A DNA stretch of 64,000 bases, from the NCBI RefSeq assembly GCF_013155125.1, contig NZ_CP053564.1, positions 6,455,501 through 6,519,500 of the forward strand, in the 5' to 3' direction. Below the pieces are notes generated by a model. The model was given only the letters and a program-made list of their open reading frames with translations. It made no database searches and was not told where the DNA came from. The stretch's first letter is position 1. Every line of letters begins with the position of its first letter. Both the position numbers and the translations under genes were made by a program. Positions 1 through 64,000 of the stretch are shown here, piece after piece. This stretch comes from Pseudonocardia broussonetiae (GTDB lineage Bacteria; Actinomycetota; Actinomycetes; Mycobacteriales; Pseudonocardiaceae).

Positions 1-1
1 G

Positions 2-547
2 GACTCCCCCGAGCACGGCTACGACCCCGCCCGGGCCCGCGCCCTGCTCGCCGAGGCCGGGTACCCGAACGGGCTCGACTTCGACATGCTCATCCCCGCC
101 CTCGACGACCACCGCACGGTGGCCGAGGCGGTTCTCCCGATGCTGGCCGAGGTCGGCATCCGGGCCCGCACCCAGGTGGTCGAGCCCGCCACCACGCCGG
201 CCACGTTCTTCGGCCGCCAGGAGGGCGACGCCTACATCGGGGCCCAGGCCCCGTTCACCGACCCGTCCAACCAGTACGAGTCGAACCTGACGGGGCAGTT
301 CACCAACCCGTGGAACACCACGTCGCCGGAGTTCACGCAGGCCTGGGACGACTCCCTGCGCGGCGACACCCGCGAGGCCCGGCTGCCCGCCGTGCACCGC
401 ATGATCGAGGCGGAGAAGGGGCTGCTGCGGCAGTTCGGCATCTTCGCCGCCCAGCCGCCCAGCGTGTGGACCGACGCCGTCCTGTTCCCGGACGGCTACC
501 GCCCCGCCTACGCGGCGACGTTCCGGGGCGTGGCGATCAGCCGCTGA
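2..547 (+). CDS. ABC transporter substrate-binding protein, C-terminal part (5' end outside window)
   Basis: The reading frame is open from the left edge and ends with TGA at 545-547, so only about 181 C-terminal residues are visible. It aligns along its whole length with the end of the next gene: 'GYDP.ARALLAEAG' near the edge, 'DDHR.VAEA', 'FFGRQEGDA', 'NPWNT', 'PPS.WTDAV.FP.GY.PAYA.TFRGV'. This is the C-terminal lobe of peptide/nickel-type (SBP family 5) extracellular binding proteins. The two genes are tandem paralogues 31 nt apart. No permease or ATPase gene follows in the window. Ligand unknown. Confidence 0.88.
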   Translation, partial: DSPEHGYDPARARALLAEAGYPNGLDFDMLIPALDDHRTVAEAVLPMLAEVGIRARTQVVEPATTPATFFGRQEGDAYIGAQAPFTDPSNQYESNLTGQFTNPWNTTSPEFTQAWDDSLRGDTREARLPAVHRMIEAEKGLLRQFGIFAAQPPSVWTDAVLFPDGYRPAYAATFRGVAISR

Positions 548-578
548 CCCCGTCCCCCTCCCCTGTCAGGAGATCGAA

Positions 579-2135
579 GTGAGCTCAGCAACGACGCTGC
601 GATGGCGCCCCCGATGGTCGATCGTCCTGCTCGCCGTGCTCGCGCTGGTCCTGTCCGCCTGCGGCGGGACGGCGCGCTCGGCGGGCACGGGCGAGATCGA
701 CCCCGAGGGCACGTTCCGCTACGTGTTCGTGCAGAACCCGTCCACGTTCGACCCGCACAAGTCCGCCAACCCGTGGGACATGATCTTCTTCCGCCTCGTC
801 TACGACCAGCTGATCATGGAGGACGAGACGGGCGAGCTCGTCCCGCAGCTCGCCACCGCGTGGGAGTTCGTCGACGACGACACGGCGATCGTGCTCACCC
901 TGCGCGACGACGTCACGTTCACCGACGGCACCCCGTTCAACGCGGAGGCGGTGAAGGCCAACATCGAACGGGCCATGACGATGGAGGGCAGCACGCAGAA
1001 GGGCGCCCTCGCCCGGGTGGCGGGCGTCGAGGTGGTCGACGAGTTCACCGCGCGCGTCAACCTGAGCGGGCCGGGCGGCAACCTGCCCGCGCTGTTCAGC
1101 GGCACGCTCGGCTCGATGATCAGCCCGGCCGCGTTCGCCAACCCGGACCTCGACCAGAACCCGGTCGGCTCCGGGATGGCGACGCTGGCCGAGTACATCC
1201 CCGGGCAGATCACGCGCTACGACCGCAACCCGGGCTACTGGGACCCGGAGGCCGCGAAGGCCGCGCACTACGAGATCTACGTGCAGACCTCCGCGCCGAC
1301 GCGGATGAACATGCTGCAGACCGGGCAGGCGGAGCTGACCTACCTCGACCCGTCGCAGGCCGACCAGGCCGCCGCGGCCGGGCTCAACACCGCGCCGTCC
1401 AAGAGCCTGTCGATCATGTCGATGTACATGAACACCGGCCGTCCGCCGTTCGACGACATCCGGGTGCGGCAGGCGATGCAGCACGCCGTGGACCGGCAGG
1501 CGATCGTCGACGGCGTCTTCTTCGGCATCGGGCAGCCCGTGGCCCAGTACATGCCGCCGGACTACTGGGCGTTCGACCCGGCCGTCACGCCCGAGGGCGA
1601 GAACGGCTACGACCCCGCGCTGGCCCGGCGGCTGCTGGCCGAGGCGGGGCACCCGGACGGCGTCGAGTTCGAGATGATCGTGCCCGGGCTCGACGACCAC
1701 CGCGCCGTGGCCGAGGCGCTCGTGCCGATGCTCGCCGAGGCGGGCCTGCGCGCGAAGACCCGCGTCGTGGAGTCGCCGACCACCGCCGTCACCTTCTACG
1801 GGCGGCAGGAGGGCGACGCGTTCCCCGGCATGGGGGCGCCGTTCCAGGACCCCACCACGGTGTACCAGGCCAGCCTGCCCGGCCAGTACGCCAACCCGTG
1901 GAACACCTCGACGCCGCAGTTCCAGGAGGCGTGGCTGGAGGCGCTCGCCGGCTCGACGCGGGAGGAGCGCCTGCCCGCGATGCACCGGATGGTCGAGGAG
2001 GAGAAGCGCATCCTCAAGTCGTTCCCGCTGCACGCGCACGTCCCGCCCAGCGCGTGGACCGACCGGGCGGTGTTCCCGGAGGGCTACCAGCCCGCGTACG
2101 CGCCGACGTTCCGCGGCGTGGGCGTCACCGGCTAG
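579..2135 (+). CDS. ABC transporter substrate-binding lipoprotein (SBP family 5)
   Basis: 518 residues, a normal length for family 5 (peptide/opine/nickel) binding proteins. The N-terminus is a lipoprotein signal: basic start, hydrophobic stretch and lipobox LSAC with the lipidated Cys at residue 28. Typical family stretches follow ('NPSTFDPHKSANPWD', 'LATAWEF.DD', 'DGTPFNAEAVKANIERA'). The GTG at 579 is chosen because AGGAG lies six bases upstream (568-572). It should capture a solute outside the membrane for an ABC importer, but no permease or ATPase is encoded nearby. It is paralogous to the truncated gene before it and heads a catabolic gene run, so the ligand may be that pathway's substrate (inference). 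Confidence 0.92.
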   Translation: MSSATTLRWRPRWSIVLLAVLALVLSACGGTARSAGTGEIDPEGTFRYVFVQNPSTFDPHKSANPWDMIFFRLVYDQLIMEDETGELVPQLATAWEFVDDDTAIVLTLRDDVTFTDGTPFNAEAVKANIERAMTMEGSTQKGALARVAGVEVVDEFTARVNLSGPGGNLPALFSGTLGSMISPAAFANPDLDQNPVGSGMATLAEYIPGQITRYDRNPGYWDPEAAKAAHYEIYVQTSAPTRMNMLQTGQAELTYLDPSQADQAAAAGLNTAPSKSLSIMSMYMNTGRPPFDDIRVRQAMQHAVDRQAIVDGVFFGIGQPVAQYMPPDYWAFDPAVTPEGENGYDPALARRLLAEAGHPDGVEFEMIVPGLDDHRAVAEALVPMLAEAGLRAKTRVVESPTTAVTFYGRQEGDAFPGMGAPFQDPTTVYQASLPGQYANPWNTSTPQFQEAWLEALAGSTREERLPAMHRMVEEEKRILKSFPLHAHVPPSAWTDRAVFPEGYQPAYAPTFRGVGVTG

Positions 2136-2220
2136 GAGTGGAGCGCTGCACACGATGCGGCGCGCAGGGGTGGGCGTCCGTCCGTTGTCGCGGCGGGCGC
2201 CGCTCCCCACACTCGATGGA

Positions 2221-2234
2221 GAGGGCGAGCCCTC
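2221..2234. terminator. small GC hairpin in the 2136-2326 gap
   Basis: The 191-nt gap after the binding-protein gene holds no convincing gene. Its only clear structure is GAGGGC-GA-GCCCTC, a six-base perfect stem with a very short loop and no U tract. It could be a weak transcription-termination or pause site between the transport and enzyme genes. The SDR gene has a plausible GAGAGGAC ribosome site just before ATG 2327. Confidence 0.25.
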
Positions 2235-2326
2235 CGACCGGGCGTGACGCACCGCCGGTCCGCCGGGACCACGCACCCGGCAGCACCTGATCCCAGCACC
2301 CGATCCCCACCTGCGAGAGGACAGCC

Positions 2327-3118
2327 ATGCGCCTGGACGGCAAGGTCGCCGTGATCACCGGAGGCGGCTCGGGCATCGGCGCCGCCACGGCCCGCGCGTT
2401 CGTCCGGGAGGGCGCCCGCGTGGTGCTCGCCGACATCGACGAGGCGGCGGGCGCGGCCGTCGCCGGCGAGCTGCGGGAGGACGGCGGCGTCGTCGACTTC
2501 CTGCACGCCGACGCCGCCGACCCGGCGGAGATCGAGCGGGTGATCGGCTTCGCGGTCGACACCCACGGCACGCTCGACGTGCTGCACAACAACCACGTCG
2601 CCTACGAGGCCGGCCGGGTCGGCGACCTCACGCTGAACGGCTTCCGGCGCTCGCTCGACGTCGGGCTCGTCTCCTACTGGTACGCGATCAAGCTCGCGCT
2701 GGTGCCGATGCTGGCGGCCGGACGCGGCTCGATCGTCAACACCGCCTCGGTGTCGGGGCTGGCGGGCGACTACGGGCTGGGCGCCTACAACGTGCTCAAG
2801 GCCGGGGTCGTCAACCTGTCCCGCGTCACCGGCATCGAGTACGCCCGCAAGGGGATCCGCTGCAACGCGGTGTGCCCCGGACCCATCGGGACACCGCCCA
2901 TCGACCGGCTGCACGACGCCTCGCCCGCGGTCTGGGAGGACATCCGCGACGCGATCCCGATGGGCCGCTACGGCCGCGCGGAGGAGATCGCGAACGTCGT
3001 GCTGTTCCTCGCCTCCGACGAGGCGGCCTTCGTCACCGGCACCCACGTCGTCGCCGACGGCGGGCTGTGGGCCCACTCCGGGATGCCGCCCATCGGCGGC
3101 CTCGGCCCGGACTTCTGA
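2327..3118 (+). CDS. SDR family NAD(P)-dependent oxidoreductase
   Basis: 263-residue classical short-chain dehydrogenase. The nucleotide-binding motif TGGGSGIG is at residues 11-18. The catalytic Ser is around 142 and YNVLK supplies Tyr and Lys near 156 and 160. The C-terminal 'VTGTHVVADGG' is typical. The usual NNAG is NNHV here, so the Asn region is slightly altered. It probably oxidises or reduces a hydroxyl/keto group of the cluster's substrate; the substrate cannot be read from sequence. It opens a same-strand run of five enzyme genes (2327-6310) separated by only 21-30 nt, likely one operon. A second, non-identical SDR lies two genes downstream. Confidence 0.9.
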   Translation: MRLDGKVAVITGGGSGIGAATARAFVREGARVVLADIDEAAGAAVAGELREDGGVVDFLHADAADPAEIERVIGFAVDTHGTLDVLHNNHVAYEAGRVGDLTLNGFRRSLDVGLVSYWYAIKLALVPMLAAGRGSIVNTASVSGLAGDYGLGAYNVLKAGVVNLSRVTGIEYARKGIRCNAVCPGPIGTPPIDRLHDASPAVWEDIRDAIPMGRYGRAEEIANVVLFLASDEAAFVTGTHVVADGGLWAHSGMPPIGGLGPDF

Positions 3119-3144
3119 CCGACCACCAGAGAGAGGACGACCCC

Positions 3145-3918
3145 ATGACCACCTTGGAGATCCCGCACGTCGGCCGGTTCGACGTGCAGGTGTGGGAGCA
3201 GGGCAGCGGGGACCCGCTGCTGTACCTGCACGGCTACGAGCGCCACCCCGGCGGGGCCGGGTTCCTGCAGCGCCTCGCCGCCGACCGCCGCGTGCTCGCC
3301 CCGGAGCAGCCCGGGTACGGCAGCTCGACCGGGTTCGAGTCGTTCACCGACGTCCTCGACGTCGCCCTGTTCTACCGCGAGCTCGTCGAGTCGTGGGGCA
3401 TCGACCGCATCGACGTCGTCGGCCACTCCCTGGGCGGGATGTTCGCCGCCGAGCTGGCCGCGATCGCCCCGCAGCTGGTGAACCGGCTGGTGCTGGTCAA
3501 CGCCTACGGGCTGTGGCTCGACGACGAGCCCACCCTCGACCCGTTCGGCGCGGCCGACCAGGTGAAGGCGGCCAAGTGGCACGGCACCCCGCCGAAGGCG
3601 GAGCCGACCAACTTCGTGCCCGTCGAGGGCGACCCGCACGCCGCGATCCTGTTCGCCGCGCAGAACCTCGGCTCGGCCACCAAGTTCATGTGGCCGATCG
3701 CCGACCGCGGTCTGCGGCGGCGCCTGCCGCTGATCGACGCCCCGACGCTCGTCGTGCACGGGACGTCCGACGGCCTGCTGCCGCTGTCCTACGCCGAGGA
3801 GTTCGTGCGGCTCATCCCGCAGGCCTCGCTCGCCCCGATCGAGGCGGCGGGGCACTACCCCATGGTCGAGCAGGAGGACGCGTTCGTGTCCGCCGTGACC
3901 ACCTTCCTGAGCAGCTGA
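3145..3918 (+). CDS. alpha/beta-fold hydrolase
   Basis: 257 residues. The nucleophile elbow GHSLGG is at 93-98 (Ser95), the acid is the Asp in 'HGTSDGLLP' near 210 and the His is in 'AGHYPMVEQ' near 237, so the triad is complete. An 'HGYERHPGG' stretch near residue 31 is the expected oxyanion-hole region. ATG 3145 is used because it follows GAGAGGA and starts in the normal beta-strand region; longer in-frame starts would overlap the SDR gene. The fold covers esterases, C-C hydrolases and epoxide hydrolases, and the sequence does not separate these. Its place between two SDRs suggests hydrolysis of an ester or lactone intermediate (inference). Confidence 0.9.
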   Translation: MTTLEIPHVGRFDVQVWEQGSGDPLLYLHGYERHPGGAGFLQRLAADRRVLAPEQPGYGSSTGFESFTDVLDVALFYRELVESWGIDRIDVVGHSLGGMFAAELAAIAPQLVNRLVLVNAYGLWLDDEPTLDPFGAADQVKAAKWHGTPPKAEPTNFVPVEGDPHAAILFAAQNLGSATKFMWPIADRGLRRRLPLIDAPTLVVHGTSDGLLPLSYAEEFVRLIPQASLAPIEAAGHYPMVEQEDAFVSAVTTFLSS

Positions 3919-3939
3919 CGAGGAGACGAGGAGACCACG

Positions 3940-4704
3940 ATGGGACGGGTAGCGGGCAAGATCGCGCTGGTCACCGGCGGTGCGGCCGGCATCGGCGCCG
4001 CCACGGCGGAGACCCTGGCGCGCGAGGGTGCGCAGGTCGTGATCGCCGACATCAACATCGACGGGGCGAAGCGGACCGCCGAGTCGATCGGGGACGCGGC
4101 CACGGCCGTGCACTTCGACGCCACCGACCAGGCCTCGATCGAGGCCCTGGTCGCGGGGGTGGTCGCGCAGCACGGGCGGATCGACGTCATCCACAACAAC
4201 GCGGCCCTCGTCGGGCCGGACGCCTGGTTCACCGACGGGTCGGTCATCGACACGACGGTCGAGATGTGGGACCGCGCGTTCGCGACCAACGTCCGCAGCA
4301 TCTTCCTGATCTGCAAGAACGCGCTGCCGCACATGGTCGAGGGCGGCGGCGGCTCGATCGTCAACATGGCCTCGGTCGGCGGCATGCGCGGCAGCTCGGC
4401 GCTGACCGCCTACGGCACGACCAAGGCCGCCGTCATCGGGTTCACCCGGTTCGTCGCCGCGCAGCACGGCAAGCAGGGCGTGCGCTGCAACGCGATCGCC
4501 CCCGGCGTGATCCGCACCCAGCAGCTGCTCGACGCCGTGCCCGACCTGCCGGCCGCGGCGCTGGCCGGCGTCGCCTCGCCGCGGGTCGGCGAGCCCACCG
4601 ACATCGCCAACATGGTGCTGTTCCTCGCCTCGGACGAGTCGGCCTTCGTCAACGGCGAGGTCTACCGCGTCGACGGCGGCGCGATGACCGCCGGCTCCCG
4701 CTGA
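3940..4704 (+). CDS. SDR family oxidoreductase
   Basis: 254-residue classical SDR: TGGAAGIG at residues 12-19, NNAALVG in the structural-Asn region, catalytic Ser in 'SIVNMASVGG' near 144, Tyr158 and Lys162 in YGTTK, and the C-terminal 'VNGEVYRVDGG'. An 'ADINIDGAK' segment after the second strand carries an acidic residue at the cofactor-discriminating position, favouring NAD(H) by family rules. It starts 21 nt after the hydrolase gene behind a GAGGAGAC ribosome site. It probably acts on the same substrate series as the 2327-3118 SDR, perhaps at another hydroxyl or stereocentre. Confidence 0.9.
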   Translation: MGRVAGKIALVTGGAAGIGAATAETLAREGAQVVIADINIDGAKRTAESIGDAATAVHFDATDQASIEALVAGVVAQHGRIDVIHNNAALVGPDAWFTDGSVIDTTVEMWDRAFATNVRSIFLICKNALPHMVEGGGGSIVNMASVGGMRGSSALTAYGTTKAAVIGFTRFVAAQHGKQGVRCNAIAPGVIRTQQLLDAVPDLPAAALAGVASPRVGEPTDIANMVLFLASDESAFVNGEVYRVDGGAMTAGSR

Positions 4705-4734
4705 CACCCCTGCCCGACCCCCGAGGAGAACCCG

Positions 4735-5037
4735 ATGATCAAGCTCACCGTCCTCTACGACACCCCCGCCGACGTCGAGGCCTTCGACGCCCACTACCTC
4801 GGCACCCACGTCCCGCTCGCGAACGCGGTGCCCGGCATCGAGGAGGTCGAGGTCACCCGCTTCCTGCCCGGGCCGGACGGCTCCGCGCCCCGCTTCCACA
4901 TCATGGCCGAGCTGTACTTCGCCGACGCCGACGCGATGGCGGCCGCGCTGGCCACGCCCGAGGGCAAGGAGCTCGGTGCTGACGTGGCGAACCTCGGCGG
5001 CACGCCCGCCACCCACCTCGTCGGCACCGTCGCCTGA
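4735..5037 (+). CDS. EthD family protein (ferredoxin-like fold)
   Basis: 100 residues matching the EthD / REDY-like dimeric alpha-beta barrel pattern: 'KLTVLYDTPADVEAFDAHYLGTHVPLA' at the start, 'VEVTRFLPGP' in the middle and 'AELYFADADAMAAALATPEGK' near the end. Family members are small dimeric proteins in degradation clusters (for example with the EthB P450) or act as small cyclases/isomerases; the biochemical role is often unclear. A GAGGAGAA ribosome site precedes ATG 4735. It sits inside the operon between the second SDR and the LLM monooxygenase, so it probably works on the same pathway. Confidence 0.85.
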   Translation: MIKLTVLYDTPADVEAFDAHYLGTHVPLANAVPGIEEVEVTRFLPGPDGSAPRFHIMAELYFADADAMAAALATPEGKELGADVANLGGTPATHLVGTVA

Positions 5038-5065
5038 CCGGCCCCGCAGCAACGGAAGGACTCCC

Positions 5066-6310
5066 GTGAAGTTCCACTGGTTCGCCCAGCAGTACTACAC
5101 CAAGCTCCCGGCCGACTACGGCGACACCGTGCACAGCTCCTGGGTCACGCCGCCCGCCTCGGTCGCGGACCCCACGCAGGTCGGCGAGGACTACCACACC
5201 TACATCCGCCTGATGCAGCAGGCGGACGGGCTCGGCTGGGACTCGCTGCTGCTCAACGAGCACCACCAGACCTCGCTCGCGATGACGCCCTCGCCCAACC
5301 TCATCGCCTCGGTCCTGGCCGCCACCACGGAGAACGCCGCGATCGCGCTGTGCGGCAACTCCCTGGCGCTCTACAACCCGCCGGTGCGGGTGGCCGAGGA
5401 GATCGCGATGCTCGACTGCCTGTCGGGCGGCCGGATCATCGCGGGCATCGTGTTCGGCACGCCGATGGACACCGCGTTCGCCTACGGGGTGCCGCCGATC
5501 GAGCTGCGCGACCGCTTCCACGAGGCCCGCGACCTCATCACCCGGGCGTGGAAGGCCGAGGAGCCGTTCCCGTTCAACGGGCAGTACACGAAGCTGCGCT
5601 ACGTCAACACCTGGCCGCGCCCGGTGCAGGACGAGATCCCGGTGTGGATCCCCGGCAGCGGCAGCCCCGAGACGTGGGACGTCGTCAACGCGCTGGACTA
5701 CTGCTACGGCTACCTGTCGTTCTCGGGCAAGCAGAGCGCGGCGCCCATCGTCAACGGGTTCTGGGAGTACACCGCGGGCCAGGGCGCGAACATGAACCCC
5801 AACCGGATGGCGTTCACGCAGATCATCTGCACGGCCGACTCCGACGCCGAGGCCGAGCGGCTCTACGGCGACGCGGTGAAGTACTTCTACCGGCAGAACC
5901 CGACGGGCATCGAGTTCGCGACGCCGCCGGGCTACAACACCCCGGCCTCGGTGCGGGCGAACCTGACGCGGGCGAAGACGCAGTCGGCCGAGGAGCGGCT
6001 CAAGGCCACGCGCGGCGAGCTGTCGTTCTGGGAGTACGACGAGCTGGGCTACATCATCGCCGGCACCCCGGAGCGGGTGGAGCAGCGCGTCCGGGAGCTC
6101 GCCACCGACCTGCGGATCGGCCAGCTCATCACGTGCATGCACGTGGGCGACCTGCCCGAGGAGGTGGCCGCGCAGAACAACAAGCTCTTCGGCACCCAGG
6201 TGATCCCGAAGCTGCGCGACGTCTGGGGCGAGGAGGAGGACCGCTGGACGCCGAAGGTCAGCCAGGAGCGGGTGGCGGCGAAGTTCGGCAACGGCGCCCT
6301 GACCGGGTGA
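5066..6310 (+). CDS. LLM class flavin-dependent monooxygenase (luciferase-like)
   Basis: 414 residues. The start 'KFHWFAQQYYTKLP' and segments 'GWDSLLLNEHHQTSLAMTPSPNLIAS', 'NPPVRVAEEIAMLDCLSGGRIIAGIV' and 'PVWIPGSGSPETWD' are typical of the bacterial luciferase superfamily, which uses reduced FMN or F420 and often O2 for oxidative cleavage or Baeyer-Villiger-type reactions. GTG 5066 is chosen because GGAAGGA ends five bases before it and the barrel's first strand begins at once. It is the last gene of the 2327-6310 run and may be the oxygenase of that pathway. A flavin reductase partner is not visible nearby. Confidence 0.9.
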   Translation: MKFHWFAQQYYTKLPADYGDTVHSSWVTPPASVADPTQVGEDYHTYIRLMQQADGLGWDSLLLNEHHQTSLAMTPSPNLIASVLAATTENAAIALCGNSLALYNPPVRVAEEIAMLDCLSGGRIIAGIVFGTPMDTAFAYGVPPIELRDRFHEARDLITRAWKAEEPFPFNGQYTKLRYVNTWPRPVQDEIPVWIPGSGSPETWDVVNALDYCYGYLSFSGKQSAAPIVNGFWEYTAGQGANMNPNRMAFTQIICTADSDAEAERLYGDAVKYFYRQNPTGIEFATPPGYNTPASVRANLTRAKTQSAEERLKATRGELSFWEYDELGYIIAGTPERVEQRVRELATDLRIGQLITCMHVGDLPEEVAAQNNKLFGTQVIPKLRDVWGEEEDRWTPKVSQERVAAKFGNGALTG

Positions 6311-6323
6311 GCGGGCCGGCGCC

Positions 6324-6357
6324 CGCGGCGGGACCGGTGCACCGGTCCCCCGTCGCG
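6324..6357. terminator. hairpin after the first catabolic operon
   Basis: Just downstream of the LLM gene lies the perfect palindrome GGGACCGGTGCACCGGTCCC (6330-6349), flanked by imperfect CGCG...CGCG arms that lengthen the stem. It has no U tract, as usual for actinobacterial terminators. It would separate the enzyme operon from the regulator genes. Confidence 0.5.
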
Positions 6358-6458
6358 GGGTCGCCGGACCGTGTCGGGAACGGGTATCCGTGATCTACCG
6401 TGACGGGCGGGCACGGCGCGGACGGACGGGCGGGGCGGACGGGGGCGGGACCGGGGCC

Positions 6459-8411
6459 ATGGCGGAGCGCGACGGGAGCCACGGGTCGGCTGGGGAGGTC
6501 ATCGCCCGGCTGCTGCACCTGCTCGCGACGGAGGCGCCCGGCGAGGCGTTCGACCGGTTGGCCGAGGCGGTCGAGAGCGGGCCGCCCACGGCCGAGCGCG
6601 ACGAGCTGCTCGTCGCCGTGGGCCGGGCGGGCCGGGTGCGCGAGCTGCTCGACCACCGCAAGCGGCGCGAGAAGGAGACCCACGCGCTGTTCGAGACCGC
6701 GCGCGACCTGGCGTCGCTGCGCGACGTCGACGAGGTGCTCGAGGCGATCGTCCGCCGGGCCCGCCAGCTCCTGGGCACCGACGCCACGTACCTGGCGCTG
6801 CGCGATCCCGGTGCGGGCGAGGTGTACATGCGCACCACGCTCGGCACGGTGACCCGCGCGATCGAGTCGGTGCGCCAGCCGCTGGGCAGCGGGGTCGGCG
6901 GGCGGATCATCGCGACGGGCGAGCCGTTCGCGACGGCGGACTACGTCAACGACCCCCGGCTGCAGCGCGACCGGGCCGTCACCGACGCGGTCGTCGAGGA
7001 CGGCATCGTGAGCATGGTCGGCGTCCCGCTGCGGATCGGCGACCAGGTGGTGGGGGCGCTGTTCGTCGCCAACCGGTACGAGCGGGCGTTCGACCGGTCG
7101 GAGGTGGCGCTGCTGTCCTCGCTGGCCGACCACGCGTCGGTCGTGATCGAGAACTCCCGGCTGTTCGAGCACGCCGAGGCCACGGCGCGGCGGCTGCGCG
7201 GGGCGAACGAGGTGCTCGCCCACCAGGGGCGCGCGCTGGAGCGCGCCGGGGCGGCGCACGAGCAGCTGATGCCGCTGGCCCTGCGGCGCGCCGACGTCGG
7301 CGAGCTGGTCGAGGCCGTCGCCGGGATGCTCGGGGCCGTGGTCGCGGCCGTGGGGGTCGACGGGAGGGTGCTCGCCTCCTCGGGCGAGGGTCCGCTGCCC
7401 GACGACCTGCCCGCGCCCGAGCCCGGGGCGGTCGGCGCGCACGAGGCCCGGCCCGGCACGTGGACGGTCCCCGTGCGGGCCGGCGCCGAGTCGTTCGGGC
7501 ACCTCGTGCTGGTCACCGGGGAGCCCCCCGAGGCGCGGCTGGCCGGTCCCGACGTCCGCACCCTGGAGCGCGCGGCCCAGACCGCCGCGCTGCTGCTGCT
7601 CATGGACCGCCAGGTGTCGATGGCGGAGCAGCAGGTGCGCGGCGAGCTGGTCGACGACCTGCTGGCCGACCGCGAGCCCGACTGGCGCGCGTTCGAGCGG
7701 CGCGTCCGGCGCTCGGGGGGCATCGACCTGCGCGCGCCGCACACCGTGGCCGTGGTGTCGGCCGACGGCGTCGGCCGGCGCGCGCTGCTGCACGCGGCGG
7801 CCGAGCTCGCCGCCCGGCACGGCGGCCTCGCCACGGAGCACGCGGCCCGCGTCGTGCTGCTGCTGCCCGACACCGACCCGGCCGCCGCCGCGAGGCAGCT
7901 CCCCGCCGAGCTCGGCCGGGCCGTCGGCGTCCCGGTGACCGCGGGGGTGGCCGGGGTGGCGAGGTCCGCGCGCGAGGTCCGTGACCGCCACCGCGAGGCC
8001 CACCGCTGCCTGCGGCTGCTGCTCGCGCTGGGCCGCGTCGGGGAGGGGGCCGGCACCGAGGACCTGGGTGTGCTCGGACTCGTGCTCGACGGCACCTCGC
8101 CCAAGCAGCTGCGGACGCTGCTCGCCGAGTCCGTGGCGCCGCTGGAGCGCTACGACGAGGAGCACCACACGCTGCTGCTGCCCACGCTCGAGGGGTGGTT
8201 TGCCACCGGCCAGAACCCACGGGCGGCCGCGCGCCTCCTGCAGGTGCACCCGAACACCGTCTACCAGCGGCTGGACCGCATCGACAGCGTGCTGGGCCAC
8301 CGGCGCTGGCGGGAGCCCGACGGCGCGCTGACGATGCACGTGGCGCTGCAGCTGCGCAGGGTGCTCGACCACGTGCCGGTCGAGGAGCTGCTGCCGACCA
8401 CCAGCGGCTAG
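6459..8411 (+). CDS. GAF domain-containing PucR-type transcriptional regulator
   Basis: 650 residues from ATG 6459; an in-frame GTG at 6390 would add 23 Gly/Arg-rich residues and is less likely. A GAF sensor domain occupies about residues 55-215 ('ETARDLASLRDVDEVLEAIV', 'GVGGRIIATGEPF', 'SMVGVPLRIGDQVVGALFVANR'), followed by a coiled linker. The C-terminus carries the PucR helix-turn-helix ('LLPTLEGWFATGQNPRAAARLL', 'HPNTVYQRLDRID'). PucR/CdaR-type proteins usually activate nearby catabolic genes in response to a small ligand, so the preceding operon is the natural target. The next gene is a paralogue with the same architecture. Confidence 0.87.
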   Translation: MAERDGSHGSAGEVIARLLHLLATEAPGEAFDRLAEAVESGPPTAERDELLVAVGRAGRVRELLDHRKRREKETHALFETARDLASLRDVDEVLEAIVRRARQLLGTDATYLALRDPGAGEVYMRTTLGTVTRAIESVRQPLGSGVGGRIIATGEPFATADYVNDPRLQRDRAVTDAVVEDGIVSMVGVPLRIGDQVVGALFVANRYERAFDRSEVALLSSLADHASVVIENSRLFEHAEATARRLRGANEVLAHQGRALERAGAAHEQLMPLALRRADVGELVEAVAGMLGAVVAAVGVDGRVLASSGEGPLPDDLPAPEPGAVGAHEARPGTWTVPVRAGAESFGHLVLVTGEPPEARLAGPDVRTLERAAQTAALLLLMDRQVSMAEQQVRGELVDDLLADREPDWRAFERRVRRSGGIDLRAPHTVAVVSADGVGRRALLHAAAELAARHGGLATEHAARVVLLLPDTDPAAAARQLPAELGRAVGVPVTAGVAGVARSAREVRDRHREAHRCLRLLLALGRVGEGAGTEDLGVLGLVLDGTSPKQLRTLLAESVAPLERYDEEHHTLLLPTLEGWFATGQNPRAAARLLQVHPNTVYQRLDRIDSVLGHRRWREPDGALTMHVALQLRRVLDHVPVEELLPTTSG

Positions 8412-8439
8412 CGACCGCTCGCCGGGGACCTCCAGCGTC

Positions 8440-8469
8440 TTGACCCCTTCTCGGACACGTCCTTACAGT
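8440..8469 (+). promoter_or_regulatory. putative sigma70-type promoter for the second PucR regulator
   Basis: TTGACC (8440-8445) is separated by 18 nt from TACAGT (8464-8469), a good housekeeping-type promoter in the 115-nt gap before the second regulator. It implies that this regulator can be transcribed independently of the first. Confidence 0.5.
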
Positions 8470-8526
8470 CGGCTAACGACCGTTCGCCACCAGGCGGCGG
8501 CCGGGCGCGCACAGGAGGGGGCACCG

Positions 8527-10494
8527 GTGTCGCTGTCCACCGACGCACCGGGACGGCTCGACGGGGCCGGCGGTGAGCTGTCGCGCATCCTGCACCTGCT
8601 CGCCGACGACGTGCCCGAGAGCACGCTCGCCGAAGCGGTGCGGGACGCCGCCTCCAGGGACGGGGCCACCGGGGACGGGGCCACCGGGGACGGGGCCACC
8701 GGGGACGGGGCCACCGGGGACGGGGCCTCCGGGGACGGGGCCTCGGCACTGCGGCGCGCCGCGCTGCGGGACGCGCAGCGGGTGCGGGCGCTGCTGGACC
8801 GGCGCGCCCGGCGCGAGCAGGAGATGCAGGTGCTCTACGAGACCGCGCGCGACCTCACGTCGCTGCGCGGCACGGACGACGTCCTCAGCGCGATCGTCGA
8901 CCGCGTCCGGCGGCTGCTGGGCTGCGCCTGCAGCTACCTCGCACTGGTCGAGCCCACCAGCGGCGACGCCCTCATGCGGGTCACCGCCGGCACCCGGACG
9001 GCGGCGATCAGGTCGATCCGCCAGCGGCCCGGGTCGGGCGTCGGCGGCTACGTGATCGAGACCGGCCAGCCGATCGCCACCTCCAACTACTGCGCGGACC
9101 CCCGGCTGCGGCGGGAGCGGCCCGTCGCCTCCGCCGTGGCGCTGGAGGGCCTCGTCGCCATCGCCGGCGTCCCGATCAAGCTCGGTCCCCGGGTGTTCGG
9201 GGCCCTGTTCGCCGCCGAGCGGCACGAGCGCGCCTTCGGGCAGAGCGAGATCGCGCTGCTGTCCTCGCTGGCCGCCCACGCGTCCGTCGTGATCGAGAAC
9301 GCGCGGCTCTACGAGCGCGCGCAGGAGGCGTCGGCCGAGCTGCGCGAGGCGAACGCCCGGCTGCACGCCCAGCGCGAGGTCCTGGAGCGGGCGGCGCGGG
9401 TCCACGAGCAGCTGATGCCCATGGCGCTGACACGCGTCGACCTGCCGCACCTGGTCGACACGCTGGCGGAGCTGCTCGACGGCACCGTCGTCCTGCTCGA
9501 CCCCGCGGGCGGTGTGCTCGCCCACGGCGCGACGCCCGGAGCGCCGCGGTTCCCCGGCCCCGTCGGGGGCGCGCGGCCGGCCGGGGCGCAGGTCCGCGTG
9601 GTCCCGGTGCGCGCGGGCAAGGACGCGTTCGGCCGGCTGCTGCTCGCCCGCAGCACCCCGATCACCGACGCCGACGTGCGCGCCCTGGAGCGCTCGGCCC
9701 AGACCGCGGCGCTGCTGCTGCTCATGGAGCGCCAGAGCTCGATCGTCGCGCAGGAGCTGCACGCCGAGCTGGTCGAGGACCTCCTCGCGGGCCGCGCCGC
9801 CGATCCCGCCGCGTTCCGGCGCCGGGCGCGGCGCCTGGGCGTGCTGGACCTGGACCACCCGCACTCGGTCGTCGTCCTCACCGCGGCGGCGCTCCCCCGC
9901 CGCCGCCTGCTCGCGGCCGCCGTCGAGTTCGCGACGGCCCGGGGCGGCGTGGTCGGGGAGCACGCCGGGCAGGTGGTGGCGCTGGTGCCCGACCCGGACG
10001 CCGGTGCGCTCGCCCGCGCCGCGGTCGACCACGTGCGCGGCGCCACCGGCAGCCCGGTCACGGCGGGTGCCGCGGGCTCCGCCTCCACCGTCGACGGGGT
10101 GCGCGCCCTGCACCGCGGCGCCGCCCGCTGCCACCGCCTGCTCCTCGCGCTCGGCCGCGAGGGCGAGGGCTCCGACATCGCCGAGCTGGGGGTGGTCGGG
10201 AGGGTGCTGGAGGACACCACGCCCGCGCAGGTGCAGCGCCTGCTCGACCGCACCCTCGGCCCGCTGCTGGCCTACGACGACCGCCACGGCACCGCGCTGG
10301 TCCCCACGCTCGACCGCTACTTCGCCGCCGGCCAGAGCCCGCCGGACACCGCCCGCGAGCTCGGCGTCCACATCAACACCGTCTACCAGCGCCTCGACCG
10401 GATCGACCAGGTGCTCGGCGGGCGCAGCTGGCGCGAGCCCCGCGGCGCGCTGGAGATGCAGATGGTGCTGCAGTTCCACCGGCTGCGCCGCTGA
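8527..10494 (+). CDS. GAF domain-containing PucR-type transcriptional regulator (paralogue)
   Basis: 655 residues from GTG 8527, which follows AGGAGG at 8513-8518. The architecture equals that of the previous gene: N-terminal helical region, GAF domain at about 90-255 ('YETARDLTSLRGTDDVLSAIV', 'GVGGYVIETGQPI'), linker ('LERAARVHEQLMPMAL'), and PucR C-terminal domain with HTH ('HINTVYQRLDRID'). The two proteins are clearly a tandem duplication. The N-terminal part contains about six repeats of a Gly-Asp-Gly-Ala-Thr unit encoded by a 15-bp minisatellite (8656-8745) that its sister lacks. Ligand and targets are unknown. Confidence 0.87.
   Translation: MSLSTDAPGRLDGAGGELSRILHLLADDVPESTLAEAVRDAASRDGATGDGATGDGATGDGATGDGASGDGASALRRAALRDAQRVRALLDRRARREQEMQVLYETARDLTSLRGTDDVLSAIVDRVRRLLGCACSYLALVEPTSGDALMRVTAGTRTAAIRSIRQRPGSGVGGYVIETGQPIATSNYCADPRLRRERPVASAVALEGLVAIAGVPIKLGPRVFGALFAAERHERAFGQSEIALLSSLAAHASVVIENARLYERAQEASAELREANARLHAQREVLERAARVHEQLMPMALTRVDLPHLVDTLAELLDGTVVLLDPAGGVLAHGATPGAPRFPGPVGGARPAGAQVRVVPVRAGKDAFGRLLLARSTPITDADVRALERSAQTAALLLLMERQSSIVAQELHAELVEDLLAGRAADPAAFRRRARRLGVLDLDHPHSVVVLTAAALPRRRLLAAAVEFATARGGVVGEHAGQVVALVPDPDAGALARAAVDHVRGATGSPVTAGAAGSASTVDGVRALHRGAARCHRLLLALGREGEGSDIAELGVVGRVLEDTTPAQVQRLLDRTLGPLLAYDDRHGTALVPTLDRYFAAGQSPPDTARELGVHINTVYQRLDRIDQVLGGRSWREPRGALEMQMVLQFHRLRR
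8656..8745 (+). repeat. 15-bp in-frame minisatellite, six copies
   Basis: Six consecutive copies of GGGGACGGGGCCACC; the last two carry CCTCC/CCTCG. They encode a flexible Gly/Asp/Ala/Thr stretch inside the second PucR regulator and are absent from its paralogue. Copy number can change without shifting the frame. Confidence 0.95.
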
Positions 10495-10521
10495 CGCCCG
10501 GCTCCACCGGCACGGACGGCG

Positions 10522-11442
10522 TCAGACCGTCCCCAACCGCGGCGCCAGCGCGTCGGCCACGCTCCGCAGCGCCTCCAGCCCGGCGCCCAGCACCGGCTGG
10601 TCCTGCGCCCCCGCGCGCACCGCCGCGACGGCCCGGCGCACCGGTGGGGCCGCGATCCGCAGGCGGCGGGTGTCGTGGCGGGCGGGGAGGTCGGCCAGGC
10701 GGGGCACCAGCGCGACGCCGAAGCCGTGCGCGACCAGGGCGGCGCCGGTGTCCCACTCGTCGGCGTGGTGGGCGACGTCGGGGGCGAAGCCCGCGCCGGA
10801 GCAGGCCAGCGTCACGAGCTGGTGGTACGCCGTGCCGGGGCTGCCGCAGATCCAGGGGTCGGCGGCGAGGTCGGCCAGCGCCACGTCGGTGCGGCCGACG
10901 AGCGGGTGGTCCGGCCCGACGAGCACGTCGAGCGGCTCGTCGTAGAGGACGCGCTGGTCGACCGCGGGATCGGTGACGGGAGGGATGGCCGCCGTCGCGA
11001 CGACCACGACGATGTCGGTGTCGCCCGCGGCGAGCAGGTCGAACGCGCGGGCGGGCTCGGCCTCGCGCAGGTGCAGCCGCAGGGTGGGGTGCGAGCGGCG
11101 GAGCAGGGCGAGGGTCGGGGGCACGACCGCGGCGGCCGCGGTGGAGAAGGCGCAGAACCGCAGCGTCCCGGTGACGCCCCCCGGCCGGTGCGCGCCCAGC
11201 TCGGCGCGGGCCCGCTCCCACTGCGCCGTCAGGACCTCCCCGTGCGCCAGGACGATCCGGGCGGCCGGGGTCAGCCGGACGCGGCGCCCGTCGGGTTCGA
11301 GCAGCACGACCCCGAGCTCCCGCGCGAGCTGCTGCACCTGGTGCGACGCCGCGGACGGCGTCATCCGGCAGACCTGCGCCGCCGCGGTGACCGTCCCGTG
11401 GCGCGCGATCGCCTGCAGCACCCGGAGGCGTCGGTCGATCAT
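10522..11442 (-). CDS. LysR family transcriptional regulator
   Basis: 306 residues from ATG 11442 ('MIDRRLRVLQAIARHGTVT'). The winged HTH covers residues 1-60 ('AAAQVCRMTPSAASHQVQQLARELG'), followed by the usual linker helix and a substrate-binding domain starting near 90 ('TGTLRFCAFSTAAAAVVPPTL'). A longer start would add 22 atypical residues. The gene is divergent from the sarcosine-oxidase-like gene, with 74 nt between starts, the classic LysR arrangement, so it probably controls 11517-14001 and itself. No clear T-N11-A operator could be picked out. The inducer may be an N-methylated amino acid or betaine (inference). Confidence 0.9.
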   Translation of the reverse strand: MIDRRLRVLQAIARHGTVTAAAQVCRMTPSAASHQVQQLARELGVVLLEPDGRRVRLTPAARIVLAHGEVLTAQWERARAELGAHRPGGVTGTLRFCAFSTAAAAVVPPTLALLRRSHPTLRLHLREAEPARAFDLLAAGDTDIVVVVATAAIPPVTDPAVDQRVLYDEPLDVLVGPDHPLVGRTDVALADLAADPWICGSPGTAYHQLVTLACSGAGFAPDVAHHADEWDTGAALVAHGFGVALVPRLADLPARHDTRRLRIAAPPVRRAVAAVRAGAQDQPVLGAGLEALRSVADALAPRLGTV

Positions 11443-11516
11443 CCGAGGAACGTACACGGTTCCGGCCTGGATCCTTCGATGGACGCGGACCGTCGCGGCT
11501 GCCGACACTGGCGCCC

Positions 11517-12698
11517 ATGACCTACCGCACCGTCGTCGTCGGCCTCGGCGGCCTGGGGTCGGCGGCGCTGCACCGGCTCGCCACCGAACAGGGGTCCGGC
11601 GTCCTGGGCATCGAGCAGTTCGAGCTCGGCCACCACCGCGGCGCCTCCCAGGACCACTCGCGGATCATCCGGCTCGCCCAGCACCAGGAGCAGTACGCGG
11701 CGCTGGCCGCGCCGGCCTACGCGGCGTGGGCGGAGGTCGAGGAGGAGTCCGGCCAGCGGCTGCTGACCCGCACCGGCGGGCTGGTCGTCGAGGACCGGGC
11801 GGCCCGGCGCGGCACCGCGACCGGCACCCGCAACATCGAGGGCTACACCGCGCTGTTCGACCGCTTCGGCGTCGGCTACGAGCTCCTGGACGCCGACGAG
11901 CTCGTCGCCCGCTGGCCCCAGTTCCGCGTCGACGGCGGCGAGCAGGCCCTCTACCAGCAGGACTCCGGCATCGTCGACGCCGCGCGCGCCAACGCCGTGC
12001 ACGTCGCGCTGGCCCGCGCGCACGGCGCGGAGGTCCGCACGCACACGCCGGTGCGCGAGGTCCGGCCCGACGGCGACGGCGTCGCGGTCGTCACCGACGG
12101 GGAGGTGCTGCGCGCCGACCGGGTCGTCGTCACCGCCGACGCCTGGACCAACCAGGTCCTCGCCGCGACCGGCGTCCGGTTGCCGCTGACCGTGCTGCGC
12201 GAGCAGGTCACCTACTACGCGACACCGCACCTCGCGGAGTTCTCGCCGTCGCGGTTCCCGGTGTTCATGTGGCACGGCCGCCACAACTTCTACGGCTTCC
12301 CCGTCTACGGCGAGGTCGCCACGAAGCTCGGGCAGCACATGGGCGGCGACGAGACCACCGCCGACGACCGCTCCTTCGATCCCGACCCCGTCCGCCGCGC
12401 CCGATACGACGAGTTCCTCGCCCGCCACGTCCCGCGCTTCCGCGGCCCCGAGCTGTACTCGAGGACCTGCCTCTACACGGTGCCCCCGGACCAGGACTTC
12501 GTGCTCGACACCCTGCCCGGGGCCCCGCAGGTCGTGGTCGCGATCGGGGCCGGGCACGCGTTCAAGTTCGCCGCGCTGATCGGGCGGCTGCTCACCGACC
12601 TGGCGTCGGACCGCACGCCGGACCTGCCGATCGGGGCGTTCGCGGTCGACCGCCCGGCGCTGACCGACCCGGCGTTCCCGCGCAGCTTCCACACCTGA
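11517..12698 (+). CDS. FAD-dependent oxidoreductase, sarcosine oxidase / N-methyl-tryptophan oxidase family
   Basis: 393 residues, the length of monomeric sarcosine oxidase (MSOX/SolA). The FAD-binding GLGGLG is at residues 9-14, then 'DHSRIIRLAQHQEQYAALA' and a 'TCLYTVPPDQDFVLD' segment in which Cys318 matches the residue that carries covalent FAD in MSOX. Such enzymes oxidatively demethylate N-methyl amino acids to formaldehyde, H2O2 and the free amine. It lies directly before a Rieske oxygenase (19 nt gap) and divergent from LysR. This fits a betaine-type pathway in which the Rieske enzyme makes the first demethylation and this oxidase the next (inference). Confidence 0.88.
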   Translation: MTYRTVVVGLGGLGSAALHRLATEQGSGVLGIEQFELGHHRGASQDHSRIIRLAQHQEQYAALAAPAYAAWAEVEEESGQRLLTRTGGLVVEDRAARRGTATGTRNIEGYTALFDRFGVGYELLDADELVARWPQFRVDGGEQALYQQDSGIVDAARANAVHVALARAHGAEVRTHTPVREVRPDGDGVAVVTDGEVLRADRVVVTADAWTNQVLAATGVRLPLTVLREQVTYYATPHLAEFSPSRFPVFMWHGRHNFYGFPVYGEVATKLGQHMGGDETTADDRSFDPDPVRRARYDEFLARHVPRFRGPELYSRTCLYTVPPDQDFVLDTLPGAPQVVVAIGAGHAFKFAALIGRLLTDLASDRTPDLPIGAFAVDRPALTDPAFPRSFHT

Positions 12699-12717
12699 TC
12701 CCCGGAGGACCGACCCG

Positions 12718-14001
12718 ATGACCGCCTACGACGACCTCCCCGCCCGCCCGGTCCCCGCGGCGCTGTTCACCGAGGAGTCCACCTACCGCCACACCCGGCT
12801 GCCGGTGGACCGGGCCTCGACGCTGCTCCCGGACGCGTACACCTCACCGGAGTTCTTCGCCCTCGAGCGGGAGCGGGTGTTCGCCGCCGGGTGGGTGCCG
12901 GTCGGGATCGCCGCCGACGTCGACCGGCCGGGGGCGTGCGTCGTCGTCGACGTGGCGGGCCGCTCGGTGATCGTGACGCGCGACCGCAGCGGCGGGCTGC
13001 GCGCGTTCCACAACGTCTGCCGCCACCGCGCCGCCCGCCTGCTCGACGCGGACGCCCGCGAGCTCGGCAGGCGCGGGCGCATCCGCTGCCCGTACCACAG
13101 CTGGACCTACGACTCCGACGGCTCGTGCCTGGGCACGCCGCTGTTCGAGGACTCCGGCGTGCCCGACGGGCAGCAGCCGGTCTTCGACACCTCCGGCGCG
13201 ACCGCGTTCGACCGCGCCGACCACGGCCTGCTCCCCGTCGCCGTCGACACCTGGGGGTTCCTGCTGTTCGTGCACCTGGGCGGGGACCCCGCGCCGCTGG
13301 CCGAGCACCTGGGCGACCTGCCGCAGCGCTTCGCCGACCACGGCCTGCACCGGTGGACCCCGCAGCGCCGCCGCACCTACGACGTGGCCGCCAACCACAA
13401 GCTGATCGCCGAGAACTTCATGGAGTACTACCACCTGCCCTGGGTGCACCCGGAGCTGAGCAGGGTGTCGAAGTTCTCCGACCACTACCGCTGGCAGGGG
13501 CCCGGCATGTACACGGGGATGTGCACGACGCCGGTGTCGCGCTCCGAGGACGGCGGCTGGGACGGCCTCGCCGCGCTCGACACCCTCGGCCCCGACGACG
13601 CCGCCAGCGGCCGCTTCGTCTGGCTGTTCCCCAGCTGCGCGCTGGTGGTGCTGCCCAACCACGCGTTCGTGCTGCTCAACCGCCCGGTCGCGGCGGACCG
13701 CACGGTGGAGACCGCGGTCCTGCTCACCCACCCCGCGGCGCTGGAGTCCCCCGGCGCCCAGCAGGACCTCGACCGGCTCGCGGAGTTCTGGGACCTGGTG
13801 AACCGGCAGGACCTGGAGGTCGTCGAGCGCGTCCAGGAGGGCATCGCGAACCCCGCCTACCGCGGCGGCCGCATGTGCTACCGCTTCGAGGAGCCGCTGC
13901 ACCGCTTCCAGAACATGGTCGTCGACCGGATGGTGGGCGTCGACCGGGTGCCCGGCGGGGACGCGGAGACCACCACGCGGATGTTCCCCGACCCGGTCTG
14001 A
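12718..14001 (+). CDS. Rieske [2Fe-2S] aromatic ring-hydroxylating / amine-demethylating oxygenase alpha subunit
   Basis: 427 residues. The Rieske motif is Cys101-x-His103 ... Cys124-x2-His127 ('CRHRA', 'CPYHSW'); the loop between the pairs is 20 residues, slightly longer than the usual 15-17. The catalytic domain carries 'ENFMEYYHLPWVHPEL', which supplies the mononuclear-iron His ligands. The overall shape resembles the choline / glycine-betaine / carnitine monooxygenase branch rather than two-subunit ring dioxygenases, and no beta subunit is present. The reductase is not encoded next to it. ATG 12718 follows GGAGGA. It is probably co-transcribed with the amine oxidase; substrate possibly a quaternary amine (inference). 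Confidence 0.88.
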   Translation: MTAYDDLPARPVPAALFTEESTYRHTRLPVDRASTLLPDAYTSPEFFALERERVFAAGWVPVGIAADVDRPGACVVVDVAGRSVIVTRDRSGGLRAFHNVCRHRAARLLDADARELGRRGRIRCPYHSWTYDSDGSCLGTPLFEDSGVPDGQQPVFDTSGATAFDRADHGLLPVAVDTWGFLLFVHLGGDPAPLAEHLGDLPQRFADHGLHRWTPQRRRTYDVAANHKLIAENFMEYYHLPWVHPELSRVSKFSDHYRWQGPGMYTGMCTTPVSRSEDGGWDGLAALDTLGPDDAASGRFVWLFPSCALVVLPNHAFVLLNRPVAADRTVETAVLLTHPAALESPGAQQDLDRLAEFWDLVNRQDLEVVERVQEGIANPAYRGGRMCYRFEEPLHRFQNMVVDRMVGVDRVPGGDAETTTRMFPDPV

Positions 14002-14317
14002 GTGCCGTCCGTCACGGGCGCGGCGCGGCGGGGGGCCGCACCGGGCCCGTGGCCGGGTAGGATGGCGACGAGATCGCCCCCGTGGGGCCCTGTTTCGTCC
14101 GGCACGGCCGGCCCACCCCGGTGGGTGTCGCGGCCGGTGGCCCGCCCCTCCTCTCCACCCAGGCGGCGCCGGGCCTGCGCGGCGGTGGTCTCCGACGATC
14201 CGTGGCCGGGTCCCGTCGCGCAGGAGCCGATCCGGCTCCTCCGGCGGCACTCCCCGCGGCGGCACTGCGCGCGGTGGGACCCGGACGGGCCCCGCCGGCA
14301 CCGAGGAGGACGAGTTC
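14002..14317. other. 316-nt gap before the helicase gene
   Basis: I see no gene, tRNA or convincing hairpin here. A TAGGAT hexamer at 14058-14063 could be a -10 element for the helicase gene, but no -35 box fits, and it would leave a leader of about 250 nt. The right end carries the AGGAGG ribosome site for GTG 14318. Confidence 0.4.
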
Positions 14318-16456
14318 GTGGCTCGACGAGGCCAGCCCCGGAACGGGGCTCGCCGCAGCGCCCCGCGCGACCGACGACGGCCCCGCGACGGCGGCGACGA
14401 CGTCATGTCGGCACTCGCGCGCGCCGTGCGCGAGATCGAGGCCGCGCTGCGCGGGGGCCGCACGACGTCCGCGACGCGCACCAAGTTCCAGGCGGTCGCG
14501 CTGCTGCTGCGCGACGAGCGCACCCGCGTGCAGTCCGACGGCGCCGGCACCGCCGCGCAGCGCGCCGAGCAGCTCAAGCGCCTCGACGCGATCGCGACGA
14601 GCCTCGCGATGGCCGCGGTCCGCGACCCGGGGCTGCTGGCCCTGCTCGCCGAGGACGCCGTCGTCTCCGACGAGGCCCGCTCGCTGCGGCGCGACGTCCT
14701 GCGGACCGCGGGCATCGAGCCGGCCTTCGAGACCGGCACCGCCGAGGCCCCGCCCGTGGAGGAGGCCCCGGCCGCCCCCGCCAAGCCGCGGGTGGTGCCG
14801 CAGTCGGTCGTCTCGCGCCAGCTGGCCAACCCCTTCCTCGCGCCCGACTTCGCCGCCGCCCGGCCCAGCGCCCCCCGCGCGACGCCGCTGGCCGGCTGGG
14901 AGCTGCTCGGCCCGCTGCTGCGGTCCTTCGAGCGCGCCGCGCCCTCGGCGTCCACGTCCATGACGCTGCCCGAGCCGTCGCGCCGCACGATCCCGGGCGG
15001 GCGCGAGCTCATGCCCCACCAGGCGCGGCTGGTCTCCGCGGCCGCCCAGGGGCACCGCACCTTCCTGCTCGCCGACGAGCCCGGGCTGGGCAAGACGGCC
15101 CAGGCGCTGCTCGCCGCCGAGGCCGCGAACGCCTACCCGCTGCTCGTCGTCGTGCCCAACGTCGTCAAGACCAACTGGGTGCGCGAGGCCGGGCTGTGGA
15201 CGCCGCACCGCCGGGCCACCGCGATCCACGGCAACGGCGACGCCGTCGACGGCTTCGCCGACATCGTCGTCGTCAACTACGAGGTGCTCGACCGCCACGT
15301 CGGCTGGCTCGGCGACTTCGGCTTCCGCGGGATGGTCGTCGACGAGGCGCACTTCATCAAGAACAAGACCTCGCAGCGGTCGAGGCACGTCCTGGAGCTG
15401 TCGGACCGCATCCGGTCGTTCACCGCGCGCCCGCTGCTGATGGCGCTCACCGGCACCCCGCTGATCAACGACATCGAGGACTTCCTCGCCATCTGGCAGT
15501 TCCTCGGCTGGATCGACGCCACCACGCCGCGCGCCGAGCTGATGGACTCCCTCGCCGCCACCGGCCTCAACCCCGCCGACCCGGGCTTCTACACCGCGGC
15601 CCGCACGTCCGTGGTCGACCTCGGCATCGTCCGGCGCCGCAAGGTCGACGTGGCCGCCGACATCCCGGCGCGCCGCGTCGCCGACCTCCCCGTCGAGCTG
15701 GACGGCGCCGCCGGCCGCTCGATCCGGGCGGCCGAGCGCGACCTCGCCCGCCGCATGGTGGCCCGCTACTCCGACGCCATCGCCAACCGGCGCTCCGGCC
15801 CCGTGGTCGAGGGCATCGACCACGAGCTCGTGCGCCGCGTGGCCCGGTGGGAGCAGAAGGACGCCGCCGAGGCGGGGTCGGGCGACAACGTGTTCGGCAT
15901 GATGCGCCGGATCGGCCAGGCCAAGGCCGGGCTCGCCGCCGACTACGCCGCGCAGCTCGCGCACAGCGCGGGCAAGGTCGTCTTCTTCGCCAAGCACGTC
16001 GACGTCATGGACGCCGCCGAGGAGCTGTTCGCCGAGCGCGGCATCCGGTACTCCTCGATCCGCGGCGACCAGACGCCGACGGTGCGCCAGCGCAACATCG
16101 ACGCGTTCGTCGAGGACCCGGGCGTCGCCGTCGCGGTCTGCTCCCTCACCGCGGCCGGCGTCGGGATCAACCTGCAGGTGGCGTCGAACATCGTCCTCGC
16201 GGAGCTGTCCTGGACCGCCGCCGAGCAGACCCAGGCCATCGACCGCAGCCACCGGATCGGCCAGGCCGAGCCGGTCACCGCGTGGCGGATCATCGCCGCG
16301 CAGACGATCGACGCCCGCATCGCCGAGCTGATCGACAGCAAGGCCGGGCTCGCGGCCCAGGCCCTCGACGGTTCCGAGGAGGAGGTCGGCTCGTCGACCG
16401 ACGTGCAGCACGCCGCGCTGGTCGCGCTGCTGACCGACGCCCTGACCGCCGCGTAG
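14318..16456 (+). CDS. DEAD/SNF2-family DNA helicase-like ATPase
   Basis: 712 residues from GTG 14318 (AGGAGG at 14304-14309); ATG 14405 is an alternative that drops a basic 29-residue tail. The N-terminal ~210 residues are helical and Ala-rich without recognised motifs. The ATPase core follows: Walker A 'DEPGLGKT' near 253-260, Walker B/DEAH 'VVDEAHFIKN' near 341-350, 'ALTGTPLIND' (motif III region), and 'QAIDRSHRIGQ' as motif VI. This order is that of SNF2/Rad54-like double-stranded DNA translocases. No nuclease or methylase gene is adjacent, so it is not obviously part of a defence system. It stands alone between catabolic blocks. Confidence 0.88.
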   Translation: MARRGQPRNGARRSAPRDRRRPRDGGDDVMSALARAVREIEAALRGGRTTSATRTKFQAVALLLRDERTRVQSDGAGTAAQRAEQLKRLDAIATSLAMAAVRDPGLLALLAEDAVVSDEARSLRRDVLRTAGIEPAFETGTAEAPPVEEAPAAPAKPRVVPQSVVSRQLANPFLAPDFAAARPSAPRATPLAGWELLGPLLRSFERAAPSASTSMTLPEPSRRTIPGGRELMPHQARLVSAAAQGHRTFLLADEPGLGKTAQALLAAEAANAYPLLVVVPNVVKTNWVREAGLWTPHRRATAIHGNGDAVDGFADIVVVNYEVLDRHVGWLGDFGFRGMVVDEAHFIKNKTSQRSRHVLELSDRIRSFTARPLLMALTGTPLINDIEDFLAIWQFLGWIDATTPRAELMDSLAATGLNPADPGFYTAARTSVVDLGIVRRRKVDVAADIPARRVADLPVELDGAAGRSIRAAERDLARRMVARYSDAIANRRSGPVVEGIDHELVRRVARWEQKDAAEAGSGDNVFGMMRRIGQAKAGLAADYAAQLAHSAGKVVFFAKHVDVMDAAEELFAERGIRYSSIRGDQTPTVRQRNIDAFVEDPGVAVAVCSLTAAGVGINLQVASNIVLAELSWTAAEQTQAIDRSHRIGQAEPVTAWRIIAAQTIDARIAELIDSKAGLAAQALDGSEEEVGSSTDVQHAALVALLTDALTAA

Positions 16457-16461
16457 GGCGG

Positions 16462-18108
16462 TCAGGCGCCGCTCAGGTCCACCACCTCGAGCGCGCCGCC
16501 GTCGGCGTGGCGGCGGCGCAGCGTCCGCTTGTCGAGCTTGCCCACGCTGGTGCGGGGCAGCTCGGTGACGAACGCCCAGCGCTCGGGCACCCACCAGCGG
16601 GGCACCCGCTCGAACAGGAAGTCGCGCAGGGCGGCCGCGTCGGCCCCGGTCCGGGTGACGACGACGGCGAGCGGGCGCTCGTCCCAGCGCGGGTCCGGCA
16701 CGCCGATCACCGCCGCCTCGACGACGTCGGGGTGGGCCACCAGCAGGTCCTCCAGCGCGGCCGAGGCGATCCACTCCCCGCCCGACTTGATGACGTCCTT
16801 GGCCCGGTCGGTGATCTTGAAGAAGCCGGTGCGGTTGATGACGCCGACGTCGCCGGTGCGCAGCCAGCCGTCCGGGGAGAACCGCTGGTCGGCGTCCTCC
16901 CCCTGCAGTCCGAGGTAGGAGCCGGTGACCCACGGGCCGCGGACCTCCAGCTCCCCGACGGCCACGCCGTCGCGCGCCACGACCTCGCCCTCGGGCGACA
17001 CCGCCCGCATCTCCACGCCGGGCAGCAGCCGGCCCGACCAGTGGCGCCACGGCGTCGAGGGGTCGTCGAGCTCGGCCCCGGGCGCCCGCGCGACGCCGCC
17101 CCACGGGCTCGTCTCGGTCATCCCCCAGCCCTGCACCAGCTCCACGCCGAACTCCGTGGCGTACCGCTCGATGAGCGCGGGCGGCACCGAGGACCCGGCC
17201 GACACGACCAGGCGCAGCGACGCGAGGTCGACGCCGGGCTCGCGCGCGAGCTGCGACCAGATCAGCGGCACCCCGACCGCGACGGTCGGCCGGGTCGCGG
17301 CCACCGCGGCGGCCAGGGCGGGCGGGCTCACCGTGCGCCCGGGCAGGACGAGCCCGGCGCCGGTGAGCGCGGCGGCGTGCGGCAGGCCCCAGCCGTTGAC
17401 GTGGAACATCGGCGTGACCTGCAGGACCAGGTCGCGGTCCGACAGCGCCATCGCGGGCCCGCCGCTGATCGTCAGCGCGTTGAGCCAGATCGAGCGGTGG
17501 CTGTAGACCACGCCCTTGGGCAGGCCCGTCGTGCCGGTCGTGTAGCTGATCCCGGCCGGCGCCCGCTCGCCGAGCTCGGGCCAGTCGACCTCCGTCCCGG
17601 GCGGTGCGAGCAGCTCCTCGTAGGACAGCTCCCCCGGCTCGACCGCCTCGCCGACCACCACGACCGTGCGCAGGAGGGGCATCCGCGGCAGCAGCGGGCG
17701 GACCCGCTCCAGGAGGTCGGGATCGGCGATCAGCACCGTGTCGGCGGCGTCGTTGACGACGAACACCAGCTGGTCGTCGGACAGCCGCGCGTTCACCAGG
17801 TGCAGCGCCGCGCCCATCGCCGGCACCGCGAAGAAGACCTCGAGGTGGGTGCGGTGGTTCCAGCACAGGCTCGCGACGCGGTCGCCCGGCGCGACGCCGG
17901 TGGCGGCGAGGCCCGCGGCGAGCCGGGTGGCCCGCTCCACCGTCGCCCCGAGCGTCGACCGGTCGACGACGACGCCGTCGCGGCAGGTCAGCACCGGCGC
18001 GTCGGGGTGCACGTCGCGCGCGTGCCGCAGCATCGCCGACACCGTGAGCGGGAAGTCCTGCATGGTGCTCAGCAGGCGGGTGCCCGCCGGGCCGGCCGCG
18101 GCCGTCAT
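16462..18108 (-). CDS. AMP-dependent acyl-CoA synthetase (fatty-acid CoA ligase type)
   Basis: 548 residues. The ANL-superfamily P-loop signature 'SYTTGTTGLPKGVVYSHRS' lies near 175-193, 'GWGMTETSPWG' is the A5 motif, 'GWLRTGDVGVIN' holds the ribose-binding Asp and the C-terminal 'PRTSVGKLDKRTL' carries the catalytic Lys. It activates a carboxylic acid to acyl-adenylate and acyl-CoA; 'MFHVNGWGLPHAAALTGAGLVLPG' is typical of medium/long-chain ligases (FadD/AlkK-like). Its ATG overlaps the stop of the upstream ligase gene by four bases (ATGA), indicating translational coupling. It is the last gene of the operon that starts at 21016. Confidence 0.9.
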   Translation of the reverse strand: MTAAAGPAGTRLLSTMQDFPLTVSAMLRHARDVHPDAPVLTCRDGVVVDRSTLGATVERATRLAAGLAATGVAPGDRVASLCWNHRTHLEVFFAVPAMGAALHLVNARLSDDQLVFVVNDAADTVLIADPDLLERVRPLLPRMPLLRTVVVVGEAVEPGELSYEELLAPPGTEVDWPELGERAPAGISYTTGTTGLPKGVVYSHRSIWLNALTISGGPAMALSDRDLVLQVTPMFHVNGWGLPHAAALTGAGLVLPGRTVSPPALAAAVAATRPTVAVGVPLIWSQLAREPGVDLASLRLVVSAGSSVPPALIERYATEFGVELVQGWGMTETSPWGGVARAPGAELDDPSTPWRHWSGRLLPGVEMRAVSPEGEVVARDGVAVGELEVRGPWVTGSYLGLQGEDADQRFSPDGWLRTGDVGVINRTGFFKITDRAKDVIKSGGEWIASAALEDLLVAHPDVVEAAVIGVPDPRWDERPLAVVVTRTGADAAALRDFLFERVPRWWVPERWAFVTELPRTSVGKLDKRTLRRRHADGGALEVVDLSGA

Positions 18109-19739
18109 GCCGGCGCCACCGCGGCGGCGCGCTCCCGGTCGCGCTCCCGCTCCCGGTCGCGCAGCGCCTTGCGCAGGATCTTCCCCGACGGCGACTTGGG
18201 GATCGCGTCGAGGAACTCCACCCGCCGCACCTTCTTGTAGGGCGCGACCCGCTGCGCGACCAGCGCCATCACCTCGTCGGCGCCGAGGTCGCCGTGGCCG
18301 TCCCGGCGCACGACGAACGCCTTGGGCACCTCGTCGCCCAGGCCGTCGACGACACCGATCACGGCGGCGTCGGCCACGGCGTCGATCCCGAGCAGCACGG
18401 CCTCCAGCTCCGCCGGCGCGATCTGGTAGCCCTTGTACTTGATCAGCTCCTTGAGCCGGTCGACGACGTGGAACACGTCGCCGCGCAGCTCGACGAGGTC
18501 GCCGGTGTGCAGGAACCCGTCCTCGTCGACGGCCGCGGCCGTGGCGCCCGGGTTGTTGAGGTAGCCCCGCATGATGTTCGGGCCGCGGCACCACAGCTCC
18601 CCGCGCTCCCCCGGGGCGACGTCCTCGCCGGTGCCCGGGTCGACGACGCGCGCCTCCACACCGGCCATGAGCACCCCGATCGAGCCCACGTCGACGTCGG
18701 GGCGGTCCTGCGGGATGCCGTGCGTGCAGGGGCTGGACTCGGTGAGCCCGTAGCCCTGCAGCATCGCGGCGTCCAGCCGCGCGGCGACGGCCCGGCCGAG
18801 GTCGGCGTCCAGCGGCGCCGCCGCGGAGCAGATGATCGCGACGCTGCGGAGGTCGTGCTCGTCGACCAGCGGGCTCTTCGCCAGCGCGACGGCGATCGGC
18901 GGGGCGATGTAGAGGTGGTCGATGCGGTGGCGCTCGATCGCCGACAGGAACCCGGCGAGCTCGAAGCGCCCCATCGTGACGACCCGGGCGCGCAGCCACA
19001 GGCCGGAGTTCATGATCCCGGTCATCGCGTAGATGTGCGACAGCGGCAGCACGGCCAGCAGCGCCGAGTCCGGCCCGACGCGGCCCAGCGGGCGCATCTG
19101 GAACAGGTTCGCCACCACGTTGCGGTGGGTGAGCATGACGCCCTTGGGCAGGCCGGTCGTGCCCGACGAGTAGGGCAGCACGGCCAGGTCGCCGGGCCCG
19201 GTGCCGGGGTCGGGCGCGGGGGCCGTCGTGGCCGTCAGCTCGTCGAGGGCGACCTCGGGGAGCGGGCCGGTGGACCCGTCCGTACCGGTGGAGCCCTCTG
19301 CGCGGCCCAGCACGACCAGGAACCGCACCCCGGACGCGGCGGCGGCCTCCCGCGCGCACGGCAGGCCCTGCTCGGAGGTGACGAGCACCGTCGCGGCGGA
19401 GTCGCGCAGCTGGTGGGCGAGCTCGCGGGCGGTGTACATCGCGTTGGCGGGCGAGACCACCCCGCCCGCGGCCAGCACGCCGTAGAACGCCACCGGGTAC
19501 TCCGGGCTGTTCGGCGCGTAGAGGCCGACGACGTCGCCGGGGCCCACGCCGCGCTCGGCCAGCCCGGCGGCGACCCGCCCGATGACCGCCACCAGCTCCC
19601 CGTAGGTGTAGCCGCGGCCGGTCGCGGCGTCGAGGACCGCGGGCCGGTCGGCGTCGGCGGGGTCGAGGTCGCCGAACAGGAACTCGGTCAGCGACACGTC
19701 GGGGACGACGGGGTCGGGGTAGGCACTGCGCACGATCAT
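18105..19739 (-). CDS. AMP-dependent acyl-CoA ligase (4-coumarate-CoA ligase-like)
   Basis: 544 residues from ATG 19739, preceded by ACAGGAGC. Motifs: 'LPYSSGTTGLPKGVMLTHRN' (P-loop), 'GYGLTESSPCTHG', 'GFLHTGDLVEL' and 'KSPSGKILRKALRD' with the catalytic Lys. 'LKELIKYKGYQIAPAELEAVLL' is very like plant/bacterial 4CL-type ligases, so an aryl- or branched-acid substrate is possible. The gene following (18108) overlaps by four bases. The C-terminus ends in an Arg/Glu-rich tail ('RERERDRERAAA'). Together with the second ligase and the acyl-CoA dehydrogenases, it forms an acid-activation and beta-oxidation module. Confidence 0.9.
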   Translation of the reverse strand: MIVRSAYPDPVVPDVSLTEFLFGDLDPADADRPAVLDAATGRGYTYGELVAVIGRVAAGLAERGVGPGDVVGLYAPNSPEYPVAFYGVLAAGGVVSPANAMYTARELAHQLRDSAATVLVTSEQGLPCAREAAAASGVRFLVVLGRAEGSTGTDGSTGPLPEVALDELTATTAPAPDPGTGPGDLAVLPYSSGTTGLPKGVMLTHRNVVANLFQMRPLGRVGPDSALLAVLPLSHIYAMTGIMNSGLWLRARVVTMGRFELAGFLSAIERHRIDHLYIAPPIAVALAKSPLVDEHDLRSVAIICSAAAPLDADLGRAVAARLDAAMLQGYGLTESSPCTHGIPQDRPDVDVGSIGVLMAGVEARVVDPGTGEDVAPGERGELWCRGPNIMRGYLNNPGATAAAVDEDGFLHTGDLVELRGDVFHVVDRLKELIKYKGYQIAPAELEAVLLGIDAVADAAVIGVVDGLGDEVPKAFVVRRDGHGDLGADEVMALVAQRVAPYKKVRRVEFLDAIPKSPSGKILRKALRDRERERDRERAAAVAPA

Positions 19740-19804
19740 CGGTGCTCCTGTCCGGGTGGACGGCGGTCGGGGTGGACGGGGTCGGTGCTCCGGCGCACGG
19801 GTGG

Positions 19805-21016
19805 TCAGCGCCGTGCCGGGCGCGGTTCCTTGGGCAGGCCGAGCAGCATCTCGCCGACGATCCCGCGCTGGACCTGCGACGATCCGGCGTAGATCGTGCC
19901 CGCGCGGGCGTTGAGCCAGACGCTCGTCCAGGACGCGCTGGAGTTCGGCGCGCCGGGGTCGTCGGTGTGGAACCAGTTCGGCGAGGGCCGACCCGACGGG
20001 ACGAGGGCGTCGAGCCCGAGCACGTCGACCGCGAGCTCGGTGACGACCCGGTGGTACTCGCTCCACAGCAGCTTGAACGCCGCCGCGTCCGGCCCCGGCT
20101 CCTGCCCGGCGACGAGGCGGGCCGCGGTGCGCAGCCCGTGGCAGCGCAGCTGCTCGACCTGCACGTGGCAGCGGGCCAGCCGCAGGCGCACGTCCGGGTC
20201 GGCGCCCAGGCCGCGCTCGCGAACCAGCTCGACGAGGCGGCGCAGCTCGTTGCGGAAGCGGATCGGGGCGTGCAGGGCGGTCTCACCGCGCTCGAACCCG
20301 AGCAGCGTCATCGCGACCGTCCAGCCCTGGTTGAGCTCGCCGACCACCAGGTCGGCCCCGGTCGTCGCGCCGTCGAAGAAGACCTCGTTGAAGTCGCTGT
20401 CGCCGGTGATGTTGCGGATCGGGCGGACCTCGACGCCGGGCTGGTCCAGCGGGACCAGCAGCATGCTGATCCCCCGGTGCGCCGGGGCGGCGGGGTCGGT
20501 GCGGGCGAGGACGAACATCCAGTTGGCCCGGTGCGCGCCCGACGACCACAGCTTCTGCCCGTGCAGCACCCACCGGTCGCCCTCGCGCACCGCGCGCAGG
20601 GCGAGGGCGGCGAGGTCGGAGCCGGCGCCGGGCTCGGAGAAGCCCTGGGCGAAGACGTACTCGCCGGAGACGATCCGGGGCAGGAACCGCTCGAGCAGTG
20701 CGGGCGGCGACCAGCGCAGCATCGTGTTGCCCAGCATGCTGATCCCGAAGGCGTCGTTGTCCGAGCCGAACGGGACCCCGGCCCCGGTGAGCTCCTCGAC
20801 GAGCACCACCAGCTCGGCCGGGCCGAGCCCGGCGCCGCCGTAGCGCTGCGGCCACGCGGGCGCCACCCAGCCGCGGCGGGCGAGCTCCTTGCGGGCCCGG
20901 TCGCGGAACTCCGCGTGCGCCGCGCCGTCGAGCTCGCCGATCCCGCGCCACCCCGCGGGGACGAGCTCGGCGACGAACGCCCGGACCTCGTCGCGGAAGT
21001 CCCGTCGTTCCGTCAC
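19805..21016 (-). CDS. acyl-CoA dehydrogenase family protein
   Basis: 403 residues, normal for ACADs. It contains 'WVAPAWPQRYGGAGLGPAELVVLVEE', the substrate/FAD segment 'FAQGFSEPGAGSDLAALALRA' and the end 'TIYAGSSQVQRGIVGEMLLGLPKEPR', where ACADs bind the adenine of FAD. It introduces an alpha-beta double bond into an acyl-CoA. GTG 21016 is preceded by GGAGGC. The gene is divergent from a second ACAD (GTG 21120); the pair resembles the paired small/large FadE-like heterodimers found in actinobacterial sterol or branched-acid pathways (inference). A strong promoter element (21052-21084) lies upstream. Confidence 0.9.
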   Translation of the reverse strand: MTERRDFRDEVRAFVAELVPAGWRGIGELDGAAHAEFRDRARKELARRGWVAPAWPQRYGGAGLGPAELVVLVEELTGAGVPFGSDNDAFGISMLGNTMLRWSPPALLERFLPRIVSGEYVFAQGFSEPGAGSDLAALALRAVREGDRWVLHGQKLWSSGAHRANWMFVLARTDPAAPAHRGISMLLVPLDQPGVEVRPIRNITGDSDFNEVFFDGATTGADLVVGELNQGWTVAMTLLGFERGETALHAPIRFRNELRRLVELVRERGLGADPDVRLRLARCHVQVEQLRCHGLRTAARLVAGQEPGPDAAAFKLLWSEYHRVVTELAVDVLGLDALVPSGRPSPNWFHTDDPGAPNSSASWTSVWLNARAGTIYAGSSQVQRGIVGEMLLGLPKEPRPARR

Positions 21017-21051
21017 CGCTGCCTCCGACGCTGGTTGACTGCCTGGAGCAC

Positions 21052-21084
21052 TAGAGTTGCGTATTCGGACTCAATGGTCAATGC
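21052..21084 (-). promoter_or_regulatory. promoter / operator element shared with 26215-26247
   Basis: Read on the minus strand this is TTGACC-N17-AACTCT upstream of the acyl-CoA dehydrogenase operon. The whole 33-bp stretch matches the element upstream of the SRPBCC operon (26215-26247) at 24 of 33 positions without a gap, including nine identical bases TAGAGTTGC (plus strand) at one end. This is far more than two promoters would share, so a common regulator probably binds here. On the other strand, TTGACT at 21035-21040 may serve the divergent dehydrogenase gene. Confidence 0.55.
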
Positions 21085-21119
21085 TCCATCGCGACGTCGG
21101 ACACACGCCGGGAGCGCCC

Positions 21120-22253
21120 GTGACGCAGGACCTCGCACCACACGACCACCCGCCCTACGGGACGCCCACCGAGGAGCAGGCCGCGCTGGCCGACGCCGTC
21201 CGGCGGGCCTTCGCCGACGCGACCGCGCGCCGCCCGGTGCCGCCGCGCCACGACGCGCTGCCCGTCGCGCTCGACGCCGACCTGTGGGCCGCGCTCGCCG
21301 GGATGGACCTGCTCGGACTCGGCGTGCCCGAGGCCTCCGGCGGGTCCGGCGGCGGGGTGCAGGACCTGTGCGTGCTGCTGGAGGAGGCCGGCGCCGCGGT
21401 GGCCGCGGTCCCCGCGCTGGGCACGGCCGTCGTCACCTCGGTGCTGGCCCACGCACCCGACGCGCGCGGCGTGCTGGACGCCGTGGTCGCCGGGACGCTC
21501 GTGGTCACCCCGGCCTGGGAGACGTTCCCCGCCGCGGTCGTGCCGCAGGCCCGGGCCGGTGCGCTGGCGCTCGCCGACGGCACCGTGCGGGGTCAGCTCG
21601 CCGCCGTGCCGTTCGGGGCCGACGGCGACCTGGCCCTGGCCTGCGCCAGCCGCGACGGCGCGCCGGTCGCGGTGCTGCTCGACCTGCGCGCCGACGGCGT
21701 CACCCGCACGGCGGTCCCGGCCCTGGACCTCGGGGAGCCGGTGGCGGCGGTGCGGGTGGACGGGGTCGCGCCGGAGCTCGTGCTGGACGACGGGGGCCTG
21801 GACGCCGGGCTGCCCGTCGCCCGCCTGCTCGTCCTCGCCGCCGCCGAGCTCGTGGGTACGGCGCGCCGCGCGCTCGACGACGCCGTCGCCCACGCGCAGG
21901 TGCGCACCCAGTTCGGACGGCCGATCGGGTCGTTCCAGGCCCTCAAGCACCTGCTGGCCGACCGGTTCGTCGACCTCGACGCGGCGCGCCTGCTCGTCCG
22001 CGACGCAGCGCTGCTGCTCGACCTCGGCAGGTCCGACCGGAGTGCCGACGCCGCCGCCCGCACCGCGCTCGTGGCCGCGATGGAGAGCGCCCACGCCGCG
22101 GCCCGCGACGGCCTGCAGGTGCACGGCGGCATCGGCTTCACCTGGGAGCAGACCTCGCACGTGCTGGTGCGCCGGGCCCGGGCGCGGCGGACGGTGTTCG
22201 GTCCGCCGGCCCGGGTGCTCGACGCCCTGGCCGGGCACGTGCTCGCTCCCTGA
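21120..22253 (+). CDS. acyl-CoA dehydrogenase family protein (second subunit type)
   Basis: 377 residues from GTG 21120 (GGGAG upstream); an earlier in-frame start at 21057 would run through the shared promoter region and is rejected. The C-terminal half is recognisable: 'RTQFGRPIGSFQALKHLLADRFVDLDAARLLVRDAALLLD' and 'LQVHGGIGFTWEQTSHVLVRRARARRTVFG'. The N-terminal half is more divergent, as seen in the partner subunits of alpha2beta2 ACADs that supply only part of the FAD site. It is divergent from the full ACAD at 21016 and probably pairs with it (inference). Confidence 0.88.
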   Translation: MTQDLAPHDHPPYGTPTEEQAALADAVRRAFADATARRPVPPRHDALPVALDADLWAALAGMDLLGLGVPEASGGSGGGVQDLCVLLEEAGAAVAAVPALGTAVVTSVLAHAPDARGVLDAVVAGTLVVTPAWETFPAAVVPQARAGALALADGTVRGQLAAVPFGADGDLALACASRDGAPVAVLLDLRADGVTRTAVPALDLGEPVAAVRVDGVAPELVLDDGGLDAGLPVARLLVLAAAELVGTARRALDDAVAHAQVRTQFGRPIGSFQALKHLLADRFVDLDAARLLVRDAALLLDLGRSDRSADAAARTALVAAMESAHAAARDGLQVHGGIGFTWEQTSHVLVRRARARRTVFGPPARVLDALAGHVLAP

Positions 22254-22268
22254 GGAGCGGGCGCCGCG

Positions 22269-24596
22269 TCAGGCCCCCGCCGCCACCGCCTCCCGGACGC
22301 GCGCCCGGGCGCTCTCCGCCGCGGCGCACTCGTCCGCGGTGGCCGGCTCCAGGCGCACCTTGACGTCCTTGTGGTGCGGGGTGCCGGCGATCGGGTCGCG
22401 GTCGGCCGCGATCGTGATCAAGTTGATCCGCGGCCCGTCGACGACCCGGCCCCCGTGCCCGTCCGGGTAGGACATGCCGTAGCCGTGCGGCAGCGACACC
22501 TGCATCGGGCGCATCCGCTCGTCGGGCTCGGCCCGCACGACGATCCGGCCGGCCGCCGTCACGACGGCCACCCAGTCCCCCGCGGCGGCGCCGACGGCGG
22601 CGAGGTCCTCCTCGCGCACGCGCAGCGCGCCGTCCGGGTCGCTGCGCCGCCAGGCGGGCGCCCGCAGGATCTGGTTGGCGTTGTGCGTCCGGCGCTGCCC
22701 GTTGACCAGGGAGAACGGGTACTCGGGGTCGGGCGCGTCGGCCGCGGGGTCGAGCCGCCCGAGCCAGTCCAGCAGCTCGGGGAGGTCGAGCCGGACGCGC
22801 TCGCGCCGCACCAGCTCCCACACCTCGTCCCACTCGTGCGCGGAGAAGACGGTGCCGCTGGGGTCGGTCAGGATGCGGCGGAAGAGCTCCTCGCCGAGCG
22901 CGGGCCCGTCGAGGTCGACGTCCAGGCCGCGGCGGACCGCCCGCGGCATGGTCCTCGCCGCCCGGTGGCTCGCCGCCCACAGCGGGGCCATCGCGGCGGC
23001 GCCGTCGGGCAGGGTCGCGCCGAGGGTGCGGTAGAGCAGCACCGGCGCGATCTCGGACAGGCCCGGGTGGGTGGCCATCACCGCGCCGGCCGCGGCGAGC
23101 AGCCGCCCGCGGTCGGTGCGCGCGACCTCCGTCAGCTCGGCGAGCACCTCCGGCCCGGGCAGCACCCCCAGCTCCTCGAACAGCCGCGCGTAGATCTCGG
23201 CCTCGACGAGCGTGCCGGGCAGCGGGTCGAGCAGCGGGCGGCGGACGTGGAAGACGTTGTGCGGCCACTCGAACGTGAAGAGCGTGAACTCCCACTTCTC
23301 GTGCTGCGCCGCGGCCGGCAGGACGTAGTCGGCCTGCGCGGCCGACTCGGTGAACGCCACGTCGACCACCACCGACAGCTCGGCCGCCCGCAGCGCCTCC
23401 TCCACCTCCGCGGAGTTTCCGTAGGTGTTGGCCGGGTTGGCCGACTCGACCCACACGACCCGCGCGCGGTGCGGGTGCTCGCTCAGCACCTCCTCGGCCA
23501 GCGTGCTGGCCGGCAGCAGCCCGCCGATGTAGCGGTAGCCGGTGACCTCCGACCGGCGCCCGCCGGTGCTGTTGCCCCACAGCGGCGCGAGCCAGGTGTG
23601 CAGGTTGTTGGTGCCCCGGCGGCCGAAGTTGCCGGTGAGCAGGAACAGCAGCTTCTCCAGGTAGCTGTTCAGCGTCGAGTTGCGGCCCTGCTGGACGCCC
23701 AGCTCGACCCGCACGGTCATCGCGCGGGCGGCCAGGACCATGTCGACGGCCCGCTCGACGTCGGCGCGCCCGAGCCCGGTGTGCGCCACGAACGCGTCGA
23801 CGGGCACGCGTGCGAACACCGCGGCGACCTCGGCGAAGCCGTCGGTGCGCTCGGCGAGGAACGCGTCGTCCTGCCCGTCGCGCTCCAGGATCATCGCGAT
23901 CATCGCCGCGAGCAGGTAGGCGTCGGTGCCGGGGCGCACCGGCAGGTGCAGGTCGGCGGCGTCGGCGGTCTCGGTGCGCCGCGGGTCGATCACGATCATG
24001 CGGCGGTCGGGGTCGTTGCGCAGCGTGTTGAGCACGGTGCGGGCGTTGGGGAACCCGTGCGCCATCCACGGGTTGCAGCCGATGACCAGCAGCAGGTCGC
24101 AGTCCTCGACGCCCTCGGCGGTGTGGCAGCTCTCCGAGCCGAACATCTCGCCGTTGACGTGGAAGTCGCCGGTCTTCTCCTGCGACAGCGCGTTGAACAC
24201 GCGGTCCGAGCGCATCCACCTCATCAGCGCCGAGCCGTAGGCCCCGCCGGAGTGGTTGCCCTGCCCGCCGCCGCCGACGTAGGCGAACGAGCCGGGACGG
24301 CCCGCGGCCGCGTCGGCGTCACGCACCGCCGTGAGCCGCTCCGCGATCTCCGACAGCGCGGTGGGCCAGTCGACGCGCTCGTAGGTGCCGTCGGGACCGC
24401 GGCGCAGCGGGGAGTCGAGCCGGTCGCCGTGGTTCCCCAGCCAGGTCAGCCGCTGCGCCTTCTGGCACAGGTAGCCGCGCGAGCGCGGGTGCGCCTTGTC
24501 GCCCCGGACCCGCGTGATCGCGCGCCCGTCGAGCTGCACCTCCAGCCCGCAGTTCACGTAGCAGAGGCTGCACGCCGTCGTGTGCCACTCGCCCAT
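22269..24596 (-). CDS. molybdopterin-dependent oxidoreductase (formate dehydrogenase / Nar-like, Fe4S4)
   Basis: 775 residues of the DMSO-reductase superfamily. The N-terminal [4Fe-4S] site is Cys9, Cys12, Cys16 and Cys44 ('CSLCYVNC', 'GYLCQKAQR'). 'GGGGQGNHSGGAYGSALMRWM', 'DLLLVIGCNPWMAHGFPNARTV' and 'MIVIDPRRTETADAADLHLPVRPGTDAYLL' follow, and the C-terminal cap includes 'FSLVNGQRRTHNANQILRAP'. No selenocysteine is needed. No electron-transfer subunits or Tat twin-arginine signal are visible, so it is probably cytoplasmic and uses a soluble partner. Its ATG lies four bases after the stop of the LLM gene, so it belongs to the 26178-22269 operon. Substrate unknown. Confidence 0.88.
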   Translation of the reverse strand: MGEWHTTACSLCYVNCGLEVQLDGRAITRVRGDKAHPRSRGYLCQKAQRLTWLGNHGDRLDSPLRRGPDGTYERVDWPTALSEIAERLTAVRDADAAAGRPGSFAYVGGGGQGNHSGGAYGSALMRWMRSDRVFNALSQEKTGDFHVNGEMFGSESCHTAEGVEDCDLLLVIGCNPWMAHGFPNARTVLNTLRNDPDRRMIVIDPRRTETADAADLHLPVRPGTDAYLLAAMIAMILERDGQDDAFLAERTDGFAEVAAVFARVPVDAFVAHTGLGRADVERAVDMVLAARAMTVRVELGVQQGRNSTLNSYLEKLLFLLTGNFGRRGTNNLHTWLAPLWGNSTGGRRSEVTGYRYIGGLLPASTLAEEVLSEHPHRARVVWVESANPANTYGNSAEVEEALRAAELSVVVDVAFTESAAQADYVLPAAAQHEKWEFTLFTFEWPHNVFHVRRPLLDPLPGTLVEAEIYARLFEELGVLPGPEVLAELTEVARTDRGRLLAAAGAVMATHPGLSEIAPVLLYRTLGATLPDGAAAMAPLWAASHRAARTMPRAVRRGLDVDLDGPALGEELFRRILTDPSGTVFSAHEWDEVWELVRRERVRLDLPELLDWLGRLDPAADAPDPEYPFSLVNGQRRTHNANQILRAPAWRRSDPDGALRVREEDLAAVGAAAGDWVAVVTAAGRIVVRAEPDERMRPMQVSLPHGYGMSYPDGHGGRVVDGPRINLITIAADRDPIAGTPHHKDVKVRLEPATADECAAAESARARVREAVAAGA

Positions 24597-24599
24597 GGC

Positions 24600-25646
24600 T
24601 CAGCCCACCTCCCGGACCAGGTCCAGGGCCCGGCCGAGCGTGGTCAGGCGCTCGTCGAGGGTCTCCCCCGCCGGGTAGAGCCGGACGACGTCGACGCCCG
24701 CGTCGCGCCAGACGCCCAGCCGGGTGCGGACCATGTCCTCGGTGCCGATCAGCGTGGTGCCCAGCACCATCTCGTCGGTGACGAGCCCGGCGGCGCCGTC
24801 GCGGTCGCCGCCCTGCCAGCGCTCCCGCACGGCCGCGGCGACGTCGGCCCAGCCCTGGCGGCTGTAGGCGTCGTTGTAGTAGTTCGTGGTGGCCGAGCCC
24901 ATGCCCCCGAGGCTGAAGGCGAGCTCCTTCTTGCGCGTGGCCACCATCGCGCGCAGCGCGTCCTCGTCGGCGGCGAACGCGACCTCCGCGCCCTGGCAGA
25001 CGTCGAGGTCCTTGCGCGTGCGCCCGGCCTTCGCGAGCCCGGCGTCGAGGTGGGTGAAGTAGGCGGCGGAGCCCTCGGGGACGAAGCTCGTGCCGAGCCA
25101 GCCGTCGGCCAGCTCCCCGGTGAGCTCCAGCATCTTCGGCGACATCGTGGCCAGGAAGATCGGGAGGTCGGGCTGCGGGGCGCTCGACAGCCGCATCGGC
25201 CGGCCCTCGCCGTCGGGCAGGGGGACCGCCATCGTCCGCCCGGAGAAGCTGACCTTCTCCCCGCGCAGGGCCTGCCGGACGATCTCGATCGTCTCGCGCG
25301 TGCGCGTCATCGGCCGGGCGAACGGCACGCCGTGCAGGCCCTCGATGACCTGCGGGCCCGACGGGCCCAGCCCCAGCAGGAAGCGGCCGTCGGACATCTC
25401 GTTGAGCGTGGCCGCGGCCTGGGCGACGGCGACCGCGGTGCGGACGCCGACCTGCATGATCCCCGAGCCCAGCAGCATGCTCTGCGTGCGGCCGGCGAGG
25501 AAGCCCAGCGTCGACGGGGCGTCGGAGCCCCAGGCCTCGGCGACCCAGCAGATGTCGAGACCGAGCTTCTCGGCCTCGACGACGAAGTCGAGCGTCTCCT
25601 GCCAGGTCGCCCGCCCGGACGCCTCGACGGTGGTCGCGGTGCGCAC
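24600..25646 (-). CDS. LLM class (probably F420-dependent) oxidoreductase
   Basis: 348 residues, luciferase-like TIM barrel: 'WQETLDFVVEAEKLGLDICWVAEAWGSDAPSTLGFLAGRT', 'LGSGIMQVGVRTAVAVAQAAATLNEMSDGRFLLGLGPSGPQVIEGLHG', and the C-terminal 'GTEDMVRTRLGVWRDAGVDVVRLYPAG'. These segments resemble actinobacterial F420-dependent LLM dehydrogenases/reductases (Mer/Fgd-like). It starts with GTG directly after the SRPBCC gene (one base between) and is followed within four bases by the molybdopterin enzyme, so the three are translationally linked. It probably handles hydride transfer in the same pathway (inference). Confidence 0.88.
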   Translation of the reverse strand: MRTATTVEASGRATWQETLDFVVEAEKLGLDICWVAEAWGSDAPSTLGFLAGRTQSMLLGSGIMQVGVRTAVAVAQAAATLNEMSDGRFLLGLGPSGPQVIEGLHGVPFARPMTRTRETIEIVRQALRGEKVSFSGRTMAVPLPDGEGRPMRLSSAPQPDLPIFLATMSPKMLELTGELADGWLGTSFVPEGSAAYFTHLDAGLAKAGRTRKDLDVCQGAEVAFAADEDALRAMVATRKKELAFSLGGMGSATTNYYNDAYSRQGWADVAAAVRERWQGGDRDGAAGLVTDEMVLGTTLIGTEDMVRTRLGVWRDAGVDVVRLYPAGETLDERLTTLGRALDLVREVG

Positions 25647-25647
25647 C

Positions 25648-26178
25648 TCAGGCTCCGGTCGCGGGAGTGGAAGCGGCCTCGACGCGGGCCTTGATGCCGG
25701 CGAGCGAGGTGGCCATGTTCTTCTCGAACTCGCGCATCCGCACGAAGACGATCTTCTGCTCCTTGTCGGGCATCTCGTCGATGGCGAGGCTCAGGCCCGA
25801 GCGGCCCGGCCCCATCTGCATCCACTGCCGCAGGCGCGTGCCCTCCCCCTCGGGCTCGAGGGTGTAGCGCCACACCGCGGTCGGGTGCTCGACGTCCTCG
25901 ACCGCCCAGGCGAACACCTTCGGCTCGGCGCACTCGACGATCTCCGAGACCGTCGACCACTCGCCGAGCGCGGGGTGCTTGCTGGAGCCGCGGAACTTCG
26001 CGCCGACCGCGGGGCGGGCGTGCCCGTCGAGCCACTCGACGGACTGCAGCTCCTCGCTCATCGACGGCATCAGGGTCGGGTCCGCGACGGTCGCCCACAC
26101 CACCTCGGGGGCCGCGGCGACCCACGTGTCCACCTCGACCGTGGGGATGTCCGCGTAGGTCGCACCGGTCCACTCCAT
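25648..26178 (-). CDS. SRPBCC family protein (polyketide cyclase / START-like)
   Basis: 176 residues. 'TVEVDTWVAAAPEVVWATVADPTLMPSMSEELQSVEWLDGHARPAVGAKF' is the standard start of bacterial SRPBCC (Bet v1-like) ligand-binding proteins; 'VWRYTLEPEGEGTRLRQWMQMG' supplies later strands and a long C-terminal helix follows. The fold has a deep hydrophobic pocket, so it may bind or isomerise a hydrophobic pathway intermediate. It heads the operon: ATG 26178 follows AGGAGG, and the shared promoter lies at 26215-26247. Confidence 0.85.
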   Translation of the reverse strand: MEWTGATYADIPTVEVDTWVAAAPEVVWATVADPTLMPSMSEELQSVEWLDGHARPAVGAKFRGSSKHPALGEWSTVSEIVECAEPKVFAWAVEDVEHPTAVWRYTLEPEGEGTRLRQWMQMGPGRSGLSLAIDEMPDKEQKIVFVRMREFEKNMATSLAGIKARVEAASTPATGA

Positions 26179-26214
26179 GACGTCGCCTCCTGTGTTCGCC
26201 TGCCTGCTCGCCGA

Positions 26215-26247
26215 TAGAGTTGCTCATTTGAACTGACCTGTCAACGC
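26215..26247 (-). promoter_or_regulatory. promoter / operator element shared with 21052-21084
   Basis: On the minus strand this reads TTGACA-N17-AACTCT, a near-consensus promoter pointing at the SRPBCC-LLM-molybdopterin operon. Twenty-four of 33 bases match the element at 21052-21084 without gaps, including parts of the spacer. The adjacent HxlR gene (26301-26798) is an obvious candidate for the regulator. Confidence 0.6.
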
Positions 26248-26252
26248 AGAGG

Positions 26253-26288
26253 ACCGGCCGGACGGGGAGGATCCCCCGCCCGGCCGGT
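26253..26288 (-). terminator. strong hairpin after the HxlR gene
   Basis: Arms ACCGGCCGGACGGGG and CCCCGCCCGGCCGGT pair over 15 bases with one mismatch and a six-base loop. It lies 13 nt downstream of the HxlR stop codon and just upstream of the next operon's promoter, a sensible terminator position. Confidence 0.6.
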
Positions 26289-26300
26289 GCCGCTGCCGCC

Positions 26301-26798
26301 TCAGAGGCCGAAGCGCTGCTTGACGTCCTCGCGGTGCGTGAGCCGCTCGGGGTAGCCCGGCCCGATGTGCAGCGTGGTGTCGCCCGACGTCATCGGCTCG
26401 TGGCAGCTGCTGCAGACCACCTCGGCGACGGCGTCGTGGCCGCAGCGCTCGTGGCGCAGGAGGATCGGCGGACCCGCCTCCTCCGACAGCCACTCGTCGC
26501 CCCACTTCTGCAGCGCCATCAGCACGGGGAAGAACTCCCGGCCCTTGCGGGTGAGCACGTAGTCGTAGCGCACCGGGTCGGCCTGGTAGGCCCGCTTCTC
26601 CATCAGTCCCTCGGCGACCAGCGTCTTGAGCCGGTCGGCGAGGGTGTTGCGCGCGATGTTCAGACCCTTGTGGAAGTCGTCGAACCGCTGGATGCCGTAG
26701 AACGCCTCGCGCAGGACCAGCGGGGTCCACCAGTCCCCCAGCAGGTCCATCGCGCGGGCGATGGAGCAGGGCCAGTTCGCGAAGGATGTTCGCCTCAT
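26301..26798 (-). CDS. HxlR family winged-helix transcriptional regulator
   Basis: 165 residues. The HxlR domain covers about 10-110 ('CSIARAMDLLGDWWTPLVLREAFYGIQRFDDFHKGLNIARNTLADRLKTLVAEGLM'). The C-terminal extension has 'RCGHD..AEVVCSSCHEPM', a Cys/His set (C-x-H ... C-x2-C) that could bind zinc. The -10-like TATCAT lies six bases before ATG 26798, so the mRNA is probably leaderless. It is placed upstream of the SRPBCC-LLM-Mo operon on the same strand and is the best local candidate to act at the two shared promoter elements (inference). Confidence 0.87.
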   Translation of the reverse strand: MRRTSFANWPCSIARAMDLLGDWWTPLVLREAFYGIQRFDDFHKGLNIARNTLADRLKTLVAEGLMEKRAYQADPVRYDYVLTRKGREFFPVLMALQKWGDEWLSEEAGPPILLRHERCGHDAVAEVVCSSCHEPMTSGDTTLHIGPGYPERLTHREDVKQRFGL

Positions 26799-26804
26799 GG
26801 CGCG

Positions 26805-26810
26805 ATGATA
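26805..26810 (-). promoter_or_regulatory. -10 element giving a leaderless HxlR mRNA
   Basis: TATCAT on the minus strand ends six bases before the ATG of the HxlR gene. At this spacing transcription would begin at or next to the A of ATG. A -35 box is not clear, and no Shine-Dalgarno sequence precedes the ATG. Confidence 0.45.
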
Positions 26811-26860
26811 GCGGGTAGAGATCCGAGACTGAGCAGCTCAGCCCGGTCCACGGTCGCAGG

Positions 26861-28891
26861 TCACAGCGCAGCCGCGACGCGCGTGCCCTGGTCGATGGCC
26901 CGTTTCGCGTCGAGCTCGGCGGCCACGTCGGCCCCGCCGATGACGTGCACCGAGGCCCCGGCGTCCCGCAGCGCGTCGAGCAGGTCGCGCACGGGCTCCT
27001 GCCCCGCGCACACCACGACCGTGTCGACGGCCAGCACCCGCGCGCCCGGCCCGTCGTCGCCGTCGACGGTCAGGTGCAGACCGGCGTCGTCGATCCGGAC
27101 GTAGCCGACCCCGGCGATCTGCTCGACGCCCTTGGCCGCGAGCGCGGCCCGGTGCACCCACCCGGTGGTCAGCCCGAGCCGGGACCCGATCCGCCCGGGC
27201 GTGCGCTGCAGCAGGTAGACCTGCCGCGGCGAGCTTTCCGGCTCCGGCGCCACGAGCGCCCCCGCGGCCAGGTCCGGCTGCGTGACGCCCCACTCGCGGC
27301 GCCAGGCCGCGAGGTCGGTCGTCGGCGAGGTCGTGTGGGTGAGGAACTCGCTGACGTCGACGCCGATCCCGCCTGCGCCGATCACCGCGACCCGCTCCCC
27401 CACCGGCGCGCCCAGCACCGCCTCGGCGTAGCTGACGACCATGGGGTGGTCGATGCCCGGGATGTCGGGCATCCGCGGCTCCACCCCCGTCGCGAGCACG
27501 ACCTCGTCGAAGCCGCCGTCGAGGATGCGCCGCGCCGTGACCCGCTCGCCCAGGTGCACGGTGACGCCGGTGAGCTCCAGGCGGCGGGCGTAGTAGCGGA
27601 TCGTCTCGGCGAACTCCTCCTTGCCCGGGATGCGCCGCGCGATGGCGAACTGGCCGCCGATGTCGTCGTTCGCCTCGAACAGCTCGACCGCGTGCCCGCG
27701 CTCGGCCGCCGTGACCGCCGCGGCGAGCCCCGCCGGGCCCGCCCCCACCACGGCGACGCGGCGCCGCGCCGGCGCCGGGCCCAGGACGAGCTCGGTCTCG
27801 CGCCCGGCCCGCGGGTTGACCAGGCAGCTCATCGGGCGCCCGGAGAAGACGTGGTCCAGGCAGGCCTGGTTGCACCCGATGCAGGTGTTGATCTCGTCGG
27901 CCCGGTCGGCGGCGGCCTTGCTGATCCACTCCGGGTCGGCGAGGAACGGCCGCGCCATCGACACCATGTCGGCGTCGCCGCGGGCCAGCACCTCCTCCGC
28001 CACCTCCGGCATGTTGATCCGGTTCGACGTGATCACCGGGATGCCGACGGCCGGGCGCAGCATCGCCGTGACCGACGTGAACGCCGCGCGCGGCACCGAG
28101 GTCGCGATCGTGGGGACGCGCGCCTCGTGCCACCCGATCCCGGTGTTGATGAGGTCGGCGCCCGCCGCCTCGACCTCCTTGCCGAGCGCGACGACCTCCT
28201 CCCAGCTCTGGCCGCCCTCCACCAGGTCGGCCATGGAGAGGCGGTAGACGATGAGGAAGTCCTCGCCCACGGCGGCGCGGGAGGCCTCCACCACCTCGAC
28301 GGCGAAGCGGCGCCGGTTCTCCGGCGTGCCGCCCCACTCGTCCTCGCGGTGGTTGGTGCGCGGGGCGAGGAAGGTGTTGATGAGGTAGCCCTCGGACCCC
28401 ATGATCTCGATGCCGTCGTAGCCGCCCGCGCGGGCCAGCGCCGCGCAGCGCCCGTAGCTGTCGACCAGCTCCCGGATCTCGTGCTCCTCCAGCGGCCGGG
28501 GCACGTACGTGTTGATCGGCGCGCGGATCGCCGAGGGCGCCACCAGGCCGGGCTGCTTGGAGTAGCGCCCCGCGTGCAGCACCTGCAGCGCGATCCGGCC
28601 GCCCGCCTCGTGCACCGCGTCGGTGACGATCCGGTGGGCCGGCAGCTGCGACGGGTCGTCGAGGAGCGAGCCGCCCTCGTCGAGCACGCCGTTCGCGTGC
28701 GGCGCGTAGCCGCCGGTGACCATCAGGGCGACGCCGGCCCGGGCGCGCTCGGCGAAGTAGGCGGCCAGCCGCGGCGCGTCCGCGGGGTCGTCCTCCAGGC
28801 CGGTGTGCATCGAGCCCATGACGATCCGGTTGGGCAGCGTGAACGGACCGAGCTCGAGCGGGGTGAACAGGTGCGGGTAGCGCTCGCTCAC
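26861..28891 (-). CDS. fadH: NADPH-dependent 2,4-dienoyl-CoA reductase-like flavin/Fe-S oxidoreductase
   Basis: 676 residues, the length of E. coli FadH. Residues 1-350 form an Old-Yellow-Enzyme barrel ('NRIVMGSMHTGLED', 'YDGIEIMGSEGYLINTFLAPRTNHREDEWGG', 'INTGIGWHEARVPTI', which contain the FadH catalytic Tyr and His). A Cys cluster 'CIGCNQACL...SCLVNP' (C-x2-C-x3-C-x11-C) binds [4Fe-4S]. The rest is FAD/NADP binding ('VAVVGAGPAGLAAAVTAAERGH', 'VAVIGAGGIGVDVSEF'). It reduces dienoyl-CoA esters during unsaturated-acid oxidation. GTG 28891 overlaps the transporter's stop by four bases, so it is the second gene of a two-gene operon. A different enoate substrate remains possible. Confidence 0.88.
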   Translation of the reverse strand: MSERYPHLFTPLELGPFTLPNRIVMGSMHTGLEDDPADAPRLAAYFAERARAGVALMVTGGYAPHANGVLDEGGSLLDDPSQLPAHRIVTDAVHEAGGRIALQVLHAGRYSKQPGLVAPSAIRAPINTYVPRPLEEHEIRELVDSYGRCAALARAGGYDGIEIMGSEGYLINTFLAPRTNHREDEWGGTPENRRRFAVEVVEASRAAVGEDFLIVYRLSMADLVEGGQSWEEVVALGKEVEAAGADLINTGIGWHEARVPTIATSVPRAAFTSVTAMLRPAVGIPVITSNRINMPEVAEEVLARGDADMVSMARPFLADPEWISKAAADRADEINTCIGCNQACLDHVFSGRPMSCLVNPRAGRETELVLGPAPARRRVAVVGAGPAGLAAAVTAAERGHAVELFEANDDIGGQFAIARRIPGKEEFAETIRYYARRLELTGVTVHLGERVTARRILDGGFDEVVLATGVEPRMPDIPGIDHPMVVSYAEAVLGAPVGERVAVIGAGGIGVDVSEFLTHTTSPTTDLAAWRREWGVTQPDLAAGALVAPEPESSPRQVYLLQRTPGRIGSRLGLTTGWVHRAALAAKGVEQIAGVGYVRIDDAGLHLTVDGDDGPGARVLAVDTVVVCAGQEPVRDLLDALRDAGASVHVIGGADVAAELDAKRAIDQGTRVAAAL

Positions 28892-30240
28892 GTGGCCACC
28901 GCCGGGACCGCGCCGGGCGCCGCCGTCGTCCCCTCCTCGTCGGGCGCGCCGAGCAGGCGCAGCGACACCAGCGTGATCACGCCCATGACCGTCACGTAGA
29001 CCACGACCGACAGCAGCGAGCCCGTCGACGCGAGCAGCGAGGTCATGATGAGCGGGGCGAACCCGCCGCCGACCACGTTGGACAGCTGGTAGCCCAGTGA
29101 CGCCCCGCTGTAGCGCAGGTGCACCGGGAACGACTCGCTGAACAGGGCCGCCGTCGGGCCGTACATGATGCCGCCGATCCCCATGGCGACCACGACGCCC
29201 GTGCCGACCAGCAGGGGGTCGCCGCTGGCGACGAGCGCGGCGAACGGCAGCAGCCACAGCAGCGTGAGGACGACGCCGGTGCCGAACACGCGGCGCCGGC
29301 CGTACCGGTCGCTCCACGACGACGCCGGGAAGACCAGCGCGGCCATGGCCGCCGCCCCGATGATGATGATGACCAGCATGGTCTCGCGCGGGATGCCGAG
29401 GGTGCCGGTGGCGTAGGCCAGGGTGCCGGTGGTGAAGACGTAGAAGGAGCCGCCGACCACGAGGAACACGCCGATGGTGACGAGGATGCGCCCGGGGTGC
29501 TTGCGGATGACCTCGACGACGGGAGAGCGGGGCACCGAGGTCGTCCGGTTCGCGATGTCGCGGAACGCCGGGGTCTCGTGCAGCCGCAGCTGCATGGCCA
29601 GCGCGACGAGCACGAGCAGGCCGCCGATGACGAACGGGATGCGCCAGCCGTAGGCCAGGAACGCCGGCCCGCCGACCAGGTTGACCACGACGAGGAACGT
29701 GGCGCTGGACAGGCCGAGCCCGACCGGCAGGCCGACCTGGGCCCAGGCGCCGTAGGCCCCGCGCTTGCCCGGCGGCGCGTACTCGGTGGCGAGCAGGACC
29801 GCCCCGCCCCACTGCCCGCCCAGTGCCAGGCCCTGCAGCACGCGCAGCAGCGTGAGCAGGACCGGCGCGGCGAGGCCGAGGGTGGCGAAGCCGGGCAGCA
29901 CGGCGATGAGCAGCGTCGCGACCGCCATCAGCAGCAGCGCGACGACCAGCGCGGGCTTGCGTCCCCGGCGGTCGCCGAAGTGCCCGAACAGCGCCCCGCC
30001 CAGCGGCCGGACGATGAAGCCGACCGCGACCGTCGCGAACGAGGAGAGGGTGGCGGCCAGCGGGCTGAAGTCCGCGGAGAAGAAGACCGCGGGGAACACG
30101 ATCGCCGCGGCGGTCGTGTAGAGGAAGAAGTCGTACCACTCGGTCGACTGCGCCATCAGGGTCGTGAAGCGCACCCGCCTGAGCTCGGCGCTCGACGGGC
30201 TCGCAGCGGCTCCCGCCGCTGGTGCTGACGATCCGGACAT
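28888..30240 (-). CDS. MFS transporter, metabolite:H+ symporter (MHS) type
   Basis: 450 residues, about twelve hydrophobic segments. 'STEWYDFFLYTTAAAIVFPAVFF' at the start, 'VGFIVRPLGGALFGHFGDRRGRKPALV' (MFS motif A between TM2 and TM3) and 'LRVLQGLALGGQWGGAVLLATEYAPPGKRGAYGAWAQVG' are hallmark MHS family segments (ShiA/ProP/KgtP-like). It imports an organic acid or betaine with protons. It is translationally coupled to the FadH-like gene, so it probably imports that enzyme's precursor. Its promoter lies in the 30241-30473 divergent gap. Confidence 0.9.
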   Translation of the reverse strand: MSGSSAPAAGAAASPSSAELRRVRFTTLMAQSTEWYDFFLYTTAAAIVFPAVFFSADFSPLAATLSSFATVAVGFIVRPLGGALFGHFGDRRGRKPALVVALLLMAVATLLIAVLPGFATLGLAAPVLLTLLRVLQGLALGGQWGGAVLLATEYAPPGKRGAYGAWAQVGLPVGLGLSSATFLVVVNLVGGPAFLAYGWRIPFVIGGLLVLVALAMQLRLHETPAFRDIANRTTSVPRSPVVEVIRKHPGRILVTIGVFLVVGGSFYVFTTGTLAYATGTLGIPRETMLVIIIIGAAAMAALVFPASSWSDRYGRRRVFGTGVVLTLLWLLPFAALVASGDPLLVGTGVVVAMGIGGIMYGPTAALFSESFPVHLRYSGASLGYQLSNVVGGGFAPLIMTSLLASTGSLLSVVVYVTVMGVITLVSLRLLGAPDEEGTTAAPGAVPAVAT

Positions 30241-30355
30241 GGGACCTCCCGGTGGACGTGCGCGGCCCCGGACGGGGCGCGCGGATGGGGTTCTCGACGC
30301 CGCGTCCGGACTCGGTCAGCGGCTGTGGCGCGGAACACTAACAGCGCGAGTAGCT

Positions 30356-30420
30356 TGTTACAACTGACTCCGCCAGACAGGTGTGAAAGCTTTTGACCAG
30401 TAGAGGTTCGTGTTACAACT
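30356..30420. promoter_or_regulatory. direct repeat TGTTACAACT in the divergent gap
   Basis: The ten-base sequence TGTTACAACT occurs at 30356-30365 and again at 30411-30420, both containing the small dyad GTT-AC-AAC. The second copy overlaps a likely -10 region, with TTGACC at 30393-30398 ahead of it, for the LLM gene at 30474. The copies are placed so that one regulator could control both the transporter (minus) and LLM (plus) genes. The 233-nt gap otherwise holds nothing recognisable. Confidence 0.45.
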
Positions 30421-30473
30421 CACCGACGCCTGCGTCGCCCCTGACGCACTCCCCCACTCCGAGGAGACCTGCA

Positions 30474-31472
30474 ATGCGGCTCGGAACCTCGCTCCGTTTC
30501 GTCTATCCGTCCGGTCCCCACTCGATGCGCGCCTACCACGACCACGTCGTGGTGCGGGGCGAGTTCAGCGACATCCCGCTCGGCACGCAGGACGTCCGGC
30601 AGCAGGCCGCGAACCTGCTCGAGCTGGCCGGGACCGCATCGGAGGCCGGCTTCGACTTCCTGCTCGTCGGCGACAGCCACACCTCGTCGTTCTCCAACGC
30701 CTTCGCGCCCACGCCCACGCTGGCGCGGATGCTCGCGGTCACCGGGGACATGCCCGTCGGCCTGCTCTACCTGGCCCCGTTCCACCACCCCGTCATCGCG
30801 GCGGAGCAGGTCGGCACCCTCGCGGCGTTCGCGCCGGAGCCGCTCACGCTCGTCCTGGGCAACGGCGACGTGTCGGCGCACTTCGAGGCGTTCGGCATCA
30901 CGCGGGCGAGCCGCGCCCGCCGCACCGAGGAGCAGATCCAGCTCATCCGACGGCTGCTCGCGGGCGAGTCGGTGACGCACTCCAGCCCGTACGTGACGCT
31001 GAACAACGCCTCGATCAACCCGGTCCCGCGGGTGCCGACGCCGATCTGGATCGCCGCGCAGAAGGGCGCCGCGATCGAGCGCGCCGGACGCCTGGGCGAC
31101 GGGTGGGAGACCGCACCCGGGACGTCACCGGAGCTGCTGGTCGAGCAGCTCGGGGTGTACCGCCGGGCCTGCGCGGAGTCCGGCCGCACGCCGAACGCGA
31201 TCCTGCGGCGCGACATCTTCGTGGCCGCGACGGACGAGGAGGCGTGGGCCGCCGTCGGCCCGGTGCTCGCCGCCGGCTACCGCGGCTTCGGCCAGGAGCG
31301 GGAGAGCTCGCTGGTGGGCAGCGCCGAGACGGTGGTCGACCGGCTGCGCTGGTACCACGGGCTGGGGTTCGACTTCGTGCTCGTCCGGCACATCGTCGGC
31401 GACCACGGCCTGATCCTGGACTCGATGCGGCGCATCGGCGACGACGTCTTGCCGAAGATCCGGGACCTCTGA
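30474..31472 (+). CDS. LLM class flavin-dependent oxidoreductase
   Basis: 332 residues from ATG 30474, which follows GAGGAG. 'LGTSLRFVYPSGPHSMRAYHDHV', 'EAGFDFLLVGDSHTSSFSNAFAPTPTLARMLAVTGDMPVGLLYLAPFHHPVIAAEQVGTLAAF' and 'VPTPIWIAAQKGAAIERAGRLGDGWETAPG' place it in the luciferase-like superfamily. The cofactor may be F420 or FMN. It overlaps the following HxlR gene by one base (TGATG) and is divergent from the MHS transporter / FadH operon. With 5066-6310 and 24600-25646 it makes three LLM enzymes in the window, none closely alike. Confidence 0.88.
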   Translation: MRLGTSLRFVYPSGPHSMRAYHDHVVVRGEFSDIPLGTQDVRQQAANLLELAGTASEAGFDFLLVGDSHTSSFSNAFAPTPTLARMLAVTGDMPVGLLYLAPFHHPVIAAEQVGTLAAFAPEPLTLVLGNGDVSAHFEAFGITRASRARRTEEQIQLIRRLLAGESVTHSSPYVTLNNASINPVPRVPTPIWIAAQKGAAIERAGRLGDGWETAPGTSPELLVEQLGVYRRACAESGRTPNAILRRDIFVAATDEEAWAAVGPVLAAGYRGFGQERESSLVGSAETVVDRLRWYHGLGFDFVLVRHIVGDHGLILDSMRRIGDDVLPKIRDL

Positions 31473-31855
31473 TGGGTCGTCCGGACGGGGTGGCGCACGA
31501 CGGCTGCCCCATCGCCCGGACGTCGGCGCTGCTGCGCGACTCGTGGACGGTGCTCGTCGTGCGCGACCTCGGCGACGGCCTGCACCGCTTCGACGACCTC
31601 GTCGCGCACCTCGGGATCTCGCGCACCGTGCTGGCCGGGCGCCTGGCCGAGCTGGTCGCGGTCGGGGCGGTGGAGCGCGTCGACTACCGCGAGCCCGGGT
31701 CCCGGCGGCGCCAGGAGTACCACCTGACGGCCGCGGGCGAGGAGCTCGGCCCGGTGCTGGCCGCGATGGGGACGTGGGGCAGGCGGCACCTGCCGCGGGC
31801 CCTCCCGCGCACCGGCCGCGCGAGACGTCTTCCGTCCGCGCCCCGCACTGGTTAG
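31472..31855 (+). CDS. HxlR family transcriptional regulator
   Basis: 127 residues, essentially a bare winged-helix domain: 'CPIARTSALLRDSWTVLVVRDLGDGLHRFDDLVAHLGISRTVLAGRLAELVAVGAVERVDY' with a Cys near residue 11, as in redox- or ligand-sensing HxlR proteins. ATG 31472 overlaps the LLM stop (TGATG), so the two are translationally coupled. Probable local regulator of the LLM gene and of the divergent transporter/FadH operon, with TGTTACAACT as candidate site (inference). Confidence 0.87.
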   Translation: MGRPDGVAHDGCPIARTSALLRDSWTVLVVRDLGDGLHRFDDLVAHLGISRTVLAGRLAELVAVGAVERVDYREPGSRRRQEYHLTAAGEELGPVLAAMGTWGRRHLPRALPRTGRARRLPSAPRTG

Positions 31856-31884
31856 CCTGTCCTCAGTCGGAGGAGGAGGGGCTC

Positions 31885-32301
31885 GTGTCGCTGCGACTGC
31901 CCGTGGGCGAGGTGACCGTGCTGCTGGGCCCGAGCGTGGCGCGCCGCCGGATGATGAACCGGCTCGACGACGCCACCGGCCGCTGCGCCGACGGGCACGA
32001 CGCCGGGGTGCACCGCCTCGGCGCCCGGCCGGTCGACCCGCTGGCCGTCCGGCTCGCGGCGCTCGACGCGGTCGAGCCCGGGCGGGTGGCGATCCTGCTG
32101 GTCGACCGCTTCACCGACGGTCTCGCCGCCGCGGAGCGCCGGGCCGTGCTGGCCCGGCTGCCCGCCGTGGCGGCGTCGGGGGTGGCCGTCCTCGTCGACG
32201 ACGCCGACCCGGTGGCCGGGATGGCCGTGGCCGACGGCGCGCTGCGCGTCGACCGGACCGGCGACGTGCAGGTCGAGCAGCTGGCCTACCTGGCCTCGTA
32301 G
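31885..32301 (+). CDS. small degenerate ABC-ATPase-like protein
   Basis: 138 residues from GTG 31885, which has GGAGGAGG ahead. The sequence looks like an ABC ATPase stripped to its ends: 'EVTVLLGPSVARRRMMNRL' sits where Walker A would be but lacks the GK[ST] residues, and 'GRVAILLVDRFTDGLAAAERRAVLARL...GVAVLVDDADPV..MAVADGALRVD' resembles the Walker B / H-loop end with the key Glu and His missing. The helical and signature-motif part is gone. It is unlikely to hydrolyse ATP. Function unknown; it could be a nucleotide-free binding relic. Confidence 0.6.
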   Translation: MSLRLPVGEVTVLLGPSVARRRMMNRLDDATGRCADGHDAGVHRLGARPVDPLAVRLAALDAVEPGRVAILLVDRFTDGLAAAERRAVLARLPAVAASGVAVLVDDADPVAGMAVADGALRVDRTGDVQVEQLAYLAS

Positions 32302-32315
32302 GGCCGTCGCTCCGC

Positions 32316-32606
32316 TCAGCGGGGCTCGTAGGTGAGGCAGTCGGCGTTGTCGGCGCCGGCGCCCACGCTCACCGACGCGGCGGTGCACTCGAGCTTCTCG
32401 TTGTAGCGGCACTCCGAGCGGTGGCAGGCACCGACGAGGCCGTTGTCGGCGCTGCCGCCGCGGAACGAGATCTCGACGAAGGTGCCGCAGTGGGCATGGT
32501 CGCCGCCGATGGTGATGGCGCCCGCGTGGCAGCTGCTGCTCTCGTTGTAGGAGCAGGAGGTCACGGAGCAGTCCTGCACCTGGGGCATGTTCTGGGTCGA
32601 GGTCAT
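32316..32606 (-). CDS. DUF1540 domain-containing protein (two Cys-rich repeats)
   Basis: 96 residues from ATG 32606. Two DUF1540 units are visible: 'VQDCSVTSCSYNESSSCHAGAITIG' and 'VGACHRSECRYNEKLECTAASVSVG', each with spaced Cys residues and followed by 'HAHCGTF' / 'NADCLTY'. Such units are thought to bind a metal and occur in actinobacteria and clostridia, with no known activity. The ribosome site is weak, so an upstream start is possible but would add a composition-biased tail. Convergent with the small ABC-like gene, 14 nt between stops. Confidence 0.8.
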   Translation of the reverse strand: MTSTQNMPQVQDCSVTSCSYNESSSCHAGAITIGGDHAHCGTFVEISFRGGSADNGLVGACHRSECRYNEKLECTAASVSVGAGADNADCLTYEPR

Positions 32607-32859
32607 GGGAGAAGGATGCGGAACCGGACAGGGGCCCGCCACCGAAGTCAGCCTGACCTCACCGATGATCAGTCCGGCCTGAGTTGCCGGAGCGACCAGC
32701 GGCGACGTGTTCCCAAACACCGGGATCCCATGGCCCACATCACACGGCAGTAGGCCCGTACGGGTGATGCGCGTCGGACCCGGACGCGCTCGTTCCTGCA
32801 CTGTGGGACCGCCGGCGCCCCGTGTTGACACCCCGGTCGCGGTGATCGACGGTGGTCCC

Positions 32860-32934
32860 GTGCCCAGGACCCCCGTGCTGACGCGTCGTCGTCACGTGGA
32901 CCTGCTGCGGGTCACCTCCAGCGCCTGTCGCTGA
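32860..32934 (+). CDS. putative leader peptide (RRHVDLLR type)
   Basis: A 24-residue reading frame ends 'LTRRRHVDLLRVTSSACR'. This RRHVDL.R..S..C ending is the hallmark of short leader peptides found ahead of sulfur-metabolism genes in actinobacteria. A single Cys just before the stop suits cysteine-sensitive attenuation. The start is uncertain: GTG 32860 is chosen, GTG 32842 is possible, and TTGACA at 32825-32830 may be a -35 box. It sits 92 nt before the OsmC gene. The surrounding 420-nt gap (32607-33026) holds nothing else I can name. Confidence 0.6.
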   Translation: MPRTPVLTRRRHVDLLRVTSSACR

Positions 32935-33026
32935 GCCCGCCGCCGCACCTCCCCCCGTCCGGTCCCGCCCGCGCACCCGTGCGCCGCGGCGGTGCCGCGC
33001 GGTCCCGTACCGACAGAAGGATCATC

Positions 33027-33515
33027 ATGGCTGTGCGCCCCAAGGAGACCGTCGTCCCGTTCGCCGTCCACGGCGAGGGCACCGGCGTCCTCCAGACCCT
33101 CACCGCGGCCGGCGACGCCGGTCACGTGTTCCGCGCCGACGCCTACCCCGCGTTCGGCGGCGAGGACTCCGCCCCCAGCCCCCTGTTCTACGCGCTCGGC
33201 GCGCTGACCTCGTGCAACCAGGTCACGGCGAGCCTCGTCGCGAAGGACCTCGGGATCACCCTCGGCGCCTGGACCTTCGACGTCCGGGGCGACCTCGACA
33301 CCGCCGTGCTCGTCGGCGGCGCCGACGGGAACGCCAACTTCGACCGCGTCGAGGTGCGGGCGAGCGTGGAGACCGACGCCGACGAGGAGCAGTTCGCGAC
33401 GCTGGTCTCCGAGACCGCGCGCCGCTGCCCGGTCACCCAGCTGTTCCAGCGCAGCGGCCTGGAGTTCGCCAACGACTGGACGCGGGCCCCGCTGCCCGCG
33501 ACCGTCGGAGCCTGA
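33027..33515 (+). CDS. OsmC family protein (thiol peroxidase fold)
   Basis: 162 residues from ATG 33027 (AGAAGG upstream). 'SPLFYALGALTSCNQVTASLVAKDLGI' carries the peroxidatic-type Cys and 'LVSETARRCPVTQLFQRSG' the second Cys, the two conserved positions of OsmC/YhfA proteins, which reduce organic peroxides or act on sulfur species. It lies behind a RRHVDLLR-type leader peptide, suggesting sulfur- or cysteine-linked control. A strong hairpin follows its stop. Confidence 0.88.
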   Translation: MAVRPKETVVPFAVHGEGTGVLQTLTAAGDAGHVFRADAYPAFGGEDSAPSPLFYALGALTSCNQVTASLVAKDLGITLGAWTFDVRGDLDTAVLVGGADGNANFDRVEVRASVETDADEEQFATLVSETARRCPVTQLFQRSGLEFANDWTRAPLPATVGA

Positions 33516-33552
33516 CGACGCCGCGCCGGCCAGCACCGGCCCGCACGACGAC

Positions 33553-33586
33553 GACGGCCCGGTCCCCGCGAGGGGGCCGGGCCGTC
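33553..33586. terminator. strong bidirectional hairpin terminator
   Basis: Arms GACGGCCCGG and CCGGGCCGTC form a perfect 10-bp stem, extended by TCCCC/GGGGG pairing in the loop. It lies between the convergent OsmC (+) and enoyl-CoA hydratase (-) genes and can serve both. Confidence 0.75.
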
Positions 33587-33598
33587 GGCGCGTCCGGA

Positions 33599-34438
33599 TC
33601 AGCGGCCCCGGTACTGCGCCTTGCCCGGCCCCTCGCTGAGGAACGACGCGACCGCGCCACGCAGGTCGTCGGTGTCGAACAGCACCCCCGAGACGGCGGG
33701 CACGGCGGCGTCGGCGGCCCGGACGCCCTCGCGCACGGCCGTGGTGACCAGGCTCTTCGTCGCCGCGTGGGCCAGCGTCGGCCCGGCGGCGAGGCGCCGG
33801 GCGAACTCGCGCGCGGCGTCGGCGAAGCCCTCGTCGGGCAGCACCCGGTTGACCACGCCCCACTGCGCCAGCTCCGCAGCCGGGAAGCGCCCGCCGGTGT
33901 AGATCAGCTCCTTCGCCCGCGCCGGGCCCGCCCGCTCGGCCAGGCGCTGGGGCCCGCCCATCGACGGCGTCAGCCCGACGACGATCTCCACCAGCCCGAA
34001 GCTGGCCCTCTCGGCCGCCAGCAGCAGATCGCAGGCGAGCGCCAGCTCGAACGCGGCGGTGAGGGTGAGGCCGTGCGCGGCGAACACGGTGGGCACCGGC
34101 AGGTCCTCGAGCCCCTGCGCGACCGGCAGCAGCCGCTCCCACAGCTCGGCCCCGCGGGCGGCCGGCTCGGGGCCGTCGGCGATGCCGGCGAACAGCGTGA
34201 CGTCGACGCCGCCGGACACGACCTTGCCCCGCGCCTCCACGAGCACGGCCCGCGCGCGGTCCTCGCGCGCCGGGTCGCAGAGCGCGGTGAGCTCGCCGAC
34301 GACCTGCTCCCACGCGGCGAACACCGCCTCGTCGAACAGGTTCAGCGGGGGCGCGTCGAGGACGACGACCGCGAGGTCGCCGTCGCGCTCGATCCGGACG
34401 GGGGACGTCGGGTCCGAGGAGGGGGTCGGTGCGGTCAT
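33599..34438 (-). CDS. enoyl-CoA hydratase/isomerase family protein
   Basis: 279 residues. Crotonase-fold markers: 'PPLNLFDEAVFAAWEQVV', 'GKVVSGGVDVTLFAG' (first oxyanion-hole region), 'AAHGLTLTAAFELALACDLLLAAERASFGLVEIVVGLTPSMGGPQRL' (second half of the site) and 'VNRVLPDEGFADAAREFARRLAAGPTLAHAATKSLV'. In the usual hydratase 'GGG.E' region the protein has 'TLTAAFE', so the exact chemistry (hydration, isomerisation, thioester hydrolysis) is open. ATG 34438 overlaps the stop of the MmcQ/YjbR gene by three bases. Confidence 0.88.
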   Translation of the reverse strand: MTAPTPSSDPTSPVRIERDGDLAVVVLDAPPLNLFDEAVFAAWEQVVGELTALCDPAREDRARAVLVEARGKVVSGGVDVTLFAGIADGPEPAARGAELWERLLPVAQGLEDLPVPTVFAAHGLTLTAAFELALACDLLLAAERASFGLVEIVVGLTPSMGGPQRLAERAGPARAKELIYTGGRFPAAELAQWGVVNRVLPDEGFADAAREFARRLAAGPTLAHAATKSLVTTAVREGVRAADAAVPAVSGVLFDTDDLRGAVASFLSEGPGKAQYRGR

Positions 34439-34812
34439 GGCCCCATCCTGGCACCGGGGGGTGGGGGGCACCGCTGCTCGACGCGCATCCGCCAGGCGTC
34501 GGTGACGAGCTCGGCGAGGCGGTCGACGGTGACGCGCGGGAGGCGCACCATCACCAGCGGCAGGCCGTCGTAGCCGGGCACGGTGAAGAAGAGGTCGGGC
34601 TCGCCGAGCACCAGGGCCTGCTTCTCGGCCTCGTCGCCGACGTAGAGCACCGCGATGTCGGTGCGCAGGACGCGGCGGCGGCCGGGCTCCCGCTCGGGGT
34701 AGGACCACACGAACCCGCGGCCCCCGACCCGGAAGTCGAAGCCGTCGGACTCGTTCTCCACGGCCCCGTCGAGGCCGAGCGCCAGCCGGCGGACGTCGTC
34801 GGCGTCAGCCAT
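34435..34812 (-). CDS. MmcQ/YjbR family DNA-binding-like protein
   Basis: 125 residues: 'DADDVRRLALGLDGAVENESDGFDFRVGGRGFVWSYPERE' at the start and 'LFFTVPGYDGLPLVMVRLPRVTVDRLAELVTDAWRMR' at the end match the MmcQ/YjbR ('CyaY-like fold') family, small proteins of unknown biochemical role, some predicted to bind DNA. It is coupled to the enoyl-CoA hydratase gene through an ATGA overlap. Its start is 65 nt from the divergent RNase H gene. Confidence 0.82.
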   Translation of the reverse strand: MADADDVRRLALGLDGAVENESDGFDFRVGGRGFVWSYPEREPGRRRVLRTDIAVLYVGDEAEKQALVLGEPDLFFTVPGYDGLPLVMVRLPRVTVDRLAELVTDAWRMRVEQRCPPPPGARMGP

Positions 34813-34865
34813 CGCGGTCCCGCACGGACGGCAGCCTAGGGCGCGGCACCGACAGGGGCGAGCAC

Positions 34866-34871
34866 TACGGT
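34866..34871 (+). promoter_or_regulatory. -10 element giving a leaderless RNase H mRNA
   Basis: TACGGT ends six bases before GTG 34878, and no ribosome-binding sequence precedes that codon. This spacing puts the transcription start at the GTG. No good -35 box is visible. Confidence 0.4.
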
Positions 34872-34877
34872 TGTCGC

Positions 34878-35516
34878 GTGCCGATGACCGCCAAGTACGC
34901 CACCACCTGCGGCGTCTGCGCCTCCGCCATCTCGCCCGGCGAGGAGATCGCCCGCTCCGGGAACGGGTGGGCGCACACGGCGTGCGCCGCGGCGCCCGGC
35001 GCCGCCCCCGCCGCGGCCCCGAAGAAGTCGCCTGCCCGCAAGGCCGCCGCCAAGCCCGCCCGCCCCGACATGCCCGCCCCCGACGGCGCCCTGGAGGTCT
35101 GGACCGACGGCGCCTGCTCGGGCAACCCCGGCCCCGGCGGCTGGGCCTGGGCCACGCGCGACGGGCGTCAGGACAGCGGGGGCGAGTCGCCGACCACCAA
35201 CCAGCGCATGGAGATCCGGGCCGCGCTGGAGGCCGTGCGGGCGCTCGACGGGCCGCTCGTCGTCGTCAGCGACTCCACCTACGTCGTGAACTGCTTCCGC
35301 GACCGCTGGTGGAAGGGCTGGATCGACCGCGGCTGGGTCACCAGCGCGAAGAAGCCGGTGGTCAGCCGCGACCTGTGGGAGCCGCTGATCACGCTGGTCA
35401 CCGAGCGCGGCGACGTCTCGTTCCGCTGGGTCAAGGGCCACTCCGGCGACGAGATGAACGACCTCGTCGACACCCTCGCCGTCGCGCAGTCGCAGGTGGC
35501 GGCGGGACGGGCCTGA
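34878..35516 (+). CDS. rnhA: ribonuclease HI with N-terminal Cys/His mini-domain
   Basis: 212 residues. The RNase H1 domain spans about 70-208 with all acidic catalytic residues in context: Asp in 'WTDGACSGNPGPGGWAW', Glu in 'QRMEIRAALEAV', Asp in 'VVVSDSTYVVNCF' and Asp in 'NDLVDTLAVAQ', plus the 'KGHSGDEMNDLVD' loop. It cleaves RNA in RNA/DNA hybrids. The first ~40 residues add 'TCGVCASAISPG...WAHTACA' (C-x2-C ... H-x2-C), a possible zinc-binding treble-clef-like unit, and an Ala/Pro/Lys linker. ATG 34884 is an alternative start. Confidence 0.92.
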   Translation: MPMTAKYATTCGVCASAISPGEEIARSGNGWAHTACAAAPGAAPAAAPKKSPARKAAAKPARPDMPAPDGALEVWTDGACSGNPGPGGWAWATRDGRQDSGGESPTTNQRMEIRAALEAVRALDGPLVVVSDSTYVVNCFRDRWWKGWIDRGWVTSAKKPVVSRDLWEPLITLVTERGDVSFRWVKGHSGDEMNDLVDTLAVAQSQVAAGRA

Positions 35517-35532
35517 GCGGGCCGGTCAGGCC
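35510..35532. terminator. hairpin spanning two convergent stop codons
   Basis: GGCCTGA and TCAGGCC pair over a nine-base loop. The TGA of the RNase H gene is in the left arm and the complement of the MetE-like gene's TGA is in the right arm, nine bases apart. It may act as a compact bidirectional terminator. Confidence 0.4.
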
Positions 35533-36569
35533 AGCTCCGCCCGCAGCAGCGCCGCCGCGCCGGCCATCGTCCGCATCTTGCCCTCGGCGCTCTCGCGCGG
35601 CAGGTACTTCATGCCGCAGTCGGTGCTGACGACGAGGTTCTCCGGAGCGGTGTGGGCGAACGCGCGACGCACGCGGCCGGCCACGACCTCGGGCGTCTCG
35701 ACGACCGGGTCGGACAGGTCGACGACCCCGAGCAGCACCGTCTTGCCCGAGAGGTCCGCGAGCACGCCGAGGTCGAGCCCGGACTGCGCGGTCTCGATCG
35801 ACACCTGGTCGACGGGGCACCCGGCCAGCTCGGGCAGGAACGAGTAACCCTCGGGCCGCTCGTGGATGATCGCGGCGTAGCCGAAGCAGATGTGCACCGC
35901 GGTCGTGCCGGTGACGCCCTCGAGCGCGGCGTTGAGCGCGGCGAGGCCGTAGGCGCGGGCGGCGTCCGGGCGGGCCTGCATGTACGGCTCGTCGATCTGC
36001 ACGATGTCGGCGCCGGCGGCGTGCAGGTCGCGGATCTCGGCGTTCACGGCGACCGCGTAGTCCATCGCGGCGGCCTCGGCGTCGGGGTAGTGGTCGTTCT
36101 GCGCCTGCTGGCTCATCGTGAACGGCCCGGGCACCGTCATCTTGATCGTGCGCTCGGTGTGGGCGCGCAGGAACCGCACGTCGTCGACCTCGACGGGCCG
36201 CGTCCGGCGGATCGGGCCGGTGATGCGCGGGACCGGGTTGGGGTGGCCGCTGCGGTCCAGCGCCGTGCCCGGGTTGTCGACGTCGACGCCCTCGAGCGCG
36301 GTCGCGAAGTGGTTGGAGTAGGACTCCCGGCGGATCTCCCCGTCGGTGAGGATGTCGAGCCCGGCCTCCTCCTGCGCGCGGATCGCGAGCAGCGTGGCGT
36401 CGTCCTGGGCCTGCGCGAGGTGCTCGGGCGCCGGCCGCCACAGCTCCTTCGCGCGCACCCGCGGCGGGAACCGGCCGGCGAGCTTGGCGCGGTCGATCAG
36501 CCAGTCGGGCTGGGCGTAGGACCCCACCAGCGACGTCGGCAGCAGCGGCAGGGACTGGGACGGGGACAA
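35526..36569 (-). CDS. stand-alone cobalamin-independent methionine-synthase-like core (MetE C-terminal domain)
   Basis: 347 residues, about half of a full MetE; only the catalytic barrel is present, without the N-terminal folate-binding half. The zinc ligands are complete: His and Cys in 'VHICFGY', Glu in 'VSIETAQSG' and Cys in 'STDCGMKYL'. Family relatives are core-MetE (MesA-D) methyltransferases and epoxyalkane:coenzyme M transferases, so thiol alkylation is the general chemistry. The start is TTG 36569, behind GGAGG. It ends a five-gene operon with an intradiol dioxygenase, hinting at demethylation or thiol conjugation of a catabolic intermediate (inference). Confidence 0.82.
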   Translation of the reverse strand: MSPSQSLPLLPTSLVGSYAQPDWLIDRAKLAGRFPPRVRAKELWRPAPEHLAQAQDDATLLAIRAQEEAGLDILTDGEIRRESYSNHFATALEGVDVDNPGTALDRSGHPNPVPRITGPIRRTRPVEVDDVRFLRAHTERTIKMTVPGPFTMSQQAQNDHYPDAEAAAMDYAVAVNAEIRDLHAAGADIVQIDEPYMQARPDAARAYGLAALNAALEGVTGTTAVHICFGYAAIIHERPEGYSFLPELAGCPVDQVSIETAQSGLDLGVLADLSGKTVLLGVVDLSDPVVETPEVVAGRVRRAFAHTAPENLVVSTDCGMKYLPRESAEGKMRTMAGAAALLRAELA

Positions 36570-36586
36570 CGGGGCCTCCGGGGCGG

Positions 36587-37543
36587 TCAGGGGACGAGGA
36601 CGACGCGGCCGCGGGCGGCACCATCGCGCTGGCGGGTCCAGGCGTCGGCGGCGTCGTCGAGCGGGACGGGCTCGTGGCGCACGGTCAGCTGGCCCGCCGC
36701 GGCGAAGCGGGCGACGGCCTGCACGGCGTCGCGGCGGCGGGCGGGGTCCAGGGCGTTGTTGGTGTAGCCCAGGACGTCGAGCGAGCGGCTGCGCAGCGTC
36801 GCCGAGTCGACCGTGCAGGCCGGGGCGGCCGAGCCGCCGAGGTTCACCAGCCGGCCGCCGGTGCGCAGCGAGGCGAGCGCGGCGGCGGCGGGGGCGCCGG
36901 ACAGGGGGTCGATGACGAGATCGGAGCCGCCGTCGGTGGCCGCCGCTATCCGTGCCGTCCAGTCGTCCCCGTGGAGCAGGACGGTCGCGTCGGCCCCGTG
37001 CCGGCGCGCCCGGTCGAGCGCGAACGCCGACCGCGCGCAGGCGACGACCCGCCCGGCCCCGGCCAGGCGCGCGAGCTGCACGGCCGTCTCACCGACGGCC
37101 CCGCCCGCGCCGAGCACGACCACGGTCTCCCCCGGCGCGAGCCGGCCGCGCCAGGTCAGGCACATCCACGCGGCGACGGCGGACAGCCCGAGCGCCCCGG
37201 CCAGCACCGGGTCGACGCCCGGCGGCAGCGCGACGACGTCGTCGGCGGTGACGGCGGCCCGCTGGGCCATGCTGCCGTCGCCGGGCGCCATGCCGGCGCT
37301 CGTGGCGAACCAGACGGGGGTGCCGGCGTCGAGGTCGCCGAGCGGCGCGGCGAGGGTGCCGACGCCCTGCACGCCCGGGACGTAGGGCGTGGCGGGCGCG
37401 CCGAAGTAGGAGGTGCCCGAGGCGCAGAGGAGGTCGAGCGGCGTGATCGGGGCGGCGAGGACGTCGACCAGGGTGCCCGCGGGCTCGGCCCGCTCCCCGA
37501 CCTCGGGCGGGTGGCCGGCCGTGCGGATCTCCGCGGCCCGCAT
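36587..37543 (-). CDS. MDR-family zinc-type/quinone oxidoreductase
   Basis: 318 residues of the medium-chain dehydrogenase/reductase superfamily: 'PITPLDLLCASGTSYFGAPATPYVPGVQGVGTL' (catalytic domain), then the Rossmann part 'GETVVVLGAGGAVGETAVQLARLAGAGRVVACARS'. The zinc-binding Cys/His set of alcohol dehydrogenases is missing, so it belongs with quinone oxidoreductase / enoyl reductase types using NADPH. ATG 37543 shares one base with the dioxygenase stop (TGATG). In the operon it could reduce a quinone or an unsaturated ring-cleavage product. Confidence 0.86.
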   Translation of the reverse strand: MRAAEIRTAGHPPEVGERAEPAGTLVDVLAAPITPLDLLCASGTSYFGAPATPYVPGVQGVGTLAAPLGDLDAGTPVWFATSAGMAPGDGSMAQRAAVTADDVVALPPGVDPVLAGALGLSAVAAWMCLTWRGRLAPGETVVVLGAGGAVGETAVQLARLAGAGRVVACARSAFALDRARRHGADATVLLHGDDWTARIAAATDGGSDLVIDPLSGAPAAAALASLRTGGRLVNLGGSAAPACTVDSATLRSRSLDVLGYTNNALDPARRRDAVQAVARFAAAGQLTVRHEPVPLDDAADAWTRQRDGAARGRVVLVP

Positions 37544-38508
37544 CAGCCCGCGGCCTGCAGGACGAAGTCGTAGCGCGCCTCGAGCCACGGCACGTCCGAG
37601 GTGCCGCCGTCGGGGGTGGGGCCCGGCTCCCGCGGCTCGAACGCGACGACGAGCTCGGGCTTGGTGCCGAACACGACGTCGCTGTCGAGGTACTGCGCGC
37701 CCTCCTGGAACAGGTGGGTGATCAGCGGGTGGAACCCGGGGACGTCGAGCAGGACGTGCACGTGCGCGGGGCGGTAGTGGCTGATGTCGGTGCGCGAGAC
37801 CAGCTCGCCGACCGGGCCGTCCATCGGGATCGAGTAGCCCTTGGGCGCGATGGTGCGCACGCAGTAGGTGCCGTCGGCGCGGGCGGTGTACTTCGCGCGC
37901 AACCGGGCCTCCTCGACGGGGAGCTGGGCCTCGTAGGCGCCGTCCTCGTCGGCCTGCCACACGTCGAGCACGGCCCCGCCGACGGGCGTGCCGTCGAGCC
38001 CGCGGACGGTGCCCGCCAGGTAGAGCGGCGCGCCGGGCAGGCCCTCGCTCATGTCCTCGCCGAAGCCCAGCTCGGGCGAGCCGTCGATGTGGAAGGGGCC
38101 GAGCACGGTGGCCGGCGTGGCCGACGGGTCGAGCTCGTGGTTCATCTGCACGACGAGCATCGACAGGCCGAGCACGTCGGAGGCGAGGATGAACTCCTCG
38201 CGCTTCTCGTCGCTGATCTGCCCGGTGGCGGTCAGCCAGCGGATCGCCGCCATCCACTCGGCCTCGGTGAGCCGCACCTCGCGCGCGAACTCGTGCAGGT
38301 GGCGGACCAGCGCCGTGAGGACCTCGCCGGTGCGCGGGTCGTGGGCGGTGCCCCAGCGGGCGGTGGCGGCGTCGGTGATGCTGTCGGCGGTGACGGTGTC
38401 GGCGGTGACGGTGTCGGCGGTGACGGTGTCGGCGGTGACGGTGTCGGCGGTGACGGTGCCGGCGGTGACGGTGCCGGCGGTGACGGTGCCGGCGGTGACT
38501 GGGTCCAT
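37543..38508 (-). CDS. intradiol ring-cleavage dioxygenase (catechol/hydroxyquinol 1,2-dioxygenase type)
   Basis: 321 residues. The N-terminal helical dimerisation region ('VRHLHEFAREVRLTEAEWMAAIRWLTATGQ') precedes the Fe(III) site: Tyr in 'EDGAYEAQLP' region, Tyr in 'KGYSIPMDGPVG', and His-x-His in 'YRPAHVHVLL'. 'VLGPFHIDGSPELGFGEDM' is typical of the hydroxyquinol branch. It splits a 1,2-diol ring between the hydroxyls using O2. The first ~41 residues are Thr-Val-Thr-Ala repeats from a 15-bp minisatellite, absent from normal family members. It starts one base after the citryl-CoA-lyase-like gene's stop. Confidence 0.88.
   Translation of the reverse strand: MDPVTAGTVTAGTVTAGTVTADTVTADTVTADTVTADTVTADSITDAATARWGTAHDPRTGEVLTALVRHLHEFAREVRLTEAEWMAAIRWLTATGQISDEKREEFILASDVLGLSMLVVQMNHELDPSATPATVLGPFHIDGSPELGFGEDMSEGLPGAPLYLAGTVRGLDGTPVGGAVLDVWQADEDGAYEAQLPVEEARLRAKYTARADGTYCVRTIAPKGYSIPMDGPVGELVSRTDISHYRPAHVHVLLDVPGFHPLITHLFQEGAQYLDSDVVFGTKPELVVAFEPREPGPTPDGGTSDVPWLEARYDFVLQAAG
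38386..38490 (-). repeat. 15-bp in-frame minisatellite at the dioxygenase N-terminus
   Basis: Seven perfect-length copies of GGCGGTGACGGTGTC (three with GTGCC), with degenerate flanking units. On the coding strand it encodes repeated Thr-Val-Thr-Ala-Asp/Gly at the N-terminus of the dioxygenase, before the folded domain. Confidence 0.95.
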
Positions 38509-38509
38509 C

Positions 38510-39304
38510 TCAGATCCCCTCGGTCGGGTACGGGTCGGGCTCGACCGACCGGTTGTTCAGGTCCACGGACAGGAAGATGTCGTTGCCGACGGGGTGGCGC
38601 AACTCCTCCGCGAGCTGCCCGATCAGCCCTGCGGTGCGGGCGAGCAGCGCGAACCCGCGCAGCAGCTCCAGCGGCAGGCCGAGGTCGGCCAGCGCGGCGC
38701 CGCAGACGCCGGCGCCGTTGAGCGGCAGCGTCTTCCCCAGCACCTGCGGGTGGACCCGGCCGATGGCGGCGAACAGCGAGAGGTGCGGGCCGTAGAGGCC
38801 CTCCTCGGTGGCGACGGCGAACAGCCGCGGGGTGCGCGGGTCGCCGTCCTTGTGCACGTGGTGGCCCAGGCCCGGGACGAACCGCTTCGCCTCCCGCTGC
38901 GTCCGCACGACGTCGAGGGCGAGGGCGTCCCAGCCGGCGTCGTCGACGGGGAGCTCGTCGGGGAGGTGCGCGTGCAGGAACCGGCCGCAGTCCTCGGTGA
39001 CGCCCAGGAACCGCGACCCGCCGCCGAGCAGGCCGGCCGCGAGCGCGCCCTGCACGGAGTCGGGTGCCGACAGGTAGGTGAGGCGGGTGACGATCGCGGT
39101 CGGGGTGAAGCCGTGGTCGGCCAGCGCGGCGAGGACGGCCTCGAACACGCGGGTCTCTCCGGTGCTCGGGCGGCGCTGGGTGGCGAGCCAGAACGCGAGC
39201 TCGCCGAACCCCACCTTCCCCATCACGTCCTCGGCGAGGTCGTGGCCGAGCAGGGTGATCGCGTCGCGGGAGGAGGCGCCCAGGGCGGTGCGGTACTCAG
39301 GCAC
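38510..39304 (-). CDS. citryl-CoA lyase / citrate-synthase-fold protein
   Basis: 264 residues, shorter than citrate synthase (~430) and matching the small citrate-synthase-domain lyases. 'SDSVQGALAAGLLGGGSRFLGVTEDCGRFL'-like region, 'VPGLGHHVHKDGDPRTPRLFAVA' (conserved His/Asp region) and 'LPLNGAGVCGAALADLGLPLELLRG' (CoA and acid contacts) are recognisable. The fold makes or breaks C-C bonds next to a CoA thioester. GTG 39304 overlaps the upstream CoA-transferase gene by eight bases. Between a CoA-transferase and a ring-cleavage enzyme, it may cleave the CoA ester of a ring-fission product (inference). Confidence 0.82.
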   Translation of the reverse strand: MPEYRTALGASSRDAITLLGHDLAEDVMGKVGFGELAFWLATQRRPSTGETRVFEAVLAALADHGFTPTAIVTRLTYLSAPDSVQGALAAGLLGGGSRFLGVTEDCGRFLHAHLPDELPVDDAGWDALALDVVRTQREAKRFVPGLGHHVHKDGDPRTPRLFAVATEEGLYGPHLSLFAAIGRVHPQVLGKTLPLNGAGVCGAALADLGLPLELLRGFALLARTAGLIGQLAEELRHPVGNDIFLSVDLNNRSVEPDPYPTEGI

Positions 39305-40442
39305 CGGTCTCCTCCAGCCACGTCCGCAGCTCGTCGCCGTGCTCGTCGAGCTCGGGCGGGGGCAGCCGGTAGGCCGCGGGCGTCGCGGAGAAGCGGATCG
39401 GGTGGCGGGTCGTCGGCACCGCGCGGTCGCCCTCCCCCACCTCGACGACCGGGTCGAGCCCGAACCGCTCGGCCATCGCGAAGCCGCCGTCGATGGTGCC
39501 GATGGGGCCGCAGGGCACGCCGACCTTCGTCAGCTCCTCGAACCACTCGACGGCGCCGCGGGTGGCGAGCCGCTCGGTGAGGATCGGGCGCAGCTCCTCG
39601 CGGTGCGCGGTGCGGTCGGCGTTGCGGGCGAAGCGCGGGTCGTCGGGCACCTCGGGGATGCCGAGCACGTCGCACAGCCGGCGGAACTGGCCGTCGTTGG
39701 CGGCGGCGACGATGAGGTCGTCGTCGGCGGTGGGCAGCGGCTCGTAGGGGAAGACGCTGGGGTGGGCGTTGCCCATGCGGGTGGGCACGACGCCGCCCGC
39801 GACGTAGGCGGAGCTGTTGTTGACCAGGCCCGTCAGCGCGGAGGACAGCAGGTTGACCTCGACGTGCTGGCCCTCGCCGGTGGCGTCGCGGTGGCGCAGG
39901 GCGGCGAGGATGCCGATGACCGCGTGGTTGCCGGCCATCACGTCGAACACGGAGATGCCGGCGCGGTACGGGGGCCCGTCGGCGTCGCCCGTCAGGCTCA
40001 TCAGCCCGGAGATCGCCTGCACCATGAGGTCGTAGCCGGGGACGTGCGCGCCCGCGCCGGAGCCGAAGCCGCTGATCGAGGCGTAGACGGCGCGGGGGTT
40101 GGCGGCGCGGACGGTGTCGTAGTCGAGGCCGAAGCGGGCCAGGCCGCCGGGCTTGAAGTTCTCGACCACCACGTCGGCGCGGCGCACGAGCTCGCGGGCG
40201 ACGGCGGCGTCCGCCTCGTCGCGCAGGTCGAGCGCGATCGAGCGCTTCCCCCGGTTGACGCCCAGGTAGTAGGTGGACGTCTCACCCCGCACGGGGGGCG
40301 TCCAGGTGCGCGTCTCGTCGCCCTGCGGGCTCTCGACCTTGACGACCTCGGCCCCCATGTCGGCCAGCAGCATCGTGGCGTACGGCCCGGCGAGGACGCG
40401 GGAGAGGTCGGCGACCAGCACCCCCGACAGCGGTCCCGGCAT
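39297..40442 (-). CDS. CaiB/BaiF family (class III) CoA-transferase
   Basis: 381 residues. Class III markers: 'PLSGVLVADLSRVLAGPYATMLLADMGAEVVKVE', 'NRGKRSIALDLRDEA', 'VVVENFKPGGLARFGLDY', 'ISGFGSGAGAHVPGYDLMVQAISGLM' (the Asp here is the conserved catalytic aspartate) and 'VNLLSSALTGLVNN'. It moves CoA between carboxylic acids without ATP. It is the first gene of the operon: ATG 40442 follows GAGGAGG, and a strong promoter with an IclR-type operator lies upstream. The acid substrate may be the ring-fission dicarboxylate. Confidence 0.9.
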   Translation of the reverse strand: MPGPLSGVLVADLSRVLAGPYATMLLADMGAEVVKVESPQGDETRTWTPPVRGETSTYYLGVNRGKRSIALDLRDEADAAVARELVRRADVVVENFKPGGLARFGLDYDTVRAANPRAVYASISGFGSGAGAHVPGYDLMVQAISGLMSLTGDADGPPYRAGISVFDVMAGNHAVIGILAALRHRDATGEGQHVEVNLLSSALTGLVNNSSAYVAGGVVPTRMGNAHPSVFPYEPLPTADDDLIVAAANDGQFRRLCDVLGIPEVPDDPRFARNADRTAHREELRPILTERLATRGAVEWFEELTKVGVPCGPIGTIDGGFAMAERFGLDPVVEVGEGDRAVPTTRHPIRFSATPAAYRLPPPELDEHGDELRTWLEETGA

Positions 40443-40460
40443 GCACCCTCCTCGTCCGAC

Positions 40461-40477
40461 TGACGGACACTTGTCCG
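40461..40477. promoter_or_regulatory. putative IclR operator ahead of the CoA-transferase operon
   Basis: TGACGGACACTTGTCCG contains the inverted repeat CGGACA-CT-TGTCCG (40464-40477). The 11-mer TGACGGACACT recurs, inverted, at 41433-41443 ahead of the amidohydrolase gene. The site begins only a few bases downstream of the predicted transcription start, a repressor position. Confidence 0.55.
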
Positions 40478-40486
40478 CTCGTGAGG

Positions 40487-40515
40487 AGTCTGCGCCGCCG
40501 GGCCGTCGCGGTCAA
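40487..40515 (-). promoter_or_regulatory. sigma70-type promoter of the ring-cleavage / CoA operon
   Basis: On the minus strand TTGACC (40515-40510) is spaced 17 nt from CAGACT (40492-40487). The predicted start near 40480 puts the CGGACA-TGTCCG palindrome at about +3 to +16, so binding there would block initiation. Confidence 0.55.
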
Positions 40516-40522
40516 GCCGGGC

Positions 40523-40552
40523 GGCGCCTCAGGAGACGGCGCCTCAGGAGAC
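40523..40552 (-). repeat. 15-bp tandem duplication containing the IclR stop codon
   Basis: GGCGCCTCAGGAGAC occurs twice in tandem. The TCA inside each copy is an in-frame TGA on the minus strand, so the IclR gene's stop codon has a second identical in-frame copy 15 nt further on. Confidence 0.9.
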
Positions 40553-41344
40553 GGCGACGTGCGGCACGTCCTGCACGCGCGCGAAGTCGGCGCTGATGTC
40601 GCCCGCGGCCTGCAGCAGCAGCGGCAGGTGGTGCTCCAGCAGGCGCTCCACGGTCGTCTCGGCGGCGTGGCAGTTGACGTTGAGGCCGGCGATCACCTTC
40701 CCGGAGCCGTCGCGCAGGGGCGCGGCGACCGAGCGGATGCCCAGCGTGAGCTGCTCGTCGGTCAGGGCCCAGCCGCGGGCGCGCACCTCGCGCAGCGCGG
40801 CGTCGCGCTCGATGCGGTCGGGGCACCAGCGCGCGACGAGGCCGGAGCGCGTCGGCTGCGCGAGCACCGCCTCCAGCTCCTCGGGGTCGAGCGCGGCGAG
40901 CTGCACCTTGCCCAGCGACGTCGGCAGGGCGGGGAAGCGCGTGCCGATCTGCACCGCGAGCGAGACGATCTTGGGCACGGACACGCGCGCGACGTAGACG
41001 ATGTCGGACCCGTCGAGCTGCGCGATCGACACGGACTCGTTCGTGCGGGCGCCCAGCTTCTCCATGTGCGGGCGCGCGACGTCCCACAGCCCCTGCGACC
41101 GGACGTAGGCGACGCCGAGCTCGAGCACGCGCGGCGTCAGCGAGTAGCCGCGGCCCTCGGCGCGGACGTAGCCGAGCTCCTCGAGCGTCAGCAGGATCCG
41201 GCGGGCGGTGGGCCGCGCCAGGCCGGTGGCGCCCGCGACCTCGGCGAGCGTCATCGCCGGGCGCTCGGGCCCGAAGGCCGCGATCACCTCCAGGCCGCGC
41301 GCCAGCGCCTCGATGAAGTCGGGACCGGCTCCCTCACGTGGCAT
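40544..41344 (-). CDS. IclR family transcriptional regulator (PcaR/PobR-like)
   Basis: 266 residues. The winged HTH is at about 10-70 ('FIEALARGLEVIAAFGPERPAMTLAEVAGATGLARPTARRILLTLEELGYVRAEG'); the effector domain follows ('ARTNESVSIAQLDGSDIVYVARVSV', 'LPTSLGKVQLAALDPEELEAVLA', 'GIRSVAAPLRDGSGKVIAGLNVNCHA'). This resembles protocatechuate/beta-ketoadipate regulators. It lies between the ring-cleavage operon (same strand) and a divergent amidohydrolase, and a shared 11-mer occurs at both promoters, so it probably controls both. It ends within a duplicated 15-bp unit. Confidence 0.9.
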   Translation of the reverse strand: MPREGAGPDFIEALARGLEVIAAFGPERPAMTLAEVAGATGLARPTARRILLTLEELGYVRAEGRGYSLTPRVLELGVAYVRSQGLWDVARPHMEKLGARTNESVSIAQLDGSDIVYVARVSVPKIVSLAVQIGTRFPALPTSLGKVQLAALDPEELEAVLAQPTRSGLVARWCPDRIERDAALREVRARGWALTDEQLTLGIRSVAAPLRDGSGKVIAGLNVNCHAAETTVERLLEHHLPLLLQAAGDISADFARVQDVPHVAVS

Positions 41345-41390
41345 CGCTCGATCCCCCTCGCCCTGGCGTCAGCGCAGGGTAGCCGACGGA

Positions 41391-41419
41391 TTGACAGCCG
41401 GGCCGACCTGCGTCACAGT
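41391..41419 (+). promoter_or_regulatory. sigma70-type promoter of the amidohydrolase gene
   Basis: TTGACA (41391-41396), 17-nt spacer, CACAGT (41414-41419). The predicted start is near 41426, seven bases before the repeated TGACGGACACT element. Confidence 0.6.
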
Positions 41420-41432
41420 CAGCCCGACCGCG

Positions 41433-41450
41433 AGTGTCCGTCACGCGGAC
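41433..41450. promoter_or_regulatory. putative IclR operator ahead of the amidohydrolase
   Basis: AGTGTCCGTCACGCGGAC: the left part is the inverse complement of the 11-mer at 40461-40471, and TGTCCG is followed five bases on by CGGAC, an imperfect version of the palindrome at the CoA-transferase promoter. It lies just downstream of the predicted transcription start. Confidence 0.5.
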
Positions 41451-41476
41451 GGGTGTACGCAACGGAGGGTTCACAG

Positions 41477-42913
41477 ATGAGCGAGCGTCCGGTCGTCCTG
41501 CGGGGTGGCACGGTCCTGACCGTCGACGCCGGGCGCAGCGTGCTGCCCGACCACGACGTGCTGGTCGTCGACGGCGTGATCGCCGCGGTCGGCCCCGCCC
41601 TCGACGTGCCCGACGGCACCGAGGAGATCGACGCGACCGGCGGCGTCGTCATGCCGGGGATGATCGACACCCACCGGCACATGTGGCAGACCGCGATGCG
41701 CGGCTACGGCGCCGACTGGACGCTCACCCAGTACTTCGTCTGGTACTACCTGGAGTGGGGCAAGGTCTTCCGCCCCGAGGACGTCCACGCGGGCAACCTG
41801 CTCGGCGCCTGGGAGGCGCTCGACGCCGGCGTCACCACCACCGTCGACTGGTCGCACGGGCTGCAGACCGTCGCGCACGCCGACGCCGCCGCCGACGCGC
41901 TGGAGTCGGTGCCCGGCCGGTTCGTCCTGGCCTACGGCAACATCCAGGACGCCCCCGCCAACTGGACGGCCGCGCCCGAGTTCCGCGACTTCGTCTCCCG
42001 CCGCGTCACCGGCAACGACAGGCTGGGCTTCCAGCTCGCGTTCGACGTCACCGGCGACCCGGCGTTCCCCGAGAAGCCCGCGTTCGAGGTCGCGCGCGAG
42101 CTGGGCGTGCCGGTCACGACGCACGCCGGCGTGTGGGGCGCCACCAACGACGACGGCATCAAGCTCATGCACGACCACGGCTTCATGACCCCGGAGACGG
42201 TCTACGTCCACGCGGCCACGCTGTCGGCCGACTCCTACCACCGCATCGCGGCCACCGGCGGCTCCGTCTCGGTGTCGACCGAGAGCGAGCAGAGCGCGGG
42301 CCAGGGCTACCCGCCCACGTGGGCGCTGCGCTCCCACGGCATCCCGGTGTCGCTGTCGATGGACACCTCGGTGTGGTGGAGCGGCGACCTGTTCTCCGCC
42401 ATGCGCACCACGCTGGGCGCCGACCGCTCGCGCGAGCACATGGAGGCCCACGCCTCGGGCGACACCGTCACGCACGCCTCGCTGCGCGCCGACCAGGTCG
42501 TCGAGTGGGCCACCCGCGGCGGCGCGGCGGCGCTGGGCCGGGAGTCCGAGCTGGGCAGCATCGAGGTCGGCAAGAAGGCCGACGTCGTGCTGCTGCGCAA
42601 CGACCACTCCCCCGTCTCGTTCCCGCTGCTCAACCCGCACGGGCACGTCGCGTTCCAGGCGCAGCGCGGCGACGTGCACACCGTGCTCGTCGGGGGCCGC
42701 GTGGTGAAGCGCGACGGGCGGCTCGTCGACGTCGACCTGGCGGCGGTGCGGCGCACCGTGGACGCGACGGTCGAGCACCTGCGCTCCACCATGGGCGAGG
42801 AAGCGTGGCAGCAGGGCATGAACCCCGACGTGCCGGAGACGAAGGTGCTGGACAACCCCTACACCTACACCGACTACCGCAGTGCGGGGACGCACGGCGG
42901 GACGGCTTCCTAG
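41477..42913 (+). CDS. amidohydrolase family protein (cytosine-deaminase-like / TRZ-ATZ type)
   Basis: 478 residues from ATG 41477 (GGAGGG upstream). The metal-site pattern is '[16 protein letters not shown]' (His-x-His), '[12 protein letters not shown]' (His), 'VYVHAATLS' (His) and '[15 protein letters not shown]' (Asp), followed by a C-terminal sandwich ('[18 protein letters not shown]'). Such enzymes hydrolytically deaminate or dechlorinate heterocycles such as guanine-like or triazine compounds. The arrangement next to IclR suggests it feeds the ring-cleavage operon or shares its inducer (inference). Its stop overlaps the convergent TetR stop by three to four bases. Confidence 0.88.
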
Positions 42914-43590
42914 GTCTGCCGGTCGAGCCACTCGGCCAGCAGGGCGCGCTCGGCGGCGGTCAGCCCCGGGAGGTCGGGCACGACCGTCCGGAACGCGACG
43001 GCGACCGCCGCCGGGCCGTCGTCCCCCCGCGCGTCGGGGGCGTCGGGGGCGTCGGTCAGGACGGCGTCGAGCACGGCGTCGAGGACGGCGTCGGCCAGGC
43101 CCTCGTCGCGGTCGTCCGCGGCGAGCAGCGTCAGCACGGCGCCGGTGCCCGCGGCGTGGATCATCGCGACGGCACGGCGCTCGCCCACGCGGAGCCGGCC
43201 CGCGGCCGCGACGCGGCGCACCCGCGCCCGCAGCACCTCCAGCCCCGCCGCGGCGGCCGGTGAGCGCGCGCCCCGGCCGGGGTCGGCGAGCAGGCGGAAG
43301 ACCGCGGGGTGGGCCAGGCCGAACCCGATGTGGGTGCGCCAGGCCGCGCGGAGGGCGTCGACGGGGTCGTCGTCGTCCTCCGCCCGCTTCCCGGCGACGT
43401 AGGTGGCGAGCACGTGCTCGGCGACCGCGTCGAGCAGCCCGTCCTTGTCGCCGAAGAGCCGGTAGAGCGTGGGCGCCTGGACGCCGGCGGCGTGCGCGAC
43501 GCCGCGGGTCGTGACCGCGGCCGCGCCCTGCTCGTGCAGCAACCGGGCCGCGACCTCCACGAGCGCCGTCCGCCGACCGGTGTCGTCCAC
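42910..43590 (-). CDS. TetR/AcrR family transcriptional regulator
   Basis: 226 residues. HTH at 8-50: '[50 protein letters not shown]'. The ligand domain is Ala-rich and carries short repeats near its end ('[22 protein letters not shown]'), matching repetitive DNA at 43030-43090. GTG 43590 is the start. It is divergent from the NmrA-like gene across a 76-nt gap with a clear inverted repeat, so autoregulation and control of 43667-44605 are likely. Confidence 0.9.
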
Positions 43591-43604
43591 GGCGCCACCC
43601 TACC

Positions 43605-43642
43605 GTTATCGGTGATACGTTCAAAGCCGTTCCACTGATAAC
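43605..43642. promoter_or_regulatory. TetR operator / divergent promoter
   Basis: GTTATCGGTG (43605-43614) and CACTGATAAC (43633-43642) are inverted repeats matching at nine of ten positions. The right arm includes GATAAC, a likely -10 box for the NmrA-like gene, and the left arm sits in the -35 region, so bound TetR would cover the promoter. Confidence 0.55.
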
Positions 43643-43666
43643 AGCCGCTCGTCCTCGGGAGTCCTC

Positions 43667-44605
43667 ATGATCGTCGTCACCGGTGCCACCGGCGCGCTCG
43701 GCTCGCAGATCGTCGCCCACCTGCTCGACCGCGTGCCGGCGGAGCGGGTCGGCGTCAGCGTGCGCGACCCCGCCCGGGCCGCCGACCTCGCCGCCCGCGG
43801 CGTGCGCGTCCGCCGCGGCGACTTCACCGACCCCGCCTCCCTCGCCGACGCCTTCGCCGGCGCCGAGCAGGTCCTCGTCGTGTCGGCGAACGCCACCGGC
43901 GGGGAGGCCGTCGCGCAGCACAGGGCGGCGATCGACGCGGCGCGCGCGGCGGGCGCCGCCCGGATCCTCTACACGAGCCACCAGGGCGCGAGCGCCGGCT
44001 CGCCGTTCGCGCCGATGCCCGACCACGCGGCCACCGAGGGCCACCTGGCGGCGTCGGGCGTGCCGTTCACGGCGCTGCGCAACGGGTTCTACGCGAGCAC
44101 GGTGCCGCTGCTGCTGGGCGGCGCGCTGACGACCGGCGAGCTGGTGGCGCCCGCCGACGGGCCGGTGTCGTGGACCGGGCACGCCGACCTCGCCGCGGCG
44201 GCGGCGGTGGTGCTGGCCGGCGGTGCTGCGCTGGATGGCACTGCGCTGGACGGCACTGCGCTGGACGGCACTGGGCTCGACGGCACTGGGCTCGACGGCG
44301 TCACCCCGCCCCTGACCGCGCCCGACGCGCTCGACCTCGCCGACGTCGCGCGCCTGCTCGGCGAGCTCACAGGGCGCGAGGTGCGGCGGGTCGTCGTGGA
44401 CGACGACGAGTGGGCGGCCGGACTGGTCGCCCGCGGCGTGCCGGCGGACCGGGCGGAGATGCTCCTCGGGATGTTCCGCGCGTCCCGCCAGGGCGGCTTC
44501 GCCGCCACCGGCCCCGCACTGGCCGACCTGCTCGGGCGCCCGGTCACCCCGCTCCGCGCGCTGCTGGCGGAGGTGGTCGCACCGGGCGCCCGGGTCGCGC
44601 CGTGA
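43667..44605 (+). CDS. NAD(P)H-binding NmrA-like / atypical SDR protein
   Basis: 312 residues. 'MIVVTGATGALGSQIVAHLL' is the NAD(P)-binding start and 'VRRGDFTDPASLADAFAGAEQVLVVSANATGGEAVAQHRAAIDAARAAGAARILYTSHQGAS' is typical of NmrA / quinone-oxidoreductase-2 (QorB, YtfG-like) proteins. Active-site Tyr/Lys of classical SDRs are not obvious. The middle holds five Gly-Thr-Ala-Leu-Asp units from a 15-bp minisatellite (44228-44302), inserted in a loop. It is controlled by the divergent TetR. Confidence 0.87.
   Translation: MIVVTGATGALGSQIVAHLLDRVPAERVGVSVRDPARAADLAARGVRVRRGDFTDPASLADAFAGAEQVLVVSANATGGEAVAQHRAAIDAARAAGAARILYTSHQGASAGSPFAPMPDHAATEGHLAASGVPFTALRNGFYASTVPLLLGGALTTGELVAPADGPVSWTGHADLAAAAAVVLAGGAALDGTALDGTALDGTGLDGTGLDGVTPPLTAPDALDLADVARLLGELTGREVRRVVVDDDEWAAGLVARGVPADRAEMLLGMFRASRQGGFAATGPALADLLGRPVTPLRALLAEVVAPGARVAP
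44228..44302 (+). repeat. 15-bp in-frame minisatellite, five copies
   Basis: Copies of GCGCTGGACGGCACT; the last two begin GGGCTC. They encode Ala/Gly-Leu-Asp-Gly-Thr repeats within the NmrA-like protein. Confidence 0.93.
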
Positions 44606-44881
44606 CTAGAGGCGGTTCCGCTTGCGGCCGGTGACGCGGTTGTAGACCACCAGGACGATCACGGCGCCGATGATCGAGCCGATCCAGCCGGCGGGCTGGA
44701 AGCCGCGGAACCCGCCCGTCAGCAGGCCGAAGATCAGGCCGCCGAGGATCGAGCCGACCACGCCGACCGCGATGGTGCGGGCGATGCCGATGTGGTCCTT
44801 GCCTGGCACGATGGCGCGCGCGATGAAGCCGGCGATGAGGCCGAAGACGACCCAGCCGATGATGGTCCCGATGACGCCCAT
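44606..44881 (-). CDS. GlsB/YeaQ/YmgE family stress-response membrane protein
   Basis: 91 residues from ATG 44881, preceded by GGAG. Three hydrophobic segments and Gly-rich turns: 'GTIIGWVVFGLIAGFIARAIVPGKDHIGIARTIAVGVVGSILGGLIFGLL' and 'PAGWIGSIIGAVIVLVVYNRV'. This is a small inner-membrane family often associated with stress or stationary phase; its mechanism is unknown. A longer start at 44914 would add 11 unlikely residues. Convergent with the NmrA-like gene (no gap). Confidence 0.88.
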   Translation of the reverse strand: MGVIGTIIGWVVFGLIAGFIARAIVPGKDHIGIARTIAVGVVGSILGGLIFGLLTGGFRGFQPAGWIGSIIGAVIVLVVYNRVTGRKRNRL

Positions 44882-44909
44882 GTGCTCCGCACTCCCCCGT
44901 GGTGACCGC

Positions 44910-44927
44910 GGCACGTGATCACGTGCC
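44910..44927. promoter_or_regulatory. perfect 18-bp palindrome upstream of the GlsB gene
   Basis: GGCACGTGATCACGTGCC is a perfect inverted repeat with two CACGTG cores. Its position 29 nt upstream of the GlsB start suits an operator. Confidence 0.45.
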
Positions 44928-44978
44928 TGTCTCCGTTGTACCGCGGGGCGGGGGCGGGTGCGAGGACCCGGACGTGCG

Positions 44979-45011
44979 ACGACCCCGGGTCACAGGGTGA
45001 CCCGGGGTCGT
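44979..45011. terminator. perfect 15-bp stem hairpin in a divergent gap
   Basis: ACGACCCCGGGTCAC, loop AGG, GTGACCCGGGGTCGT. The stem is perfect and very GC-rich. It lies between two divergently oriented genes, where a terminator is unexpected; it may insulate the two promoters or be a mobile or regulatory hairpin. The rest of the gap 44882-45379 has no recognisable gene. Confidence 0.5.
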
Positions 45012-45379
45012 GGCGGGTGGCGCGTCCGCTCCCCAGCGACGCGCGAAGTGAGTTGCCGTGGAGTGATTCGCACGACGTGTCGGATGCGTTACACGTGGCA
45101 GTCGGATGGACTGTTCGGATCAACGATCGAGCCTCTGCGGGCTCGGTTGGCGCGACAGCATCCGGAGCGCGATGCCGGAGCGGGGTGGCGGACACGAGGG
45201 GCCGGGCCGTGCCCGCGAGTGTGCCGCTCAGGACGGCGCGGGGCGCTCGCAGTCGACGCCAGGTCCACGTCACGACACACCCGCTACCCCACCTCGCCGG
45301 CTCGAGGCGACGCCACACGTAGTCCACTGCGCCGGCCATAGGCCGTCGTTCACAGCAGCACACGATGTCCCTTACGCGC

Positions 45380-45408
45380 TTGACCAGCGACGATGCTGCG
45401 ATTATCGT
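45380..45408 (+). promoter_or_regulatory. promoter of a leaderless DUF222-HNH mRNA
   Basis: TTGACC (45380-45385), 17-nt spacer, TATCGT (45403-45408), then seven bases to ATG 45416. Both boxes and the spacing are near consensus, and no ribosome site is present, so a leaderless transcript beginning at ATG 45416 is the simplest reading. Confidence 0.6.
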
Positions 45409-45415
45409 CGAACAC

Positions 45416-46930
45416 ATGTTCGACACTGCGGCGCTGGAGGAGACCGACGAGGTCTCCCGGATGCTCGCGGACGCCCCCGACTGGCCCCCGCTCGACGAGG
45501 TGTTCGACGCCCTCGTCGCCGCCGGACGCCCCGCACCGTCGGGGTGGCTCGCGCTCGAACTCGACCTGGCGTCCGCCGATCCGGGCGAGCTCGACGACGC
45601 GGAGCTCGTCGACGCCGTGGCCGACCTCGACCGCATCGCCTCCTGGGCCGCCGCCCGCCAGTCCCGGCTGCTCGCCGAGTTCGCCCGCCGCCGCCCGGCC
45701 GATCCGCGGGACGTCGCCGCGCAGGGGCCCGGGGCGGTCAGCCGGTGGGCGCCGGACGAGATCGCCCTGGCGCTGTCGGTCTCCCGGCTCGCGGCGGGCC
45801 AGCGGCTGGCCCAGGCCCGCCGGCTCACGGAGGCGCTGCCCGCCACGCTCGACGCCCACGAGGCCGGGCGGATCGACGCGACCAAGGTCCGCGCGATCTG
45901 CGACGCCACCCAGCACCTCCCCGACGACCGGGCCGCCCGCGTGCAGGACCGGGTGCTGCCCGCCGCCGAGCGGCAGAGCCGCGCCCAGCTGGTGGCCGCC
46001 CTGCGCCGCGCCGTGATCGCGGTCGACCCCGACGGCGCGAACGACCGGCACGCGAAGGCCCGCCTCGACCGGCGCGTGGTCGTCGGCGCGGAGACCGAGG
46101 GCATGGCCTCGTTGTGGGCCCTGCTGGCCGCGCCCGACGCGCTCGCGGCTCACCAGTGGCTCACCCGCCTGGCCCGCGGTCTCGGTTCCGAGGATCCGCG
46201 TGGCATAGACGCCAGGCGTGCCGACCTCCTCGTCGACCTGCTCACCGGCCGGGTCACGAGCCGCGCCGCCGCCACCGACGCCGACGCAACCACCGACGCC
46301 GACACCGGCAGCGCCGCTGCTGCGCCTCTGCGGCCGGTCGACCCGGGCAAGCCGCTGGTGCAGGTCGTGGTGCCGCACTCGACCCTGGTCGGCGCCGACG
46401 AACAGCCGTGCGACCTGGTCGGCTACGGCCCGATCCCGTCCGACCTGGCCCGGCAGATCGCCGCCGACGCGGTGTGGAAGCGCCTGGTCACCGATCCGCT
46501 GTCCGGGGCGCTGCTCGACCACGGCCGCACCACCTACCGCCCACCGGCCGCACTCACCGACTTCGTGCGGGCCCGCGACGTGCACTGCCGGTCGCCGTTG
46601 TGCCGGCGCCGCGCGCTCGACTCCGAGCTCGACCACACCGTCCCGTTCCCACTCGGCCCGACCGCCGCGCACAACCTCACCGACGGCTGCCCGCTGCACC
46701 ACCGCGAGAAGCACTCGCCGGGCTGGAGCGTGGTCCAGCAGCCCGACGGCCGACTCACCTGGACCACCCCGACGGGCCACCGCTACACCAGCGACCCCTT
46801 CGACTACCGCCCCGAGCCCGACCTCCCACCCCGCCCGCCACGACAGGCCAGACCGGCGCCGGTCCCCCGCCGACAAGTCGATCTCGACTGGACCTCGCGC
46901 GGCGACCCGCACGACCCCCCACCCTTCTGA
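45416..46930 (+). CDS. DUF222 and HNH endonuclease domain protein
   Basis: 504 residues from ATG 45416; ATG 45365 is in frame but would lie upstream of the promoter. DUF222 spans about 20-320 ('DLDRIASWAAARQSRLLAEFARR', 'EIALALSVSRLAAGQRLAQARRLTEALPATLDAHEAGRIDATKVRAI'). The HNH motif is near the end: 'CRSPLC..RALDSELDHTVPFPLGPTAAHNLTDGCPLHHREKH'. Actinobacterial genomes carry many copies of this family, possibly mobile or toxin-like nucleases; the role is unproven. The gene is followed by a palindromic intergenic repeat (47073-47120). Confidence 0.88.
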   Translation: MFDTAALEETDEVSRMLADAPDWPPLDEVFDALVAAGRPAPSGWLALELDLASADPGELDDAELVDAVADLDRIASWAAARQSRLLAEFARRRPADPRDVAAQGPGAVSRWAPDEIALALSVSRLAAGQRLAQARRLTEALPATLDAHEAGRIDATKVRAICDATQHLPDDRAARVQDRVLPAAERQSRAQLVAALRRAVIAVDPDGANDRHAKARLDRRVVVGAETEGMASLWALLAAPDALAAHQWLTRLARGLGSEDPRGIDARRADLLVDLLTGRVTSRAAATDADATTDADTGSAAAAPLRPVDPGKPLVQVVVPHSTLVGADEQPCDLVGYGPIPSDLARQIAADAVWKRLVTDPLSGALLDHGRTTYRPPAALTDFVRARDVHCRSPLCRRRALDSELDHTVPFPLGPTAAHNLTDGCPLHHREKHSPGWSVVQQPDGRLTWTTPTGHRYTSDPFDYRPEPDLPPRPPRQARPAPVPRRQVDLDWTSRGDPHDPPPF

Positions 46931-47072
46931 CCGGGGATGCGCGGCACTGCGTGCGCTCCTGCTCAGTTGCGCCGGTGACCAGGCAACGGACGGGAGCGCG
47001 GCCTGAGCCCCAGCCGGGGATGACGTCGGTTACAGCGCAACCGCGAGCGTCCGCCCGACGCATCCCCGGAAC

Positions 47073-47120
47073 CAGGAAAGCCACGTTCCTGCCCCGAGAG
47101 GGCCTGAACGTGGCCTTCCT
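47073..47120. repeat. dispersed intergenic palindrome, copy 1
   Basis: AGGAAAGCCACGTTC (47073-47087) and GAACGTGGCCTTCCT (47106-47120) pair with one mismatch over a 18-base loop. A clearly related unit lies at 59695-59741. It sits in the 221-nt gap between the convergent DUF222-HNH and PxpC genes and could terminate both. The rest of that gap holds nothing I recognise. Confidence 0.75.
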
Positions 47121-47151
47121 GAACCCAGGAGCGGCGGGCGCGAAGGAACAG

Positions 47152-48132
47152 CTACCCGCCCAACGCCTCCCTCAGCCGCTCGTCCCGACCCCGCCGCTCC
47201 GCCCGCAGGGCCAGCGCACCGTCCAGGTCGACCTCGACGAAGCGGGTGCGGGTGCCGGGGGCGGACTGGGCGACCAGGTCGAGGTCGCCCGACAGCACCG
47301 TCGCCACCATCATGTAGCCCCCGCCCGACACCGCGTCGCGGTGCAGCACGATCGGCTCGACGCTGCCCGGCACCTGGATCGAGCCGATCGGGTACGGGGC
47401 GTCGACGATGTTCGAGGGGTCCTGGCCGGCCCCGAACGGCGGCTCGCGGTCGACGGTCTCCAGCTCGGCGCCGGAGTAGCGGAAGCCGATGCGGTCGGCG
47501 ACCGGCGTGAGCTTCCACGTGGTGTCGAGGAACGTGGCCCGGCCGTCGGCGGACAGGCGGTGGTCGTAGAGGCCCATCATCACCCGCACCTCGACGTCCT
47601 TGCTCCACGTCGGACGCAAGTCCTCGGGCACCGAACGGCCGGCGGACGCGGAGCCCGAGCCGGACCCCGAACCGACCGGCAGCACGTCCCCCGCCGCCAG
47701 CGGCCGTCCGGAGAACCCGCCGAGCGCGCCGAGCCCGTAGGTCGAGCGGCTGCCCAGCACCACCGGCACGTCGACGCCGCCCGACACCGCGACGTAGGCC
47801 CGCGCGCCACCGGCGAGGTAGCCGAACGAGAGGACGTCACCGGCGTCGACGGCGAAGGACTCCCACTGCGGGCGCTCCTCCCCGTTGACCTTCGGCGCCA
47901 TGACCGCCCCGGTGACCGCCACGACGGCCGCCTCGGAGAACACCAGCTCCGGCCCCATGTAGACGACCTCGAGCACCGCGTCGCCCGCGTCGTTGCCGAC
48001 GAGCAGGTTGGCCGCGCGCAGCGAGTACTGGTCGAGCGCCCCCGACGGCGGGATGCCGAGGTCGTAGTAGCCGGTGCGGCCGGCGTCCTGCACCGTGGTC
48101 GAGAGTCCGGGCTTGCGCACCTCGATGCTCAT
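47152..48132 (-). CDS. pxpC: biotin-dependent carboxyltransferase / 5-oxoprolinase subunit C-like (AHS2, KipA)
   Basis: 326 residues. The AHS2 pattern is clear: 'EVRKPGLSTTVQDAGRTGYYDLGIPPSGALDQYSLRAANLLVGNDAGDAVLEVVYMGPELVF', 'AYVAVSGGVDVPVVLGSRSTYGLGALGGFSGRPLAAGDVLPVG' and 'PSNIVDAPYPIGSIQVPGSVEPIVLHRDAVSGGGYMMVATV'. With AHS1 (PxpB/KipI) it forms the carboxyltransferase-like half of urea carboxylase or of the ATP-dependent 5-oxoprolinase. A Gly-Ser run (GSGSGSGSASAG) lies in the middle. ATG 48132 overlaps the PxpB stop (ATGA). Last gene of the operon. Confidence 0.88.
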   Translation of the reverse strand: MSIEVRKPGLSTTVQDAGRTGYYDLGIPPSGALDQYSLRAANLLVGNDAGDAVLEVVYMGPELVFSEAAVVAVTGAVMAPKVNGEERPQWESFAVDAGDVLSFGYLAGGARAYVAVSGGVDVPVVLGSRSTYGLGALGGFSGRPLAAGDVLPVGSGSGSGSASAGRSVPEDLRPTWSKDVEVRVMMGLYDHRLSADGRATFLDTTWKLTPVADRIGFRYSGAELETVDREPPFGAGQDPSNIVDAPYPIGSIQVPGSVEPIVLHRDAVSGGGYMMVATVLSGDLDLVAQSAPGTRTRFVEVDLDGALALRAERRGRDERLREALGG

Positions 48133-49019
48133 CGCAGGGCCTCCAGCAGCGTCGCGTTGTAGCCGTCGGGGTCGTCGAGGAACGGGGCCAGCGCGAAGTC
48201 CACCGGGGCCTGCTTGATCCGGAACTCCTTCGCCTCCACCGAGGCGAGCAGGCTGTCGTACTCGTCGCGGTCGACGGGGCGGAACTTCACGATGTCGCCG
48301 GGACGGAAGAACACCATGAAGTCGGTGAAGTCGGGCATCGACTGCGTCGGGTCGTAGATCGGGGCCGGCGTGATCCCGAACATCTGGTACCCGCCGGCGC
48401 CGCGCACGGAGTAGATGCAGGAGAAGCAGCCGCCGTAGCCGACCGTCTGCTTCGGGGTGTCGGTGCGCGGGCGCAGGTACTTCGGTACGACGATCTGCCG
48501 GTCCCGGGGCACCATCTGGTACTTGAACGGCAGGCCGGCGACGAACCCGACCATCGAGGTGAACCACGGCGAGCCGGAGTGCGCGGCGATGAACTCGTCC
48601 TCGTCGGCGTACCCGTTGATCCGCGCGGCGTAGGCGATGTCGGTGGCGTCGGGGTCCTGGTGGCGGTCGCGGAAGCGCATCAGCGTCTCGGTGGTCCACG
48701 GATCGCGGTAGAGCACCGGGATCTCCAGGACGCGCGTGGGCAGCGCGACGTCCGACGCGTCACCCACCTGCTGCTCGAGGTCCTTGAGCTGCTTCATCAG
48801 CGTGTGCGGGTTGAGCACGTCCGGGTCGTAGCGCACCTGGTAGGACGCGTTGGCCGGGCAGATGTCGACCAGCCCGTCGGGCCGCTGCTCGCGCAGCGCG
48901 CCCGTGATCGCCATCGCCCGGAAGTTGGCCTGCAGGCTCATCTCCTCGGCGAGCTCGACGAAGATGAACTCGTCGCCGCCCCAGCTGTAGCGGGCCCCGG
49001 TCTCGGTCGTCGCCGTCAT
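48129..49019 (-). CDS. pxpB: 5-oxoprolinase subunit B / allophanate hydrolase subunit 1-like (AHS1, KipI)
   Basis: 296 residues, about 75 longer than stand-alone PxpB. Central and C-terminal AHS1 features: 'VDICPANASYQVRYDP', 'GFVAGLPFKYQMVP', 'VPKYLRPRTDTPKQTVGYGGCFSCIYSVRGAGGYQMFGITPAPIYDP' and 'FFRPGDIVKFRPVDRDEYD'. The extra length, with a 'FRDRHQDPDATDIAYAARINGYADEDEF' insert, resembles the AHS1 part of urea-carboxylase-like enzymes. The pair with PxpC should bind the carboxylated or phosphorylated amide. It overlaps both neighbours by four bases. Confidence 0.85.
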   Translation of the reverse strand: MTATTETGARYSWGGDEFIFVELAEEMSLQANFRAMAITGALREQRPDGLVDICPANASYQVRYDPDVLNPHTLMKQLKDLEQQVGDASDVALPTRVLEIPVLYRDPWTTETLMRFRDRHQDPDATDIAYAARINGYADEDEFIAAHSGSPWFTSMVGFVAGLPFKYQMVPRDRQIVVPKYLRPRTDTPKQTVGYGGCFSCIYSVRGAGGYQMFGITPAPIYDPTQSMPDFTDFMVFFRPGDIVKFRPVDRDEYDSLLASVEAKEFRIKQAPVDFALAPFLDDPDGYNATLLEALR

Positions 49020-50350
49020 AACCACTCCTCCAGCGTCCCGGTGTGGAACTCCCCCGCGGCGAACCACGGCTCGTCCAGCAGTGCGCGGTGCATCGACGTC
49101 GTCGTCGTCACGCCCTCGACCTCCAGCTCGGCCAGCGCGCGGCGCGAGCGGCGGATCGCCTCCTCGCGGTCGGCGCCCCACACGACCACCTTCGCGAGCA
49201 GCGAGTCGTAGTACGGCGACACGGCGGAGTCGGACTCCAGCCAGGTGTCGCTGCGCACCCACGGCCCGGCCGGCAGGTGCACCCGCCCGACCTTGCCGGG
49301 CTGGGGCAGGAAACCCTTGTCCGGGTCCTCCGCGCAGATCCGGAACTCCAGGGCGTGCCCGCGCACCACGATGTCGTCCTGGGCCAGGCGCAGCGGCTCG
49401 CCCGCGGCGATCCGCAGCTGCTCGGCCACCAGGTCGACGCCCGTGACGAGCTCGGTCGTCGGGTGCTCGACCTGGATGCGGGTGTTCATCTCGATGAAGA
49501 AGTACTCGCCGCTCTCGTCGTCGACGAGGAACTCGACGGTGCCGGCACTGCGGTAGCCGCACTCGGTGGCCAGCCGCACCGCGGACTCCGTCATCGCCGC
49601 CCGCACCTCGGAGCCGATGCCGGGGGCGGTGGCCTCCTCGACGACCTTCTGCCGCCGCCGCTGCAGCGAGCACTCGCGCTCGTACAGGTGCACCGCCGAC
49701 CCGCCGTCGCCCAGCACCTGCACCTCGACGTGCCGGGCCCGGCGGACGAACCGCTCCAGGTACATGCGGCCGTCGCCGAAGGCGGTGGCCGCCTCGCGCG
49801 ACGCCTGCGGGAAGCCCTTGCGCAGCGCCGCCTCGTCGTCGACGACCCGGATGCCGCGCCCGCCGCCGCCCGCCGCGGCCTTGAGCATCACCGGGTAACC
49901 GACCTCGGAGGCCGCGCGCACGGCCTCCTCCACGTCCTCGACGCCGCCGGGCGTGCCGGGCACCGTCGGCACGCCGGCGGCCCGCGCCACCTCGCGCGCG
50001 GCCACCTTGTCGCCCATCCGCTCGATCGTCGCGGCGTCGGGCCCGACGAACGTCAGCCCCGCCTCGGCGACGGCCGCCGCGAACGACGCCCGCTCGGACA
50101 GGAACCCGTAGCCGGGGTGCACGGCGTCGGCGCCGGCGTCCTTCGCCGCCGCCACCAGCGCGTCGACGACGAGGTAGCTCTTCGCCGCCGACGACGGGCC
50201 GATGTGGACCCGGTGGTCGGCGAGCCGCACGTGCGGCGCCTCGGCGTCGGCGTCGCTGTAGACGGCGACGGACTCGATGCCGAGGTCGCGCGCGGCGCGG
50301 ACGATCCGGACCGCGATCTCCCCGCGGTTGGCGACGAGCAGCCGCCTCAT
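49016..50350 (-). CDS. accC: biotin carboxylase subunit
   Basis: 444 residues, a full biotin carboxylase: 'LLVANRGEIAVRIVRAARDLGIESVAVYSDADA', 'HPGYGFLSERASFAAA', the ATP-grasp Gly-rich loop 'VMLKAAAGGGGRGIRVV', 'FFIEMNTRIQVEHPTTELVTGVDLV' and 'EFRICAEDPDKGFLPQPG'. It carboxylates biotin on a carrier with ATP and bicarbonate. It lies between a biotin carrier gene and PxpB/PxpC with four-base overlaps, and no acetyl-CoA carboxylase CT genes are nearby. This suggests it serves an AHS1/AHS2 carboxyltransferase rather than fatty-acid synthesis (inference). Confidence 0.9.
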   Translation of the reverse strand: MRRLLVANRGEIAVRIVRAARDLGIESVAVYSDADAEAPHVRLADHRVHIGPSSAAKSYLVVDALVAAAKDAGADAVHPGYGFLSERASFAAAVAEAGLTFVGPDAATIERMGDKVAAREVARAAGVPTVPGTPGGVEDVEEAVRAASEVGYPVMLKAAAGGGGRGIRVVDDEAALRKGFPQASREAATAFGDGRMYLERFVRRARHVEVQVLGDGGSAVHLYERECSLQRRRQKVVEEATAPGIGSEVRAAMTESAVRLATECGYRSAGTVEFLVDDESGEYFFIEMNTRIQVEHPTTELVTGVDLVAEQLRIAAGEPLRLAQDDIVVRGHALEFRICAEDPDKGFLPQPGKVGRVHLPAGPWVRSDTWLESDSAVSPYYDSLLAKVVVWGADREEAIRRSRRALAELEVEGVTTTTSMHRALLDEPWFAAGEFHTGTLEEWL

Positions 50351-50592
50351 CCGGCCTCGATCACCGCGACGACCTGACCGGCGTCGACCTCGTCCTCGTT
50401 CTCGACCAGGAACTCCACGACGGTGCCCGCCGCGCCGGCCTGCACCTCGTGGAAGGACTTCATGACCTCGACGAGGCAGACCGTGTCCTCCGCGCCGACG
50501 GTCTCGCCGGCGTCGGTGAACAGCGGGCTGTCCGGGTCGGGGCGGCGGTAGAACACGCCGGGGATCGGGGACACGACCTCGTGACGGGCCAT
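50347..50592 (-). CDS. accB: biotin carboxyl carrier protein (small)
   Basis: 81 residues, just the lipoyl/biotinyl domain. The biotin site is 'EVMKSFHEV' (Lys of VMKS rather than the common AMKM), preceded by 'VVSPIPGVFYRRPDPDSPLFTDAGETVGAEDTVCLVE' and followed by 'VVEFLVENEDEVDAGQVVAVIEAG'. It shuttles carboxybiotin between the carboxylase and a transferase. The gene ends in an ATGA overlap with accC and starts 11 nt after pxpA. The short length means no separate N-terminal dimerisation region. Confidence 0.9.
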   Translation of the reverse strand: MARHEVVSPIPGVFYRRPDPDSPLFTDAGETVGAEDTVCLVEVMKSFHEVQAGAAGTVVEFLVENEDEVDAGQVVAVIEAG

Positions 50593-50603
50593 CGGGGCAA
50601 CTC

Positions 50604-51326
50604 CTAGGACAGGTGGGGGGCGAGGGCGGAGCGGACGGCGGTGGCCAGCTCGACGGCGTTCGGGGTGTCGGAGTGGACGCAGACGCAGTCGGCGCGGACC
50701 GGGATCTCCGTCCCGTCGACGGCGGTGGCGACGCCGTCGGTGACCGCCCGCACCGCGCGCTCCGCCGACCGCTCCGGGTCGAACGCGTCGTGCTTGCGCG
50801 TGATGATCAGCGAGCCGTCCGGGCGGTAGTCGAGGTCGGCGTAGTACTCGGAGATGAACCCCGCGTCGCGCTTCCCCCACACCTGCTCGTGGACGGTGCC
50901 GGCCATGCCCATCAGCGGGACGCCGAACACGTCGGCGGCGTCGGCGATGGCGCCGGCGACCTCCTCGTCGCGCGCGGCCATGCCGTAGAGCGAGCCGTGG
51001 GCCTTGACGTGGTTCAGCTCCATGCCCTCGGCCCGCAGGAACCCGACGAGCGCCCCGACCTGGTAGAGCACCGCGGCCGTGAGCTCGGAGCGGTCCATCT
51101 TCATCTCGCGGCGGCCGAAGCCCTCGCGGTCGGGCAGCGACGGGTGCGCGCCGACCTTCACGCCGTGGGCCTGGGCCAGCTTCACCGTGGACGCCATCAC
51201 CGACGGGTCCGACGCGTGGAAGCCGCAGGCCACGTTGGCCAGCGTGATGAGCGGCATGAGGCCCTCGTCGTCGCCGCAGCGGTAGATCGAGAACGCCTCG
51301 CCCATGTCGCAGTTGATGTCGACCAT
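50604..51326 (-). CDS. pxpA: 5-oxoprolinase subunit A (LamB/YcsF family)
   Basis: 240 residues, the standard PxpA size. 'VDINCDMGEAFSIYRCGDDEGLMPLITLANVACGFHASDPSVM' and 'VGAHPSLPDREGFGRREMKM' contain the conserved Asp/His residues; 'HVKAHGSLYGMAARDEEVAGAIADA' and 'DCVCVHSDTPNAVELATAVR' complete the family pattern. With PxpB and PxpC it forms the bacterial ATP-dependent 5-oxoprolinase that opens pyroglutamate to glutamate. Here biotin carboxylase and carrier genes are inserted between it and pxpB, so the substrate may be another lactam or cyclic amide (inference). Confidence 0.9.
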   Translation of the reverse strand: MVDINCDMGEAFSIYRCGDDEGLMPLITLANVACGFHASDPSVMASTVKLAQAHGVKVGAHPSLPDREGFGRREMKMDRSELTAAVLYQVGALVGFLRAEGMELNHVKAHGSLYGMAARDEEVAGAIADAADVFGVPLMGMAGTVHEQVWGKRDAGFISEYYADLDYRPDGSLIITRKHDAFDPERSAERAVRAVTDGVATAVDGTEIPVRADCVCVHSDTPNAVELATAVRSALAPHLS

Positions 51327-51328
51327 CG

Positions 51329-53686
51329 CTACCCCCTGGCCTCCCGGATCGCCCGCCACACGCGCTGCGGAGTGGCCGGCATGTCGATGTGCGTCACGCC
51401 CAGGTGCGCCACCGCGTCGATCACGGCGTTCACGACCGCGGGCGACGACCCGATCGCCCCCGACTCCCCGATGCCCTTGACGCCCATCGGGTTCGTCGGC
51501 GACGGGGTGACGGTACTGCCGAGCTCGATGTGCGGCAGGTCGGAGGCGGCGGCGAACTGGTAGTCGGCGAGGGTGCCCGTGGTCGGGTTGCCGTCGGCGT
51601 CGAACGTGGCCTCCTCGAACATCGCCTGGCCGATGCCCTGCGCGATCCCGCCGTGCAGCTGCCCGGCGACGATCTCGGGGTTGACGACGTGGCCGCAGTC
51701 GTCGACCGCGACGAACCGGCGGATCCGGCTGAACCCGGTCTCGGTGTCGACCTCCATGACGCAGATGTGGGTGCCGAAGGGCCAGGTGAAGTTGGGCGGG
51801 TCGAACGCGTTCTCCGCGGTGAGCAGCGGCTCCATGCCCTCGGGCAGGTTGTCGGCCAGGTAGGCGGCCATCGCCACCTCCTGGATCGTGATGCCCGCGT
51901 CGGTGCCGCCCACGGTGAACCGGCCGTCCTCGAACGACAGGTCGTCCTCGGAGGCCTCCAGCAGGTGCGCGGCGATCGTCCGGGCCTTGTCGACGACCTT
52001 GTGCGCGGCCATGTGCACCGACACCCCGCCGACGGGGAGGCTGCGCGAGCCGTAGGTGTCGCGGCCGAACGGGGCGACGGCGGTGTCGCCGTGCAGCACC
52101 TCGACGTCGTCGGGGTGCACGCCCAGCGCGTCGGCCGCGATCTGCGACCACGCCGTCTCGTGGCCCTGCCCGTGCGGCGAGGTGCCCGTGACGACCTCGA
52201 CCTTGCCGCTGACCAGCATCCGGACCGTCGCGGCCTCCCAGCCGCCGCTCTGCAGCCGCACGCCCGCCGCGACCTTCGACGGCGACAGCCCGCCGCTCTC
52301 GGTGAAGTTGCCGATCCCGATGCCGATCTGGACGGTGTCGCCGGACTCCCGGCGCTGCTTCTGCTCCGCGCGCACGGCGTCGTAGTCGACCAGGCGCATC
52401 GCCTCGCGCATGCAGGGCTCGTAGTCGCCCGAGTCGTACATGACGCCCGACGGGACGGTGCGGTTCTCCAGGAACTTCGGGTGCAGGTTGATCAGCCGCA
52501 CCTCCGCCGCGTCCATCCCCAGCTCGCGCGCCAGGTCGTCCATGATCCGCTCGTGGGCGTAGGCGGCCTCCGAGCGCCCGGCGCCGCGGTAGGCGTCGGT
52601 CGGGGTGAGGTTGGTGAACACGCCGCGGCAGGTGAAGGAGTAGGACCCGAAGTCGTAGAGCCCGCAGTAGGTGAACGCGCCGAACACCGCGATGCCCGGG
52701 GTGAGCAGCTGCAGGTAGGCGCCCATGTCGGCGAGCAGGTCCACCTTCATCCCGAGGATCTTGCCCTCGCGGGTGGCGGCCACGGCCATGCGCTGCACCT
52801 GGCCGCGGCCGTGGGTGGTGGCGACGTGGTGGTCCGAGCGGGTCTCGTTCCAGCGCACCGGCTTCTTCAGCCGGCGGGCGAGCGCGAGCGCCAGCGCCTC
52901 CTCGGCGTAGACGTTGAGCTTGGCGCCGAACCCGCCGCCGACGTCAGGCGCGATCACGCGCAGCTTCGAGTCGGGCATGCCGACGACCATGGCGCCGATG
53001 TCGCGCAGGAAGTGCGGCACCTGCGTGGAGGAGTAGATCGTGAAGCCGCCGCCCACCGGGTCGGGGCTGACGAGCACCGCGCGCGGCTCCATCGGCGAGG
53101 GCAGCACGCGCTGCTGCAGGTACCGGCCCTCCACGACGACGTCGGCCTCCGCGAACGCCGCGTCGACGTCGCCGGTGGCCAGCGGCCAGGTGTAGCAGTG
53201 GTTGGTGCCGAGGCCCTCGTGCACGAGCGGGGCGCCCGGCTCCAGCGCGGCCTCGACGTCGAACACGCCGGGCAGCGCCTCGTACTCGACCTCGATCAGG
53301 CCGAGCGCGTCCTCCGCGGTGGCCGCGTCGACGGCCAGCACCACCGCGACGCCGTCACCGACGTGGTTGACCTCGTCGACGGCCAGCGGCGGGTGCTCCG
53401 GGATCTTGATGTCCTCCGTGACCGGCCACCCGCAGGGCAGCCCGATCGCGAACTCCGACGCCAGGTCGGCGCCGGTGAACGCGGCGACGACGCCGGGCAG
53501 CGCCAGCGCCGCGGAGAGGTCGACCGAGGTGATGCGGGCGTGCGCCAGGGGGCTGCGCAGGACGGTGAGGTGCAGGGCGCCGGGCATCGCGATGCCGTCG
53601 ACGAAAGTGCCCTGCCCGGTGATCAGCGCGGCGTCCTCGCGACGCAGGATGCTCTGCCCGACGTACTTCTCGGTGGTGGTGGTCAC
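51329..53686 (-). CDS. xanthine-dehydrogenase-family molybdopterin-binding subunit (CoxL-like, form II)
   Basis: 785 residues, the length of CO-dehydrogenase large subunits. 'VGQSILRREDAALITGQGTFVDGIAMPGALHLTVLRSPLAHARI' starts it, 'VIAPDVGGGFGAKLNVYAEE' near 255 binds the cofactor, and 'AYRGAGRSEAAY' near 365-375 is the form II signature in place of the CODH AYXCSFR loop. Glu in 'GIGESGAIGS' near 741 is the catalytic base. Such enzymes hydroxylate carbon next to N in heterocycles or aldehydes. The FAD (CoxM) and [2Fe-2S] (CoxS) subunits are absent here. It begins the operon with pxpA two bases later. Confidence 0.88.
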   Translation of the reverse strand: MTTTTEKYVGQSILRREDAALITGQGTFVDGIAMPGALHLTVLRSPLAHARITSVDLSAALALPGVVAAFTGADLASEFAIGLPCGWPVTEDIKIPEHPPLAVDEVNHVGDGVAVVLAVDAATAEDALGLIEVEYEALPGVFDVEAALEPGAPLVHEGLGTNHCYTWPLATGDVDAAFAEADVVVEGRYLQQRVLPSPMEPRAVLVSPDPVGGGFTIYSSTQVPHFLRDIGAMVVGMPDSKLRVIAPDVGGGFGAKLNVYAEEALALALARRLKKPVRWNETRSDHHVATTHGRGQVQRMAVAATREGKILGMKVDLLADMGAYLQLLTPGIAVFGAFTYCGLYDFGSYSFTCRGVFTNLTPTDAYRGAGRSEAAYAHERIMDDLARELGMDAAEVRLINLHPKFLENRTVPSGVMYDSGDYEPCMREAMRLVDYDAVRAEQKQRRESGDTVQIGIGIGNFTESGGLSPSKVAAGVRLQSGGWEAATVRMLVSGKVEVVTGTSPHGQGHETAWSQIAADALGVHPDDVEVLHGDTAVAPFGRDTYGSRSLPVGGVSVHMAAHKVVDKARTIAAHLLEASEDDLSFEDGRFTVGGTDAGITIQEVAMAAYLADNLPEGMEPLLTAENAFDPPNFTWPFGTHICVMEVDTETGFSRIRRFVAVDDCGHVVNPEIVAGQLHGGIAQGIGQAMFEEATFDADGNPTTGTLADYQFAAASDLPHIELGSTVTPSPTNPMGVKGIGESGAIGSSPAVVNAVIDAVAHLGVTHIDMPATPQRVWRAIREARG

Positions 53687-53764
53687 GTGGAGCTCCCTCG
53701 GGGACGAGTCGGCGCGGTGTGATCCAGAACGCTAGTGCACGCGGGCTCTGCCGGAATAGTCCGA

Positions 53765-54997
53765 TCAGCGGGAGATCGAATCGAGGGCTCCTCGCACCTT
53801 GTCCACGAGCAGGTCGAGGTGCTCGGTGGTCGCGGTGAGCGGCGGGGAGAAGCCGAGCGCGCTGGTCATCGGCCGGATCAGCACGCCGCGCTCGCGGGCG
53901 GCGCGGGACACGACGGCCGGGGCGACGGACGGGTCGAGCTCGAGCGCGCCCAGCACCCCGGTGCCCCCACGCACCTCCGTGACCAGCGGGTGGTCGGCCA
54001 GCGTGCCGAGCGCCGCGGCCAGCTCGCCCTCCAGCACGAGGGCGCGGGCGAGCAGGTCCTCGCGCTGGAGGATCTCGATGTTCGCGAGCGCCGCGGCGCA
54101 GGCGGTGGGGTGCCCGCCGTAGGTCGCCCCGTGGCGGAACGGGGCGGCGCCGTCGGCCCAGAACGGCTCGGCGACGCGCTCGTGCACGACCACCCCGCCC
54201 AGCGGCACGTACCCGCTCGTGACGCCCTTCGCGAACACCACGAGGTCGGGCACCACGCCGTAGCGCTCGATCCCGAACCACGAGCCGAGCCGGCCGAAAC
54301 CGCAGATGACGGCGTCGACGACGAGCAGCACGCCGTGCCGCGCGCACACCTGCGCCACCGCCTGCACGTACCCCTCCGGCGGAGGCAGCACCCCGCCCGC
54401 GCCGATCACCGGCTCCACGACGAACGCGGCGACGCGGTCGGCGCCCAGCCGGGTGATCTCGGCGTCGAGCGCCGCGGCGTCGTCGTGCGGGACCTGCACG
54501 ACGTCGGGCACGAACGGCCCGGCGAGCCGGTTGGCCGGCATGCCGGCCAGCGCCGTGCCGAACCCGTGCGTGCCGTGGTAGCCGTGCTCGCGGCTGATCA
54601 GCACGGTCCGCTCCGGCGAACCGGTGCGCGCCCAGTACTCGCGGGCCAGCTTCGCGGCGGTGTCGATGCCGTCGCCGCCGCCGCTGCCCAGGAACACCTT
54701 CGCGCCCGGCACCGGGGCCAGCGCGGCCAGCCGGTCGGTCAGCTCGCGCGCCGGCTCGTTCGTGACGTCGCCGAAGGTCTGGTAGCTGGCCAGGGCCGTC
54801 ATCTGGGCGTGCACGGCGTCGGCGATCTCGCGGCGGCCGTGCCCGACGTTGACGCACCACAGGCTGGCCGTGGCGTCGAGGTAGCGGGAGCCGGCGTCGT
54901 CGAAGACCCAGACGTCCTCCCCGCGGGTGAGCACGAACTCGGCGCCGCGGACGGCGCCCATCGCGGCGAACGGGTGCCAGAACGCGGAGTCGCCCAT
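53765..54997 (-). CDS. class III PLP-dependent aminotransferase
   Basis: 410 residues. 'FWHPFAAMGAVRGAEFVLTRGEDVWVFDDAGSRYLDATASLWCVNVGHGRREIADAV' and 'VFLGSGGGDGIDTAAKLAREYW' are class III starts; 'VVDAVICGFGRLGSWFGIERYGVVPDLVVFAKGVTSGYVPLGGVVV' holds the Asp that contacts PLP and Lys256, which forms the Schiff base. It moves an amino group between an omega-amino compound and a keto acid. It lies 78 nt upstream of the CoxL operon on the same strand, so it may provide or consume an amino acid linked to that pathway. Confidence 0.9.
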   Translation of the reverse strand: MGDSAFWHPFAAMGAVRGAEFVLTRGEDVWVFDDAGSRYLDATASLWCVNVGHGRREIADAVHAQMTALASYQTFGDVTNEPARELTDRLAALAPVPGAKVFLGSGGGDGIDTAAKLAREYWARTGSPERTVLISREHGYHGTHGFGTALAGMPANRLAGPFVPDVVQVPHDDAAALDAEITRLGADRVAAFVVEPVIGAGGVLPPPEGYVQAVAQVCARHGVLLVVDAVICGFGRLGSWFGIERYGVVPDLVVFAKGVTSGYVPLGGVVVHERVAEPFWADGAAPFRHGATYGGHPTACAAALANIEILQREDLLARALVLEGELAAALGTLADHPLVTEVRGGTGVLGALELDPSVAPAVVSRAARERGVLIRPMTSALGFSPPLTATTEHLDLLVDKVRGALDSISR

Positions 54998-55063
54998 GGT
55001 CGCGATCCTGCCACCCGGACGCCCTGCGGGGCACCGGCCCGCGCACTACCGTCGGGAGGCGTG

Positions 55064-55546
55064 GTGCAGTTCCCTCCGCCCTACGAGTCGGCGGTCGACC
55101 GCGCGATCCGGGAGGCCGCCGAGCGCGGCGCCTTCGACAACCTCCCCGGCAAGGGCAAGCCCCTCCCCCAGCTCGACGAGGACGAGCTCGGCTGGGTGCG
55201 CCGCTGGCTCGACCGCGAGGGCGTGTCGTCGGAGATGCTGCTGCCGACGCCGGTGCAGCTGCGCAAGGAGATCGACCGGCTGCCGCAGACGCTCGCGGCA
55301 CTGAAGCGCGAGTCCGACGTCCGCGACGCCGTCTCCGAGCTCAACCGGCGCATCGCCGAGCACATCCGGTACCCGAGCGGGCCGCGGATCCCGGTGCGGC
55401 TCGTCGACGCGGAGCGGGCCGTGGCGCAGTGGAGGCAGGGGCGGGAGGCGCAGCTCCCGCCGCCGGCGGCGCCCGTGCCCGAGCCCCCGGCGTCGGCCCC
55501 GGCTCCGCGGCGGCGCCGCCGCTGGTGGTGGTGGCGCGGCCGCTAG
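55064..55546 (+). CDS. DUF1992 (DnaJ-homologue-C-like) domain protein
   Basis: 160 residues from GTG 55064; the adjacent in-frame GTG at 55061 is too close to GGGAGG at 55054-55059. DUF1992 covers about 5-75: 'YESAVDRAIREAAERGAFDNLPGKGKPLPQLDEDELGWVRRWLDREGVSSEMLLP'. The second half is helical, then a Pro/Ala stretch and a striking C-terminus of Arg, Trp and Gly ('RRRRRWWWWRGR'). The family is widespread and of unknown function. The Arg/Trp tail might touch membranes or nucleic acids (inference). Confidence 0.85.
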   Translation: MQFPPPYESAVDRAIREAAERGAFDNLPGKGKPLPQLDEDELGWVRRWLDREGVSSEMLLPTPVQLRKEIDRLPQTLAALKRESDVRDAVSELNRRIAEHIRYPSGPRIPVRLVDAERAVAQWRQGREAQLPPPAAPVPEPPASAPAPRRRRRWWWWRGR

Positions 55547-56511
55547 GCCCGACCGGGCAGCGCCGCGTCCGGGAGCGCCGCCGGGCGCGCGGTGTTCGTC
55601 AGCGCCACCCCGGCGAGGATCAGCGCCCCGCCCAGCGCCTGCACCGGCGTGAGGAGCTGCCCCAGCAGCAGCCACGACGCCACGGCCGACACGACGACCT
55701 CCAGCAGCGCCACGAGCGAGCCGCGGGTGGCCCCGATCCGGCGCAGCGCGGCCACGCCGGTGAGGTAGGCGACCACCGTCGAGACGACGACGAGCAGCCC
55801 CGCGGCCACCGGCCACCCGACGTCGGCACCGGCCAGGACGACGCCCGTCACCGACGGGTCGACGACGACCGGCAGCACCCCGACCAGCCCGAGGAGCCCG
55901 ATCAGCACCGCGCCGACGGTCATGCCGACGCCGGCGAGCACGAGCGGTGGGGTGGTGCTGCCCGCGCGGTCGGCGATGAGGAAGTACGCGGCCTGGCAGA
56001 CGGCGGCGACGAGCCCCCACACCAGTCCCTCGACGCGCAGCGCGGACCCCGACCAGACCTCCACGACCAGCGCCAGCCCGACGATCGCGACCCCCGCCCC
56101 GAGCACCGTCCGCGGCCCGGGCGGCGAGCGGCGCACCACCCACACCCAGGCGATCACCAGGATCGGCCCGAGGTACTCCAGCAGCAGCGCGATCGCGACC
56201 GGCAGGTACTGCAGCGCGCTGAAGAACGCGAGCTGCACACCCGCCATCGCCAGCACGCCGTAGAGCAGCAGCGCGGGCCCGTCGGCGCGCAGCGCGGCGA
56301 GCACCCCGGGACGGGTGACGGCGAGCAGCACCAGCAGGATCGCCGCCGCCCCGCCCAGGCGCACCAGCACGGCACCCGACGCCGACCAGCCTGCGCTCGT
56401 CAGGGCGCCGGCGAACGGGCCGGAGAGCCCGAACGACAGCGCCGAGGCCAGCGCGAGCCCGAGGCCCGCGCCGGCCCGCGAGGTGGTCGCCGGGATGGCC
56501 GGTTCGGTCAG
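55543..56511 (-). CDS. EamA-family (DMT) metabolite exporter; start is non-canonical or unresolved
   Basis: Ten hydrophobic helices of the drug/metabolite transporter superfamily, with two EamA repeats ('MAGVQLAFFSALQYLPVAIALLLEYLGPILVIAWVWV' and 'VVSTVVAYLTGVAALRRIGATRGSLVALLEVVVSAVASWLLLGQLLTPVQALGGALILAGVAL'). The first ATG/GTG/TTG in the frame is GTG 56370, but that loses helix 1. The frame is open and fully EamA-like upstream ('LGLALASALSFGLSGPFAGALTSAGWSASGA') back to CTG 56511, which overlaps the upstream stop as CTGA and has GGAGGA before it. CTG initiation or read-through coupling is therefore likely. Exported compound unknown. Confidence 0.7.
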   Translation of the reverse strand: MTEPAIPATTSRAGAGLGLALASALSFGLSGPFAGALTSAGWSASGAVLVRLGGAAAILLVLLAVTRPGVLAALRADGPALLLYGVLAMAGVQLAFFSALQYLPVAIALLLEYLGPILVIAWVWVVRRSPPGPRTVLGAGVAIVGLALVVEVWSGSALRVEGLVWGLVAAVCQAAYFLIADRAGSTTPPLVLAGVGMTVGAVLIGLLGLVGVLPVVVDPSVTGVVLAGADVGWPVAAGLLVVVSTVVAYLTGVAALRRIGATRGSLVALLEVVVSAVASWLLLGQLLTPVQALGGALILAGVALTNTARPAALPDAALPGRA

Positions 56512-56945
56512 TCCTCCGCCCCGGTGCGCGCGACGAGCCCGGCCGCCGCGATCCCGGCCAGCGCCGCCGCCTCGTCGTTGAGCGAGGCGTCGCCGGTGAC
56601 GCCGACGGCGCCCAGCAGCGCCCCGCCCGCGTCGTGCACGAACACCCCGCCGGGCACCGAGAGGATCTTCCCGCCGGCCAGCGCCGCGACGGAGGTGAAG
56701 AACTCCGGGGAGTCGGCGGCGCGGGCGGCGATGGCGCGGTTGGTCATCCCCAGCGCGAGCACGCCCGAGGCCTTGGCCGTGGCCAGCTCGGGGCGCAGGA
56801 AGCCCGAGCCGTCCTGGCGGGCGAGCGCGACGACCGCGCCGCCCGGGTCGAGGACGGCCACCGTCAGCGGGTTGAAGCCCTGCTCGGTGCCGTGCGCGAG
56901 CGCGGCGTCGACGATGGTGCGGGCCTGGTCGAGGGTGATCGTCAC
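56508..56945 (-). CDS. GlcG/HbpS family heme-binding-like protein
   Basis: 145 residues: 'LDQARTIVDAALAHGTEQGFNPLTVAVLDPGGAVVALARQDGSGFLRPELATAKASGVLALGM', 'FFTSVAALAGGKILSVPGGVFVHDAGGALLGAVGVTGDASLNDEAAALAGI'. This is the GlcG/PduO-C/HbpS fold, which in some members binds heme or cobalamin-pathway ligands; in catabolic operons the role is often unknown. GTG 56945 overlaps the Ddn-type gene's stop (GTGA). The stop overlaps the EamA CTG start. Confidence 0.85.
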   Translation of the reverse strand: MTITLDQARTIVDAALAHGTEQGFNPLTVAVLDPGGAVVALARQDGSGFLRPELATAKASGVLALGMTNRAIAARAADSPEFFTSVAALAGGKILSVPGGVFVHDAGGALLGAVGVTGDASLNDEAAALAGIAAAGLVARTGAED

Positions 56946-57370
56946 GCGGCGGAGTCTAGGCGGGTGAGCGCGATCAGGGGGATCGTGCGGTCGGTCTTGC
57001 GCTCGTACTCGGCGAAGCCGGGGCTGGCGGCCTTGATCTTCTCCCAGAGCTCGTCGCGCTCGTCGCCGACGAGCTCGGTGGCCTCGACGGTGAAGGTCTC
57101 GACGCCCACCTCCACGGCGAACCGCGGGTTGGCCCTGACGTTGTGGTACCAGTCGGGGTTGGTCGGCGCGCCGGCCTTCGAGGCGACGATGACCGTGCGG
57201 CCCTCGCCCTGCGGGAAGTGCACGAGCGGCGTCACGCGCTCGGTGCCGCTCTTCGCCCCGACGTGGTGCACCAGGATCATGTCCGCGCCCTCGAACGGGC
57301 CGCCGACCCGCCCCTCGTTGGCCCGGAACTCCTCGATGATCTTCGCGTTCCAGTCGTTCGTACCGCTCAT
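56942..57370 (-). CDS. nitroreductase/deazaflavin (F420)-dependent oxidoreductase, Ddn-like
   Basis: 142 residues. 'NAKIIEEFRANEGRVGGPFEGADMILVHHVGAKSGTERVTPLVHFPQGEGRTVIVASKAGAPTNPDWYHNVRANPRFAVEVG' is the standard Ddn/F420 split-barrel signature found in mycobacteria and relatives. It reduces quinones or nitro compounds using F420H2. ATG 57370 overlaps the M50 gene's stop (ATGA), and its own stop overlaps the GlcG-like start, so four genes (M50, Ddn, GlcG, EamA) form one coupled run. Confidence 0.88.
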   Translation of the reverse strand: MSGTNDWNAKIIEEFRANEGRVGGPFEGADMILVHHVGAKSGTERVTPLVHFPQGEGRTVIVASKAGAPTNPDWYHNVRANPRFAVEVGVETFTVEATELVGDERDELWEKIKAASPGFAEYERKTDRTIPLIALTRLDSAA

Positions 57371-58068
57371 GTCGCTCCTCGCAGCAGCAGGACCCACGCG
57401 GCCGTGATCACGGCCACGCCCGCGATCAACCAGAACAGCGCGGCCCACATTCCGCCCGCGACGCCCGTCAGCCGGGCGAGCACGTCGGCGTCGGAGCTGC
57501 CGTGGTGGCCGCGGCGGCGCCCGCGCTGCAGCTCGCGCACCGCCCGCAGGCCCCCGAGCAGCAGGAACCAGCACAGCGCGGCGGCGAACCCGTCCTGCAG
57601 CCGCGGGGAGCCGTAGAAGGAGACGGCCGCGACGAGGGCCCCGGTGGCCACCACCGCGATCACCCCGAAGAGGTTGCGGACGTGCACGAGCGTGGCCGCC
57701 AGCAGGACCAGCGCGGTCCACAGCGCCCACTCGGCGTGGTCGGCGGCCACGAGCACCGCGCCGCCGAGCCCGAGCAGCGACGGCGCCGGGTAGCCGCCGA
57801 GGAACGTGAGCACCAACCCCGGCCCGGCCGCGGCGCCGGTCGAGACGGTGAGCCCGGAGGTGTCGGCGTGCAGCCGGATGCCGGTCAGCCCCCGCCCGGC
57901 CAGGACGGCGACGATCGCGTGCCCGCCCTCGTGGGCGATCGTCACGACCGTCCGGGTCCAGCGCCACGACGTCGACCACAGCACCGCGACCAGCGCCAGG
58001 CCCAGCGCGAGGAGGACGACGGGGCGTTGGTCGACCAGCGTGCCGAGCACGTCACCGAGATCCCCCAC
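57367..58068 (-). CDS. M50 family metallopeptidase-like membrane protein
   Basis: 233 residues from GTG 58068. Five or six hydrophobic segments. The zinc-protease motif 'TIAHEGGHAIVAVLAG' (HExxH) lies near residue 45 within or next to a membrane helix, and 'GPGLVLTFLGGYPAPSLLG' follows. M50 proteins cleave within membranes (site-2 proteases); this one belongs to the small B-type group seen in actinobacteria. CAGACT lies six bases before the GTG, suggesting a leaderless transcript. It is divergent from the MerR gene. Confidence 0.83.
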   Translation of the reverse strand: MGDLGDVLGTLVDQRPVVLLALGLALVAVLWSTSWRWTRTVVTIAHEGGHAIVAVLAGRGLTGIRLHADTSGLTVSTGAAAGPGLVLTFLGGYPAPSLLGLGGAVLVAADHAEWALWTALVLLAATLVHVRNLFGVIAVVATGALVAAVSFYGSPRLQDGFAAALCWFLLLGGLRAVRELQRGRRRGHHGSSDADVLARLTGVAGGMWAALFWLIAGVAVITAAWVLLLRGAT

Positions 58069-58091
58069 CGGGCCAGTCTGGCAGTAGTGCT

Positions 58092-58122
58092 TTGACCTTC
58101 CAGCGGCTGGAGACTCCAGGAT
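58092..58122 (+). promoter_or_regulatory. MerR-type promoter with 19-bp spacer and dyad
   Basis: TTGACC (58092-58097) and CAGGAT (58117-58122) are 19 nt apart, the long spacer typical of MerR-activated promoters, and the spacer contains the dyad TTCCAGC-GGCTGGAG. The MerR ATG follows within seven bases, so the mRNA would be leaderless. The same dyad overlaps the upstream region of the divergent M50 gene. Confidence 0.6.
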
Positions 58123-58129
58123 GGCGCCC

Positions 58130-59017
58130 ATGATGCTGACGATCGGGCAGCTCGCCGCCCGCACCGGCGTGCCGGTCCGGACGATCCGGTTCTGGTCCGA
58201 CGAGGGCCTGCTGCCCGAGACCGACCGCTCGCGGGGCGGCTACCGGCGCTACGACGCCGCGGCCGCCGCCCGCCTCGACCTGGTCCGGACCCTGCGCGAG
58301 CTGGGCCTGGGCCTCGACGACGTGCGCCTGGTGCTGGAGCGCCGGCGCAGCGTCGAGGAGGTGGCCGCGTCCCACGTCCGCGCCATCGACGATCGCATCC
58401 GCACCCTGCGGACCCAGCGCGCCGTGTGCACGCTGCTCGCCCGCGGGCCCCACTCCCCCAGGAAGGCCGCACTCATGAACGACCTCGCCCGGCTCTCGGC
58501 CGCGCGCCGCCAGGAGATGATCGACGAGTTCGTCGACGCCGCGTTCGCCGGCACCGACCCCGACGCCCCCGGCGCCGGGATCGCCACCTCCATGCGCTCG
58601 CTGCCCGCCGACCTGCCCGACGACCCGACCACCGAGCAGGTCGAGGCCTGGGTGGAGCTGGCCGAGCTGGTGTCCGACCCCGCGTTCCGCGCCCGCGTGC
58701 GCGAGATGGCGGTGGCCGGGTCGGCCGCCGAGCACCCGCCCGCCGCCGACCCCGCCGCGGTCGCCGAGCACGCCGGCCCGGCGCTGGCGGCCGGCGTCGA
58801 CCCGGCGTCGGCGCAGGCGCGGGAGGTCGTCGAGCGGATCGCGCCGCCCGGCGTCGACCGGGCGGAGCTGGCGGCGGCGATCACGGTGTTCGCCGACCGG
58901 CGGGTCGAGCGCTACTGGGCGCTGCTCGGGGTCCTCAACGGCTGGGACCCGTTCGCGCCGACCGTCCCGGCGTTCGAGTGGTTCGCGGAGGCCCTGCGGG
59001 CGCACGCCGCCGAGTAG
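58130..59017 (+). CDS. MerR family transcriptional regulator
   Basis: 295 residues. Winged HTH at 1-70: 'LTIGQLAARTGVPVRTIRFWSDEGLLPETDRSRGGYRRYDAAAAARLDLVRTLRELGLGLDDVRLVL', then a dimerisation helix and a ~180-residue C-terminal domain with no obvious Cys metal site, resembling organic-ligand sensors (TipA/BmrR-like in size only). ATG 58130 or 58133 is the start; ATG 58121 overlaps the -10 box. Its operator probably controls itself and the M50-Ddn-GlcG-EamA operon divergent to it. Confidence 0.88.
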   Translation: MMLTIGQLAARTGVPVRTIRFWSDEGLLPETDRSRGGYRRYDAAAAARLDLVRTLRELGLGLDDVRLVLERRRSVEEVAASHVRAIDDRIRTLRTQRAVCTLLARGPHSPRKAALMNDLARLSAARRQEMIDEFVDAAFAGTDPDAPGAGIATSMRSLPADLPDDPTTEQVEAWVELAELVSDPAFRARVREMAVAGSAAEHPPAADPAAVAEHAGPALAAGVDPASAQAREVVERIAPPGVDRAELAAAITVFADRRVERYWALLGVLNGWDPFAPTVPAFEWFAEALRAHAAE

Positions 59018-59028
59018 CGGCCGGCCGG

Positions 59029-59664
59029 TCAGTCGCGGCGCCCGCTGACCGCCAGCCCGGCCCCCATCGCGATCATGGTGAGCCCGCCGAGGCCGCCGAC
59101 CCGGCGCAGCCGCGCCGGGGAGGTGGCGAACCAGTCGCGGGCGGACCCCGCGGCCAGCCCCCACGCCGAGTCGAGCACGGCGGCGATCACCGCGAACAGC
59201 AGGCCCAGGACGAGCATCTGGCCGGTCGCGCTGCCCGCGCCGGTGTCGACGAACTGCGGCAGCACCGCGGCGAAGAAGATCAGCACCTTGGGGTTGGTGG
59301 CGCCGACGACCACGCCCTGCCAGTACAGCCGCCGGTCCAGGACGCCCGGCGCGGCGCCGAGCGCGACGGCCAGGTCGCCGCGGTGGCGGATCGTCTGCAC
59401 GCCGAGGTACACGAGGTAGGCGGCGCCGACGAGCTTGAGCACGGTGAACACCGCCACCGACTGCGCGGCGACCGCCCCGAACCCCAGCGCCACGACCACG
59501 ACGACGAGCGCGGCGCCCGTCGTGTTGCCGGCGACGCTGGTCAGGGCGGCGCGGCGGCCGTGGGCCAGTGCGCGGCCGACGATGAACAGCACGCTGGGCC
59601 CGGGGACGACGACGAGCACGATCCCGGCCAGCGCGAACGTCACGAGCGTCTCGACGGAGGGCAT
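59029..59664 (-). CDS. LysE family amino-acid translocator (RhtB-like)
   Basis: 211 residues, five to six membrane helices. 'FALAGIVLVVVPGPSVLFIVGRALAHGRRAALTSVAGNTTGAALVVVVVALG' and 'YLVYLGVQTIRHR', 'GVVVGATNPKVLIFFAAVLPQFVD' are the classic LysE/RhtB segments. These proteins export amino acids or their derivatives. It is convergent with the MerR gene (11 nt between stops). The palindromic repeat copy 2 lies just upstream of its start. Confidence 0.9.
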   Translation of the reverse strand: MPSVETLVTFALAGIVLVVVPGPSVLFIVGRALAHGRRAALTSVAGNTTGAALVVVVVALGFGAVAAQSVAVFTVLKLVGAAYLVYLGVQTIRHRGDLAVALGAAPGVLDRRLYWQGVVVGATNPKVLIFFAAVLPQFVDTGAGSATGQMLVLGLLFAVIAAVLDSAWGLAAGSARDWFATSPARLRRVGGLGGLTMIAMGAGLAVSGRRD

Positions 59665-59694
59665 GCGGGTGACTCAACCCCACGCCCCGGTTGC

Positions 59695-59741
59695 AGGAAA
59701 GCCACTTTCCCGCAACCAGGTGGCAGGAACGTGGCTTTCCT
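59695..59741. repeat. dispersed intergenic palindrome, copy 2
   Basis: AGGAAAGCCACTTTCC (59695-59710) and GGAACGTGGCTTTCCT (59726-59741) pair with one mismatch. It matches the unit at 47073-47120 in the arms AGGAAAGCCAC and GTGGCYTTCCT. It lies between the LysE start and the glnE end. Confidence 0.75.
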
Positions 59742-59748
59742 GAACCTC

Positions 59749-59792
59749 GGGCGGGCGGGCGGGCGGGCGGGCGGGCGGGCGGGCGGGCGGGC
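59749..59792. repeat. tetranucleotide (GGGC)n tract
   Basis: About eleven uninterrupted copies of GGGC, followed by GGGGC units, directly downstream of the palindrome and 26 nt from the glnE stop. A slippage-prone and G-quadruplex-capable tract in non-coding DNA. Confidence 0.9.
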
Positions 59793-59817
59793 GGGGCGGG
59801 GCGTGCGGGCCCCGGGC

Positions 59818-62800
59818 TCACCAGCCGTAGAACACCCGCTCCACGACCGCACGGGACCGGCGGGTGACGCGGCGGTAGTCGTCGAGGAAGACCCCGGAGT
59901 CCCCGTCGGCCGGGTACCCCAGCGCGGCAGCCACGGCGGCCAGCTTCCGGCCCGACCGCGGCAGCTGGTCGCCGGGCTTGCCCCGCACCAGCATCACGGC
60001 GTTGCGGGCGCGGGTGGCCGTCGTCCAGCCCGCCGCCAGCTCGGCCACGTCCTCCGCGGCGAGCAGCCCCGCCTCCCCCGCCTCGCGCAGGCCGTCGAGG
60101 GTGGACGTGGTGCGCAGCTCGGGCAGGTCGCCCGCGTGCTGGAGCTGGAGCAGCTGCACCGTCCACTCGACGTCGGCCAACCCGCCCAGCCCGAGCTTGG
60201 TGTGCAGGCTGCGGTCGGCGCCGCGGGGCAGGCGCTCGGCGTCGACGCGGGCCTTGATCCGGCGGATCTCGGTGACGGCGGCGTCGGGCAGGCCGTCGGC
60301 CGGGTAGCGGATGGGGTCGACCAGCGCGACGAACCGCCGCCCGAGCCCGGCGTCGCCCGCCACGGGCCGGGCCCGCAGCAGCGCCTGCGCCTCCCACGTC
60401 TCCGACCAGCGCGCGTAGTAGTTGCGGTAGGACTCCAGGGTGCGCACCAGCGGGCCGGAGCGGCCCTCGGGGCGCAGGTCGGCGTCGACGACGAGCGCCG
60501 GGTCGGGGCTCGGGCTGCCCAGGCGGCGCCGCACGGTCTCGGCGACCGTCGTCGCGTACTTGACGGCCTCCTGGTCGGTCGCGCCGTCGACGGGCTCGCA
60601 GACGAACAGCACGTCGGCGTCGCTGCTGTAGCCCAGCTCCGCGCCGCCGAGGCGACCCATCCCGATCACGGCGATCCGGGCGGGCGGCTCCGCGGAGCCC
60701 AGCGCCCGCTGCACCGACGCCAGCGTGGCCTCCAGCACCGCGACCCACACGCTCGACAGCGCCGCGCAGACCTGCTCGGTGTCGAGCTGTCCCAGCAGGT
60801 CGGCGCACGCGACGCGGAGCATCTCGTGGCGGCGCATCGAGCGGGCCGTCGCCGCGGCGGTGTCGGGGTCGTGCTGGCGGGCGACGGTGGTGCGCAGCGA
60901 CGCCGCGAACTCGGCCGGGTCGCGGGTCAGCTCGTCGGGCCGCCCGCCCGACGGCGCGGCGAGCAGCCGCAGCACCTCCGGGGCCCGCACGAGCAGGTCC
61001 GGGACCAGCGCGGACGTGCCCAGCAGCCGCATCAGCCGGGACACGACGAGGCCCTCGTCGCGCAGCAGGCGCAGGTACCACGGCGTCGACGCCAGCGCCT
61101 CGGAGACGCGGCGGTAGGCGAGCAGGCCGCGGTCGGGGTCGGGGCTCGCCGACAGCTCGTCGAGCAGCACCGGCAGCAGCGTGTGCTGGATCGCGGCGGC
61201 GCGCGAGACGCCGGCCGTGAGCGCGCGCAGGTGCCCCAGCGCCCCCTCCGGCGACGCCCAGCCCAGCGCCGCGAGCCGGGCGGCCGCAGCGGGCTCGGAC
61301 AGCCGCGCGGTGTCGGCGGGCAGCCGCGAGACCGCGCTGAGCAGCGGCCGGTAGAACAGCTTCTCGTGCAGCCGCCGCACCCGGCGGGCGTTGCGCGTCC
61401 ACTCCGCGAGCAGCACGCCGACGACGTCGTGGCGCCCGTCGGGCCGCAGCCGGGCGGCGCGGGCCAGCCAGCGCAGCGCCGCGGTGTCCTCGGCGGCGGG
61501 CAGCAGGTGGGTGCGGCGCAGCTTCTGCAGCTGCAGGCGGTGCTCGAGCAGGCGCAGGAAGCGGTAGGACGCGGCCAGGTTGGCGCCGTCGTCACGGGCG
61601 ACGTACCCGCCGTCCGACAGCGCCGCGAGGGCTTCCAGCGTGGTCGGTGAGCGCAGCGCCTCGTCGGTGCGCCCGTGCACGAGCTGCAGCAGCTGCACGG
61701 CGAACTCGACGTCGCGCAGCCCGCCGCGGCCCAGCTTCAGCTCGCGCTCGGCGATCTCGGGCTTGACGTGCTCCTCGACGCGCCGGCGCATGGCCTGCAC
61801 ATCGGCGACGAACCCGTCGCGCTCGGCGGCGCTCCACACCATCGGCGCGACGGCGTCGAGGTAGGCGGCGCCCAGCTCGGGGTCGCCCGCGATCGGGCGG
61901 GCCTTGAGCAGCGCCTGGAACTCCCACGTCTTGGCCCAGCGCCGGTAGTAGGACACGTGGCCGTCGAGCGTGCGGACCAGCTCCCCCTGGCGGCCCTCCG
62001 GCCGCAGGTTCGCGTCGACCTCGAAGCACGCCTCCCCGGCCACCCGCATCATCCGGGCGGCCAGCTTGGAGGCGGCCGGGTCGGCGGGCTCGGCGACGAA
62101 CACGACGTCGACGTCGCTGACGTAGTTCAGCTCGTGCCCGCCGCACTTGCCCATCGCGATGACGGCGAGGCGCCCGTCGCCGGCGTCGGCGCGCTGCGGG
62201 AACGCCTCCGCGGCGGCCACGGCGATGGCGGCCTGCAGCGCGGCGGCGGCCAGATCGGCCAGGTGCGCCGCGACCTCGTCGACCTCCAGCACGGCCAGCT
62301 CGGGCTCCCCCACCGCGGCCAGGTCGGCGGCGGCGAGGACGAGCAGCTCGTCGCGGTAGGCGGTGCGCAGCGCCTCGATCGCGGCGGCGCCGGTGAGCGT
62401 CGCCCGCCCGCCCTGCGGGCTGCCGGCGGGCGCGGCGTCGGGGTCGGCCCCGACGGCCTCGAGCAGCGTCCGCGGGTAGGACGCCGGGTCGGGCGCGCAG
62501 TCGCCGGCGAGGCGGTGCCAGCGGTCGGGGTGGGTGACGAGGTGGTCGGCGAGCGCCGTCGAGCTGCCGAGCAGGCCGAACAGCCGCCCCCGCAGGCCGG
62601 CGTCGGCGCGGAGCGCGGCGTCGAAGGCGGGGCGGTCGGGCAGCGCGGCGACGAGGCGCTCGGCGCTGCGCAGGGCCAGGTCCGGGTCGGGGCTGCGGGC
62701 CAGCGACCACATCACCGGCTCCGCGCCGGGCGCCGGCCGGTCGCCCGCCCACCAGCCGATCTCGGTGAGCGTGGCCTCGGCCCAGGGCTCGGTGAGCCCG

Positions 62801-62832
62801 AGCCGCGCGAGCGAGGTCCCGGTGCGCGTCAC
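59818..62832 (-). CDS. glnE: bifunctional glutamine-synthetase adenylyltransferase/deadenylyltransferase
   Basis: 1004 residues, the full two-domain length. Each nucleotidyltransferase half shows its signature: 'GKCGGHELNYVSDVDVVFV' near 225-245 (deadenylylase half) and 'GMGRLGGAELGYSSDADVLFV' near 725 (adenylylase half), with 'DANLRPEGRQGELVRTL' and 'DADLRPEGRSGPLVRTL' after them. 'LGLGGLADVEWTVQLLQL' and 'GRGGLRDVEFAVQLLQL' are also duplicated. It modifies and unmodifies glutamine synthetase by nitrogen status. The glnA genes usually close by are not in the window. Confidence 0.96.
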   Translation of the reverse strand: MTRTGTSLARLGLTEPWAEATLTEIGWWAGDRPAPGAEPVMWSLARSPDPDLALRSAERLVAALPDRPAFDAALRADAGLRGRLFGLLGSSTALADHLVTHPDRWHRLAGDCAPDPASYPRTLLEAVGADPDAAPAGSPQGGRATLTGAAAIEALRTAYRDELLVLAAADLAAVGEPELAVLEVDEVAAHLADLAAAALQAAIAVAAAEAFPQRADAGDGRLAVIAMGKCGGHELNYVSDVDVVFVAEPADPAASKLAARMMRVAGEACFEVDANLRPEGRQGELVRTLDGHVSYYRRWAKTWEFQALLKARPIAGDPELGAAYLDAVAPMVWSAAERDGFVADVQAMRRRVEEHVKPEIAERELKLGRGGLRDVEFAVQLLQLVHGRTDEALRSPTTLEALAALSDGGYVARDDGANLAASYRFLRLLEHRLQLQKLRRTHLLPAAEDTAALRWLARAARLRPDGRHDVVGVLLAEWTRNARRVRRLHEKLFYRPLLSAVSRLPADTARLSEPAAAARLAALGWASPEGALGHLRALTAGVSRAAAIQHTLLPVLLDELSASPDPDRGLLAYRRVSEALASTPWYLRLLRDEGLVVSRLMRLLGTSALVPDLLVRAPEVLRLLAAPSGGRPDELTRDPAEFAASLRTTVARQHDPDTAAATARSMRRHEMLRVACADLLGQLDTEQVCAALSSVWVAVLEATLASVQRALGSAEPPARIAVIGMGRLGGAELGYSSDADVLFVCEPVDGATDQEAVKYATTVAETVRRRLGSPSPDPALVVDADLRPEGRSGPLVRTLESYRNYYARWSETWEAQALLRARPVAGDAGLGRRFVALVDPIRYPADGLPDAAVTEIRRIKARVDAERLPRGADRSLHTKLGLGGLADVEWTVQLLQLQHAGDLPELRTTSTLDGLREAGEAGLLAAEDVAELAAGWTTATRARNAVMLVRGKPGDQLPRSGRKLAAVAAALGYPADGDSGVFLDDYRRVTRRSRAVVERVFYGW

Positions 62833-62901
62833 GGCCCTGATCCTGCCTCACCGCGACCGGATCCGGGGTACGCGCCGGGCGCCGGCTCCCGGTCCGACCC
62901 G

Positions 62902-62949
62902 GCTCCGGCCCGCCTCAGCTCCGGCCCGCCTCAGCTCCGGCCCGCGTCC
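62902..62949 (-). repeat. 16-bp tandem repeat over the end of the last gene
   Basis: GCTCCGGCCCGCCTCA is present twice (62902-62917, 62918-62933) plus a partial third unit to 62949. The stop codon of the following minus-strand gene (62931-62933) is in copy 2. Confidence 0.85.
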
Positions 62950-63995
62950 ACCCGGCGCAGCCCCGCCACCGCCTCCCCGGACTCGTAGCGGGCGAGCAGG
63001 TCGACCGCCGGGCACCAGCGCCGCTCCCACCGCCCGCGCAGGGCGTCGATCCGGGCGAGGTCGGCGGGGCGGCCCGCCAGCGCGCGGGCCGACGCGTCGA
63101 TGAGGTCACCGGTGCGGCGGTGCACGCCGTCCTCGGCCAGGCCGTCCTGCGCCACGTAGCGGTGGGCGGCGGCGTCGGGGACGGTGGCGCGCCCGGGCAG
63201 GGTGTCGTCGAGCGCGAGCCCGGTGAGCAGGCTGAGCAGCTCGCCGTACAGGTCGGGGTCGGGGCAGGCGTCGAACGCCTTGAACTCGATGCGCCCGATC
63301 TCGGCCGGCAGGCGCGCCACCTGCGTCAGCGACGGGTCGCTGGGCACGTGCCCCTCCTCGGTCGCGAGGAACACCAGCGCCGCCGGGCGGGCCCCCGTGC
63401 GCAGGGTCGTGCGGGCCGACAGCCCGCCCCACGGGACGCCGTCGCGGAACGGCGAGGAGAACGACAGCGGCACCAGCCAGGGGCTGTAGTGGGTGAGCTT
63501 GCGGGCGACGTCGACGGGGTCGGCGAGGTCGGCGGCCGAGAGGTTGAGGTCCGGGCCGTAGGTGAGCATGTGCAGGTGCGCGGTGCGCTCCTCCGGGGAG
63601 CCCTGTCGGTGGGCCTCCTCCCACGCGTTGAGCGGGGGCTCGATCGCGTAGTCCGACCGCACCGGGTTGAACGCGACGACGCACGTGCGCAGGTCGCCGG
63701 CGGCCAGCGCGCCGTCGAGCAGGTCCTGGTCCGCGCGCAGCGCCGCGACCGCCTCCTCCACCGAGTCGTGGATGCGGGTGCGGATCTCCAGGCCCTTGGG
63801 GTCGCAGCGGACCAGCCCGCCGTCGTCGTCGAAGCGCTCGTAGCCCTCGACGTACCAGCGCTTGCGCTTGATCCCCTGGTCGCCGATGCGCAGGCCGGGG
63901 TAGTCGGCGGCGTCCTCGGGCAGGGCGTCGACGACGCCCTGGAGCTCCTCGAAGGCGACGTCGGTGAAGTCGGCGAAGCGGCCGTCGGTGCGCAC
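62931..63995 (-). CDS. probable glutamate-cysteine-ligase-like protein (GCS2 superfamily); 5' end probably outside window
   Basis: At least 354 residues. The frame is still open at the right edge, so the true start may lie beyond. 'PLSFSSPFRDGVPWGGLSARTTLRTGARPAALVFL' and 'ACPDPDLYGELLSLLTGLALDD' resemble glutamate-cysteine ligase-type amide-bond enzymes, and 'MLTYGPDLNLSAADLADPVDVARKLTHYSPWLVP' fits the same group. I am not certain of the exact family. If correct, it would couple glutamate to an amine or cysteine. It lies 98 nt upstream of glnE on the same strand. Confidence 0.5.
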   Translation of the reverse strand: MRTDGRFADFTDVAFEELQGVVDALPEDAADYPGLRIGDQGIKRKRWYVEGYERFDDDGGLVRCDPKGLEIRTRIHDSVEEAVAALRADQDLLDGALAAGDLRTCVVAFNPVRSDYAIEPPLNAWEEAHRQGSPEERTAHLHMLTYGPDLNLSAADLADPVDVARKLTHYSPWLVPLSFSSPFRDGVPWGGLSARTTLRTGARPAALVFLATEEGHVPSDPSLTQVARLPAEIGRIEFKAFDACPDPDLYGELLSLLTGLALDDTLPGRATVPDAAAHRYVAQDGLAEDGVHRRTGDLIDASARALAGRPADLARIDALRGRWERRWCPAVDLLARYESGEAVAGLRRVDAGRS

Positions 63996-64000
63996 CAGCG

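Follow-up and report, generated by a model that had tools for sequence, protein, structure and literature searches.

What do a biotin carboxylase and its carrier protein do among genes related to 5-oxoprolinase, and why does a molybdenum-binding subunit stand beside them? The question is raised by six consecutive genes of a soil bacterium, which lie on the minus strand at 47152–53686 of a 64,000 nucleotide stretch of DNA (the window). They encode a CoxL-type molybdenum-binding large subunit of 785 aa (51329–53686; Pfam MoCoBD_1, MoCoBD_2 and Ald_Xan_dh_C), a 240 aa PxpA of the LamB-YcsF family which is presumed to be a ring-opening hydrolase (50604–51326; Pfam LamB_YcsF 301 bits), a biotin carboxyl carrier protein (BCCP) of 81 aa with the motif EVMKS (50347–50592; NCBIfam PRK07051 116.9, cut-off 87), a 444 aa biotin carboxylase (49016–50350; NCBIfam PRK12833 693.1, cut-off 686), and a putative urea-carboxylase-type carboxyltransferase comprising PxpB (48129–49019; 296 aa, subdomains C and D; family match in NCBIfam and Pfam) and PxpC (47152–48132; 326 aa, subdomains A and B; Pfam CT_A_B 290 bits). 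The initial annotation had given these genes in this order, and Pfam and NCBIfam agree on their families. It had also called PxpB enlarged, as is borne out by a PxpB model of 202 positions, and nearly all of the genes overlapping, which is accurate for three of the five junctions (4-base overlaps) but not for the other two (gaps of 2 and 11 bases). Omitted from it was a class III aminotransferase gene (53765–54997, minus strand; 410 aa; Pfam Aminotran_3 275.7 bits), 78 bases upstream of coxL and possibly the seventh gene of the row. It has a close match (at least 70%) in 6/22 related loci, with none in L006, which is among the nearest relatives. Its best solved relative is 6gwi, 'Putrescine aminotransferase' (E 3e-90), a weak clue to the substrate because class III transaminases look alike.

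The gene order is not due to chance. All five genes of the cassette from PxpA to PxpC are found in 19 of the 22 related loci, and CoxL in 16; the remaining three loci are interrupted by contig ends. These loci are from named genomes, 21 of Pseudonocardia or Pseudonocardiaceae and one of Acidimicrobiia. The five-gene cassette also has the same order in 11/11 proteobacterial plasmid records examined, so the cassette is not newly assembled. The genome of the row holds a second cassette copy, with its own biotin carboxylase and BCCP, preceded by a toluene-monooxygenase-like diiron enzyme and not by CoxL. CoxL is likewise absent from L011 and L013 (named genomes), L098 and L100 (Rubrobacter family), L090 and L107. 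No molybdenum enzyme is seen in 10 of the 11 plasmid cassettes within the 7–10 kb visible on each side, and neither gabT nor gabD in 10 of the 11 within the stretch seen; the molybdenum step is therefore optional, and substrates may differ. In Diaphorobacter, the cassette is followed by three transporter genes and then by an unrelated M, S, L molybdenum hydroxylase.

All parts of a urea carboxylase are present in the row as separate proteins, i.e. biotin carboxylase, carboxyltransferase A/B and C/D, and biotin carrier. With the urea carboxylase equivalog model the split chains score 242.1, 118, 542.6 and 28.4 against a one-chain cut-off of 1303.85, which a split protein cannot reach and which tests form more than function. 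Both PxpB and PxpC score better with the urea carboxylase profile than with the 5-oxoprolinase profiles, as the initial annotation would have led one to expect. PxpC reaches 242.1 with the NCBIfam urea carboxylase model and 186.2 with the PxpC model, whereas the other PxpC part of the genome has the reverse preference (158.4 and 198.7). The best solved relative of PxpC is the urea carboxylase of K. lactis, and urea carboxylase is also nearest to the PxpB model. By profile scores and model comparison, urea carboxylase and not 5-oxoprolinase is the nearer relative of the carboxyltransferase pair. The BCCP aligns with E. coli BCCP across its EAMKM site, the lysine of which is the biotinylated residue, and the biotin carboxylase can be aligned over residues 2–441 with its best solved bacterial counterpart.

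The row has homologues of all three proteins of the PxpABC 5-oxoprolinase, and its PxpA passes the NCBI subfamily model (NF003814 276.7, cut-off 226), so it might be a second, biotin-using 5-oxoprolinase. PxpA falls under the cut-offs of three equivalog models, as does the other PxpA of the genome; similarly, PxpC is under its cut-off of 500, but this does not discriminate since the other PxpC part misses it too, leaving the PxpB cut-off and the relative scores to count. PxpB scores 75.9 where 145.55 is needed, a value passed by the other set (150.8). That separate set consists of an Nramp-type transporter, PxpA and a fused PxpBC, and presumably already does the job, making a second 5-oxoprolinase improbable. 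It includes no biotin genes, in keeping with the earlier statement that the biotin carboxylase and carrier are extra to an ordinary 5-oxoprolinase. Less probable still is that these two are ordinary acetyl-CoA carboxylase subunits placed between pxp genes by chance, despite the NCBI models which give them that name. An acyl-CoA carboxylase complex of M. smegmatis has been solved with a bound PxpB/PxpC-like pair (PDB 9yx5), and hence such proteins can associate; against chance placement, however, the same five genes occur together in Pseudonocardia loci and in plasmid records, there are 4-base overlaps, and the second copy in the genome has a biotin carboxylase and BCCP of its own. The cassette order kept in another phylum ties the biotin subunits to the pxp genes, as had been claimed, and so does the biotin supply adjoining some relatives: bioB follows the second copy in the genome, a bioB-type gene is found in locus L026, and BioY-type genes are found in 10/18 Rubrobacter-family loci (PF02632 in the one scanned).

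The association with CoxL is the unusual part of the row. CoxL resembles the large subunit of aerobic CO dehydrogenase in its molybdenum-binding domains, with both MoCoBD_1 and MoCoBD_2 of the xanthine oxidase family present, and in the aligned motif KGIGES, which holds the catalytic glutamate of molybdenum hydroxylases. It differs in having AYRGAGR in place of AYRCSFR, the cysteine of which is characteristic of CO dehydrogenase, and in the lack of S and M subunit genes nearby. Among its solved relatives, CO dehydrogenase large chains come first, followed by quinoline 2-oxidoreductase (474.9 bits) and 6-hydroxypseudooxynicotine dehydrogenase (466.8 bits). A profile search found no Fer2_2 gene within 100 kb of the window CoxL, no gene of the window matched S or M references from the same genome, and no S or M gene stands beside any linked CoxL (fetched loci, with whole genomes covered for S only), in a search which detected two of three contrast loci (L136 and L137) and missed L134. 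A neighbouring iron–sulfur subunit gene is missing for the linked CoxL in 7/7 genomes, compared with 2/31 other large subunits. The window CoxL is thus an orphan large subunit and not the complete three-subunit hydroxylase that had been assumed. Fer2_2 is found in 28/28 genomes searched, so CoxL may borrow subunits from elsewhere in the cell. In L124 a full set of molybdenum hydroxylase subunits lies apart from the linked CoxL, while G076 has a large-plus-iron–sulfur pair ~9 kb from it. An S gene at 1.52 Mb in the window's own genome (L058) is not accompanied by a large subunit, and no link to the row was seen in its gene list.

All 20 linked rows fall in one clade of the CoxL tree (100/99), a clade which accompanies diverged cassette versions in differing gene orders. 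A second orphan CoxL of the same genome (L057) was considered as a member and rejected, being 46% identical and outside the linked clade. Of the loci fetched, those whose CoxL is at least ~60% identical all have the complete cassette (17/17), and those at 57–59% never do (0/3). The proposed link between molybdenum enzyme and cassette is supported by this one CoxL clade, but does not extend to the 10 plasmid cassettes without such an enzyme.

The genes which flank the cassette elsewhere offer clues to the substrate. In the 18 Rubrobacter-family loci (one of which, L092, was also the query), GabT-type genes are found in eight and GabD-type genes in three; the gabT/gabD pair of L092 is above NCBI cut-offs, as is agmatinase in 3/3 Rubrobacter relatives scanned. 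The cassette of Ruegeria is flanked by gabT and gabD. The window itself has no GabD-type match, and its sole GabT-type match is the aminotransferase of the row (33%).

These neighbours bear on two further readings. Oxidation of aromatic N-heterocycles is known chemistry of this molybdenum hydroxylase family, and CoxL might turn an aromatic ring like that of pyridine or quinoline into a lactam for the cassette to carboxylate and open. The quinoline and pseudooxynicotine enzymes among the solved relatives of CoxL are consistent with this, as are HpaB, found near CoxL in 5/5 fetched g269 loci, and the diiron monooxygenase found in L016 as well as ahead of the second copy. The GABA and agmatine metabolism genes by the Rubrobacter and Ruegeria cassettes, however, point to a small saturated lactam, and no recurring ring reductase was noticed by eye in the gene lists. 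For an aromatic N-heterocycle as the substrate of CoxL we see little likelihood. Somewhat less unlikely, if still doubtful, is a urea-like substrate or cyclic ureide (urea, guanidine or hydantoin), with PxpA replacing allophanate hydrolase. The carboxyltransferase type suits such a substrate, and agmatinase, which occurs near the Rubrobacter cassettes, is a urea-releasing enzyme. Urease genes are divergent to the row in L009, HyuA/HyuB flank 2/11 plasmid cassettes and hut genes 1/11, and in L093 (Rubrobacter family) BCCP and CoxL are separated by an amidase which is below the allophanate hydrolase cut-offs. On the other hand, the 10 plasmid cassettes with annotation have no neighbour described as an amidase-type allophanate hydrolase, a name given there to PxpB and PxpC only, and inspection by eye showed none next to the remaining cassettes. 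Furthermore, LamB/PxpA is tied to lactam and 5-oxoproline use in the available parts of the literature (PMC8453981; PMC13274462; PMC8016842).

Our preferred reading, to which we give a probability of roughly 45%, takes the row for a biotin-dependent lactam hydrolase built from separate subunits, with an adjoining molybdenum oxidation. It would probably convert 2-pyrrolidinone to GABA, the lactam being supplied by CoxL acting on a cyclic imine. Biotin carboxylase would load the 81-residue carrier with a carboxyl group from bicarbonate and ATP, PxpB and PxpC would transfer it to the ring amide and so activate it, and PxpA would hydrolyse the activated ring. The resulting N-carboxy amino acid would lose CO2 to give an omega-amino acid; were the lactam 2-pyrrolidinone, the likeliest candidate, this would be GABA, which aminotransferase and semialdehyde dehydrogenase could convert to succinate. 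The most likely role of CoxL is to hydroxylate a cyclic imine at its C=N carbon, for instance 1-pyrroline from putrescine, and it would probably use the iron–sulfur and flavin subunits of another molybdenum hydroxylase in the cell. Gene content, conservation, the CoxL clade and its orphan status are observed directly, while substrate, N-carboxylation and the electron partners of CoxL are what we infer, staying close to the idea of the initial annotation.

The lactam hydrolase reading is supported by the conserved cassette order, the preference of PxpB and PxpC for the urea carboxylase profile where the other set favours those of 5-oxoprolinase, the separate 5-oxoprolinase set without biotin genes, the biotin supply and GABA-route genes adjoining relatives, the single clade of linked CoxL, and the molybdenum hydroxylase which follows the Diaphorobacter cassette. 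It is weakened by the plasmid cassettes without a molybdenum enzyme or gab genes, by the diiron enzyme before the second copy and HpaB in the g269 loci, by a window without a GabD match and the aminotransferase missing in L006, by the six loci without CoxL, and by the subunit pair in G076. A further point against it is that the route from 1-pyrroline to GABA via the lactam costs ATP, which aldehyde oxidation does not.

Among known systems, LamA of Aspergillus nidulans is a urea-carboxylase-like protein, and to our knowledge the LamA/LamB system has no molybdenum subunit. The PxpA of the row is in the LamB/YcsF family, and its urea-carboxylase-like parts (biotin carboxylase, BCCP, PxpB and PxpC) adjoin this LamB homologue. 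The accessible parts of the sources place lamA and lamB in lactam catabolism under AmdR, with the omega-amino acid genes gatA and gabA (PMC8016842), and show a LamB gene sharing one segment with a gene predicted to encode a fungal urea carboxylase (PMC8675399). Fungal urea carboxylase is described, in the portion available, as a single chain with sub-domains (PMC3073912, which mentions neither lamA nor lactam), whereas biotin carboxylase, BCCP and the two carboxyltransferase parts of the row are separate proteins. Compared with the urea carboxylase of K. lactis (3va7, 5i8i), PxpA also replaces the amidase partner. The PxpB of the row has ~30% identity to the fused carboxyltransferase frames of its phylum. 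We know of no biotin in the caprolactamase CapAB or the hydantoinase/oxoprolinase HyuAB. These share with the function proposed here an ATP-dependent lactam opening, and caprolactamase is not similar to PxpABC (PMC8453981, in the part available). A full-text literature search, with subscription papers mostly outside it, listed no title or opening of an abstract which describes the cassette as a biotin-dependent lactamase or its link to a molybdenum subunit, and the available parts of three papers hold nothing on the cassette (PMC8683493; PMC11001197; PMC9219837).

The plasmid cassette genes are labelled 5-oxoprolinase, acetyl-CoA carboxylase (with a fatty acid synthesis tag) and allophanate hydrolase. 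Should they together form a single biotin-dependent lactam hydrolase, many automatic annotations would be in error, and a new type of lactam-opening enzyme would become available. Beyond this, a lineage of stand-alone molybdenum large subunits may have come to serve only a biotin-dependent lactamase. CoxL would convert a cyclic imine released by polyamine breakdown to a lactam, which the split enzyme would carboxylate and open, so that putrescine or pyrrolidine would reach GABA by an ATP-dependent lactam route; for this CoxL would either share the iron–sulfur and flavin subunits of other molybdenum hydroxylases or work without them. We think this rather unlikely. The CoxL clade also raises the question of a molybdenum hydroxylase large subunit which works without its usual partner genes.

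The row lies on the minus strand of the window and was assigned throughout with Pfam and NCBIfam, running from a class III aminotransferase (53765-54997) through CoxL (51329-53686), PxpA (50604-51326), the carrier BCCP (50347-50592), biotin carboxylase (49016-50350) and PxpB (48129-49019) to PxpC (47152-48132), with junctions of 78-, 2- and 11-base gaps followed by three 4-base overlaps. The closest named matches of its PxpB are from Pseudonocardia oceani (99%) and P. hydrocarbonoxydans (94%). All five cassette genes (PxpA to PxpC) are found at 19 of 22 related loci in named genomes, the other three being cut by contig ends. CoxL is present at 16 of the 22 (one of them cut by a contig end) and absent from L011 and L013; a diiron enzyme occupies its position in L016, and the remaining three are the cut loci. 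The aminotransferase belongs to the row less surely than the other six genes, since a close match occurs at only 6 of the 22 loci and is missing from L006, among the nearest relatives. A PucR-type regulator gene is found at 9 of the 22, with none beside the window row. Pseudonocardia sp. MH-G8 has urease genes (L009:2840-5115; alpha subunit assigned with NCBIfam) that are transcribed divergently from its coxL row.

A CoxL match of at least 60% identity is listed for 34 of 297 genomes of the family, the own genome included. We sampled 17 such loci, partly from the same strains as the 22 selected by PxpB, and three contrast loci at 57-59%; the five cassette genes are complete at all 17, against none at the three contrast loci. 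Of 32 rows chosen for a tree, the 20 cassette-linked CoxL fall in one clade (support 100/99); the neighbouring group holds three CoxL with iron-sulfur subunit genes and L134, which has none nearby. PxpB matches were found in 85 of 396 genomes of the phylum, 21 of them (own genome included) at E <=1e-80, and one locus was taken from each of the other 20. Eighteen of these belong to a single family, which includes Rubrobacter (L097 and R. radiotolerans have identical PxpB proteins). Genes in this family run PxpB, PxpC, PxpA, BCCP, CoxL, with biotin carboxylase divergent. CoxL stands at 11 of the 18, contig ends lie nearby at five, and L098 and L100 have other genes instead; no CoxL was seen at the two loci outside this family (L090, L107). 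The linked CoxL of L092 (4318-6737), in the Rubrobacter family, is read as two overlapping frames and may be frameshifted or misread. A third order occurs in a genus of Pseudonocardiaceae (g269): CoxL, biotin carboxylase, BCCP, PxpC, PxpB, then PxpA past a divergent PucR-type gene. An HpaB-type monooxygenase gene lies near the linked CoxL at all five g269 loci fetched (L118-L122), and at L118 a flavin-reductase gene adjoins it. Compared with the window, CoxL is 75-76% identical in genus g278 and 61-77% in the Rubrobacter family, versus 39-62% and 44-62% (full-length matches) for the cassette proteins. One CoxL type thus accompanies diverged cassettes in differing gene orders, a pattern that is not easily explained unless the two are functionally linked.

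The window CoxL is an orphan large subunit, with no iron-sulfur subunit gene within 100 kb, whereas 12 of the 13 other large subunits in the own genome are accompanied by one at a distance of about 3.5 kb or less. In six further genomes, such a gene accompanies 17 of 18 other large subunits and none of the six linked CoxL; in G076, another large subunit and its iron-sulfur partner are encoded about 9 kb from the linked CoxL. Together, 7/7 linked CoxL and 2/31 others are unpaired (Fisher p about 3e-6, shared ancestry ignored). Protein-level searches found no iron-sulfur or flavin subunit beside linked CoxL, and matched contrast loci L136 and L137 but not L134. The window CoxL keeps the Mo-site motifs and not the CO dehydrogenase cysteine, and the iron-sulfur profile Fer2_2 is found in 28/28 genomes searched; the protein thus looks intact and probably borrows its partner subunits. 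L124 contains a separate complete Mo hydroxylase set. About 6 kb past the window end (L057:4586-6970; G000:C1:6525289) lies another CoxL-type large subunit, 46% identical to the window's, with no iron-sulfur gene near it.

The own genome has four carboxyltransferase A/B loci, the window row included. A second cassette copy at 6.05 Mb (G000:C1:6048325-6061000), outside the window, is 61-80% identical to the first, with a toluene-monooxygenase-like diiron enzyme, TmoB- and MmoB-type proteins, a Rieske protein and a reductase upstream, and a tautomerase-type gene and bioB on its 3' side; Pseudonocardia endophytica (L016) has a similar layout. The locus at 1.69 Mb (L029) combines fused PxpBC with PxpA and an Nramp-type transporter, and no biotin genes were seen in its gene list; at the fourth, a PxpB/PxpC-like pair, the gene list shows no biotin carboxylase. 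Elsewhere in the window, adjacent proteins of 673 and 655 aa (6390-8411, 8527-10494) share GAF, GGDEF-like and PucR-type helix-turn-helix domains and are perhaps tandem paralogous regulators, and two others (37543-38508, 43667-44605) contain short repeats in frame: one has TVTADTVTAD close to its N-terminus, the other a repeat of ALDGTGLDG type.

Almost the full length of the biotin carboxylase can be aligned with bacterial enzymes of solved structure, and the 81-residue carrier aligns with E. coli BCCP; NCBI models name both as acetyl-CoA carboxylase subunits. In PDB 9yx5, the solved M. smegmatis long-chain acyl-CoA carboxylase complex, a PxpB/PxpC-like pair is bound, which is a precedent for contact between acyl-CoA carboxylases and PxpB/PxpC-type proteins.

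Close PxpB relatives also occur in Bacillota (Halobacillus, Brevibacillus, others), and 565 of 72,556 plasmid records contain a PxpB match. We examined 11 of 25 listed plasmid matches, one of them unannotated and read from its frames (its search covered Cox, Gab, biotin, regulator, monooxygenase and cassette genes only), and in all 11 a LysR gene lies upstream of PxpA, BCCP, biotin carboxylase, PxpB and PxpC, arranged in that order. In Diaphorobacter, a Mo hydroxylase (flavin, iron-sulfur and large subunits) of another subfamily, 29% identical to the window CoxL, lies 3' of the cassette; HyuA/HyuB flank two cassettes, hut genes one, and gabT and gabD adjoin that of a Ruegeria megaplasmid. The other six have none of these within 7-10 kb in an incomplete plasmid gene table.

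Near the 18 Rubrobacter-family loci, queries taken from one of them (L092) found GabT-type genes at eight, GabD-type at three and BioY-type at ten. The L092 proteins score above NCBI cut-offs for GabT (574.8 against 506.65) and succinate-semialdehyde dehydrogenase (658.5 against 646.35), BioY was Pfam-confirmed in the one locus scanned, and 3/3 arginase-family neighbours scanned exceed agmatinase cut-offs; a GABA-permease-like gene at L103 falls below its own. The best solved relative of the window aminotransferase is putrescine aminotransferase, weak evidence on substrate. LamA of Aspergillus is a urea-carboxylase-like protein. The lamA and lamB genes serve the breakdown of lactams and share a regulon with genes of omega-amino acid metabolism (PMC8016842). 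Taken together, the gab, agmatinase and BioY neighbours, the aminotransferase kinship and the Aspergillus genes lead us to favour 2-pyrrolidinone to GABA as the reaction of the cassette.

Gene content, kinship and linkage are observed here, and we infer every chemical step from the protein families. Biotin carboxylase and the carrier would form carboxybiotin, PxpBC would pass its carboxyl group to the lactam amide, PxpA would open the activated ring, and loss of CO2 would leave an omega-amino acid, with CoxL converting a cyclic imine to the lactam that feeds the cassette. We give this reading, a biotin-dependent lactam hydrolase likely acting on 2-pyrrolidinone and fed by a Mo oxidation step, slightly less than an even chance (about 0.45). 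The initial annotation, which proposed a Mo enzyme supplying a lactam to separate biotin-dependent subunits as a split relative of urea carboxylase with a new substrate, picked out a genuine, conserved unit and came close to its logic. The arrangement of the cassette was already known, under scattered names. What is added here is its link to an orphan Mo subunit clade and its GABA context.
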